Positions 1 to 35,850 of a stretch of DNA of 35,850 nucleotides are shown piece by piece. Numbering within the stretch: the first letter of the stretch is position 1; each line of letters opens with the position of its first letter. The translations under genes were made by a program, and so were the position numbers. The notes beneath the pieces were generated by a model, which was not told the DNA's origin, did not search any database, and saw only the letters and a program-made list of their open reading frames with translations. This DNA is from a virus, in IMG/VR virus record IMGVR_UViG_3300047550_002227, positions 1 through 35,850 of that record. The stretch is one strand, 5' to 3'.

Positions 1-521
1 CCATTATTTAGTTTTAAATCTACTGCGGTTTTGATATTCTCACTATCTGCAGAGAAATATAAACTAAGATTATCAATATCTTTTAGAATAATTGCTGCAG
101 ACTTTACTCGTGTATATACCCAGAATTGAACATCAGGATTATTTAAAATAACATGCTTCCATGCGAATGCGTACTCATCAGAAAAGAAATCGCCATCCCA
201 GTGAATACGAAATAGTTTTTCTGCATTGCGCTTCTCACAATCTTTTTTAAAATCATCAATCATTTCTTGCAGAAGACTTTCCATAGTATCATGGTCTGCG
301 TCTTTAAGCAAATTCCAATTGTGGAGAAGGGTTTCTCTTACTCCTTTATATATCTTTTCGAGTTTTCCTGCATAGCATACTTTGGAACATACAGAGGTTT
401 CACCAGGGCATGAGTAAGCCTTACCACTAGGCAATCCAAAAGTGTTGGCAATTGTTGGGGTTTTTCCATTGGGTGAGACTGCATTTGCCACCTTCCTATC
501 ATTAGAGCGTTTTAATTTCAT
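1..521 (-). CDS. Gp88-like phage protein, 3' end outside window
   Basis: The reading frame is open from the ATG at 521 to the window edge, so only the first 173 residues are visible. A cysteine cluster, CPGETSVCSKVCYAGK (C38, C45, C49), is followed near residues 105-125 by an acidic aromatic stretch, HWDGDFFSDEYAFAW. This layout matches the phage 'gene product 88' family, whose function is unknown. The cysteines suggest metal or cluster binding, but that is inference. The start overlaps the stop of the upstream mini-gene by 4 nt (ATGA), so translation is probably coupled. The family match is from memory of its cysteine pattern and was not checked by a search. Confidence 0.75.
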   Translation of the reverse strand, partial: MKLKRSNDRKVANAVSPNGKTPTIANTFGLPSGKAYSCPGETSVCSKVCYAGKLEKIYKGVRETLLHNWNLLKDADHDTMESLLQEMIDDFKKDCEKRNAEKLFRIHWDGDFFSDEYAFAWKHVILNNPDVQFWVYTRVKSAAIILKDIDNLSLYFSADSENIKTAVDLKLNN

Positions 522-664
522 TGTTGCCTTTCTTTCTTTGCTAATTCTATCATTTTTTTATTGCTTTGTCTAGTGTAGCCTTTTTTATTTGGCAAGGCAG
601 AAGCAGCATTAGATCGACGCAATTCTTGAATGCGTCTTAACTCTTCTTTGCTTTTTCTAAACAT
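518..664 (-). CDS. small basic hypothetical protein (48 aa)
   Basis: A 48-residue, strongly basic peptide (MFRKSKEELRRIQELRRSNA...) rich in K, R and E, predicted to be helical. No family is recognised. Its TGA overlaps the ATG of the Gp88-like gene. There is no Shine-Dalgarno sequence. Instead an extended -10 element (TGA-TAAGAT) ends exactly 6 nt before the ATG, so the mRNA should be leaderless like several genes further right. Given its charge it could bind nucleic acid, but nothing in it shows this. Confidence 0.6.
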   Translation of the reverse strand: MFRKSKEELRRIQELRRSNAASALPNKKGYTRQSNKKMIELAKKERQQ

Positions 665-670
665 AAAATA

Positions 671-679
671 ATCTTATCA
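671..679 (-). promoter_or_regulatory. extended -10 promoter, leaderless type
   Basis: Reads TGATAAGAT on the minus strand and is separated from the ATG at 664 by 6 nt. It has the same geometry as the promoters before 5241, 6170, 10012, 11529, 17235 and 17893. Confidence 0.5.
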
Positions 680-754
680 TAAAAATCTATAAAATACAAA
701 TTGGGAGGTTCTTAACAAACTACGTAAAACGGACATTTGGTATAAATTGGTCGG

Positions 755-768
755 CCCGTTTTTACGGG
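755..768. other. short GC hairpin at a gene end
   Basis: CCCGT-TTTT-ACGGG is a perfect 5-bp stem. It lies just beyond the stop of the leftward gene that ends at 774. No T-tract follows on either strand, so if it terminates transcription it does so weakly. The rest of 665-773 holds a promoter and one copy of a 12-mer repeat (726-737). Confidence 0.3.
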
Positions 769-773
769 GGATT

Positions 774-1001
774 TTATTCTACAAAAACATACCACTCAAG
801 TTTATCTGAATCAACAACAAAGTGTTCAACTTCATCATCAAAGTCATCAACTAAAATAAGATGATAGCCATTATTATTTTCAATTATTGTTTTGAGTGTT
901 AGATATTGTCCATCTATTTTGATTAGATCACCTTCCGCCAATTGGTTTGGCAGAAGATAATCAGCAAAGACAAGTTCCATACTCATCATTGTATCAGACA
1001 T
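774..1001 (-). CDS. small acidic hypothetical protein, SH3-like barrel possible
   Basis: 75 residues. After a short N-terminal tail it alternates short beta strands with acidic turns (LAEGDLIKIDGQYLTLK, then VDDFDDEVEHFVV). The 'GD-I-I-DG--Y-V' pattern resembles small SH3-like or KOW-like barrels common among phage hypotheticals, but no specific family is recognised. The start codon directly follows the stop of the upstream gene at 1002 with no spacer, so it is the last gene of the 1732-to-774 unit driven by the TGTCAGT-type promoter at 1760-1788. No catalytic residues stand out. Confidence 0.65.
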   Translation of the reverse strand: MSDTMMSMELVFADYLLPNQLAEGDLIKIDGQYLTLKTIIENNNGYHLILVDDFDDEVEHFVVDSDKLEWYVFVE

Positions 1002-1211
1002 TTATTTACCGCTAACTCTGCCGTCAGCATAAAAGTTTTTAGTATACATTTTACCTGTTGGGTCTGTGAGATTATAGGTTGCGTATTCTTTAGCGTTGCC
1101 GTGGTCTTTACACAAAGCCCAAAGTTGAGCGGCATCAGTAAAGTCAGCAATTCGGTGAGTATTGTATAACTCTCCGTCATAGTAAGTAGTCAAGACATAG
1201 TGGTATTCCAT
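1002..1211 (-). CDS. hypothetical protein (69 aa)
   Basis: The start at 1211 (MEYHYVLTTYYDGELYN) is chosen because GAGAGGAA lies about 8 nt upstream. A longer frame from a TTG at 1232 would run through that ribosome site. The protein is aromatic-rich, with a probable beta hairpin at each end around a helix (DAAQLWALCKDHGNA). No family is recognised. It sits between tightly packed co-directional genes and is presumably co-expressed with them. Confidence 0.65.
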   Translation of the reverse strand: MEYHYVLTTYYDGELYNTHRIADFTDAAQLWALCKDHGNAKEYATYNLTDPTGKMYTKNFYADGRVSGK

Positions 1212-1212
1212 T

Positions 1213-1512
1213 TTAGTATTCCTCTCGTTCAATAATCCATGCGTCTAAGTGGTGTTGTTCAATAATAGCCCAAGCAGGGGCAGTAGTCAAACCCTTATAG
1301 GTTATTCCGTCAGGCATAGGTATTTCTAAATCCCATAACCCTAGGTCATTTACGGCGTCAATAGCCTCAATACAAGGTGCGACCATTGACTTAGGAACGG
1401 GCGGATAGTGATTAGCCCGTAGGTGGATACCTATCTGAGTTTCAATATCCAAGTGGATACCTAACTCATCTAAAGTTCCGTCTGCCATTTCTGTTGCGAA
1501 ATTACTTCCCAT
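1213..1512 (-). CDS. conserved actinophage-type protein with NHYPPVP motif
   Basis: The start at 1512 has an ideal AAGGAGG 9 nt upstream; a longer frame to 1557 overlaps the previous gene and is rejected. The 99-residue protein has HLRANHYPPVPKSMVAPC near residues 32-50 and ends in APAWAIIEQHHLDAWI. I recall this layout from small conserved proteins of unknown role in many actinobacteriophages. The histidines and the PPVP turn are the conserved features. No enzymatic function is claimed. Confidence 0.75.
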   Translation of the reverse strand: MGSNFATEMADGTLDELGIHLDIETQIGIHLRANHYPPVPKSMVAPCIEAIDAVNDLGLWDLEIPMPDGITYKGLTTAPAWAIIEQHHLDAWIIEREEY

Positions 1513-1513
1513 T

Positions 1514-1732
1514 TTAGTTAGCCTCCTTAGTTCCAAATATAGCAAGTTCAGGCTCACTTAGCAAACCATTATCATAGATTACTGAGCCATCTTCATCTAG
1601 AATTAGTCCATAAGTATTACAATCGCAATCCTCAACATCATAGTCCTCGCCATTAGCGAAACCAATATAACCTTTACCATAGCAGAAATTACAAGAAGCA
1701 ATCTGCCGTAGTGCGTATTCCAATTTATCCAT
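1514..1732 (-). CDS. mini zinc-finger protein, DnaJ-like CxxCxGxG
   Basis: 72 residues starting at 1732, where GAAAGGAA precedes the ATG. Near the N-terminus is CNFCYGKGYIG, a CxxCxGxG knuckle as in DnaJ zinc domains. It is followed about 18 residues later by DCDC, giving four cysteines for one zinc. It is clearly related to the 39-residue product of 4682..4801 on the other arm (CKSCHGRGYV ... CEC). It is the first gene after the promoter at 1760-1788. Function is unknown; a protein- or RNA-binding adaptor is plausible. Confidence 0.7.
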   Translation of the reverse strand: MDKLEYALRQIASCNFCYGKGYIGFANGEDYDVEDCDCNTYGLILDEDGSVIYDNGLLSEPELAIFGTKEAN

Positions 1733-1759
1733 TTTTATTTCCTTTCTTTTCATACTGAA

Positions 1760-1788
1760 ATCCTATCATGGGGGACTGACAAAATCAA
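1760..1788 (-). promoter_or_regulatory. TGTCAGT-class promoter (copy A)
   Basis: On the minus strand: TTGATT, 17 nt, TAGGAT. The spacer carries TGTCAGT (1775-1781) ending 9 nt before the -10. GGGGGA and TCCCCC arms (1770-1775 and 1790-1795) form an inverted repeat around the TGTCAGT core. It serves the leftward unit starting at 1732. Confidence 0.65.
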
Positions 1789-1802
1789 ATCCCCCACACC
1801 CT

Positions 1803-2297
1803 TTACCACGAAGAAGTGTAGTAAAAGGACAATTTGGACATTTCAGGCACAAGCACACGCTTCAATTTCTTGATAGTGTCCTTGATATCCTGCCAATACC
1901 ATTCATCGATATCTGTACCGCCAAAGAAAAATCCTTCTTGTGGTGGCAATAGACTAGGGTCTTTACTAAATAGAGCCTGTTGGCAGGTAGTCAATAACTC
2001 TTTCAATTTCTCATGCGATACATAGTATTCACCGCAGTTATCGTTACCGCCTTGAACATTCTTTACAAACCAAGCGTGTATCTGATTAGCCTTGCGCCAA
2101 TAAGCACAAGTCACTTCAACATGAACGCCATAGATATCTGTAGCAACATCTGACATTCCAGAGATATTTACAATATCATTCCAAAGTGGATTTACCACTT
2201 CAGGACTATCTAAACCTAAATCGTTATCACGATCAAGTTTAGACCATTCAATTTTTTCCACGTATTTCTTAGCGTGGAGATACATATCTAATCCCAT
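1803..2297 (-). CDS. conserved phage protein beginning MGLDMYL
   Basis: 164 residues. The N-terminus MGLDMYLHAKKYVEK is the signature of a widespread phage/bacterial family of unknown function. The rest is helical and tryptophan-rich, with the family-typical FKN..GGNDNCGEYYVS segment and a C-terminal WYWQDI helix. AAAGGAAAT lies 6 nt before the ATG. It directly follows the 60-residue gene at 2298 (no gap) and shares the promoter at 2509-2537. The role is unknown. Confidence 0.75.
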   Translation of the reverse strand: MGLDMYLHAKKYVEKIEWSKLDRDNDLGLDSPEVVNPLWNDIVNISGMSDVATDIYGVHVEVTCAYWRKANQIHAWFVKNVQGGNDNCGEYYVSHEKLKELLTTCQQALFSKDPSLLPPQEGFFFGGTDIDEWYWQDIKDTIKKLKRVLVPEMSKLSFYYTSSW

Positions 2298-2480
2298 TTA
2301 GATATTTCCTTTCTCTAGTTCTTTTCTTTCATTTTCTACAAAGCGTTGTAGGTTATTTAGATTTTCATCTGTGAGGTAAGTGGAGATAACTCCGAAAGAG
2401 TAAGCGTATTCGCTATAACCTTTTTCTTTTGCGAGAGCAATAAGACTATCTAAAATCTCGTGTCTATTTAGAGTTTTCAT
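2298..2480 (-). CDS. small helical hypothetical protein (60 aa)
   Basis: 60 residues, all-helical in appearance (ILDSLIALAKEKGYSEYAY, then NLQRFVENERKELEKGNI). The ribosome site GAAAGGAAA precedes the ATG at 2480. It is the first gene downstream of promoter copy B and abuts the MGLDMYL gene, forming a two-gene unit. No family is recognised. Confidence 0.65.
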   Translation of the reverse strand: MKTLNRHEILDSLIALAKEKGYSEYAYSFGVISTYLTDENLNNLQRFVENERKELEKGNI

Positions 2481-2508
2481 TTAGTTTTCCTTTCATTTTG
2501 AGGATTTT

Positions 2509-2537
2509 ATCCTATCATTTTCTACTGACATTTTCAA
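2509..2537 (-). promoter_or_regulatory. TGTCAGT-class promoter (copy B)
   Basis: Minus strand TTGAAA, 17 nt, TAGGAT, with TGTCAGT at 2524-2530 ending 9 nt before the -10. It drives 2480 to 1803. A GACACGCC repeat (2542-2550) lies directly upstream. Confidence 0.7.
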
Positions 2538-2601
2538 TTTAGACACGCCGAAAATCTGTGAGAAAAATCACGAGGCCCGTAAACTGTTACGTAATTCACA
2601 T

Positions 2602-2621
2602 TGTGGATAACTTGTGGATAA
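2602..2621 (-). other. two tandem DnaA-box matches
   Basis: TGTGGATAA occurs at 2602-2610 and 2613-2621, start to start 11 bp. Each is a perfect match to the bacterial DnaA box TTATCCACA on the minus strand. They lie in the gene-free stretch 2538-2649, next to AT-rich DNA. A third match is at 3973-3981. This may be a replication origin element or a host-DnaA titration site. Confidence 0.5.
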
Positions 2622-2649
2622 GGGGCCGACCCGTTTGTTGAAATTTCAA

Positions 2650-2745
2650 CTAATTATTTTTAGCAGCACACACAAAACATTTTAGATCTGCGACAAAAAT
2701 TCTACCGCAGATTTCACATGTTGAAAATTTTGTTTTTTTATTTAT
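2650..2745 (-). CDS. probable zinc-ribbon mini-gene with no standard start codon
   Basis: The frame between 2745 and the TAG at 2650 encodes a clear zinc ribbon, CEICGRIFVADLKCFVC, with a short basic tail. No ATG, GTG or TTG lies in frame between the preceding stop and the first cysteine. The best candidate start is an ATA at 2743-2745, with AGGA 8 nt upstream, giving 31 residues. Alternatively a -1 shift near the end of the upstream gene (2742..2933) could make a fusion. The four-cysteine pattern resembles other mini-proteins here (4571..4681, 3616..3813), which is why I think it is coding. Confidence 0.45.
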   Translation of the reverse strand: MNKKTKFSTCEICGRIFVADLKCFVCAAKNN

Positions 2746-2933
2746 GTTATTATTCCTAACTCATCAACACCGCAAGCGGTTTCAAATTTTGCTTTATCAA
2801 ACATTTCATTTTTAGTTGAGAAATAAACTGAGAAATTTTCCACGAGGTCTTCATAGACCTGTGGGTGAATTTCATCTTTAACATCATTTAGAATTGAAGC
2901 GATAGCCTTGAAGTGTGATTTAGTTAGCGACAT
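2742..2933 (-). CDS. conserved small phage protein (63 aa)
   Basis: 63 residues beginning MSLTKSHFKAIASIL, ending FDKAKFETACGVDELGIIT. The 'F----F--ACGV' C-terminal pattern is one I recall from small proteins in many actinophages; function unknown. AGGAGAAAATA precedes the ATG. It overlaps the upstream gene (2920..3183) by 14 nt. Part of the leftward unit that starts at 3511. Confidence 0.7.
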   Translation of the reverse strand: MSLTKSHFKAIASILNDVKDEIHPQVYEDLVENFSVYFSTKNEMFDKAKFETACGVDELGIIT

Positions 2934-3183
2934 TATTTTCTCCTAACAAAATAAACGCATGAGAACCGCCGTCATTTAGTTTATTTAGAACATCTTGAAT
3001 TTCTTGAAGTGTATAAGTTTGAGCAGGCAGATACTCTGACAACATTTCACAATGAAACTGTTGAAGAACATCTAGCGGAAGTGCTTTTAAGCGACCCAAA
3101 AACGGGGAATCAAAATTAATTCGTGAAATAAAATTTACCCCATTATAGATAAACGGGAAGTCTGTATAAGTTGCGTTAGTCAT
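2920..3183 (-). CDS. hypothetical protein (87 aa)
   Basis: 87 residues with no recognised domain: a beta-rich N-terminal half (NATYTDFPFIYNGVNFISRI) and a helical C-terminal half. The ATG shares one base with the stop of the 37-residue gene upstream (TAATG), so translation is probably coupled; GGAAAA lies about 7 nt before it. Its own end overlaps the next gene. It belongs to the 3511-to-2650 unit. Confidence 0.65.
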   Translation of the reverse strand: MTNATYTDFPFIYNGVNFISRINFDSPFLGRLKALPLDVLQQFHCEMLSEYLPAQTYTLQEIQDVLNKLNDGGSHAFILLGENNVAN

Positions 3184-3296
3184 TAGTTATTTTCCTTTTC
3201 TGTTGTAGTGACAATTTTAGCGATTTTTTCTAGGTTTGTCAAGCGTGTCGCTTCACGCTGTGACTTTACCAATTCTTGGAATTCGTGTAGTTTCAT
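3183..3296 (-). CDS. mini-gene, 37-aa helical peptide
   Basis: ATG at 3296 with AAAGGAG 6 nt upstream; stop shared with the next start. The peptide MKLHEFQELVKSQREATRLT... is one amphipathic helix with a Thr/Lys tail. It contains a GACACGCC-type repeat and a chance-looking TTGACA/TAAAAT pair within its codons. Good ribosome site and tight packing support it as real; function unknown. Confidence 0.6.
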   Translation of the reverse strand: MKLHEFQELVKSQREATRLTNLEKIAKIVTTTEKENN

Positions 3297-3298
3297 TT

Positions 3299-3511
3299 TT
3301 ACTCCTTTACTCTCACGGCGATAGTTGCCCAATTAGTTTTGATAGACTGAGCAACACGATAGCGAATTGCGTAGGCTTGGAAGTCCTCGCCAACATAAAC
3401 ATCATCACGCTTTTCAGCGAATTCAATTTCTCCACCCATAAATCTACGAGCAAGAGAGGCAGGTCTATAAAATTGACCTACTAATAAATCTTCAATTGAG
3501 TATGCTTTCAT
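3299..3511 (-). CDS. hypothetical protein (70 aa)
   Basis: 70 residues, MKAYSIEDLLVGQFYRPASLARRF..., with a basic middle and a beta-rich C-terminus (TNWATIAVRVKE). GAAGG lies 6 nt before the ATG. It is the first gene of the leftward unit under promoter copy C. No family is recognised. The 'G-FYRP-SL---FM-GEI' start looks like a small regulatory or barrel domain, but nothing specific can be said. Confidence 0.6.
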   Translation of the reverse strand: MKAYSIEDLLVGQFYRPASLARRFMGGEIEFAEKRDDVYVGEDFQAYAIRYRVAQSIKTNWATIAVRVKE

Positions 3512-3542
3512 TTTTTACCTTCTTTCATTTTATTACCCTGTA

Positions 3543-3571
3543 ATTTTAGCATTTTTGACTGACATTTTCAA
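3543..3571 (-). promoter_or_regulatory. TGTCAGT-class promoter (copy C)
   Basis: Minus strand TTGAAA, 17 nt, TAAAAT, with TGTCAGT at 3558-3564 ending 9 nt before the -10. GGCGACACGCCG (3572-3583) abuts the -35. It drives 3511 to 2650. Confidence 0.7.
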
Positions 3572-3615
3572 GGCGACACGCCGTTGATTTTTATTTATTT
3601 TTGTGGGGTATATCA

Positions 3616-3813
3616 CTAAACCCCTAGAACATCTGTTCCATAGTATTCTACGGCTTCAGGAAGCCTCATCATTCCTTTATAGTCTTTACATCTAGGGCAG
3701 AAGGCGTTCCAACCATCTGTGATCATTGAGCAGAATACGCAGACCTTATCAGTCACGCAGAAGTTATTATCTACTAAGTATTCAATTATTTCTGTTTTTG
3801 TTAGTGTAGTCAT
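3616..3813 (-). CDS. zinc-ribbon protein (65 aa)
   Basis: 65 residues: a helical N-terminus (LTKTEIIEYLVDNN) followed by a zinc ribbon with CVFC and CPRC knuckles around residues 25-42, then a short tail. AAAGG lies about 11 nt before the ATG at 3813. It stands alone under promoter copy D. It resembles the many phage zinc ribbons of unknown role; a helix plus ribbon could bind DNA or host RNA polymerase, which is inference only. Confidence 0.65.
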   Translation of the reverse strand: MTTLTKTEIIEYLVDNNFCVTDKVCVFCSMITDGWNAFCPRCKDYKGMMRLPEAVEYYGTDVLGV

Positions 3814-3846
3814 TTTAGACCTACCTTTCTATTTTCTAATACTGTA

Positions 3847-3875
3847 AGTCTAGCAGGGGGGACTGACAAAATGAC
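3847..3875 (-). promoter_or_regulatory. TGTCAGT-class promoter (copy D)
   Basis: Minus strand GTCATT, 17 nt, TAGACT, with TGTCAGT at 3862-3868 ending 9 nt before the -10. It drives the zinc-ribbon gene starting at 3813. Confidence 0.6.
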
Positions 3876-3938
3876 CTGTTTTTCGGGCGTGTCGGAAAAT
3901 TATTTTTGTGGCCTTAATCACACAAACGTAAATCGGAC

Positions 3939-3981
3939 AAAACGGACATTTGCCGACGCTGTCGGGCGTGTCTGTGGATAA
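3939..3981. other. origin-like cluster between divergent gene arms
   Basis: In the gene-free stretch 3814-4085: the 12-mer AAAACGGACATT (3939-3950), a hairpin CCGAC-GCT-GTCGG (3953-3965), a GACACGCC-type repeat (3961-3972) and a perfect DnaA-box match TGTGGATAA (3973-3981) lie side by side. Promoters fire outward on both sides. This is typical of an origin or a transcription control hub, but no initiator gene is visible in the window. Confidence 0.45.
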
Positions 3982-4022
3982 CTATTGTTATTTAAATCAC
4001 ATGCGACACGCCGTGTTAGGAC

Positions 4023-4051
4023 TTGACTTTTTGAGATTTTTATGTTAGAAT
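4023..4051 (+). promoter_or_regulatory. promoter, TTGACT-17-TAGAAT
   Basis: Near-consensus -35 and -10 with a 17-nt spacer, 35 nt before the ATG at 4086. Unlike its neighbours it lacks TGTCAGT in the spacer, so it may escape the control that acts on those. Confidence 0.7.
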
Positions 4052-4085
4052 ACCAGTATTAGAAAGTTAAAGAAAGGACTATAAA

Positions 4086-4256
4086 ATGCTTAGTCAAAAA
4101 ACATTAGATAAAATCGTTTATGAATACCAACATGGTGGAGTTAAAAACTATCACCCTGAAATCTCACTATCTGAGAGAAAGGCTCTTTTAGGGTATCTAT
4201 TTAGCCTACCCTCTAAGTGTGCGCCTGAGTGTGAGGCAACTCACAAAAATAGTTAG
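4086..4256 (+). CDS. mini-gene, 56 aa, hypothetical
   Basis: First gene of the rightward arm; AAGAAAGGA lies 7-8 nt before the ATG. The peptide MLSQKTLDKIVYEYQHGG... ends in a two-cysteine segment (KCAPECEATH). It is mostly helical, with a basic/aromatic middle. No family is recognised. The stop is followed at once by a GGCGACACGCCC repeat and a new promoter, so it is probably monocistronic. Confidence 0.6.
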   Translation: MLSQKTLDKIVYEYQHGGVKNYHPEISLSERKALLGYLFSLPSKCAPECEATHKNS

Positions 4257-4276
4257 GCGACACGCCCAAAAAGACC

Positions 4277-4305
4277 CCCAAAATGTCAGTGGTAGGGTAT
4301 AGGAT
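4277..4305 (+). promoter_or_regulatory. TGTCAGT-class promoter (copy E)
   Basis: CCCAAA, 17 nt, TAGGAT, with TGTCAGT at 4284-4290 ending 9 nt before the -10. It drives 4342..4518. Confidence 0.65.
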
Positions 4306-4341
4306 ACCTACTAGAAAGATAAAAAAGAAAGGATTTCTAAA

Positions 4342-4518
4342 ATGAAATTACTAAGTTATACAGCCGAAAAAGACGGCGTTCAGGTTGAGGTTCTAAATCG
4401 CCTCATGGTTAGCGAGTATCAGATAAATGACTTGCTAGATAGTCTAGTATCTTACGGATACACGATAAACTCTACACTAGTAGAGGAGGGAGATTACTCC
4501 CAGCATTGGCAAGGCTAA
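4342..4518 (+). CDS. mini-gene, 58 aa, hypothetical
   Basis: AGAAAGGAT lies 8 nt before the ATG. The acidic peptide MKLLSYTAEKDGVQVEVLNR... ends EEGDYSQHWQG: a beta hairpin then a helix (SEYQINDLLDSLVSYGY). No family is recognised. It lies alone between two TGTCAGT promoters. Confidence 0.6.
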   Translation: MKLLSYTAEKDGVQVEVLNRLMVSEYQINDLLDSLVSYGYTINSTLVEEGDYSQHWQG

Positions 4519-4522
4519 CCCT

Positions 4523-4544
4523 TGTCAGTGCCTACTGATAGAAT
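4523..4544 (+). promoter_or_regulatory. TGTCAGT-class promoter (copy F)
   Basis: TGTCAGT at 4523-4529 ends 9 nt before TAGAAT (4539-4544); the -35 position is poor (TAACCC). It drives the four-gene run 4571 to 5109. Confidence 0.6.
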
Positions 4545-4570
4545 TATAGAAATAGAAAGGTAAAAATAAA

Positions 4571-4681
4571 ATGATAAAAAAGAATTGTATGCTATGTGGC
4601 TCTCAAGCCTATGTATCAAAACGCAGTATCCCAGCGATGTGCGATAAATGTATTGAACTAAATTGGAAAGGAAAAAACTAA
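4571..4681 (+). CDS. mini zinc-ribbon protein (36 aa)
   Basis: AGAAAGGT lies about 10 nt before the ATG. The whole 36-residue protein is one zinc ribbon, with CMLC at residues 6-9 and CDKC at 24-27, and a basic C-terminal tail. It is similar in plan to the start-less ribbon at 2650..2745. The next gene begins at the base after its stop, so the two are co-translated. Function unknown. Confidence 0.65.
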   Translation: MIKKNCMLCGSQAYVSKRSIPAMCDKCIELNWKGKN

Positions 4682-4801
4682 ATGAAAATGTATCAGACAT
4701 TAGAGTTTGCTTGTAAGTCTTGTCATGGTAGAGGCTATGTCTTTTATGGTGACAATGAAGATTACACCATTGACCCTTGCGAGTGTGTAGCCAATGGCTA
4801 A
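4682..4801 (+). CDS. mini zinc-finger protein, CxxCxGxG (39 aa)
   Basis: 39 residues with CKSCHGRGYV and CEC, four cysteines for one zinc. It aligns with the core of the 72-residue leftward protein at 1514..1732 (same spacing, with D/E-D-Y before the last cysteines), so the two are paralogues in opposite arms. GGAAAGGA lies about 10 nt before its ATG, inside the end of the previous gene. It overlaps the next frame by 8 nt. Confidence 0.65.
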   Translation: MKMYQTLEFACKSCHGRGYVFYGDNEDYTIDPCECVANG

Positions 4802-4940
4802 CTACTCAGAGGAACAACTACGCAGAAAAGCCCACCTAGAAAATGGTGGGACACTTGCTAACTATGACCGCTCACATTATTTACATGATAAAATAGAACT
4901 AGGAGAAAAAAATGATACCAGTAAAACTAACAACAACTAA
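4794..4940 (+). CDS. possible mini-gene, 48 aa
   Basis: Frame MANYSEEQLRRKAHLENGG... overlaps the previous gene by 8 nt and the next by 29 nt. It has no Shine-Dalgarno, so it would depend on coupling. The peptide is hydrophilic and helical. The N-terminal half looks like real coding sequence, while the tail (DTSKTNNN) is read through the next gene's ribosome site. Moderate support only. Confidence 0.45.
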   Translation: MANYSEEQLRRKAHLENGGTLANYDRSHYLHDKIELGEKNDTSKTNNN

Positions 4941-5109
4941 CGGAGAAACTAAAACAATAAATCTCCCTAACAAAGAAACAGTAGAAACTTTTATTTCTAC
5001 TTTCTCAAGCGCATTACCTATTGGTTATGCGGTATGTATTGACGCACCACTCATTGGAATACATAACGGGTGGCTATTTGGAAAAATGGAGGCACCAGTA
5101 TCAAACTAA
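4912..5109 (+). CDS. hypothetical protein (65 aa)
   Basis: AGGAG lies 7 nt before the ATG. MIPVKLTTTNGETKTINLP... is beta-rich with a ubiquitin-like strand-turn-strand-helix look, ending in LIGIHNGWLFGK. No family is recognised. It is the last gene before the terminator at 5137-5172. Confidence 0.6.
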   Translation: MIPVKLTTTNGETKTINLPNKETVETFISTFSSALPIGYAVCIDAPLIGIHNGWLFGKMEAPVSN

Positions 5110-5136
5110 AAGCCCCAGTGCTATAAGATCAAAAAT

Positions 5137-5172
5137 TAGTGACACAATAAAATGTGCTCACTATTTTTTTTT
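5137..5172 (+). terminator. intrinsic terminator
   Basis: TAGTGACACA pairs with TGTGCTCACTA across a 6-nt loop (one bulged C) and is followed by nine T. It ends the rightward early arm. The remaining bases to 5225 are T-rich with no gene. Confidence 0.85.
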
Positions 5173-5225
5173 GTTTTATTTTTTTTATTTATGTATCGTA
5201 CATTTAAGAAAAAAATTCAGATTTT

Positions 5226-5234
5226 TGGTATAAT
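5226..5234 (+). promoter_or_regulatory. extended -10 promoter, leaderless type
   Basis: TGGTATAAT followed by exactly 6 nt and the ATG at 5241. There is no ribosome site, so a leaderless mRNA is predicted. Confidence 0.65.
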
Positions 5235-5240
5235 GGTTTT

Positions 5241-5402
5241 ATGTCAGAATATTGTGAGCATGTATATAAAGATATGGGACAAGATCTATGCCCTAAATGT
5301 GGGCGGGATACTCATGAAACTGACTGGAAGTATCAAGCAGAACTAATGAAACAATGGCATGCAGATGGTAAAGCAGTATATGGAGGATGGTGGTCTATAT
5401 GA
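5241..5402 (+). CDS. small zinc-ribbon protein (53 aa)
   Basis: 53 residues: C5-x-H7 near the start, then CPKCGRDTHETDW at residues 17-29, so Cys/Cys/Cys and a histidine could hold one zinc. The C-terminus is aromatic (VYGGWWSI). It is translated from an apparently leaderless mRNA. Its stop overlaps the next ATG (ATGA). The 'LCPKCG' ribbon is common in phage mini-proteins with no known role. Confidence 0.65.
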   Translation: MSEYCEHVYKDMGQDLCPKCGRDTHETDWKYQAELMKQWHADGKAVYGGWWSI

Positions 5403-5566
5403 CAGAAAATAATGGTTTGGCATTAAAAATTTTTTCAGATTTTTGTTGTGATGGTTGTAGTTGTAGATCAGAAAAAGATCATATTACTGGCAGGGACCCT
5501 GAAGACGAGTTGCCTTCAAGAGTGTTTCAGGTAGAAGATGAGCATACTTTTGGGCAACCTCAGTAG
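5399..5566 (+). CDS. cysteine-rich 55-aa frame overlapping the opposite gene
   Basis: Starts in the ATGA of the previous stop. The N-terminal part (FCCDGCSC at 15-22) looks like genuine zinc-protein sequence. The last 83 nt, however, lie antisense to the 3' end of the leftward oxygenase gene. Either the two genes truly overlap tail to tail, or the frame was cut short and completed by chance when the oxygenase gene was inserted. Confidence 0.45.
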   Translation: MTENNGLALKIFSDFCCDGCSCRSEKDHITGRDPEDELPSRVFQVEDEHTFGQPQ

Positions 5567-6170
5567 CGTGATCATCACCATCTAAATAATGTTCTTCAGA
5601 TAAAGGATTTTCATCTTCTCCATGATGTGTTTGACATAACAAGATATCATAATAATCTTCATCACCAAAATACTTATCTGGTCTCCAATGTGCTTGGTTT
5701 GTACCAGAGAACCAAACTGCTTGATTCTTTTCCATTTGGAACTTCTCATCTTCAACATAGAAATCCCAATCAAGGGTTTTGTCTAGTTCAATTGTAAACA
5801 TATATGCTGTATGTGTTTCTGATCTATCTTGGTGCGGGTACAAAGATGGAATCTCACCACTTAAAGGTGTATATCTAGCCCACAACACACCTATATGATC
5901 TACAGGACCACCAGTCTTTTCTTCAAACTTTTGTCTAATTTTATCTTCTACTTGTTTAGGCAATCCTGGTAGTGGTCCATTACGACGTTCACTAAAAAAT
6001 ATAACTAAAAATCCATTGTTTGTGTTTTTACGAAAATGTAGCCATGGATCGTTTGCTTCGGCAATACCAATATCGATTGTCTTCTTTATTGTGTCATAAA
6101 TCATTCCATACTCTTCATCTGTAAAAAAATATTTTTCAGTATGTGGTTTTAAAGGATCGATATTTGCCAT
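5484..6170 (-). CDS. 2OG-Fe(II) oxygenase-like protein, paralogue 1
   Basis: 228 residues from the ATG at 6170, chosen because an extended -10 ends 6 nt before it; a longer frame to 6224 would include the promoter. The core reads YPHQD (H113, D115), then about 45 residues later FSGTNQAHWRPD (H161, R163). This is the HxD...H iron site of a double-stranded beta-helix dioxygenase. The close H-W-R-P spacing differs from the usual H-x(about 10)-R, so the 2-oxoglutarate anchor is uncertain. It is clearly related to the product of 6485..7075 (same HWRPD, DYYDI and ENPL blocks). The substrate is unknown; virion proteins are one guess. Confidence 0.6.
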   Translation of the reverse strand: MANIDPLKPHTEKYFFTDEEYGMIYDTIKKTIDIGIAEANDPWLHFRKNTNNGFLVIFFSERRNGPLPGLPKQVEDKIRQKFEEKTGGPVDHIGVLWARYTPLSGEIPSLYPHQDRSETHTAYMFTIELDKTLDWDFYVEDEKFQMEKNQAVWFSGTNQAHWRPDKYFGDEDYYDILLCQTHHGEDENPLSEEHYLDGDDHATEVAQKYAHLLPETLLKATRLQGPCQ

Positions 6171-6176
6171 ATAAAG

Positions 6177-6202
6177 ATTATAACATATGATTATGGTATA
6201 CT
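6177..6202. promoter_or_regulatory. back-to-back divergent extended -10 promoters
   Basis: Minus strand TGTTATAAT (6177-6185) lies 6 nt from the ATG at 6170 (leaderless). Plus strand TGGTATACT (6194-6202) lies upstream of 6226 and precedes a normal ribosome site (AGGAGG). The two -10 boxes are only 14 bp apart, so the polymerases should compete. Confidence 0.6.
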
Positions 6203-6225
6203 TTAAAAGATGATAGGAGGCCATT

Positions 6226-6498
6226 ATGGCACTAGAAAAAATGAGTTCTGTAGAAACTGACTGGTATACAACTCAAGAGGGAACTGCTCAGGCAAAAGAC
6301 TTTATTTTTAAAGATTTTTGTGACTATCTAATTGTAATCAAGACATTTGCAGATCCATCTGACAATACACAATTAAAGAAAACTGAAATTGTTCATATCA
6401 ACTCTAATGATGGGCGGGTAGTTAATAAATCTTATGATGAATTAGATCCACCACTAAAGGATGCATTGACAAGGGCTAATTTCCCTATTGCAAAGTAA
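6226..6498 (+). CDS. hypothetical protein (90 aa)
   Basis: AGGAGG lies 6 nt before the ATG. The acidic, mixed alpha/beta protein (MALEKMSSVETDWYTTQEGTA...) has no recognised domain. It lies between two leftward oxygenase genes and overlaps the end of the second by 14 nt, tail to tail. It may be an accessory to those enzymes, from position only. Confidence 0.6.
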   Translation: MALEKMSSVETDWYTTQEGTAQAKDFIFKDFCDYLIVIKTFADPSDNTQLKKTEIVHINSNDGRVVNKSYDELDPPLKDALTRANFPIAK

Positions 6499-7075
6499 AA
6501 TACTTAGCAACAAAAGAACCCACTTGGTTTGACATATTCTCTCTATGAGAATCGTCTAATATAAGTGGGTTTTCTGTATCTTCTACAACTTGGGCAACTA
6601 TAATGTCATAATAATCATTTGGCCCAAACTCTATATCTGGTCTCCAATGTATCTGATGAGATCCAGAAAATAAGACAGCAGTATTTCTTTGAATATCATA
6701 TCCTTGATGTCCAACATAAACTGTCCACGGTAGAGTATGATCAAGTTGAATACTTAAAGTAAACGATGCTTGATCTAATCCTACATCATAATGAGGATGA
6801 AGCCTAGGCTTACTATTAGATTCTAAAGTATACCTAGGCATATGATTGCCCCATTCTTTAACTTTTATTGGCACATTGTCTTGAACAATCTGCACAATTT
6901 TTTTTCTTATATTTTCACTAAATGGTTTGGTATTAGTTATGTAGCCACAACTTTCGTCAACCAATAGATTCTCACTTTTTGAGCGGGAATCATAAATTTC
7001 TTTAATTTCTTCTTCGCTGAACACATTGCTAATAACAATAGGCTCAAACTCAGAAAATAAAGAACTATTAGTCAC
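6485..7075 (-). CDS. 2OG-Fe(II) oxygenase-like protein, paralogue 2
   Basis: 196 residues from a GTG at 7075 that overlaps the previous gene by 8 nt. LHPHYD gives H95 and D97, and SGSHQIHWRPD gives H143 and R145, matching the product of 5484..6170 block for block (D-YYDI, EDTENPL follow). The N-terminal 80 residues are shorter and diverged. It is probably an iron-dependent dioxygenase fold; substrate unknown. It is the last gene of a leftward run of five genes starting at 9131. Confidence 0.6.
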   Translation of the reverse strand: MTNSSLFSEFEPIVISNVFSEEEIKEIYDSRSKSENLLVDESCGYITNTKPFSENIRKKIVQIVQDNVPIKVKEWGNHMPRYTLESNSKPRLHPHYDVGLDQASFTLSIQLDHTLPWTVYVGHQGYDIQRNTAVLFSGSHQIHWRPDIEFGPNDYYDIIVAQVVEDTENPLILDDSHRENMSNQVGSFVAKYFTLQ

Positions 7076-7256
7076 GTATATAGCCGTTTTCCTTCAAAGT
7101 GTCAAACAGCATCCCATTAACAGCGTTTAACTGATCCTGCTGTTGCGCTAATACAGACTCTACTTGATCCATCGGAACACCTGCGTTTGCAGCCATTCTT
7201 CGATTATAGTCATTTACAGTCTTTGTCATTAAAGCAACGCCTTCTTCTCTATACAT
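7068..7256 (-). CDS. small helical hypothetical protein
   Basis: Up to 62 residues. The start is ambiguous: the ATG at 7256 is 3 nt after the previous stop (coupled), while an internal ATG at 7229 (MTKTVNDYNRRM) has GAAGG about 10 nt upstream. The protein is one long helix with QQQ and V-x-N motifs and no recognised family. Confidence 0.55.
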   Translation of the reverse strand: MYREEGVALMTKTVNDYNRRMAANAGVPMDQVESVLAQQQDQLNAVNGMLFDTLKENGYIRD

Positions 7257-7259
7257 ATT

Positions 7260-7478
7260 TCACCACTTTCCTATTGGACATTTTGCGCCTTGCAGTGTTG
7301 TTTTCAATTTCATAAAACAACCACACTTATTACATTTTACCATACGCTTGTTAAGGTGTTCACAAGACATACAGATATCTAATCGCCTTTTGGCCTCTTC
7401 CTGCTCACTTCTTGGTTTATTAGGATTAATTAAATCCCAAACCTTAACATCTTCATTATTATCTGGTGTTATTTCCAT
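7260..7478 (-). CDS. phage zinc-ribbon protein ending CPIGKW
   Basis: 72 residues; GGAGG lies 7 nt before the ATG. After a 30-residue polar lead come CMSC, CNKCGCFMKLKT and AKCPIGKW. I recall this order from a common phage zinc-binding family often encoded near structural genes. Five to six cysteines could hold one or two zincs. Role unknown. Confidence 0.75.
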   Translation of the reverse strand: MEITPDNNEDVKVWDLINPNKPRSEQEEAKRRLDICMSCEHLNKRMVKCNKCGCFMKLKTTLQGAKCPIGKW

Positions 7479-8242
7479 TCGGTTTCCTCCATATATGTTA
7501 CTGAGTATTCTCCCTGGTATGTTTCTGCATATGAGAAAATATCATTCATATATCTATTAACAGTATTATACCCAACCTTGTCTTTGATATATTTAATACC
7601 AGTAATTAATGTTTCATGTGGAACATTTTCTTTTATTAAGGCTTCATTGATTGTTTTTATATACCGCTCTTTTCCAAAACGCCAAGATGTAAACGATTGA
7701 TCATTTCCGTATTCTAATCTCATTTCATCATCTAAAGACTTTGAATATTCTGTGTTATAGATCACATACTTAACAGAAGGATGAGGCATCTTATCTGACC
7801 AATTTCGCATGTTATCGCTGTATGAAATCATATTTCTTAAAGTTGAGTCAGCGTAAGCCATGCGTATGATGTCTTGTGCTGATGTTTCTATTTCTAACGC
7901 AAAAGCCAAAAGATATGCAGTAGCAAATGGATATTTGTCTTTATAGTTCGTAACGCCGAAATGTATATTAGGATTGAACGATCTCTTAGACATATTATCA
8001 TTTATAAGTCGCATATGATTTCCGAGCGACACTATATCTGGCCTGTTAATGTCACAATCAAGGAATAAACATTCTTCTATTTTTATCCCGTCTGAAAGAC
8101 ATAACTTATTTGAGTCATATGTACCAACTACTTTTGCGCCGTTAAATCTATTTATAAAATGCGCCGAAATAAAACCGTCCATATCTGGAGATATAATTAT
8201 TTTATCAAAACCCTCAATAGTTTTAAGAATTTCTTTTTTCAT
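7469..8242 (-). CDS. possible DHH-like phosphoesterase
   Basis: 257 residues from the ATG at 8242 (GGAAGGAA 4 nt upstream). The N-terminus has IIISPDMDGFISAHFI (D20, D22), then FLDCDINRP and GNHM. A metal-ligand aspartate motif, a second D-x-D and a His near 80 are the layout of DHH/RecJ-like phosphoesterases, and FATAYLLAFAL fits the helix that follows. No canonical DHH triplet is visible, and a HAD-like fold (DMDG) is the alternative. It overlaps both neighbours. Confidence 0.4.
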   Translation of the reverse strand: MKKEILKTIEGFDKIIISPDMDGFISAHFINRFNGAKVVGTYDSNKLCLSDGIKIEECLFLDCDINRPDIVSLGNHMRLINDNMSKRSFNPNIHFGVTNYKDKYPFATAYLLAFALEIETSAQDIIRMAYADSTLRNMISYSDNMRNWSDKMPHPSVKYVIYNTEYSKSLDDEMRLEYGNDQSFTSWRFGKERYIKTINEALIKENVPHETLITGIKYIKDKVGYNTVNRYMNDIFSYAETYQGEYSVTYMEETEWK

Positions 8243-9131
8243 TATATTCCTTCCATGCATCAAAAAATGATTCTGTTACAGATATATGTCCTAGTATTCC
8301 AAAATGCTGGTTATCTCTAGCAATATCAAAATAATGATGATCTTTATATTTGTTGACTAAATCTAAATCTATTGATTTATCAAATTTTACAAAATTTTTA
8401 AAAATTGTTTTCTTTTCATGCTCTATATAATTATCATAAGCATTCCACCAAGTACTCCAAAAAAATGGTATCTCTATTGATTCTAAATAGTTTTCAAGAA
8501 GTTGTATTGAGTTTGTTATATTAAAAGAAAATGAGGCTATATCTACCTTTTGTGAACTATTTCTTTTACCTAAAGGTATAGGCAATTCTAGGTTTTCATT
8601 AAAGTGAATTATGCTTAAATCATTGTTAACAAAACCTTCTATTCTTCCAAAATTTGGGTATAAAGCAAATATTGCTTTTGGTTTCCCAAATTGCTGAATA
8701 TATTTATTTATATTATATGTTATAACATTAACCGAAATTCCGTTTATTCCCAAATTAAAAATTTTTTCTCCATTTAGTTTTTCATTTAAAAAATATGGCC
8801 ATATTAAATTTTCTGGAAGCCCAACACCAAAAGTTACAGAACATCCTACATATAAAAAATTATTAGAGGCATCTTCTTTAGAAAATTCTTCAGACCTGTA
8901 TCCTAAACTATTTGTGTTATATGTCACATCATCTAAATCATACAATTCCATATTCTTATTATCTGGGCCACCATGACATGTGCAGTCATAGCATAATTGT
9001 TTTAAAGAAGAGTTTGGCATAAGTGGATTTTTTATTAGTAGTGGATCAGTACTAACTATTTTTGACGGGTCGATTACATTGTTAAGAAAATAATTAGAAA
9101 TTCCAGAAATTTTTTGCCCTACAGTATTCAT
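8223..9131 (-). CDS. SGNH/GDSL-family hydrolase
   Basis: 302 residues; GGAG lies about 10 nt before the ATG. Blocks in order: NSLGYRSEEF, then FLYVGCSVTFGVG with the nucleophile S98, NLGINGIS (oxyanion Gly), LYPNFGR (N160), and DNQHFGILGH with D273 and H276 as the catalytic D-x-x-H. These are the blocks of an SGNH esterase or acetylhydrolase. The N-terminal 90 residues, with CYDCTCHGG, are an unusual addition. It is the first gene of a leftward five-gene run. Possible roles are deacetylating host surface glycans or modifying a virion glycan. Confidence 0.75.
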   Translation of the reverse strand: MNTVGQKISGISNYFLNNVIDPSKIVSTDPLLIKNPLMPNSSLKQLCYDCTCHGGPDNKNMELYDLDDVTYNTNSLGYRSEEFSKEDASNNFLYVGCSVTFGVGLPENLIWPYFLNEKLNGEKIFNLGINGISVNVITYNINKYIQQFGKPKAIFALYPNFGRIEGFVNNDLSIIHFNENLELPIPLGKRNSSQKVDIASFSFNITNSIQLLENYLESIEIPFFWSTWWNAYDNYIEHEKKTIFKNFVKFDKSIDLDLVNKYKDHHYFDIARDNQHFGILGHISVTESFFDAWKEYNEKRNS

Positions 9132-9164
9132 TTTTTAAAAACTCCACTTATAATTAGAACTGTT

Positions 9165-9389
9165 ATGTTTGCCACAGAAGGTACCGCTTTAGTAATTGAA
9201 ATAGTAATAGGCATGAGTACTATTCTAGCAGGTATTGCTGGATCAATCAAGTGGCTAACCAAACATTATTTTGATGAAATACGTGCAGAATTTAAGCCTA
9301 ATGGTGGGTCTAGTTTAAAAGATCAAGTTAATAGACTTGAAGAAAAAGTAAATATTATATACGACCTTGTTGTTAAAAATAAAGATTAA
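9165..9389 (+). CDS. small membrane protein, holin-like
   Basis: 74 residues from the ATG at 9165, with TATAAT 10 nt upstream; a longer frame from 9114 lacks support. One transmembrane helix at about residues 7-30 (LVIEIVIGMSTILAGIAG) is followed by a basic stretch, FKPNGGSSLKDQVNRLEEKV, and a short coiled coil. The 'PNGGSSL-D---R-E' motif is one I know from actinophage small membrane proteins, often annotated as holins. The gene stands apart from the lysin at 16 kb. Its stop overlaps that of the convergent oxygenase gene. Confidence 0.65.
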   Translation: MFATEGTALVIEIVIGMSTILAGIAGSIKWLTKHYFDEIRAEFKPNGGSSLKDQVNRLEEKVNIIYDLVVKNKD

Positions 9390-10012
9390 GGTTTCCAGTT
9401 TTCATTAGCAAAAAACCATTGTGTAGAATATCTATGCCCAGATTTTACTTCTAATATTTCATGTATATATTTAGACTCAAAAGCAACAAAATCTCCAGCA
9501 ACTGGTTTATAAATATACGGTGCCTTAATATCACTTTCTTCTGGTCTTTCTATCGCAACGTCATCATCGTGAAATTTTAGTTCCCCGCCTTCAATATCAT
9601 CATTCCAGTAAAAAATTCCCGATATTGTTATAGGGCTTCCTCCACCTAAAGATATTCCTGGATGTGGCTGATATGTTCCTGTTGGAATGTCTGGATGAGG
9701 GCCAAGGCTCATGCCTGGATCCCTTCTATCAATTGTTAAAAAAGAAGTATTCATAAGATCAGCATATTCTGGGTTAGTTATTTTTACATTTCTTTCACTT
9801 AAGTTAAAATCTTTTTCTATTAAAGGAATAACCTTTTTATGAACAGAGTACATTTTTTTATGAACTGATATTGGAAGCCAATCTCTTAATTGTTTTACTG
9901 GCTCATCTGTGCAAATGCTAGGACTCCATAAAGGCTCTTCAAAATAACTCATTACATTTAAAACTTCAAGTCTATCTGATTCAGACATTAGGTTTTTATA
10001 AATTTTAATCAT
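9386..10012 (-). CDS. prolyl-4-hydroxylase-type 2OG-Fe(II) oxygenase
   Basis: 208 residues. All catalytic residues are visible: LGPHPDIP gives H106 and D108, KYIHEILEVKSGHR gives H184 and R194 (spacing 10, as in P4H-type enzymes), and WNDDIEGGELKF is the family's conserved strand pair. It therefore should bind Fe(II) and 2-oxoglutarate and hydroxylate a protein side chain or small molecule. Its mRNA appears leaderless. It is encoded just upstream of the collagen-like genes, divergently. Prolyl or lysyl residues of those fibres are attractive but unproven substrates. Confidence 0.8.
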   Translation of the reverse strand: MIKIYKNLMSESDRLEVLNVMSYFEEPLWSPSICTDEPVKQLRDWLPISVHKKMYSVHKKVIPLIEKDFNLSERNVKITNPEYADLMNTSFLTIDRRDPGMSLGPHPDIPTGTYQPHPGISLGGGSPITISGIFYWNDDIEGGELKFHDDDVAIERPEESDIKAPYIYKPVAGDFVAFESKYIHEILEVKSGHRYSTQWFFANENWKP

Positions 10013-10018
10013 ATATTG

Positions 10019-10027
10019 ATTATAACA
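10019..10027 (-). promoter_or_regulatory. extended -10 promoter, leaderless type
   Basis: Minus strand TGTTATAAT, 6 nt before the ATG at 10012. It is identical in sequence and spacing to the promoter at 6177-6185. Confidence 0.65.
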
Positions 10028-10288
10028 TTCTTTTCTTTATATATAATAGTAATTATCTCTGAGGGAAAGTCCCCCCCTCCCCCCATAGATTTTTTATTCG
10101 TATCTAATGGTGGAAGTGAAGATAATATCTCTAGTGCAAAGTCCCCACAAACCCTATAATTACTATACCATAAAGAATTTGTGATGTAAGCCACTAATGT
10201 CCGTTTTGTGTCGTTATGATATACTTTTAATGCTTGTCCTGTGATCCGTCTCTCATACCCACCGATCATGGGGCAAGTCTATTTTTCA
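10028..10288. other. gene-poor stretch with two orphan promoter-like sites
   Basis: No convincing gene. An 86-codon leftward frame has no ribosome site and odd composition. Minus strand TGGTATAGT (10162-10170) and plus strand TGATATACT (10217-10225) match the extended -10 form but lead to no good frame. One copy of the 12-mer AAAACGGACATT lies at 10196-10207, and a C-run (10072-10084) forms a G-rich minus strand. It may encode a small RNA or be a decayed gene. Confidence 0.35.
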
Positions 10289-10297
10289 TGGTATAAT
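10289..10297 (+). promoter_or_regulatory. extended -10 promoter
   Basis: TGGTATAAT, 9 nt before the ATG at 10307 and without a ribosome site. It starts the rightward appendage array. Confidence 0.65.
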
Positions 10298-10306
10298 CTT
10301 TCTATT

Positions 10307-10705
10307 ATGGCAAACCTCTGTGCACCCGAAATTTTTGGCGCTGATCCAGTTACAATTCAATGGCGTGTTATTCGTGGTGACACAGGAACATTAAGAGTAG
10401 AATTTAAAGAAGCAGATGAAGTAGAACCTTATAATACAGAAGGCTGGGTCTATCGTTGTACAGCATACGATCAATCTGGAAATGTATTAGATGCTTTAGA
10501 TTGTGAACCAGGCGAAGGATTTGTAGATATTACTGCTTATGCTTCAGTTACTAAGAACTGGGGAAGTGGCTATAAGGCTACCGTCGCAGAATTGCCTTTT
10601 GATGTGCAGGTAATTATTCCAGAAGAAATAGAAGACATTGTTTGGACACCAGTTGTTGGAACAATTTATGTTATCGGTGATGTAACACCAGGAGGTACTT
10701 TATAA
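10307..10705 (+). CDS. small virion beta-sandwich protein 1
   Basis: 132 residues. The start at 10307 is set by the extended -10 just upstream. The N-terminal pattern VTIQWRVIRGDTGTLRVEF is shared with the products of 12265..12663 (YKGDTYQFRVY) and 17235..17624 (VVRGDSAAFRVYV). All three are about 130 residues and end in a Gly-rich strand. I recall this 'RGDT--FRV' domain from phage head- or tail-fibre base proteins. It immediately precedes and overlaps (TAATG) a collagen-like gene, so it may be that fibre's attachment protein. Confidence 0.6.
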   Translation: MANLCAPEIFGADPVTIQWRVIRGDTGTLRVEFKEADEVEPYNTEGWVYRCTAYDQSGNVLDALDCEPGEGFVDITAYASVTKNWGSGYKATVAELPFDVQVIIPEEIEDIVWTPVVGTIYVIGDVTPGGTL

Positions 10706-11508
10706 TGGCAGTTATTAAAATTGTTCCTATGCCAGGTGCAAAGGGAGACAAGGGTGACGATGGTGCAACAGGTGCACAAGGACCACAAGGACCTATTGGT
10801 GCGACAGGACCAGCAGGTGCAGATGCAGCATGGTATTACAATGGAGCATACAATCCTGGAGCATCATATGTAGTTGGGGATGTTGTAACATACGAAGGAC
10901 AAACATGGTATCGCAAACACGCTAATGGCGGTAATGTTGGAGATACTCCATCTGTAGGATTATTCTGGGATTTAATTGCAGCAAAGGGTGAACAAGGATT
11001 AACTGGATTAGAAGGTCCTCAAGGTGAGCCAGGTCCACAAGGTGAGCCAGGAAATAGCGATGCATCAAATATGGTTAGATATTCTCCAAACTTCACTGCA
11101 ACTGGTTTAGCGTTTACTGGTACAGGAACAACTTATCCAACATATAATTCATATTATGTTAAGAACGGTAAGATGGTTAGTTTTGTTATTGAAGTTGATT
11201 GTTCTACCGTGACAAATTTTGGTACTGGTCAATATAAATTACAACTTCCATTTACTCCAGCGATTGGATTTAATCACTTTAGTGGTTGGGCACAAATAGA
11301 CATTGCAGTAAATCCAGATGTAACAAATGGTCACGTAATTCTTAATGTAGATCATGCTGGAATTACAGATATTCTTGACTTGCATTATTTAAAGCAAGCA
11401 GGTGGAGCACATACTCCAATTATTGAGGGATTGTTTTTGCAGGGGACACCAGTAACATTAACAACATCAAGCAAGATTTATGTTAATGGAACATATATCT
11501 GTCAATAA
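10705..11508 (+). CDS. collagen-like fibre protein with carbohydrate-binding insert
   Basis: 267 residues. Order: 10 Gly-X-Y triplets (11-40), a compact domain at 42-91 (AWYYNGAYNPGASYVVGDVV ... W) with the aromatic spacing of a type 5/12 carbohydrate-binding module, about 8 further triplets (95-118), then a 150-residue beta-rich C-terminal domain ending ICQ. Glycine triplets with many Pro, Asp and Lys residues should trimerise as a collagen helix. Likely a trimeric virion fibre that binds cell-surface glycan. Proline occupies both the X and Y positions of the triplets (GPQ, GPI, GEP), so hydroxylation by the nearby oxygenases is conceivable. Confidence 0.75.
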   Translation: MAVIKIVPMPGAKGDKGDDGATGAQGPQGPIGATGPAGADAAWYYNGAYNPGASYVVGDVVTYEGQTWYRKHANGGNVGDTPSVGLFWDLIAAKGEQGLTGLEGPQGEPGPQGEPGNSDASNMVRYSPNFTATGLAFTGTGTTYPTYNSYYVKNGKMVSFVIEVDCSTVTNFGTGQYKLQLPFTPAIGFNHFSGWAQIDIAVNPDVTNGHVILNVDHAGITDILDLHYLKQAGGAHTPIIEGLFLQGTPVTLTTSSKIYVNGTYICQ

Positions 11509-11513
11509 TAATA

Positions 11514-11522
11514 TGAGATAAT
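11514..11522 (+). promoter_or_regulatory. extended -10 promoter, leaderless type
   Basis: TGAGATAAT, exactly 6 nt before the ATG at 11529; no ribosome site. Confidence 0.55.
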
Positions 11523-11528
11523 GGGTTC

Positions 11529-12248
11529 ATGCCTGTTTCTAAATCCATGGACTTTCCCACAAGCAAAAAATCTTCTTATGCTGCACAAGTTGTAGAAACA
11601 CAAACAACAAATACTGATGTATTAATTAACTATGTTCCTGTTCCTGGACCTATGGGGCCTCAAGGACCTGCTGGACCTATGGGACCTTCAGGACCTGCTG
11701 GAAAGGACGGGATTCAAGGCCCCAAAGGCGAGAGAGGCACACCTGGTAAAGACGGTCTAAGTTCCTTGTCTGCGTCTGGACAGCAAGCAGGATGGGCATC
11801 ATATTTTAATCTAAATAGAAAACCTATAAATCTTGGTGTTAACTATGGAGATGATGGATGGGTAAAGGTTTGGGTAGATTCAAAAGGTAGCAATACAAAC
11901 GAAAAATACTTACCAGAAGGATGTACCAGTCTTTGGAATGCAGAGCAAAGAATGCTTAATTTTCATGGACTTAAAATTGGATCACAGGTATTTGTAACTT
12001 ATAATTTTGAACTTACTACTGAGTCTAATAATACAGAAGTTTGGATGAGAACATTTTTCCCTAAATCTACCACTGAAATTTCACAGTTTGTAGCATCATT
12101 AAAATACCAATATGTCTACAATATGTATGTAACACAACACTTTTTTATAGAAGACAACGCTATGTGGAACTCTGGGGCGGTACCTCAAATTAGAACCGAT
12201 TATGACTCATCCGTAATTATGAATTCCATATACGTCAGCGTGGTATAA
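11529..12248 (+). CDS. collagen-like fibre protein
   Basis: 239 residues. A 39-residue N-terminal lead is followed by 13 Gly-X-Y triplets (40-78; GPMGPQGPAGPMGPSGPAG then charged triplets) and a 160-residue beta-rich head. The head ends IYVSVV, like the product of 12663..13229. Proline is frequent in the X position. The last codons GTG GTA TAA carry the -10 box of the next gene. Likely a trimeric fibre on the tail or capsid. The collagen part has the charged KGE/KGD triplets typical of bacterial and phage collagens. Confidence 0.75.
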   Translation: MPVSKSMDFPTSKKSSYAAQVVETQTTNTDVLINYVPVPGPMGPQGPAGPMGPSGPAGKDGIQGPKGERGTPGKDGLSSLSASGQQAGWASYFNLNRKPINLGVNYGDDGWVKVWVDSKGSNTNEKYLPEGCTSLWNAEQRMLNFHGLKIGSQVFVTYNFELTTESNNTEVWMRTFFPKSTTEISQFVASLKYQYVYNMYVTQHFFIEDNAMWNSGAVPQIRTDYDSSVIMNSIYVSVV

Positions 12249-12249
12249 T
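12241..12249 (+). promoter_or_regulatory. extended -10 promoter overlapping a stop codon
   Basis: TGGTATAAT contains the TAA stop (12246-12248) of the collagen-like gene. The next gene at 12265 also has a full ribosome site (GAGGAGG). Confidence 0.55.
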
Positions 12250-12264
12250 TTACGAGGAGGAACT

Positions 12265-12663
12265 ATGGCATTTCCAGGAACATATAACATAAATTATTAC
12301 AAAGGTGACACTTATCAATTTCGTGTATACCCTAAAAAGCCAGACGGCTTACCATTTCCATTAACGTCTTATAATTTAGAAGATGACCCATTAACTACTG
12401 GAGAGGTAGAAGGAGTTATTTTTGCATTTGCACAATCAAGAGGTGGAAGTTCTGCTCCAGGATGGCATAAATGTTTAGCAGAAATTTCTGATGAAGGAGA
12501 TTATGTTTTGTGCACAATTAGACCAGAAGATGGATTAACTATGGACGCATCAAAAGATTATGTTTATGACGTTCAGGTAAGAAAACCAGGAGTAGATTAT
12601 CCACAAGTATTAACTTTACTAACTGGAACAATTAATGTTACAGAACAGGTAGCAGATAAATAA
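12265..12663 (+). CDS. small virion beta-sandwich protein 2
   Basis: 132 residues, same length and plan as the product of 10307..10705: YYKGDTYQFRVYPKKPDG near residues 10-27, a helix-poor middle, and a C-terminal VLTLLTGTINV strand. GAGGAGG lies 4 nt before the ATG. Its stop overlaps the next ATG (TAATG), as in the first copy, so the pair 'sandwich protein + fibre' is repeated. Probably a fibre-base or decoration protein. Confidence 0.6.
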   Translation: MAFPGTYNINYYKGDTYQFRVYPKKPDGLPFPLTSYNLEDDPLTTGEVEGVIFAFAQSRGGSSAPGWHKCLAEISDEGDYVLCTIRPEDGLTMDASKDYVYDVQVRKPGVDYPQVLTLLTGTINVTEQVADK

Positions 12664-13229
12664 TGACAGACGACGTATTAGTTTTGGGTGGTCCAGATAC
12701 AGTTAATGTAGAGGTAGATTTTGGAGATAAAGGAGATCGTGGTAGTTTAATTTTTGTTGGTAATGGAAATCCAGACTCTGTAGATATTGGGCAAGATCCA
12801 AGAGTATTTGATTTATATATAAACTTAAAAAAGAATAGTCCAGAAAATGAATATTTAATGCTTTACCAGTACACCTATGGTTTAGGAAGCAGTACTCCGC
12901 AATGGCAAACACTTAACAGACTGATTCCAAACACTTATAGCACATTACAAGAAATATCTTTTCCAACACAAAATTATTGCAGAATACCATTAAGTTTTAT
13001 TAAAGATCCATCTTATGTAGGAAATCTTACAAGTGCAAATTTTTCAGTACAGGCAACATTGGCAACATCTTCAGGTAGAGCAATTGCAAATTCAATAAAA
13101 ACCGAAATTGTAAATGATGGTGGGTCAGATGATTTAAAAATTACCTTTTATGCAAAGGAGTTTGATGGAAGTTCTTGGGTAGATATTACAGAGTCAAGAA
13201 CAGCCCACCTGCACATTTCGGTGGTATAA
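12663..13229 (+). CDS. fibre protein with a short collagen remnant
   Basis: 188 residues. Near residue 20 FGDKGDRGSLIFVGNGNPD keeps two or three Gly-X-Y triplets, in the position where its neighbours have long collagen stretches. The C-terminal 140 residues are beta-rich and end HLHISVV, like the head of 11529..12248. It may be a fibre that lost or never gained the collagen shaft. The coding end again carries a -10 box in its stop codon. Confidence 0.6.
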   Translation: MTDDVLVLGGPDTVNVEVDFGDKGDRGSLIFVGNGNPDSVDIGQDPRVFDLYINLKKNSPENEYLMLYQYTYGLGSSTPQWQTLNRLIPNTYSTLQEISFPTQNYCRIPLSFIKDPSYVGNLTSANFSVQATLATSSGRAIANSIKTEIVNDGGSDDLKITFYAKEFDGSSWVDITESRTAHLHISVV

Positions 13230-13230
13230 T
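13222..13230 (+). promoter_or_regulatory. extended -10 promoter overlapping a stop codon
   Basis: TGGTATAAT contains the TAA stop at 13227-13229. GGGGGTG then serves as ribosome site for the GTG start at 13247. Confidence 0.55.
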
Positions 13231-13246
13231 CAAGGGGGTGATTTAA

Positions 13247-14296
13247 GTGGCAGCAGAAGACATTGGTGGCATATGGAATGTAAAGCAACCAGGATATGAA
13301 GATAAGGCTGATATACAAGCAGCACTTAAGTTATTCCTGTATGGAGACTATAATTTTGATACTACAGCCCCGATTGGTGATCAAAAAACAGATTTAGCAA
13401 ACAATGATGGGTTAGCCAGACATTTACAAGATTTAAGAGAAGATGTAGATAGAGTAGATAATCGAGGAATTGGTTCTGATTATTTAACTATAAATCAAAT
13501 ACAAGCAATTTCATCTCCAACTGACGGATATATTGTTATGGCATCAGACTCTACTGGCGCAGCAGTTCAGTCAACTTATGGAATTGCTCTTTATCAAAAT
13601 GAAGAACCAACAACTAACCTAACAAACGGAATAGTCTGGATAGATAAAGACTCTGATAGTAAAGATATATATGTCTATGATTCTTCTGATTTTGTTAAAG
13701 TAGGAACATATACTGATGCCAAAGGTGATTTAATTGTTGGTTTTGATCAAGGAATTACTCAAATTTTACCAGTAGGAAGCACTGGAAAAGTTTTAACTGC
13801 AGATTCGAGTGCACCTTTAGGAATTTCTTGGACTGATTTAGACTATGAAACAAATAAAAATATATCTTCTATGTATTTTGGAAATTACTCAGATACAAGT
13901 TTAACTGGAATACAATTAAATGGTGTTAATGAAAATGGAACATTAAAGACAATTGATTCTGATGATATTGAGTTAGCAATAACAAAGAGTGCATCGTCAA
14001 CAAAAACAAAAATTACATTTACTGGTGTCTGTAGACCAACAACAGATACAAATATTGAAGCATTTATTGGATTACAGAGAAAGATTAATTCTGGATCATA
14101 CTCAACTATAAATGTTGGGTTAATATCTAAAGAATTAGTAAGTTCGCATTTTGAATGGCTAGACACTCATAATGCTACAACTGGAGATATTATTACTTAT
14201 AGATTAATTAATATTACTCCCTCTGGATACCTTGCAAATGTCATAACACAAAGATTTGGCGAAACATCAGATACTTTTATTGTGGAGGAAATCTAA
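13247..14296 (+). CDS. virion fibre/appendage protein
   Basis: 349 residues from a GTG with GGGGGTG 7 nt upstream. The N-terminal helix segment (EDKADIQAALKLFLYGDYNFD) and coiled-coil stretch (ARHLQDLREDVDRVDNRGIG) are followed by a middle block, AKGDLIVGFD ... VGSTGKVLTADSSAPLGISW. That block is a phrase typical of phage tail-fibre and appendage proteins. The C-terminal 140 residues are a beta-rich head. The role is probably host binding or fibre trimerisation. Confidence 0.65.
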   Translation: MAAEDIGGIWNVKQPGYEDKADIQAALKLFLYGDYNFDTTAPIGDQKTDLANNDGLARHLQDLREDVDRVDNRGIGSDYLTINQIQAISSPTDGYIVMASDSTGAAVQSTYGIALYQNEEPTTNLTNGIVWIDKDSDSKDIYVYDSSDFVKVGTYTDAKGDLIVGFDQGITQILPVGSTGKVLTADSSAPLGISWTDLDYETNKNISSMYFGNYSDTSLTGIQLNGVNENGTLKTIDSDDIELAITKSASSTKTKITFTGVCRPTTDTNIEAFIGLQRKINSGSYSTINVGLISKELVSSHFEWLDTHNATTGDIITYRLINITPSGYLANVITQRFGETSDTFIVEEI

Positions 14297-14297
14297 T

Positions 14298-14930
14298 ATG
14301 GCAAATCTAGCGTCGCAAAGCAAAGTAGCATATATGTATGATGAAGGAAGTAATTTATGGTACGCTATTGCTGGTGTTGCAAATACCAATGTTCCATATA
14401 CATGGACACAGGCTCATACTTTTGGTTCTACAGTAACAGTTAATGATGTTATTAAGGCAAAAGGTGGAGTTAACATATTTCAAAATCCAAATGCTAGAGA
14501 TGCTGCAATAACTTCACCAACAGAAGGTACCGTATGTTTTGTAGAGCAAACTAATAGTGGTACAGATATAAGTCAGGTTCAATATTATAATGGAACCAAA
14601 TGGGTTGGGTTATTGGATAGTGTTGTTTTTAATGAAAAAACTGCTAACTATACACTTGTTTTAGGAGATGCTGGAAAAACAGTAACAATTAATTCTGGCT
14701 CAGATACAACAATTACAGTTCCTTTAAATTCATCTGTGCCATTTGAAATTGGTCAAAGAATAGACATAATTAGAGTTGGTTCAGGCAATGTTACTTTTAG
14801 TGGAGCAACAGTAGCAGTTATAATTAATAGTAAAAATTCAAATAAAAAAATTGCTGCAAGGTATTCTGGTGCAACCTTAATTAAGTATGCTACCGATACT
14901 TGGGTCTTACTTGGCGATTTGACGGCGTAG
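14298..14930 (+). CDS. virion appendage protein sharing a tip domain
   Basis: 210 residues; the ATG at 14298 follows GGAGG by 8 nt and the previous stop by 1 nt; a frame from 14256 is rejected. The last 80 residues (from NEKTANYTLV to the end, with YATDTWVLLGDLTA) are homologous to the end of the 623-residue fibre at 20479..22350 (RATDTWVLIGDLATA). The middle has FVEQ ... VQYYNGTKWVG, a recurrent phage-fibre strand pair. Likely a short fibre carrying the same tip. Confidence 0.65.
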   Translation: MANLASQSKVAYMYDEGSNLWYAIAGVANTNVPYTWTQAHTFGSTVTVNDVIKAKGGVNIFQNPNARDAAITSPTEGTVCFVEQTNSGTDISQVQYYNGTKWVGLLDSVVFNEKTANYTLVLGDAGKTVTINSGSDTTITVPLNSSVPFEIGQRIDIIRVGSGNVTFSGATVAVIINSKNSNKKIAARYSGATLIKYATDTWVLLGDLTA

Positions 14931-14937
14931 GTGTCCA

Positions 14938-15981
14938 ATGCTAAATTCATTATGGACATTTTTAGCAAAAGGTATGGGATCAGTACCCAACCTACTTGGA
15001 TTAACAAAAAATCAAGCAAGACAATCATTGCAGAATGCAGGATTTAATTATGGAACAGAAATAGAAGAGGTTCAAGATAATGAATCTTTAACTGGATTAG
15101 TTAAATCACAAGATGTTCCAGCAAATACATTATTAGATTACGAAAGTACTGTTAACTATAAACTTCACTCATTTTCTTTTTCTCCATTTGGTGTTTTTGG
15201 TTTTTCTCCATTTGGTGTTTTTGGTTTTTCTCCATTTGCTGTTTTTGGTTTTTCTCCATTTGGAGTGTTTTCTTTTACACCAGGACCGATAGAGTGTCCT
15301 CAACCAGGAGCATGGTCAGAGTGGTCTGCTTGGGACATAGGCCCATGGGGTCCATGGGGTGAATGTGAGGCAGATGGATACAGAAGACAATATAGAACAT
15401 ATACAAGAACAAGAACAAGAACAATATATACATTAGTATCAGGAAACTGTATTGCTGGAACTGAAACTCAAACAGAAACTATGGAAGATGTAAATGTTGA
15501 GGTTTGTGGCACTCCAGCCTTCAACTTCATGCCAACATTTGCTGTCTTTAGTTTTACTCCAGGATTTAGCGTATTTACATTTACACCAGAACCATCATTC
15601 AACTTCATGCCAACGTTCGGAGTGTTTAGTTTTACGCCAGCATTTGCAGTCTTTAGTTTTACACCAGAACCATCATTCAACTTCATGCCAACGTTCGGAG
15701 TGTTTAGTTTTACGCCAGCATTTGCAGTCTTTAGTTTTACACCAGAACCATCATTCAACTTCATGCCAACATTTGCTGTATTTAGTTTTACTCCAGCATT
15801 TAGCGTATTTAGTTTTACTCCAGCATTTAGCGTATTTAGTTTTACTCCAGCATTTAGTGTCTTTAGTTTTACACCAGAACCATCGTTTAACTTTATGCCA
15901 ACGTTCGGAGTGTTTAGTTTTACTCCAACATTTGCCGTCTTTAGTTTTACCCCAGAGGCTAGTTTTAACTTTTCACCCTAG
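14938..15981 (+). CDS. PASTA + thrombospondin-1-like protein with aromatic repeats
   Basis: 347 residues. Order: PASTA-like domain (15-76: VPNLLGLTKNQARQSLQNAG ... V-Y); five units like FSPFGVFG (80-115); a thrombospondin-type-1-like domain (120-190) with W126-x-x-W129-x-x-W132, an Arg/Thr ladder (TYTRTRTRT) and four cysteines C120, C143, C171 and C190; then 154 residues of units like FSFTPAFAV and FNFMPTFGV up to the end. AGGTG lies 5-6 nt before the ATG. PASTA suggests peptidoglycan or lipid II binding. The repeats suggest a beta-rich rod or adhesive. I know of no described family with this combination. It shares the repeat with 22382..23590. Confidence 0.8.
   Translation: MLNSLWTFLAKGMGSVPNLLGLTKNQARQSLQNAGFNYGTEIEEVQDNESLTGLVKSQDVPANTLLDYESTVNYKLHSFSFSPFGVFGFSPFGVFGFSPFAVFGFSPFGVFSFTPGPIECPQPGAWSEWSAWDIGPWGPWGECEADGYRRQYRTYTRTRTRTIYTLVSGNCIAGTETQTETMEDVNVEVCGTPAFNFMPTFAVFSFTPGFSVFTFTPEPSFNFMPTFGVFSFTPAFAVFSFTPEPSFNFMPTFGVFSFTPAFAVFSFTPEPSFNFMPTFAVFSFTPAFSVFSFTPAFSVFSFTPAFSVFSFTPEPSFNFMPTFGVFSFTPTFAVFSFTPEASFNFSP
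15175..15282 (+). repeat. 24-nt repeat array coding FSPFGVFG units
   Basis: Four and a half units of 8 residues (F-S/T-P-F-G/A-V-F-G/S), nearly identical at DNA level in the first three. Confidence 0.8.
15517..15978 (+). repeat. 78-nt super-repeat coding FxFxP units
   Basis: Units of 9+9+8 residues. Two neighbouring 78-nt copies (15598-15675 and 15676-15753) are identical base for base, which points to a recent tandem duplication. A 27-nt unit (coding AFSVFSFTP) is further repeated near 15790-15870. Confidence 0.85.
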
Positions 15982-15992
15982 GGCTAAACTAT

Positions 15993-16553
15993 TTAATTAG
16001 GAAATTTGCCTAACCATTCTTTTGCTCTTGGAGTTAATCCTTTCCAAGAACTCCAGTCTTCTCCGCCATTTGTCATTTTATAGGCGATTTGTGCATTTAC
16101 AACTGGATTAAATAAGTCAGCATTGTGATCTAAATCATACTTTTTACGACGATCTGGACCAAGCATTCCAAGCATGTTTATTTGAAAAATACCATATGAA
16201 CTGTCTCCAGTTTCAGTATTTCCATTGAATGCAAATGGTCGACCATTACTTTCTCTCTTAGCAATAGCCCAAGCCTCCTTAAGATTTTGACCTTCAAATC
16301 CTACTAATTTTAATAGATTTTTAAGATCTTTATCAGATAGAGATGTAGCATTTTTATATTTTTCTAACTGATCTTCTTTAGCCTTAGAAACACTTTTGGC
16401 CACTTCCGTGGCCTCAATAGTCTCTTCAAGCGTGATAGTTTTACTATCTAATCGGTTTTCAGAAGCATTGGCAATGTTTGACCAAACGGAAAACATCACC
16501 AATATGCTGAGTGTTCCAATGATATTCCTATTATTATTCATAAAGTTAATCAT
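15993..16553 (-). CDS. lysozyme-fold transglycosylase, likely exported lysin
   Basis: 186 residues; AGGAGG lies 6 nt before the ATG. Signal-like N-terminus: basic MNNNRN, hydrophobic 11-25, possible cleavage after ANA at 30. After a charged helix comes a transglycosylase/lysozyme-like core: AIAKRESNG with E101 as the likely acid, GDSSYGIFQINM (116-127), NPVVNAQIAYKM (149-160) and DWSSWKG. It should cut peptidoglycan glycan strands. It is encoded on the opposite strand to the fibres, with its own promoter and a leader hairpin, so expression is separately controlled. It could be the endolysin or a virion lysin. Confidence 0.75.
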   Translation of the reverse strand: MINFMNNNRNIIGTLSILVMFSVWSNIANASENRLDSKTITLEETIEATEVAKSVSKAKEDQLEKYKNATSLSDKDLKNLLKLVGFEGQNLKEAWAIAKRESNGRPFAFNGNTETGDSSYGIFQINMLGMLGPDRRKKYDLDHNADLFNPVVNAQIAYKMTNGGEDWSSWKGLTPRAKEWLGKFPN

Positions 16554-16574
16554 AGTTTCCTCCTTAGAAACGGA

Positions 16575-16597
16575 ATGACACCTTTTAAGGGTGTCAT
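16575..16597 (-). promoter_or_regulatory. leader hairpin of the lysin mRNA
   Basis: ATGACACC and GGTGTCAT form a perfect 8-bp stem with a 7-nt loop, between the -10 box (16608-16613) and the ribosome site of the leftward lysin. It should lie within about 5-10 nt of the mRNA 5' end. It may stabilise the mRNA or control its translation. No T-tract follows, so it is not a terminator. Confidence 0.6.
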
Positions 16598-16607
16598 ATT
16601 ACTTCTA

Positions 16608-16650
16608 AGTATAACACAATTTAGTCAAGGTAGTCAAATAATGATATAAT
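16608..16650. promoter_or_regulatory. divergent promoters of lysin and fibre gene
   Basis: Minus strand TGTTATACT (16608-16616), with TTGACT 18 nt further up, serves the lysin. Plus strand TGATATAAT (16642-16650) lies 8 nt before the ATG at 16659. Two direct TAGTCAA copies (16622-16628 and 16631-16637) lie between them and could be a shared regulator site. Confidence 0.55.
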
Positions 16651-16658
16651 TACTGTCT

Positions 16659-17216
16659 ATGGCAGATACAACAGATAATTATAATTTAAAATTTCCAGAA
16701 GCAACAGATTCTGTAAATGTTCATAATGATATTAAAAAGTTAGCAGATTCTGTTGATACAGCATTACAATCTTTAGACGCATCTAATGTTAGAATAAAGG
16801 TTATTAATAAAACATCAAATAATATTTCTGCTGGAAAACCAGTTTATGCTGCAACATGGTTTGATCCTGATTTAAATCAAGAAAGAGGTCAGAATAATGG
16901 AAGAACAGTTATTAAACCTTTTACCTCAGAGTTATCTGATAATTATCCATTTTTAGGATTAACAAAAGAACAAATAAATGCAAATGGAGGAACTGGAGAA
17001 GTTGTTGTTTCTGGAGTCCTTTCTGGACAAAATATAAATACATCATCTTTTCAAGCAGGAGATCTTTTATATCCAACTTCTGGTGGTGGACTATCTACTA
17101 CTGTAAATGGTGGAGCAATTGGTGTAGTTGCTTTAGCAGCAACGAATAATGGAGTTATAGTTGTTCAAGCAAAAGGTAATGGAACATGGGGAGCATTAAA
17201 GGCTGGATTAGCCTAA
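16659..17216 (+). CDS. virion fibre/appendage protein (185 aa)
   Basis: The N-terminus NYNLKFPEATDSVNVHNDIKKLADSVDTALQ is the phrase with which many phage structural appendage proteins begin. The remaining 130 residues are Gly/Asn/Val-rich beta repeats (GEVVVSGVLSGQNINTSSFQ). No ribosome site; the -10 box lies 8 nt before the ATG. Presumably a capsid or tail decoration protein. Confidence 0.6.
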   Translation: MADTTDNYNLKFPEATDSVNVHNDIKKLADSVDTALQSLDASNVRIKVINKTSNNISAGKPVYAATWFDPDLNQERGQNNGRTVIKPFTSELSDNYPFLGLTKEQINANGGTGEVVVSGVLSGQNINTSSFQAGDLLYPTSGGGLSTTVNGGAIGVVALAATNNGVIVVQAKGNGTWGALKAGLA

Positions 17217-17219
17217 ATA

Positions 17220-17228
17220 TGATATAAT
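17220..17228 (+). promoter_or_regulatory. extended -10 promoter, leaderless type
   Basis: TGATATAAT, exactly 6 nt before the ATG at 17235; no ribosome site. Confidence 0.65.
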
Positions 17229-17234
17229 CGACAT

Positions 17235-17624
17235 ATGGCTACCTTCCGAAATCAACCCACAGACTCATATGCTTTAGGTTCTGCTCCACCAGAAGTTCGT
17301 TGGACGGTAGTTAGAGGAGACTCTGCAGCATTTAGAGTTTATGTAACAAACGATGCAAGAGAGCCACTATATTTAAATGATTGGGAAATTGCAATGGACA
17401 TTTATCGTCCATCTACTAGTCAAGTTATAGTTTCATTATCACCAGAACCAATTGAATTTCAAGACTCAGAAGGAACATTTACAGTTAACTTAACATCTTC
17501 ACAATCAGAACTTTTAGAGACAGGAGATATCTTTGACATTCAACTCACAGAACTTTTGTCTGAGGGAAGAGTCTGGACGGTAGCCAAAGGATCAATGGTT
17601 ATCCTTGAAGATGTTACGCAATGA
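17235..17624 (+). CDS. small virion beta-sandwich protein 3
   Basis: 129 residues, the third member of the family of 10307..10705 and 12265..12663: EVRWTVVRGDSAAFRVYV at about 23-40, then a strand-rich body and a terminal GSMVILEDV strand. It overlaps the next gene by 4 nt (ATGA), again pairing the sandwich protein with a downstream partner. Predicted leaderless. Confidence 0.6.
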   Translation: MATFRNQPTDSYALGSAPPEVRWTVVRGDSAAFRVYVTNDAREPLYLNDWEIAMDIYRPSTSQVIVSLSPEPIEFQDSEGTFTVNLTSSQSELLETGDIFDIQLTELLSEGRVWTVAKGSMVILEDVTQ

Positions 17625-17869
17625 GCAATTATAATTTAATCCCAGTAAATCAAGAAGTTTTTAATACAACTCATAAAAAAGCACATGCACAAATTAAAGA
17701 ACTTGATAAAAGATATATCAGAATAGATCATATACAACCAAAAGCAAGAATTGAAGAAGTTTTACCTTTTCGTGTACAGTTTATCAATGTTAGCGTGTTT
17801 GGGTATTCAAAAAATAATCCACCCCCAATACCGCTTCAAATTATTGGATATAGTAATTATATTCTATAA
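17621..17869 (+). CDS. small conserved structural-region protein (82 aa)
   Basis: 82 residues, basic helical first half (THKKAHAQIKELDKRYIRID), then a beta-rich end with FRVQFINVSVFGYSKNNPPP and PLQIIGYSNYIL. The second half resembles endings of other actinophage structural proteins I recall, but no function is known. Starts in the ATGA of the previous stop. Confidence 0.55.
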   Translation: MSNYNLIPVNQEVFNTTHKKAHAQIKELDKRYIRIDHIQPKARIEEVLPFRVQFINVSVFGYSKNNPPPIPLQIIGYSNYIL

Positions 17870-17880
17870 TAAAAAGGAGT

Positions 17881-17886
17881 TATAAT
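17881..17886 (+). promoter_or_regulatory. -10 box, leaderless type
   Basis: TATAAT, exactly 6 nt before the ATG at 17893, without the TGn extension. AAGGAG at 17874-17879 is too far from the ATG to act as its ribosome site. Confidence 0.5.
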
Positions 17887-17892
17887 ACCATC

Positions 17893-18339
17893 ATGGCAAA
17901 AATATCAATACCTAATCTAAAGACAAAGTTTGAGACTGGGGATCGCCCCACGCAACAAGATTATGAGGATTTAATTGATTCAGCCTCAGCCCGTTCAACC
18001 GACCTTGGTTCAATGGGTAATAATGAAAATACAATTACAGGTATTGAAAATGCCACAGTAATTGATAACTTTGACGCCACAGAATGGCGTATGGTTAAGT
18101 ATATTGTTTCTATCGCAAAAGTAACTGCGGGAGATAATAAATTCTATGCAACAGAGTTGACCATCTTGGTAGACGGCACAAATGTGAATGTCTCTGAGTA
18201 TGGCACAATAGACAATGATGGGAATATTGGCACCGTTAGCGTCTCCAGGGTTGGAAATACAGTATCCTTAACGGTTACTCCAGATCCTGCGATTAAGCCA
18301 GTCACAGTTCGTTATGCACGAATTGGACTTAAGGCATAA
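17893..18339 (+). CDS. fibre protein with shared C-terminal tip
   Basis: 148 residues. A short N-terminal helix (QQDYEDLIDSASARSTDLGS) is followed by a tip domain, from WRMVKYIVSIAKVTAGDNKF to the end. The tip resembles the end of the 524-residue fibre downstream (YRSAEFLVKIANGSHTDVSK...): same strand order with VS/ITEY and GSVSV blocks. From here to about 19.9 kb codons are richer in C/G than in the flanking fibre genes, so this block may have a different origin. Confidence 0.6.
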   Translation: MAKISIPNLKTKFETGDRPTQQDYEDLIDSASARSTDLGSMGNNENTITGIENATVIDNFDATEWRMVKYIVSIAKVTAGDNKFYATELTILVDGTNVNVSEYGTIDNDGNIGTVSVSRVGNTVSLTVTPDPAIKPVTVRYARIGLKA

Positions 18340-18355
18340 ACAAGGAGATAAATAA

Positions 18356-19930
18356 ATGGCAACAGTAAACAAAGACTTTAAAGTAAAGAATGGTCTCATC
18401 GTTGAAGGCACAACAGCCACAGTTAACAACTATGACATTCTTACAAAGAAGACAGACGATCAAAACTATATCGTCAATTTAATTGGTGGTACAGCCACCT
18501 CAGCAAACGAAGCAAACAAGGTTGTAAAGCGTGATGGCTCAGGCAACTTTGCTGCAGGAGTAATAACAGCAGACCTCGTTGGTGATGTAACTGGTAATGC
18601 AGATACAGCAACAGCACTTGAGACTTCTCGTACAATCACATTGGGCGGAGACCTTTCAGGTTCTGTTTCATTTGATGGTACAGCAAACGTAACATTGACA
18701 GCAACAGTTGCTTCATCTTTTGCAACAGATGCAGAAGTTGCAACAGCAAAGTCTGAGGCAATTTCAGATGCTGCAGCAGATGCCACATCTAAGGCTAACG
18801 CAGCACAAGCAGCAGCAATTTCTACAGCAGCATCAGATGCTACTACAAAGGCTAACGCTGCTGAAAATGCTGCTAAGGCATATACAGATGCTCGTGAAAC
18901 TGCTATTACAACAGCATATCAATCATATGCTGATACAGCAGAGTCAGATGCAAAGGCTTATGCTGATCAAAAGGTTGCAGATCTTGTAGATTCTGCTCCA
19001 GCACTTCTTGATACACTCAATGAATTGGCTGCAGCAATTGGCGATGACGCCAACTTTGCAGCAAACCTTGCTACCTCAGTAGGAGAAAAGGTTGCAAAGG
19101 CTGGAGACACCATGACTGGTGCTCTTGTTCTTCATGCAGACCCAGTAAATAATCTTGAAGCAGCAACTAAGGCTTATGTAGATACAGCAGCATCAGCAGC
19201 ACAGTCAAATGCTGAAGATTATGCTGATGGACTTGCAGGAAACTATGATCCAGCAGGTTCAGCATCAACAGCATTGACAAATGCTAACTCTTATACAGAC
19301 ACAGCAATCTCTGGTGTAAATACAACAATTAATAACCTTACAACAGATGACATTGCAGAAGGCGCAAACGAATACTTTACAGATGCTAAGGCAAAGGATT
19401 CAGCAGCAGCACTTCTTACAACTGCAACATTGACAAATATCACAATTACTGGTACAGGTAATGGTGGTCTTGTAATTACCGCAGAAAACGGTGTTGCAGA
19501 TTCTGATACAGATGATCTTGATGAAGGTACAACAAATCTTTACTTCACAAATGCTCGTGCAGTAGATGCTCTTGAAGCAGTTGTTCCTAACTTTACAGCA
19601 GTTGAACTTAATTCAATTGCAAAGCAGGTAGCAGCAACCGCTTCTATCGCTACAGCAAGCACAAACAGCGCAATTTCATGGTTGAAGGCAGACTATCGTT
19701 CTGCTGAATTCCTTGTTAAGATTGCTAATGGATCTCATACAGATGTATCCAAGGTTATCTTGACACTTGACACTTCAGATAATGTCGCTATTACAGAATA
19801 CGCAATGGTTGGAACAAACGGTTCTCTTGGATCAGTTTCAGCAGATGTTTCTGGCAACGATGTTCGTCTTCGTGTCACTACCGCCAACAACAACTCAACA
19901 GTTGCTGTTATCGGAACACTTTTAGCATAA
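18356..19930 (+). CDS. long Ala-rich tail-fibre protein (524 aa)
   Basis: AAGGAGAT lies 8 nt before the ATG. N-terminal anchor MATVNKDFKVKNGLIVEG is repeated in the next gene. Then VVKRDGSGNFAAG and DLVGDVTGNADTATAL, a fibre repeat phrase. Residues about 120-220 are an Ala-rich coiled coil, and two 'DDL-EGT-NLYFT--RA' motifs lie near 340-410. A beta tip from about 445 matches 17893..18339. This is the typical plan of a trimeric receptor-binding tail fibre. Confidence 0.75.
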   Translation: MATVNKDFKVKNGLIVEGTTATVNNYDILTKKTDDQNYIVNLIGGTATSANEANKVVKRDGSGNFAAGVITADLVGDVTGNADTATALETSRTITLGGDLSGSVSFDGTANVTLTATVASSFATDAEVATAKSEAISDAAADATSKANAAQAAAISTAASDATTKANAAENAAKAYTDARETAITTAYQSYADTAESDAKAYADQKVADLVDSAPALLDTLNELAAAIGDDANFAANLATSVGEKVAKAGDTMTGALVLHADPVNNLEAATKAYVDTAASAAQSNAEDYADGLAGNYDPAGSASTALTNANSYTDTAISGVNTTINNLTTDDIAEGANEYFTDAKAKDSAAALLTTATLTNITITGTGNGGLVITAENGVADSDTDDLDEGTTNLYFTNARAVDALEAVVPNFTAVELNSIAKQVAATASIATASTNSAISWLKADYRSAEFLVKIANGSHTDVSKVILTLDTSDNVAITEYAMVGTNGSLGSVSADVSGNDVRLRVTTANNNSTVAVIGTLLA

Positions 19931-19959
19931 AAAATAAATAAAAAGAGGGAGTGGTAATC

Positions 19960-20415
19960 TTGGCAACAGTCAACAAAGACTTCAAGGTTAAAAATGGACT
20001 TATCGTCACTGGTGGCGGTGAGTTTGGCGGAGCGGTAGTTGTAGGAGAACCTACATTATCTACCCATGCTGCTACTAAATCATATGTTGATTCAGTAATA
20101 GGTGGCATGACAGTTGGAGGTACCGCTCCCTCTACACCAGATAATGGTGATCTATGGTTTGATACATTAACAGAAAGAGTTAATGTTCATTATAATGGTT
20201 CTTGGCTAACAATCGCAACAATAGACGATACTCAGAGTCTTCCACAACATATTCACGATACAGCAATCGATGGTACTGGTTTTATAGTATCTCAATTTTA
20301 TGAAGGCGGAAGTTTTAATAGCCCACAAGGAGCAGGTTTAGATGCTGGAGGTCCAACTACAAATCAGTGGACTCTTGTATTTGATGGAGGAAGTGCTACT
20401 GATAATTTCAACTAA
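19960..20415 (+). CDS. short fibre protein with duplicated anchor
   Basis: 151 residues from a TTG at 19960, chosen because it makes the N-terminus ATVNKDFKVKNGLIV identical to that of the preceding fibre and because GGGAG lies 8 nt upstream. After the anchor come DLWFDTLTERVNVHYNGSW, a virion strand pair, and a Gly/Asp-rich end. The anchor probably docks both proteins at the same virion site, with alternative heads. Confidence 0.65.
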   Translation: MATVNKDFKVKNGLIVTGGGEFGGAVVVGEPTLSTHAATKSYVDSVIGGMTVGGTAPSTPDNGDLWFDTLTERVNVHYNGSWLTIATIDDTQSLPQHIHDTAIDGTGFIVSQFYEGGSFNSPQGAGLDAGGPTTNQWTLVFDGGSATDNFN

Positions 20416-20422
20416 AAATTGA

Positions 20423-20461
20423 TGTTATAATTAGCACAGAAATAAACTGGTAGAAATACCA
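20423..20461 (+). promoter_or_regulatory. extended -10 promoter with GAAA-loop leader hairpin
   Basis: TGTTATAAT (20423-20431), then TGGTA-GAAA-TACCA (20448-20461), a 5-bp stem with a GNRA tetraloop, directly before AAGGAG of the fibre gene at 20479. Confidence 0.5.
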
Positions 20462-20478
20462 TAAGGAGAGAATAAAAT

Positions 20479-22350
20479 ATGGCAACAAGAATGCAACAAC
20501 GCAGAGGAACCGCAGCACAATGGACTGCAGCGAATCCAACTTTAGCAGCAGGAGAAATCGGATTTGAAACCGATACCAACCAGTTCAAAATTGGAAACGG
20601 GTCTTCGGCATGGTCTGCCCTCTCCTATTTTAAAAATTTAGATGGCCTTGATGGCGTAGGTGGAATAGTAACCCTAAACGCACAAGGTATGATCGATATA
20701 GCATTAATCCCACAAGGCGTGGCATTAGATGCAGAGTTAACCCAATATATTGAAGATCATAATAATGAGACAACAGGTGTTCATGGAATTTCTAATACAG
20801 CAAATCTTGTATATCAAACAGACCTAACAACTACGGTAAATGACGCAATTTCATTAGAAGTAAATAATAGAAACGATGCAATTTCTGATGCTATTGGACA
20901 AGAAGTAACAAACCGTAACACTGCAATTGATGATGCTATTGCATTAGAAGTAACAGAGCGCAATACTGCAATTAATGATGCTATTGCCCTAGAAGTCTCT
21001 GCTAGAGATGTGGCTATTGATGATGCTATTGCTCAAGAAGTAACAGATCGTAATACTGCAATAGGAAATGAGATTGCAGCAGAAGTTTCTGATAGAAATC
21101 AGGCTATTGATGATGCTATTGCTCAAGAAGTAACAGATAGAAATAATGCAATAGGCACAGAAATTGGTACACATAATTCTGACACAACTGGTGTTCATGG
21201 AATTACAGATACAGCAGCACTTGCAACAAAAACATATGCAGACAATGCAGCATCAGCAGTAGAATCTTCTGCTTCAGCAAATCTAACTGCTCATAATACA
21301 GCAACAACAAGCGTACATGGTATTGCTGATACAGCAGCACTTGCAACAAAAACATATGCAGATGGAGCAGTTTCGACAGCAGTTGCAGCATTGACAAAGT
21401 CTTCCGTAGGACTTGGAAATGTTGATAATACATCTGATGCAAATAAGCCAATATCAACTGCAACACAGTCTGCACTTGATCTAAAGGCACCGCTTGCTTC
21501 TCCAACATTTACTGGCACAGTATCTGGAGTTACAAAAGCAATGGTTGGGCTTGGAAACGTAGACAATACAGCAGATACTGACAAGCCAGTATCAACTGCA
21601 ACACAAACAGCACTTGATGCAAAGGCCTCTTTATCTGGAGCAACATTTACAGGTGCAGTTTCTGGTACAAGTCTTACACTTTCAGGCAATTTAACAGTTA
21701 ATGGTACAACTACAACAATTAACTCTGCAAGCCTTAACTTAACAGATCCAATGATTTATGCAGGTGACGGTAATACAGGAAACACCAAAGATCTAGGACT
21801 TGTTACATCATTTAATGACGGTACATACCAACATTCTGGTATTGTTCGTGATGCATCTGATGGAAAATGGAAATTTTTCAAGGGTGTGACAGATGAGCCA
21901 ACAAGTACAATTAATTTTGCACAAGGATCTCTTGATGCATTAGCGGTTGGAGCACTTGAAGCAACAACAGTAACGCCGTCATCTGGAGTAGTATTTTCAG
22001 ATGGCACACAAACAAAAGAAGGCGTTCCTTCAAGAACTCCAATTATTCAAAAGTCCGCAGCATATACACTATCTGCACTTTCTGAAAGAGATTCTATGAT
22101 TGAAGTTTCACACACTGGCGGAACTGCTGTAGATATTACAATTCCAGCAAACTCCTCAGTTGCATATCCAGTAGGAACATCTATTGATGTTCTTCGTACA
22201 AATACTGGTGGAGTAAGAATTGTCGGAGCAGCAGGAGTAACAGTAAATGGTACACCTGGTGCATATTTAAGAGCACAATGGTCTGCAGCAACCTTATTTA
22301 AGAGAGCAACAGATACTTGGGTCTTGATAGGCGACCTCGCTACGGCGTAA
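20479..22350 (+). CDS. large tail-fibre protein with 15-residue coiled-coil repeats
   Basis: 623 residues. N-terminal 50 residues (QQRRGTAAQWTAANPTLAAG ... IGNGSSAW) are the common phage-fibre N-terminal domain. Residues 117-230 hold seven repeats of exactly 15 residues (like NTAIDDAIALEVTER; Arg at 131, 146, 161, 176, 191, 206, 221). Two TTGVHGI...ATKTYAD repeats and two 'VGLGNVDNT-D--KP-STATQ' repeats follow. The last 80 residues match the tip of 14298..14930. 15-residue periodicity suggests a right-handed coiled-coil stalk. Probably the main receptor-binding fibre. Confidence 0.75.
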   Translation: MATRMQQRRGTAAQWTAANPTLAAGEIGFETDTNQFKIGNGSSAWSALSYFKNLDGLDGVGGIVTLNAQGMIDIALIPQGVALDAELTQYIEDHNNETTGVHGISNTANLVYQTDLTTTVNDAISLEVNNRNDAISDAIGQEVTNRNTAIDDAIALEVTERNTAINDAIALEVSARDVAIDDAIAQEVTDRNTAIGNEIAAEVSDRNQAIDDAIAQEVTDRNNAIGTEIGTHNSDTTGVHGITDTAALATKTYADNAASAVESSASANLTAHNTATTSVHGIADTAALATKTYADGAVSTAVAALTKSSVGLGNVDNTSDANKPISTATQSALDLKAPLASPTFTGTVSGVTKAMVGLGNVDNTADTDKPVSTATQTALDAKASLSGATFTGAVSGTSLTLSGNLTVNGTTTTINSASLNLTDPMIYAGDGNTGNTKDLGLVTSFNDGTYQHSGIVRDASDGKWKFFKGVTDEPTSTINFAQGSLDALAVGALEATTVTPSSGVVFSDGTQTKEGVPSRTPIIQKSAAYTLSALSERDSMIEVSHTGGTAVDITIPANSSVAYPVGTSIDVLRTNTGGVRIVGAAGVTVNGTPGAYLRAQWSAATLFKRATDTWVLIGDLATA

Positions 22351-22381
22351 TAGAAATTACAAATAAAAGGAGTAGATAGTA

Positions 22382-23590
22382 ATGGCAGGTAAACTTGGAA
22401 GAAAAGCAGGTCAGCAATCATGGCCTAATGATGTAACAATTACCACTGCAACAGACGTTGGTACGAGTCGTCCATATGCTGCCTCAGCAGCATCAACAGA
22501 GGCAGGAGCCTCTGGTGTTGGAGGATCTGTAAGCCTTGCATGGTCTTTACCAGCAGGATCAGCAGAAGCATCATCTTATACCATTACTACTACTCCTTCT
22601 ACTTATTCAAAAACGGTATCTGGAACAAGCACTACATTTGAAGGACTTGCATCTAATACAGCATATACATTTACAATTAAAGCAAATAATAGTGTAGGCT
22701 CTTCTGCAGGAACAACATCTTCTTCAGTAACTGCTACTACAGTTCCTCAAGCACCAACACTTTCATCTGCAACAGATGTTGGAACAAATAGACCCTATAA
22801 CAATGGATCTGTTTCTGTTGCATTTACTGCCAACGCTACTGGTGGAAAATCAATAACAAGTTATACAGTATCTGGTGGAGGATATTCTGCTTCTGGAGCA
22901 ACTTCCCCATTGGCTCCAACAGGATACGCTACTGGTGCAACTCCAACGTTTACAGTCACTGCTACAAATGGAAATGGTACTTCATTAGCATCTTCTGCTT
23001 CTAGTGCTGTTACAGTAACAACTGTTCCAGATACACCAGCAGCACCAACAGTATCATCTCCAACGCCTTCTGCTGGAGTTAACGTTGCTGGAACTACAAC
23101 AGATAACGTATCTTGGTCTGCACCAGCAAATGGTGGAAAGGCTATTAGTCAATATACCTGGACATCTTCGGACTCAAAGTCTGGAACAACAGCAGGAACA
23201 TCGGTTTCTGTAAATCAAGAAGGTGGAACTGCTCAAACTTATCAGGTTCGTGCAGAAAATGCTAATGGTGCTGGAAATTATTCTTCTGCATCTTCTAGCG
23301 TTACAACATTCCAATTTACTCCATTCTCGGTCTTCGGCTTCTCACCATTCGGTGTATTTTCCTTCGCACCATTCTCGGTCTTCGGCTTCTCACCATTCGG
23401 TGTATTTTCCTTCGCACCATTCTCGGTCTTCGGCTTCTCACCATTCGGTGTGTTCGGCTTCTCACCATTCGGTGTGTTCGGCTTCTCACCATTCGGTGTG
23501 TTCGGCTTCTCACCATTCGGTGTGTTCGGCTTCTCACCATTCAGCGTGTTCGGCTTCTCACCAGCGTTTAACTTTGCTCCTTGGGGCTAA
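22382..23590 (+). CDS. FnIII protein ending in aromatic FSPFGVFG repeats
   Basis: 402 residues; AAAAGGAG lies 8 nt before the ATG. After a basic start come three fibronectin-III-like domains (about 13-122, 123-216, 217-309; SYTITTTPSTYS, YTFTIKANNSVGSS and SQYTW...YQVRAENANGAG are typical strands). Residues 310-402 are about eleven units of FGFSPFGV or FSFAPFSV ending FNFAPWG. The same repeat occurs in 14938..15981, and the two proteins end alike (FNFSP/FNFAP). FnIII domains in phage often bind carbohydrates on virion surfaces; the aromatic tail has no known function. Confidence 0.75.
   Translation: MAGKLGRKAGQQSWPNDVTITTATDVGTSRPYAASAASTEAGASGVGGSVSLAWSLPAGSAEASSYTITTTPSTYSKTVSGTSTTFEGLASNTAYTFTIKANNSVGSSAGTTSSSVTATTVPQAPTLSSATDVGTNRPYNNGSVSVAFTANATGGKSITSYTVSGGGYSASGATSPLAPTGYATGATPTFTVTATNGNGTSLASSASSAVTVTTVPDTPAAPTVSSPTPSAGVNVAGTTTDNVSWSAPANGGKAISQYTWTSSDSKSGTTAGTSVSVNQEGGTAQTYQVRAENANGAGNYSSASSSVTTFQFTPFSVFGFSPFGVFSFAPFSVFGFSPFGVFSFAPFSVFGFSPFGVFGFSPFGVFGFSPFGVFGFSPFGVFGFSPFSVFGFSPAFNFAPWG
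23309..23587 (+). repeat. 48-nt and 24-nt tandem repeats coding aromatic units
   Basis: A 48-nt unit occurs twice, then a 24-nt unit (TTCGGTGTGTTCGGCTTCTC + ACCA) four times with almost no base changes. The array uses TTC and GGC where the rest of the gene prefers AT-rich codons, so it looks newly expanded or acquired. Confidence 0.85.
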
Positions 23591-23594
23591 AACA

Positions 23595-23617
23595 TGGTAT
23601 ACTGTAGTAATACAGTA
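23595..23617 (+). promoter_or_regulatory. extended -10 promoter with overlapping inverted repeat
   Basis: TGGTATACT (23595-23603) overlaps TACTGTA-GTAA-TACAGTA (23600-23617), a perfect 7-bp inverted repeat like a repressor operator. It controls the oxygenase operon starting at 23633. Confidence 0.5.
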
Positions 23618-23632
23618 GAAGGGTAAAATAAA

Positions 23633-24292
23633 ATGCAAAATCAAGGAATGAGTCCAACTGCAAAATTTGGAACTAAGCCACATAAATTTTTTGAAAGACA
23701 TTTAAATAATGATCTTAATAAATTGTCTAATTTTTTATCTGATAGATATGAAAAAATAGAAAGAGCCGAAATAGATGGTGTAACTCCTTTGGGTTCTGCA
23801 GGACACGAATATTGGGTAAAATCTGGAAGTACCTCCACAGTAAAATGGAGAGAGTACAATGTTTTTCAATTTCATAGTGAAGAAATATATAATGTTTTTA
23901 AAGGTGTTAAAGATGCAACAAAAGAGGCATGTGAATATTATGATATTGACTTTGATGCACAAAACTTTATGGTTCAGGGATGGTTTAATATAACTCATAA
24001 GGGTAAAGGCAAATTAGATTGGCATGATCATGGTCAACCAGGAGCACCAAATTTTCACGGGTATTATAGTGTTAAAGCAGAGCCTTCTACAACACATTAT
24101 CATGTGTATGGAGAAGTGGTAGATCATCATAATATTGATAATAAATTAATTGTTTCTGAAATGGGTCATCAGCATGCTATGGCAGATTGGGATTGGGAAG
24201 GTCCAAGAATAACAATCGCTTACGACATTATTCCATTGGAATATTTAATTAGGGCAAATGCTGCCGAACAGCATTGGATCCCATTGTTATGA
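23633..24292 (+). CDS. 2OG-Fe(II) oxygenase-like protein, second family, copy 1
   Basis: 219 residues; GAAGGG lies about 10 nt before the ATG. The core has DWHDHGQPGAPNFHGYYSV (H131, H133), then MGHQHAMADW (H179/H181) and GPRITIAYDI (R192). This H-x-H/D, H, R order with 'GYYSV' and 'R-TIAYDI' strands fits the phage 2OG-oxygenase group whose members have SG-YYV and R-S-aFN motifs. It lies 11 nt from no obvious partner but overlaps its paralogue (24289..24966). Likely iron-dependent; substrate unknown. Confidence 0.6.
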   Translation: MQNQGMSPTAKFGTKPHKFFERHLNNDLNKLSNFLSDRYEKIERAEIDGVTPLGSAGHEYWVKSGSTSTVKWREYNVFQFHSEEIYNVFKGVKDATKEACEYYDIDFDAQNFMVQGWFNITHKGKGKLDWHDHGQPGAPNFHGYYSVKAEPSTTHYHVYGEVVDHHNIDNKLIVSEMGHQHAMADWDWEGPRITIAYDIIPLEYLIRANAAEQHWIPLL

Positions 24293-24966
24293 TAGCAATG
24301 AAGCCACCACATAAATTTTTTGAATCATTTATTGATAATGATTTAGATTTTTTATTTGACTATTTAGTAGAAAAGCAATCGGAATTACTTTCTGGTTCTT
24401 TAGCACCTATCCCCGAAGATGTTTTATCAAAGTATAACAAAGATAATGGACCAACAACACAATTAGGAAACTATTATAATATTTTTAATTTTGAAAATAA
24501 TGAAATTAAAAATTTAAAAATATCTTTATCTAATTTAACTAAAGAAGCATGTGAGTATTATAATCTTAATTATGAAGAACTGGACTTTATGATTCACGGC
24601 TGGTATAATTTAGATTATAAAACTTATGGAAGTTGGGACGAAAAAAAACAAAAAATAATGGCTGTAAATGGTGGGGTTAGTCCAATAAATAATGCCCATT
24701 CATTTCATGATCATGCAGAGGGCACAGGAGCACCAATCTTTCATGGTTATTATTGTGTTAACGCTGAACCATCTATAACATTCTATAAAATAAATAAACA
24801 AGTGTTATTTGAAAATCACAATAAAAACAATAGAGCAATAGTATCAGAAACAGGACACCCACACGGTAGAGATGATTGGTATGAGGACAAGCCAAGAATT
24901 ACAATTGCTTATGATATTGCTCCAAAAGATTCTCACGTAGTAACAGAGTTATGGACAAAATTATGA
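24289..24966 (+). CDS. 2OG-Fe(II) oxygenase-like protein, second family, copy 2
   Basis: 225 residues from the ATG in the upstream stop (ATGA). It is a clear paralogue of the preceding protein: KPPHKFFES at the start, FHDHAEGTGAPIFHGYYCV (H140, H142), ETGHPHGRDDW (H190/H192) and KPRITIAYDI (R203). A second start at 24298 is possible. The tandem copies may form a heterodimer or act on different substrates. They lie between the aromatic-repeat gene and the reductase. Confidence 0.6.
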   Translation: MIAMKPPHKFFESFIDNDLDFLFDYLVEKQSELLSGSLAPIPEDVLSKYNKDNGPTTQLGNYYNIFNFENNEIKNLKISLSNLTKEACEYYNLNYEELDFMIHGWYNLDYKTYGSWDEKKQKIMAVNGGVSPINNAHSFHDHAEGTGAPIFHGYYCVNAEPSITFYKINKQVLFENHNKNNRAIVSETGHPHGRDDWYEDKPRITIAYDIAPKDSHVVTELWTKL

Positions 24967-25091
24967 AAAAGATAATTTGTTTTTTTAAAGGACATAACAT
25001 GCAAACATCCGAATGCCCAGTTACTGGTGCAAAACTAAATATATGTCTAAGATGTTTTCCACAAAATCATTCAAGAGTAACTTTTAAATAA
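24963..25091 (+). CDS. mini zinc-binding protein (42 aa)
   Basis: Starts in the ATGA of the oxygenase stop. Cysteines at 6, 18, 28 and 31 with H11 in the order C-H-ECPVTGAK-C-RC make a likely zinc site. The 'CPVTGAKL-IC-RC' phrase occurs in small phage proteins of unknown function that I recall. It is cotranslated with the two oxygenases. Confidence 0.6.
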   Translation: MKKIICFFKGHNMQTSECPVTGAKLNICLRCFPQNHSRVTFK

Positions 25092-25116
25092 CTATAACCC
25101 TCAATAATAGCATAAG

Positions 25117-25147
25117 AGTTTTATAAAACTAAAAACTCTGGTATACT
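25117..25147 (+). promoter_or_regulatory. reductase promoter with palindrome at the -35
   Basis: TGGTATACT (25139-25147) with a perfect 14-bp palindrome AGTTTTATAAAACT (25117-25130) over the -35 position. The palindrome could be an operator. It does not resemble the NrdR box as I know it. Confidence 0.5.
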
Positions 25148-25179
25148 TAAATAATTACAGTTTCTTAAGGAGAATAACA

Positions 25180-27213
25180 GTGTCAGATTTTTTTAGTTTT
25201 CGCTTGTCAGAAGATTTTATAAATGAGTATAAAACAAAAGAACCACCATTTGGATTTACAGATGCTGGTGGTAATTCACTAGGAGAGATTACGTTTATTC
25301 GTACCTACTCTCGAATGAAGGAAGATGGAACTAAAGAAAGATGGTATGAGGTTTGTCGTCGAGTAATTGAGGGCATGTATTCAGCCCAAAAGAATCACGC
25401 CAAAGAAAACAGACTCCCTTGGAATGACTATAAAGCACAGGCTTCTGCAAAAGAAGCATATCAGCGTTTGTTTGAGTTGAAGTGGACACCACCAGGGCGA
25501 GGCCTATGGTCTTTTGGCACGGCACTTACAATGGAAAAGAAAAACTCAGCAGCATTACAAAATTGTGCTATGGTATCTACAAAAGATATAGACAGAAATG
25601 ATCCAGGAACATTATTTGCTTGGGTTATGGATGCGCTTATGATGGGTGTAGGTGTAGGATTTGATACTGTCGGGGTAGAAAAAAAGTTACCTATTTATGA
25701 CCCTACAGAACCACCACAGGTTTATGAAATCCCAGATACTCGTGAGGGCTGGGTAGAATCTGTTAGATTATTAATTAACTCATTTTTAAAACCTAATATG
25801 TACATACAAGAATTTAACTATGACCTCATTCGTCCTTTAGGAGCACCTATTAAAGGGTTTGGAGGCACAGCAAGCGGTCCTGCACCACTTATACAGTTAC
25901 ACAAGCAGATAAGGTCTGTAATTGGCGGTAGGGCAGGAGAAACACTTGACTCAAGAGCAATAGTAGATATCGTTAACCTCATTGGCACCTGCGTGGTATC
26001 AGGAAATGTTAGACGATCTGCAACATTGGCTCTAGGTAATGCTCAAGATGAAGACTTTATGAATCTTAAGAATTCTGAGGTTTTCCCAGAAAGAAATTCA
26101 TTTGATCCAGAAAATCCAGGTTGGGCCTGGATGTCAAACAATTCTGTTTCTGCGACGGTAGGCACAAAGTACGAAGACTATGTAGACCTTATTGCTAATA
26201 ACGGAGAACCTGGTTTTATATGGTTAGATGTGGCAAGAAATTACGGGCGTTTAAAAGATCCTGCTGACGGAAAAGATTATAGAGTCATGGGCTTTAATCC
26301 TTGTGCAGAGCAACCTTTGGAGTCATATGAACTATGCACCTTGGTTGAAGTACATTTAAACCGTCATGAGTCTAAAGAAGATTTTTTGCGTACATTAAAG
26401 TTTGCATATTTGTATGGCAAGACGGTAACGCTGATACCAACACACTGGCAACAGACAAATGGAATTATGCAGCGTAATCGTCGCATTGGAACATCACTAA
26501 CTGGTATTGCTTCATTTTCAGACAAATTTGGTTTGCCTGTTGTGCGTGAATGGATGGACGAAGGCTATGAAACTATACGTAGATATGATCATAAATATTC
26601 TGAATGGTTATGCGTTCGTGATTCCATTAGAGTCACAACTGTTAAACCATCAGGGTCTGTATCAATTCTTTCTGGCGCAACGCCTGGAGTTCACTGGGCG
26701 CCTGGTGGAAACTATTTCTTGAGAGCAATTCGCTTTGGGAATACCGACCCAATGATTCATTTGTTCAAGGCTGCTGGATATAAAATGGAGGCTGACCTTG
26801 TATCTGCGAATACAACTGTCGTTTATTTCCCAGTACATTCTGGTCATTCAAGGTCTGAAAAAGATGTAACGTTATTTGAGAAGATTGCGCTTGCTGCTAC
26901 TGCTCAGAAATATTGGTCTGATAACGGCGTGTCTGTAACGCTTTCATTTGACAAAGAAACTGAAACAAAGCACATTGCGCCAGCGCTTCATATGTACGAA
27001 GGACAGTTAAAGGCGGTATCATTTTTACCTATGGGTAATACTGTATATCCACAACAACCATATACAGAGATTACTGAAGAGGAGTATAATAGTTATATAG
27101 GACAAATAAAGAAGATAGACTGGTCCGCTATTTACGATGGAGCAGAAAATTTGGAGGCACAGGGAGAAATGTACTGCACAACTGATGCTTGTGAGATAAG
27201 GATTAAATCATGA
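25180..27213 (+). CDS. nrdJ: adenosylcobalamin-dependent (class II) ribonucleoside-triphosphate reductase, monomeric
   Basis: 677 residues from a GTG with AAGGAGAA 6 nt upstream. All key residues of the Lactobacillus-type RTPR are present with the same spacing: C129 (LQNCAMVST) and C386 as the redox pair, N373-P-C375-A-E377 with C375 as the thiyl cysteine (11 residues before C386), and C-terminal C666-x4-C671 for reduction by thioredoxin-like donors. TTVKPSGSVSILSGATPG is the substrate-phosphate loop. It makes deoxynucleotides from NTPs for phage replication and needs vitamin B12 from the host or environment. It is followed by an overlapping oxygenase gene (ATGA), an unusual partner. Confidence 0.92.
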   Translation: MSDFFSFRLSEDFINEYKTKEPPFGFTDAGGNSLGEITFIRTYSRMKEDGTKERWYEVCRRVIEGMYSAQKNHAKENRLPWNDYKAQASAKEAYQRLFELKWTPPGRGLWSFGTALTMEKKNSAALQNCAMVSTKDIDRNDPGTLFAWVMDALMMGVGVGFDTVGVEKKLPIYDPTEPPQVYEIPDTREGWVESVRLLINSFLKPNMYIQEFNYDLIRPLGAPIKGFGGTASGPAPLIQLHKQIRSVIGGRAGETLDSRAIVDIVNLIGTCVVSGNVRRSATLALGNAQDEDFMNLKNSEVFPERNSFDPENPGWAWMSNNSVSATVGTKYEDYVDLIANNGEPGFIWLDVARNYGRLKDPADGKDYRVMGFNPCAEQPLESYELCTLVEVHLNRHESKEDFLRTLKFAYLYGKTVTLIPTHWQQTNGIMQRNRRIGTSLTGIASFSDKFGLPVVREWMDEGYETIRRYDHKYSEWLCVRDSIRVTTVKPSGSVSILSGATPGVHWAPGGNYFLRAIRFGNTDPMIHLFKAAGYKMEADLVSANTTVVYFPVHSGHSRSEKDVTLFEKIALAATAQKYWSDNGVSVTLSFDKETETKHIAPALHMYEGQLKAVSFLPMGNTVYPQQPYTEITEEEYNSYIGQIKKIDWSAIYDGAENLEAQGEMYCTTDACEIRIKS

Positions 27214-27731
27214 TAGATAAAATAAAGTATGTAGAAGAATTTATGCCAAGAGATATTGCTTTAAGGATATCTGATTATGCAAAAAAATATACAGATGATT
27301 TTCCAGAATATGGGAATAATGAACAAGAATTTACTGTTCATACATACAACGAAATAAAGGCCAGAGATCCAGAACTGTTGGATATAATGCAAGAGTATGC
27401 AATTAAAGTTTATAATTTTGTAAAAGAAAATTACGATGGCCCATTTCAAGATTTCCTTCATGAAAAAACACATATAGCAAAATTTGTTGCTGGAAAAGGA
27501 ATGCACGAACATTTTGATTCTAACAGACCAAATGACATAGCAACCTTAGTTTACTTAAATGATGATTATGTCGGAGGAGATATTTATTTTCCAAAATACA
27601 ACATATCCTATAAACCAAAGCCAGGAGATCTTCTTTGTTTTCCAGACAATCCAGACTATGTTCATGGAGTAAAGGTTATAGATTTAGGAACAAGGTATAC
27701 TGCTCCTAGATGGTTTACACGCATCGTATGA
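27210..27731 (+). CDS. prolyl-4-hydroxylase-type 2OG-Fe(II) oxygenase
   Basis: 173 residues. Catalytic set: H101 and D103 (HEHFDSN), distal H152 (YVHGV), R162 (GTRYTAPRW), the same H-to-R spacing of 10 as in 9386..10012; YLNDDYVGGDIYFP is the conserved strand pair. Short but complete. It overlaps the reductase stop by 4 nt and its own TGA is part of the next promoter. Likely a protein hydroxylase acting on virion or host proteins; a role linked to nucleotides is less likely from its motifs. Confidence 0.8.
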   Translation: MIDKIKYVEEFMPRDIALRISDYAKKYTDDFPEYGNNEQEFTVHTYNEIKARDPELLDIMQEYAIKVYNFVKENYDGPFQDFLHEKTHIAKFVAGKGMHEHFDSNRPNDIATLVYLNDDYVGGDIYFPKYNISYKPKPGDLLCFPDNPDYVHGVKVIDLGTRYTAPRWFTRIV

Positions 27732-27737
27732 TAAAAT
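27729..27737 (+). promoter_or_regulatory. extended -10 promoter using a stop codon as its TG element
   Basis: TGATAAAAT, where TGA (27729-27731) is the stop of the oxygenase gene; 9 nt to the ATG at 27747; no ribosome site. Confidence 0.5.
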
Positions 27738-27746
27738 AGACCCATA

Positions 27747-30700
27747 ATGTCTAGTCCATCAAATCTATATGCTGAAAAAATATTTGCTGAACATCCACAA
27801 AGACTTTGGGCTTTGGATGATAAAGTAGATTATGTATCAATCATTAATAACTCGCACAGAGATTTTTCATCATGGGAGATAATTAATGGGTCTTCTGTTT
27901 CTACAACAGAATTTTTAGACACACCATTTCCAGAAAGCATAGTTAATAAGATAACTCCAGAAAGTTTAGAAGGAGAAACATTTTCGGTAACTTTAGAAAG
28001 TCCAGATATTATTAATGTTGATGATATTAATCAAACATTAAAAACATTTTCTATAGGTTCTTATTTTTATACTCAAAGCCCATATGTTTTGGGTGTGGAG
28101 TTAGGTTATAGATATTATGACTCAGTTTTAAGTTCTTATGTTGATGTGTTAAGACCCTACGATGTTGCAATCAGAGAAAGATGGATCTTTTTATCAGAAA
28201 CTTTTAGTCCAGATTTTGATAATTCTCAAATAAAAATTATAATTAAATTTAATTTTTTATTTGCAACTAATGACGTAAACGATTATTTAGTTTATTCAAA
28301 TGGTTTAACATTTGGACAATGGTCTGAAGAATTTCATTCTCATTCATTAGGCATAACAACATCTAGTTTGCCGTCAACTATTTCCTTAGAGTCTTCACAG
28401 GTTATCCCAGCAGATGCTTACGGATTAACCGAAGACTGTGGATATTATTTTTCTAAAGATAATGCTTTAGTTGCAAAAAATTCTGGCGTACCAATGGTTT
28501 TTGGTTCACAAAGTATTACAAAAATATATAACAATGATAATATGCCATCTTTAATTATTCCATCTTTAGGTATGCTTTCTGATTCTGGTAAGCATCAAGA
28601 TTATACTTTAGAATTTTGGCTAAGAACTAATAATGCATCAACAGAACAAAAAAGAATTATAGGTCCAATCGCATCTCAAGACGGTATATATTTGCATGGA
28701 CCATTTTTATTATTAAAAATAGATGATAAATATGGGTCTTATTATGTTGGTAAATGGGAAAGACCAATGCTTATGCATCTCAGATATACAAATAATCAAT
28801 TATCCCTATTATTAAATGGTGAAGAAATTATTACAATTACAATAAATTCTAACACAATATCCCTGCCTAGTGCATTTGATGAAAATAATAAAAGTCAAAA
28901 TTGGATAGGATTTTATGCATATGAAAAAATAGAGCCAATAGAAATAGATTGTGTTGCTATATATCCATATGTAGTCCCATCTATTGTTGCCAAAAGAAGA
29001 TTTGTGTTCGGCCAAGGAGTCCAGTACCCTCAAAATCTAAATTCAATATATGGGGGAGATTCTGTTTTGTTTGATTATTCTTTTGCAGACTATACTAAAA
29101 ATTATAATTATCCAGATTTAGGATCATGGAGTCAGGCATCAATAGATAATCTAATTATTGAAGATAATATGCTTACAATTCCAAATACTTTTATACCACA
29201 AATATTTACAAATAATTTTAATAAAAAAGAACAAGATATGTTTAATGACCAAAACTTATTGTCTGAAAATTTATATCTTTCTTTAAGGCCAAACAACTCT
29301 TGGAATTTAGTTAACTCATATATATACTTTGATAATTTTTCTTTATATAATCAAATAACAAAAGCAGTTTATGGGTTATTTGAAGTTCCAACCTCTTTTA
29401 CTGGAACACAGGTTTTGATGAGAATTGAAGACAATAATTCTAATTATTTTTCTATAGAATGTGTTAATGATAAAATTAAATATATATTAAAATATAATAG
29501 TGTTATAAAAGATATATATGAGTGTTCTAGAGTAAATGCACTATCTTCAACCAATTTAGATGACGGAGAACCTGGAGAAACTGAAAACATTATTTTTGCT
29601 GCAGGACTTGAATTAGATAAATTTAGCAACCATTTTGGAGACAATATAATATCATTTTTTACTAATCAGTCCACATTAAAGTTATATGTTGGAGGAACAA
29701 AAGAATTTGAAAAAACTTTTACTGGAAAAATTTATAAAGTTGGAATTTGTTCTGAAAAGAATTTATTAGACATTGATAACTTATTTAATGAAATAGGTGT
29801 TCCAGTAGACTATGAAAATATATTTGACTTATACGAACCAGGCATAGACTTTGACGGCGGATTATATAATCAAGATAATATAGGATGGAGTGATTCTATA
29901 GGAGAAACAAATCAACTATTATATGAAGATGAAAATGATATAACAATTCCAATACTTGAAAACTATAGTTATTCTCCATCATTGCCAGACTTAAGACTTT
30001 TAAAAGATCATACCCCTAGCGTGGGCATAATTCCTAAAAAATATTTTAATAAATTTTATTTAGATGCAACTGTATCTGGGTCATGGAAAGATTATGTTCC
30101 ATTGTCTTACTTTGGTCAAAACGTTGTAGATGAATATGGCAATCAAGTTTTTGAATTAGACTTTATTCAGTTTAATGTAAATTATCCAGCATCTGTTAAG
30201 TTTAAAGAAAGTGAAACAATAGATCCAAATGGATGGCCTTATTCAGAGTTATCTGCAGAATATTCTTTCCCACAGCAAAGGTCGTATGCTTCCTTAGACA
30301 ATTTCTTATATACTGGGTATTTGAATTATGAAGATTTACAACAAAAATCAATTAAGAAATATACATATGATACTTCAAATGAAATTGTTAAAACATATAT
30401 TACATTTGAATATTTAGAAGAAGGTGCAAATGCTGAAGAATCATTTTTTATAAGAAAAGAAGATGTTCCAAAAAATGGCGTAATTGAGCCAGGCAGCAAT
30501 TGGATAAATACAAAGTATGAGGTTGTAGATAATGTTATTATTTATCCACCTAGCGGAGTTAATTTTAATGATTTAGCAATAGTGTTACATATAGAGGTTG
30601 ACATAAATGGAATTAGATATAGTCCACTAAAAATTAAAAATTTACAGTTAGCATCACAGGCATTTAACTATAATGGAGCAAACAGCGTTGGGACAAGGTT

Positions 30701-31544
30701 TGGAGTTCCAGTTTATCCATATAAGTCTACAGGTTATTATTTTGATTACAAAACTAAAAATCCTTTTTCTATATATAAAGGTTCGTCTCCATATTTATAT
30801 TTGACAAGGGATTCTGGTTTAGAAATAAGAGGAAGTTATGATCCACTAATCAATCGTGGTGTTGCTTTATCAATCAATCCATCAAAAATACAAACATACG
30901 AGATTATGGCAATGCAAAGTTTAATAAGGTTTAATTCTGATTTTTTCCCTTATGCTCCAACACAAATAATGCAAATAAATGCAAAAAATAAAATTATCAA
31001 ATTGTATATGGTTGCAAACCACCCATCTGGTAAAAGAGCAAAGATATACGCTATTGATGGAAATACTGGTGGACTATACAATGCAATATCTTTTTATTTA
31101 AATGGAAAAATTGTTAAAGAACCAGTAATTAATATAAATGAATGGTCTTTACTTGGTATAGGATTTTCAGACATTTTAAATTTTAAGTCCTATACTGGAT
31201 CTATAATGATTAATGGTCCAATTATATTTAATGCTTTATCATATTATCAAACAACTAACTTACAAGAAGTTAAGAATGTTACAAAAAGACCTTGGGCTAG
31301 AGTTAGATTTTCTGCAGATGGCATATATGAATGGGAATATTGGAATGATTTTTATATGTGGGACGGTGTTTTGGTTCAGTCATCTAGCAGTTATTATGGC
31401 GTTGATCCTGAAGACCTATATAAGTCGTATACTGGCACCAATAAAATTATAATAGAAGATGACAGTGTTTTTGGTATTCAGGGTTACGAATATTCTATAT
31501 TTAAAGACGTAACCTGGCAATCACAAATATCAAACGCAGTATAA
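27747..31544 (+). CDS. giant LamG/lectin-like minor virion protein (1265 aa)
   Basis: Starts MSSPSNLYAEKIFAEHPQRLWALDD, an opening I recall from large actinophage minor tail proteins. Residues about 285-400 form a concanavalin A/LamG-like domain (DYTLEFWLRTNN ... WERPMLMHLRYTNNQLSLLLNGEE). A second lectin-like stretch (YTLEFW-like strands, KLYVGGTKEFEKTF) lies around 560-670, and a third beta-rich region near the C-terminus (MINGPIIFNALSYYQ). No membrane segment and no catalytic motif. Probably a tail-tip or baseplate protein binding cell-surface sugars. It is codon-biased to A/T. Confidence 0.65.
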   Translation: MSSPSNLYAEKIFAEHPQRLWALDDKVDYVSIINNSHRDFSSWEIINGSSVSTTEFLDTPFPESIVNKITPESLEGETFSVTLESPDIINVDDINQTLKTFSIGSYFYTQSPYVLGVELGYRYYDSVLSSYVDVLRPYDVAIRERWIFLSETFSPDFDNSQIKIIIKFNFLFATNDVNDYLVYSNGLTFGQWSEEFHSHSLGITTSSLPSTISLESSQVIPADAYGLTEDCGYYFSKDNALVAKNSGVPMVFGSQSITKIYNNDNMPSLIIPSLGMLSDSGKHQDYTLEFWLRTNNASTEQKRIIGPIASQDGIYLHGPFLLLKIDDKYGSYYVGKWERPMLMHLRYTNNQLSLLLNGEEIITITINSNTISLPSAFDENNKSQNWIGFYAYEKIEPIEIDCVAIYPYVVPSIVAKRRFVFGQGVQYPQNLNSIYGGDSVLFDYSFADYTKNYNYPDLGSWSQASIDNLIIEDNMLTIPNTFIPQIFTNNFNKKEQDMFNDQNLLSENLYLSLRPNNSWNLVNSYIYFDNFSLYNQITKAVYGLFEVPTSFTGTQVLMRIEDNNSNYFSIECVNDKIKYILKYNSVIKDIYECSRVNALSSTNLDDGEPGETENIIFAAGLELDKFSNHFGDNIISFFTNQSTLKLYVGGTKEFEKTFTGKIYKVGICSEKNLLDIDNLFNEIGVPVDYENIFDLYEPGIDFDGGLYNQDNIGWSDSIGETNQLLYEDENDITIPILENYSYSPSLPDLRLLKDHTPSVGIIPKKYFNKFYLDATVSGSWKDYVPLSYFGQNVVDEYGNQVFELDFIQFNVNYPASVKFKESETIDPNGWPYSELSAEYSFPQQRSYASLDNFLYTGYLNYEDLQQKSIKKYTYDTSNEIVKTYITFEYLEEGANAEESFFIRKEDVPKNGVIEPGSNWINTKYEVVDNVIIYPPSGVNFNDLAIVLHIEVDINGIRYSPLKIKNLQLASQAFNYNGANSVGTRFGVPVYPYKSTGYYFDYKTKNPFSIYKGSSPYLYLTRDSGLEIRGSYDPLINRGVALSINPSKIQTYEIMAMQSLIRFNSDFFPYAPTQIMQINAKNKIIKLYMVANHPSGKRAKIYAIDGNTGGLYNAISFYLNGKIVKEPVININEWSLLGIGFSDILNFKSYTGSIMINGPIIFNALSYYQTTNLQEVKNVTKRPWARVRFSADGIYEWEYWNDFYMWDGVLVQSSSSYYGVDPEDLYKSYTGTNKIIIEDDSVFGIQGYEYSIFKDVTWQSQISNAV

Positions 31545-31546
31545 TA

Positions 31547-31555
31547 TGGTATACT
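31547..31555 (+). promoter_or_regulatory. extended -10 promoter of the portal operon
   Basis: TGGTATACT, 7 nt before the ATG at 31563; a GTG at 31557 is in frame but would lie at or before the transcription start. Confidence 0.55.
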
Positions 31556-31562
31556 GGTGGTA

Positions 31563-31931
31563 ATGAAAAAAGAGATTCCTGGCCAAATTGGCAAAACACG
31601 AATTAAAGCAATCGACAAAATGTACGATTGGGGAATATACGTATGGAAAAAACAAAATGGAAAATGGTTTACAGATGGACAGGGAAACATTTTAAACATA
31701 CCATCTATGAAGGGTGATATTTCCAAGATAGCCGAACTAAAAAAGGCTGCAGCATATTATGGAGAGCCAGAGGGCGAGGCTATATTTTTCCCAGGACTAA
31801 ACCGTGTTACCGATGAAGAGTACGCAGAACAAAAGCAAAGAATGCTTGAGGGGCTAATCCCTAACCTCAACGATATGGGATCTGTTTATGATGCAAAACA
31901 AACTATTAAAAAGTATGGAGCACAAGACTAA
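31563..31931 (+). CDS. small protein preceding portal (122 aa)
   Basis: 122 residues from the ATG at 31563, predicted leaderless. A basic N-terminus (KKEIPGQIGKTRIKAIDKMY) is followed by a beta hairpin (YVWKKQNGKWFTDGQGNIL) and a long charged helix; ends in KKYGAQD. It overlaps the portal ATG by one base (TAATG). No family is recognised. Position suggests a head-assembly or packaging accessory; no terminase is visible in the window. Confidence 0.6.
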   Translation: MKKEIPGQIGKTRIKAIDKMYDWGIYVWKKQNGKWFTDGQGNILNIPSMKGDISKIAELKKAAAYYGEPEGEAIFFPGLNRVTDEEYAEQKQRMLEGLIPNLNDMGSVYDAKQTIKKYGAQD

Positions 31932-33517
31932 TGAGCGATCAAGAATTTTTTATTAATGCAAGAATTGATAATCCAGTAGATATACTTCAGCAGTTTAAAG
32001 AAGAAGATCCATTTAAAAAGTCTTGGACCGAATTAAAGAATCTAGTCGGATTAGACAATAATTTTAAGCGCAGAGCAGGAAGACTGGCAGAAAAAGCAGT
32101 CGCTCCAGAGAACATGACGGGGTATCTAAACAATGCTAAAGCACAACCAACAGGTATAGATGGAGCACAATCAAAAGAGATCAATCCTGGTTCGGTATAC
32201 AGAAATGCTTATGGTTTGTTTGATGTCATTACACCACCATGGAACCTTTATGAATTAGCAAATTATTATGATACATCTTTTGCAAATCATGCTGCTATTG
32301 ATGCAAAGGTTGAAAATATAGTTGGTTTGGGATATGACTTTGAGGTTTCTCCAGCGACAATGCTTCGTCTTGAGTCTAATCAAGATAAAGAGCAGGTAGG
32401 AAGAGCAAGAAATAGAATTGAAAGAGCAAAGATTGAACTACACGCATGGCTAGAGTCATTAAATGATAACGATTCATTTACTACAACTATGGTTAAGATT
32501 TATACTGATATGCAAGCAACAGGAAATGGATATCTAGAAATAGGCAGGACTACACGTGGGGAGATAGGATATGTTGGACATATACCTTCTACAACAATGC
32601 GTGTTCGTCGTTTGCGTGATGGATATGTTCAGATAATTGGACAAAAGGTAGTTTATTTCCGTAATTTTGGCGCCAAGAATGCAAATCCAATTACTGCTGA
32701 TTCAAGACCTAATGAAATTATTCATTTTAAACAATACTCACCTCTAAATACTTTTTACGGAGTTCCCGATATACTTTCAGCAATCAATTCTTTACACGGA
32801 GATCAGTTAGCCTCACAATATAATATTGATTATTTTAGCAATAAGGCTGTTCCAAGATATGTGGTGACGCTAAAGGGTGCTAGGCTTTCTGCTGATGCAG
32901 AAGATAAGATGTTTAGATTCTTGCAAACAAACCTTAAGGGGCAATCACATAGAACGCTGTACATACCGCTTCCTGGAGATTCTGATACAAATAAAGTTGA
33001 ATTTAATATGGAGCCAATTGAAAATGGTGTACAGGAAGGTTCATTTGAAAAATATCGTAAACAAAATCGTGATGATATTTTAATTGCACATCAGGTACCG
33101 CTATCTAAAATTGGTGGTGGAGAGTCTGGAGGAATAGCAGCAGCACTTGCACAAGATCGTACATTTAAAGAGCAGGTTGCAAGACCAGCACAAAGAGAAC
33201 TTGAAAAAACATTAAATAGAATTATTAAAGAAAAGACTGATATTTTAGTTCTTAAGTTTAATGAACTAACCCTAACTGATGAAAATGTACAGTCTCAAAT
33301 ACTTGAAAGATATGTAAAGAATCAAGTTATGCTTCCAAACGAAGCAAGAAATATTCTTGGACTTCCACAACGGGAAGGAGGGGATGAGCCTTTCCAGCCA
33401 AAACCACAGGATACCGCAACTAGAGCACGGGACGGAGAAAGAATGAATAATCAATCAGACAGTACCGCAACAGTTGCTGGTAGAAACCCAAAAGGTGAAG
33501 GCAGATCAACCGAGTAG
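31931..33517 (+). CDS. phage portal protein
   Basis: 528 residues. Features of the HK97/SPP1-like portal family: YDTSFANHAAIDAKVENIVG (stem entry), MQATGNGYLEIGR, HFKQYSPLNTFYGVPDILSA with the family G-P-L/-YG-P turn, YFSNKAVPRYVVTLKG, and IAHQVPLSKIGGGESGGIAA near 380-400. The C-terminal 50 residues are polar and disordered. It forms the dodecameric DNA gate at the capsid vertex. The protease and capsid genes follow in the usual order. Confidence 0.9.
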   Translation: MSDQEFFINARIDNPVDILQQFKEEDPFKKSWTELKNLVGLDNNFKRRAGRLAEKAVAPENMTGYLNNAKAQPTGIDGAQSKEINPGSVYRNAYGLFDVITPPWNLYELANYYDTSFANHAAIDAKVENIVGLGYDFEVSPATMLRLESNQDKEQVGRARNRIERAKIELHAWLESLNDNDSFTTTMVKIYTDMQATGNGYLEIGRTTRGEIGYVGHIPSTTMRVRRLRDGYVQIIGQKVVYFRNFGAKNANPITADSRPNEIIHFKQYSPLNTFYGVPDILSAINSLHGDQLASQYNIDYFSNKAVPRYVVTLKGARLSADAEDKMFRFLQTNLKGQSHRTLYIPLPGDSDTNKVEFNMEPIENGVQEGSFEKYRKQNRDDILIAHQVPLSKIGGGESGGIAAALAQDRTFKEQVARPAQRELEKTLNRIIKEKTDILVLKFNELTLTDENVQSQILERYVKNQVMLPNEARNILGLPQREGGDEPFQPKPQDTATRARDGERMNNQSDSTATVAGRNPKGEGRSTE

Positions 33518-33542
33518 TATACACAGGTTTTTCCACAATTTA

Positions 33543-33571
33543 TTAACATTTGTATAAAAAGGCTCTATAAT
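33543..33571 (+). promoter_or_regulatory. promoter TTAACA-17-TATAAT
   Basis: Good -35 and -10 with a 17-nt spacer, 10 nt before the ATG at 33582; no ribosome site, so a very short leader. Serves the protease/scaffold and capsid genes. Confidence 0.65.
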
Positions 33572-33581
33572 ATATTCTAGT

Positions 33582-34952
33582 ATGACTATATCTAAAGGCC
33601 ATTGGGCAACCAACGGCGACTCAGTAAGACTTTCCCTTCCATTTGCGAAGGTTGATAAAGAGAGACGTATCGTCTCAGGTTTTGCATCCCTTGATAATGT
33701 TGATAAACAAGGAGATATAGTTACAGCAGAAGCATCAATGAAAGCATTTTCTGAATTTCGTGGAAACATTCGTGAAATGCATCAACCACTTGCTGTTGGT
33801 AAAATGGTTAACTTTAAAGCAGATAGATATTTTGATCCAGAATCTAAAAAGTTTTATTCAGGTGTTTTTGTTTCTGCGTATGTATCTAAGGGCGCACAAG
33901 ATACATGGGAAAAAGTTTTAGACGGCACATTAACAGGATTTTCTATTGGTGGTCGTATGAATAAATGGGATGATGGATATGATGAGAAATCAGATTCCAC
34001 AATTAGAATTATTAAAGATTATGACCTTGTAGAGTTGTCACTTGTTGACTCTCCAGCAAATCAATTTGCTAATATTATGCAAGTTGAAAAAGTAGACGGA
34101 GTGCCGATTGTTAAAGGTCAAGATGTTGAATTAGAAAATGTTTTTTATGATGAAGAGTCTGGCATTGTTATGGTATCAGATCAGGAATCTGTTGCAAGTC
34201 CAATTAATGGTAATCAGATGAAAAATATAGGGTTCGTTGAAAAAACGGATAATGAAAAAATGGATATAGTCAAATTCTTAGTTGATAGTGCTAAAGGCAT
34301 GAATGCTTCTAAGATAACAGAGGAGGAAAATCCTATGGCAAAGAAAACAAAGACTGTTGAAGAAACAGTTGAAGTAACTAAGTCAGAAGAGATCGCTCCT
34401 GTTGCTGAAGAAACTCTTGCAGTTGAAACTGAAAAGGCAGACGTTGTTGAAGAAACAACTGAAAAGACAGACGTTGTAGAAACAACAGAAGTTGCCGAAA
34501 CAGAAAAGGCTGCAGCACCATCTGGAGCATCTAAAGAGGAAGAAGATTCCGAAGAAGATGCAAAAGAAGATGAAGAAGAGATGAAGGCAAAGAAGAAGTC
34601 AGATGAAGTAGTTGTTGACGCAATTGCTGAAATTAGAGAAACTATTACATCGGCCTTTAGCGATCTTTCAAATACTCTTAAGTCCTTGCAGGCTGAAGTA
34701 GAAGTACTAAAGTCTACCGCAATTGACAAGGAGACAGTAAAAAGTTCGTTTGATGCAGTCGCCAGAGATATCGCTGCAACTAATGAACGATTCAGTGAGT
34801 TTGGAAAGCGTGTTGACGCAGTAGAAGCAGATACAGCATTCCGAAAGTCTGGCGATCTAGGCGAGATCGTTCAGGATCGACCACAGGAAACTATGGTTGA
34901 AAAATCCTTATGGGGCGGACGTTTCCTCAAAACAGCCGACTTATTTAATTAA
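33582..34952 (+). CDS. prohead protease fused to scaffold-like domain
   Basis: 456 residues. The first 170 are an HK97-type (S78-like) maturation protease: VSGFASLDNVDKQGDIV, REMHQ with catalytic H67, GTLTGFSIGGR with S121, and YDLVELSLVDSPANQ as the final strand. From about 245 on the protein is highly acidic (runs of EEDSEEDAKEDEEE) and then coiled coil (EVEVLKSTAIDKE...), like a capsid scaffold. Such protease-scaffold fusions guide capsid assembly and are digested at maturation. An internal start (34335) probably yields scaffold alone. Confidence 0.85.
   Translation: MTISKGHWATNGDSVRLSLPFAKVDKERRIVSGFASLDNVDKQGDIVTAEASMKAFSEFRGNIREMHQPLAVGKMVNFKADRYFDPESKKFYSGVFVSAYVSKGAQDTWEKVLDGTLTGFSIGGRMNKWDDGYDEKSDSTIRIIKDYDLVELSLVDSPANQFANIMQVEKVDGVPIVKGQDVELENVFYDEESGIVMVSDQESVASPINGNQMKNIGFVEKTDNEKMDIVKFLVDSAKGMNASKITEEENPMAKKTKTVEETVEVTKSEEIAPVAEETLAVETEKADVVEETTEKTDVVETTEVAETEKAAAPSGASKEEEDSEEDAKEDEEEMKAKKKSDEVVVDAIAEIRETITSAFSDLSNTLKSLQAEVEVLKSTAIDKETVKSSFDAVARDIAATNERFSEFGKRVDAVEADTAFRKSGDLGEIVQDRPQETMVEKSLWGGRFLKTADLFN
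34335..34952 (+). CDS. nested in-frame scaffold protein
   Basis: Within the protease gene, AGAGGAGG lies 8 nt before an in-frame ATG (codon 252 of the long frame), the best ribosome site in the neighbourhood. It would produce a 205-residue acidic, coiled-coil protein without the protease domain, MAKKTKTVEETVEV..., analogous to lambda Nu3 within gene C. This gives free scaffold in excess over protease. The evidence is the ribosome site and the domain boundary falling at this spot. Confidence 0.65.
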   Translation: MAKKTKTVEETVEVTKSEEIAPVAEETLAVETEKADVVEETTEKTDVVETTEVAETEKAAAPSGASKEEEDSEEDAKEDEEEMKAKKKSDEVVVDAIAEIRETITSAFSDLSNTLKSLQAEVEVLKSTAIDKETVKSSFDAVARDIAATNERFSEFGKRVDAVEADTAFRKSGDLGEIVQDRPQETMVEKSLWGGRFLKTADLFN

Positions 34953-34975
34953 GTACAAAACTCGGAGGTGACAAT

Positions 34976-35850
34976 ATGTCGGAAGAAATAAAGAAAAACC
35001 AGCCAGGAGAATCAGGCCAACTCGGTGGAACAACACCAGGTCTTTATCAGGCACAAGGTGCATTTGCATCTGGTTCTGATGCAGGCTCAAATATCCCTGG
35101 CAATTATACTGATGGTGGCGTTCTTGGAAATGTTCCAAACGCAAACCTAGGTCTTACAACAGGACCAAATGCAGTAAATCCTTCAGGTGAGGCTGGAAGC
35201 GGTATCCTACGCCCTGAACAGGCACAGCGTTTCATTGATTACGTTTGGGACGCTACAGTTCTCGCCCAGGATGGTCGTCGTGTCACAATGAGAGCAAACA
35301 CCATGGAACTCGAAAAGATTAACGTGGGTGAACGAGTAATTCGTTCTGCTGCTCAAGGTGTCGGTGACTACACTAACACTGGTGCTACATTCAGCAAAGT
35401 TGAACTTACAACCAAGAAGATTCGTCTAGATTGGGAAGTTACTGCTGAAGCACTCGAAGACAATGTTGAGGGGGCTGCGCTTGAAGATCATCTAGTTCGC
35501 TTGATGACAAACGCATTCGCTAATGACATTGAAGACCTCGCTATTAATGGCGATGGTTCAACTGGAAACTTCCTTTCAATTATGAAGGGATTCGTCAAGA
35601 AGCACAAGGACAATGGAGATTCGCATGAAGTTGCGTTGACTGTTGCTGATAATGCTTGGACACCAGAAAAGATGCAAGAGATTATTCTAGGCATGCCACG
35701 TAAGTATCGTGCTCTTAAGAATAACCTCAAGTTCTATGTAGGTACAGACACATTTGCTGGTATCGTTAAGCATAACGGTACTCTTGCTGATGCAATTGCT
35801 GAAGCAATGGGTAATCGTGTTGCTGGTACTGCTGCAAACCGTCAAGCATA
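34976..35850 (+). CDS. major capsid protein, HK97-like fold (3' end outside window)
   Basis: 291 residues visible from the ATG at 34976 (CGGAGGTG 6 nt upstream). A Gly/Asn-rich N-terminal arm of about 75 residues is followed by LRPEQAQRFIDYVWDATVLA, the usual N-terminal helix of phage capsid proteins. Then come VTMRANTMELEKINVGERVI, a strand pair with E-loop-like KKIRLDWEVTAEALEDN, and TNAFANDIEDLAINGDGS, all usual in HK97-fold capsids of actinophages. Codons such as CTC, AAG, CGT and AAC are commoner here than in neighbours, as expected for a highly expressed protein. The frame is open to the window end. Confidence 0.88.
   Translation, partial: MSEEIKKNQPGESGQLGGTTPGLYQAQGAFASGSDAGSNIPGNYTDGGVLGNVPNANLGLTTGPNAVNPSGEAGSGILRPEQAQRFIDYVWDATVLAQDGRRVTMRANTMELEKINVGERVIRSAAQGVGDYTNTGATFSKVELTTKKIRLDWEVTAEALEDNVEGAALEDHLVRLMTNAFANDIEDLAINGDGSTGNFLSIMKGFVKKHKDNGDSHEVALTVADNAWTPEKMQEIILGMPRKYRALKNNLKFYVGTDTFAGIVKHNGTLADAIAEAMGNRVAGTAANRQA

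Follow-up and report, generated by a model that had tools for sequence, protein, structure and literature searches.

The gp38 adhesins of T-even phages of the T2/S16 type are encoded as partners of a fibre gene, with gene 38 following gene 37, and the part of gp38 that contacts the receptor contains a low-complexity module dominated by one residue. This module is a polyglycine II sandwich of Gly-rich motifs, and the protein carries a helical attachment domain. To our knowledge, the phage receptor-binding tips known so far are folded domains. S16 gp38 is reported to have been modelled poorly in CASP13 (PMC6851490). Low-complexity regions of prokaryotes and phages are described as strongly depleted in aromatic residues, and the longest such region in 102 phage proteomes is given as 115 residues (PMC6821194).

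We analyzed a window of 35,850 nucleotides (the whole of the stretch considered, from IMG/VR record IMGVR_UViG_3300047550_002227), which encodes two proteins, P0001 and P0002, with long Phe-rich arrays. As for gp38, each is encoded next to a fibre gene and has a module dominated by one residue. However, the arrays contain 31-37% Phe (mean of 4.1% in 27 other window proteins) in place of Gly-rich motifs, a PASTA or FnIII domain replaces the helical attachment domain, and many relatives carry a Hint domain; the likeness need not imply homology. FG-repeat nucleoporins also have Phe-based repeats and no predicted fold, but in the present arrays Phe occurs at about every third residue, with hardly any polar spacer and with strongly conserved residues. 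The minor tail protein phrog_7114 of Gordonia phages is likewise encoded directly after a tip-bearing minor tail protein, but it is 197-198 aa long and has no Phe array. Finally, BFVD contains proteins of "uncultured Caudovirales phage" named by domain only (Fibronectin type III, PASTA_pknB, Hint), which we compared by structure match. The best match of one relative with FnIII and Hint parts (L073) was A0A6J5NYB8, with 45% identity over 460 columns, and further matches were A0A6J5NY54 (PASTA) and A0A6J7WKC1 (Hint).

Domain organization and spread of the Phe arrays

P0001 (347 aa; 14938..15981, on the plus strand as are all features below; ORF and Pfam) displays, from N- to C-terminus, a PASTA domain, an array, a Cys/Trp-rich domain and a second array. 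The original prediction described its N-terminal part as PASTA/TSP1. The PASTA domain was confirmed at residues 16-73 (14983..15156; Pfam PF03793, E 2.9e-10), but the TSP1 assignment was not: the Cys/Trp-rich domain (15286..15513) is TSP1-like by eye only, and Pfam returned no TSP1 match at E 0.1. AlphaFold predicted a beta hairpin in this region (residues 148-189), in a model that is poor overall (mean pLDDT 46.2, with the PASTA domain also below 55). The C-terminal array (15517..15978; sequence and TRF) comprises 154 residues, including 48 Phe (31.2%) and 5 Glu but no Lys, Arg or Asp, and contains 18 FxFxP motifs (mean of 2.1 and maximum of 7 in 2000 shuffles). The predicted layout was incomplete, as an additional array, overlooked at first, covers residues 79-116 (15172..15285; sequence and TRF) in the same FGFSPFGV register as in P0002.

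In P0002 (402 aa; 22382..23590; ORF and Pfam), an FnIII domain (fn3, E 4.7e-10) is followed by an array of 93 residues (23309..23587; sequence and TRF), with 34 Phe (36.6%), no charged residue and 12 FxFxP motifs (mean of 1.6 and maximum of 6 in 2000 shuffles). The Phe repeats announced for the last 154 residues of P0001, with Glu as sole charge, and the last 93 of P0002 were therefore both recovered. Their common FNF(S/A)P ending was found in P0001 (FNFSP) but not in P0002, which ends in FNFAPWG. The arrays are also visible in the window DNA as TRF repeats with periods of 24, 27, 78 and 132. The two genes after P0002 appear 2OG-like by eye, and their homologues follow 50 of the 92 FnIII-class array ORFs (FnIII and PASTA classes of array ORFs were assigned by motif); hydroxylation of the array by these gene products was considered and found no support in any test run.

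The module is encoded in 154 IMG/VR stretches, which excludes that such arrays are confined to one genome. Counting the units of 54 distinct proteins (84 loci) gave 385 8-mers, 51 5-mers, 17 9-mers, 16 6-mers, 14 11-mers and one 12-mer, so that the 8- and 9-residue units originally proposed do occur, but together with four other lengths. When only the FnIII part was used as a query, 63 distinct tails were retrieved, of which 62 were Phe-rich. These were built from different units (FGFSPFGV, GAF, FFPP, FGFSP and FFSPP), the GAF type (GAFGAFGAF) being the main unit in 23 of the 63 tails. The sole tail without Phe (L223) is Gly-rich; it was dropped as a case of replacement in the same slot, the preceding ORF being short and devoid of the tip ending. 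Among PASTA homologues, QNT, NTI, PT, TPV or TAAT repeats can stand at the array position. As foreseen, the array behaves as a mobile module: the N-terminal domains that carry it are unrelated to each other, and it occurs in the tail/fibre cluster of many phage contigs.

The presence of these other repeats at the same position could mean that the array is a passive stalk, a mere spacer between domains for which several repeats are interchangeable. This is quite unlikely, considering that nearly all FnIII tails stay Phe-rich, that the proteins often end in their array and that arrays are strongly constrained (see below). The hydrophobic Gly/Ala/Phe-rich forms, of which the frequent GAF type is an example, might instead point to a segment that inserts into the membrane or lipid layer of the host while DNA enters, comparable to a fusion peptide of great length. 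However, the recurrent Pro of the FGFSPFGV, FGFSP, FFPP and FFSPP types opposes a common helix, and the linkers at the same position in PASTA homologues are polar, which makes a membrane-active role distinctly improbable.

The array had been thought unlike any described phage domain. Indeed, Pfam and PHROGs gave no match whose best stretch falls in it, and a PDB sequence search with P0002 gave none whose best stretch lies beyond residue 315, and hence none in the array proper. An array query returned no match in cultured phages, a result of little weight as the low-complexity filter of BLAST was on; L073, including its FnIII and Hint parts, had no match there either. Against bacterial genomes, the array query gave 125 stretches fitting the pattern and no relative. 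Among the open-licence PMC articles listed by literature searches, none dealt with phage adhesins that contain Phe-rich arrays or a Hint domain, as judged from titles and abstract openings.

Gene order around the tip domain

Upstream of P0001 lies a short fibre-type gene (14298..14930; synteny and PHROGs), the ORF of which runs from 14256, although translation more likely begins at the ATG at 14298. In its C-terminal part, the product resembles the ends of PHROGs 8780, 21510 and 18179. Upstream of P0002 lies a tail fibre gene (20479..22350) encoding an N-terminal Mtd_N domain (Pfam PF18454, E 5.6e-16). The two products share a C-terminal tip domain of 105 aa, detected with a tip HMM, which ends in WVLLGDLTA in the former (14613..14927) and in WVLIGDLATA in the latter (22033..22347). 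P0001 starts after a gap of 7 bases and P0002 after a gap of 31 bases.

This arrangement is widespread. A homologue of 20479-22350 was found at most 2.5 kb upstream of 83 of the 92 FnIII-class Phe-array ORFs, and homologues of both 14256-14930 and 20479-22350 were found within this distance of all 19 PASTA-class ORFs. We then considered 88 tip ORFs, counted by distinct next gene, in a sample biased towards array loci (collected with array, FnIII and PASTA queries) and with the next gene taken as the longest ORF starting within 400 bases, which favours long genes. In 87 of them, the next gene encoded an array or PASTA-repeat protein: FnIII with a Phe array (57), PASTA with a Phe array (19), PASTA with another linker (10) or an unclassified Phe-array ORF (1). 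The 88th (L133, 711 aa) is a fusion, in which tip, PT linker, Cys-rich segments and Phe array form a single chain.

An array-blind search, with the tip domain only, gave 71 distinct non-edge rows, classed by our own reading. The next gene was adhesin-like or tail-like in 57 of them, with 22 Phe-rich proteins, 7 with YSFTP-type aromatic repeats, 24 other proteins rich in repeats, Cys, Pro or Thr (3 of them tip fusions), 3 Gly-rich proteins (L286, L311 and L315) and one other beta-type protein. The remaining 14 were unrelated (RNR, glycosyltransferase, membrane, 2OG-oxygenase-like or spurious ORFs), so that a tip gene does not always come with an adhesin gene.

The gene order, the adhesin-like gene slot and the natural fusion strengthen the host-adhesion role proposed at the outset. 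We infer from synteny that P0001 and P0002 are virion proteins, and we consider it fairly likely that they serve a large tailed phage as distal adhesins in two tail-fibre cassettes, their genes occupying a slot like that of gp38. The N-terminal segment, with its PASTA or FnIII domain, would attach to the tip of the fibre in the way gp38 attaches to gp37, whereas the Phe array would project outward and make the contact. Alternatively, the downstream protein could be a fibre assembly factor that chaperones the tip, its hydrophobic array binding unfolded fibre chains before being removed by Hint. T4 gp38 is reported to help gp37 fold and then to be released (PMC12892980, PMC6851490), Phe-rich segments would suit the binding of unfolded chains, and a Hint domain could cleave the array off. 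However, the L133 fusion and the three repeat-rich tip fusions would keep such a chaperone on the fibre, and FnIII, PASTA and Cys-rich domains are generally of the surface type. An assembly factor is therefore unlikely.

Tip domain 1 matched 264 cultured-phage records by tblastn, of which 223 were Gordonia phages. Of 237 records matched by the portal, 127 belong to Streptomyces phages, with 46-48% identity in the 15 matches listed. Although actinophages are over-sampled in cultured-phage collections, the host of this phage is probably an actinobacterium. The gene of the minor tail protein that bears the tip is followed, in the Gordonia phages Ohgeesy, Stultus and Kita, by one whose product corresponds to the second half of phrog_7114; six cultured-phage genes following a tip displayed neither a Phe array nor a Pfam match at E 0.1. 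Scanning bacterial genomes with the tip alignment gave eight loci, two of which (L319 and L320) encode FnIII with Phe-rich arrays. Both sit in a Chitinophagaceae MAG and may be mis-binned phage contigs; therefore no host was drawn from them.

Constraint and predicted structure of the arrays

Between FnIII proteins, pN/pS was 0.067 in the array and 0.371 in the neighbouring FnIII domains, over 54 pairs that are not independent and whose units within an array are homogenised. The pairs, drawn from 41 FnIII proteins with the window's own included, were selected by FnIII identity and had arrays of the same length; a first estimate (ratio 0.09) was discarded since its pairs had been picked by array identity. 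By this measure, array residues appear to be under strong purifying selection, with a constraint more than five times that on FnIII.

Within a genome, the two proteins resembled each other in their unit spectra, with a mean cosine of 0.502 in 14 genomes (0.186 when permuted, p 5e-5) and of 0.522 in 8 dereplicated genomes (0.174, p 5e-5). In the window, units shared by P0001 and P0002 differ in their codons (DNA identity 0.74). This matching could result from shared descent, after early copying of an array between the genes. C-terminal caps also matched inside genomes (17 of 20, compared by hand), but we gave this no weight, since array-ended genomes are mostly close relatives. Genome-wise concerted evolution of whole Hint domains was also dropped, as some PASTA Hints look closer across genomes in the alignment.

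In AlphaFold models of single chains, the arrays of L073 and P0001 were unfolded, with pLDDT mostly between 24 and 49. Fibre shafts made of a beta-solenoid have constant rung length and register, whereas this family mixes units of 5, 6, 8, 9, 11 and 12 residues with widely varying sequences. The beta-solenoid first suggested is thus not supported in a regular form.

A disordered sticky brush, in which an aromatic low-complexity segment, comparable to an FG nucleoporin domain of excessive density, would cluster tips or adhere non-specifically to hydrophobic surfaces, is an alternative state of the array that is compatible with the adhesin slot. It would account for a Phe density that is retained while unit sequence and period change, for the lack of an AlphaFold fold in single chains and for the near absence of charge. 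However, a brush defined by composition only should drift, which is at odds with the pN/pS values, and the two proteins of one genome have unit types in common. The same tension appears in the comparison with FG nucleoporins, for which disorder with conservation of composition would be expected: low pLDDT in single-chain array models, yet constraint at residue level. A freely evolving form of the sticky domain originally offered thus fits poorly with the low pN/pS, and the brush state in general is possible but doubtful.

We favour a repetitive aromatic lattice or sheet, in which the variable residue of the unit (F-x-V) would be exposed, because exact residues are kept within a lineage and the whole unit is exchangeable between lineages. 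The mixture of unit lengths inside one array speaks against a strict lattice.

Hint domains and proposed function

In many relatives, the array is directly followed by a Hint domain, which is absent from P0001 and P0002 of the window, both ending in the array. A profile of 31 C-terminal domains of relatives matched 2lwy at 5.1e-8. The 50 Foldseek PDB matches listed for L073 all bear FnIII, and Hint was revealed by VIA-align on the same matches: the model aligns to 6y75 (BIL2) with a Z of 17.0 and to 6tyy (hedgehog) with a Z of 16.5. The C-terminal domain of these relatives is therefore predicted to have the Hint fold. It shares this fold with BIL and hedgehog Hint domains, but here it comes after a Phe array and belongs to a protein that probably sits at the tail tip. 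Among 84 distinct segments, position 1 was, as in autoprocessing Hint/BIL proteins, Cys (49) or Ser (32); the remaining 3 have this Ser by eye, outside the alignment column. The block-B His was found in 50 segments and the terminal HN in 32, but Cys1 and both of these together in only 16.

Placed at the C-terminal end of the array, the Hint domain of these relatives could serve to cut the array back or to couple it through an acyl intermediate. Hint and intein domains are reported in phage terminase and reductase genes (PMC3556154, PMC5259590). By analogy with the hedgehog reaction, here in a phage adhesin, one could imagine a covalent grappling hook, in which an acyl (thio)ester formed by Hint at the array end is attacked by a nucleophile of the host surface or of a neighbouring fibre, lineages without Hint presenting a bare packed lattice. 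We regard this mechanism as highly improbable.

Altogether, the genomic context suggests that Phe-array proteins make up a part of the fibre tip that contacts the host, for which we found no described counterpart. A group of uncultured phages would thus keep Phe-rich repeats of about 40 to 150 residues at an apparent fibre tip, strongly selected and often joined to Hint. If this is true, these arrays would represent an adhesive protein material of an unusual sort, offer a way into the attachment of phages to uncultured bacteria and provide a case in which autoprocessing of a phage fibre can be tested.

Phenylalanine-rich arrays in the window and in its relatives

Translation confirmed the predicted long Phe/Pro repeats in two proteins, the PASTA protein P0001 (14938-15981, +) and the FnIII protein P0002 (22382-23590, +). 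Phe makes up 31.2% of the C-terminal 154 residues of P0001 and 36.6% of the C-terminal 93 residues of P0002, against 4.1% in the comparison set of 27 other window proteins. The motif FxFxP occurs 18 times in P0001 and 12 times in P0002, compared with 2.1 and 1.6 in residue shuffles. As also predicted, charge is nearly absent from the arrays, with five Glu, all in P0001. P0001 carries an additional, first array at residues 79-116, with the PASTA domain before it and a Cys/Trp-rich domain after it; the latter, originally called TSP1, is TSP1-like in appearance but had no Pfam match.

Other genes of this region were also recorded. A lysozyme-like gene (15993-16553, -; SLT_3, 6.5e-15) lies directly behind P0001 on the opposite strand. 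The fibre cluster includes a collagen-like gene at 10705-11508 (Pfam Collagen, 2.6e-9) and another, collagen-like by eye, at 11529-12248. Near collagen-like fibre genes, 2OG-Fe(II)-oxygenase-like genes are found at 5484-10012 (-), 23633-24966 (+) and 27210-27731 (+); those at 9386-10012 and 27210-27731 had a Pfam match above cut-off, and the remainder were assigned by eye.

The Phe-array module is real and found in many phage contigs. Searching IMG/VR with the P0002 array returned 181 pattern stretches, 154 of which encode a relative, so the arrays are not confined to one genome; 80 loci were retained. When 50 contigs were searched with the array, all 50 necessarily matched, and in 21, by our reading, a second array gene lies about 8-12 kb away. 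A census of 54 distinct proteins from 84 loci gave as commonest unit the 8-residue F-[GS]-F-[STAV]-P-F-x-V. Among the 385 8-mers, position 6 is Phe in 375 and position 8 is Val in 375, with G, S, R, A, N, T, P, K, Q, Y and E all occurring at x.

An FnIII-only query found at least 599 stretches, at least 536 of them encoding relatives. The best 80, a sample that is array-blind but not family-blind since it comprises the best relatives of array-bearing proteins, gave 63 distinct tails behind FnIII domains, and 62 of these (all except L223) contain at least six Phe in some 24 residues. By simple motif count, the main unit was GAF/SAF in 23 tails, FGFSPFGV-type in 16, FFPP/FFPF in 10, a 5-mer in eight, FFxPP in three and other in three. 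Phe density is thus maintained across relatives while units change. In PASTA homologues, QNT, NTI, PT, TPV or TAAT repeats often occupy the array position; at loci L121, L122, L123, L132 and L135 such repeats are flanked by Cys-rich segments. Several aromatic arrays close the protein with FR or FK, so that its last residue is basic (L263, L272, L273, L279, L287, L290, L302, L309, L312). In L197, L221 and L248 the reading frame is broken within the array, which may be sequencing error or real.

Conservation of the arrays and Hint domains behind them

In 54 pairs of FnIII-array proteins (FnIII parts 55-93% identical, array lengths equal), pN/pS was 0.067 for arrays (pS 0.445, pN 0.030) and 0.371 for FnIII parts (pS 0.356, pN 0.132). 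The gap is large; the values themselves are indicative, as some branches are common to several pairs and array units are homogenised.

The unit spectra of both proteins were compared in 14 genomes; a fifteenth, G049, was left out as the DNA analysed covered only one of its two proteins. Mean cosine was 0.502 within genomes versus 0.186 between (p 5e-5), and 0.522 versus 0.174 (p 5e-5) in eight genomes chosen as dereplicated. Within-genome values span 0.07-0.89, the window standing at 0.26. Shared 8-mers have a mean DNA identity of 0.74-0.92 in the 13 genomes sharing any (0.74 in the window); therefore the match is maintained at the protein level. It may alternatively reflect shared descent from an array copied early between both genes.

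Because exact residues are conserved within a lineage and whole units change between lineages, we favour an array that would be a self-packing repeat, every unit needing to suit the others. A loose sticky chain fits this pattern less well. Against self-packing, unit lengths are mixed and AlphaFold gave no array fold; the chances that the array is an ordered lattice appear about even.

In many relatives, the array leads directly into a domain of about 160-190 residues. A profile of 31 such domains matched the bacterial intein-like domain 2lwy (E 5.1e-8), and individual members matched Pfam Hint or intein models weakly (best 1.8e-5). In the AlphaFold model of L073, a relative with FnIII, array and Hint, pLDDT of this domain is mostly >90, and the model aligned to Hint structures with Z of 17.0 (6y75), 16.8 (2in0) and 16.5 (6tyy). 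Among 84 distinct Hint segments, 77 share their ORF with a Phe-rich stretch. At position 1, 49/84 have Cys and 32/84 have Ser (three unresolved by alignment); the block-B His is present in 50/84 and terminal His-Asn in 32/84; Cys1, block-B His and terminal His-Asn occur together in 16/84. Since position 1 is better conserved than the other Hint residues, the sequences suggest an acyl shift at the array end as the retained step. Neither P0001 nor P0002 has a Hint domain. BFVD includes relatives named by domain alone.

The gene slot behind tip-bearing fibre genes

P0001 is preceded by gene 14256-14930, and P0002 by gene 20479-22350, with an N-terminal Mtd_N; both products have a common C-terminal domain of about 105 residues (the tip). 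All 19 PASTA-class Phe-array ORFs have homologues of both genes within 2.5 kb upstream. For the 92 FnIII-class ORFs, homologues of 20479-22350 and 14256-14930 lie within this distance in 83 and 59 cases, respectively.

A tip HMM built from both window sequences found 179 tip ORFs. The next gene, taken as the longest ORF to begin within 400 bases, was distinct for 88 of them. It was FnIII plus Phe array in 57, PASTA plus Phe array in 19, PASTA with other linkers in 10 and an unclassified Phe-array ORF in one; in the last (L133, 2287-4419), an internal tip, PT repeats with Cys-rich segments and a Phe array follow one another in a single chain. As the loci of these 88 came from array, FnIII and PASTA queries, a tip-only search was run (at least 600 stretches, at least 587 relatives). 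From the best 80 relatives, 71 distinct rows were analysed, leaving out five contig-edge rows and four duplicate loci. By our reading, the next gene was Phe-rich in 22, YSFTP-type aromatic in seven, otherwise repeat-, Cys-, Pro- or Thr-rich in 24 (three fused to the tip), Gly-rich in three, other beta-type in one, and unrelated or spurious in 14 (four ribonucleotide reductases, four membrane proteins, two glycosyltransferases and four others). Thus, the slot is adhesin-like in most cases, not all.

Among cultured phages, tblastn matched tip 1 in 264 INPHARED records and tip 2 in 246, 223 being Gordonia phages in each case. In 3/3 Gordonia phages inspected, the gene after the tip gene matches phrog_7114 (minor tail protein; residues 217-420 of 421); it is annotated hypothetical in Brevundimonas phage Bajun, a PinkBerry phage and Sulfitobacter phage EE36phi1. 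The next genes of these six phages had no Pfam match at E 0.1 and no Phe array. The window portal matched 237 records, 127 of Streptomyces phages, with 46-48% identity among the 15 matches listed. The host is likely an actinobacterium, judging from these matches and bearing in mind that actinophages are over-sampled. For the 1265-aa protein at 27747-31544, a tblastn search of cultured phages gave no match at E 0.001.

A possible role at the fibre tip

In phage S16, the N-terminal domain of gp38 caps the gp37 trimer, and gp38 displays a polyglycine lattice that has variable loops (PMC6851490). By analogy, P0001 and P0002 would be tip adhesins in which the Phe array takes the place of the glycine lattice. 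They differ from the gp38 family in lacking its glycine feature, and may work like gp38 while standing outside that family. On balance, we lean towards phage fibre-tip adhesins as the identity of both proteins. The tools used found no described class for the Phe-rich module, which would be unusual among phage fibre-tip adhesins.
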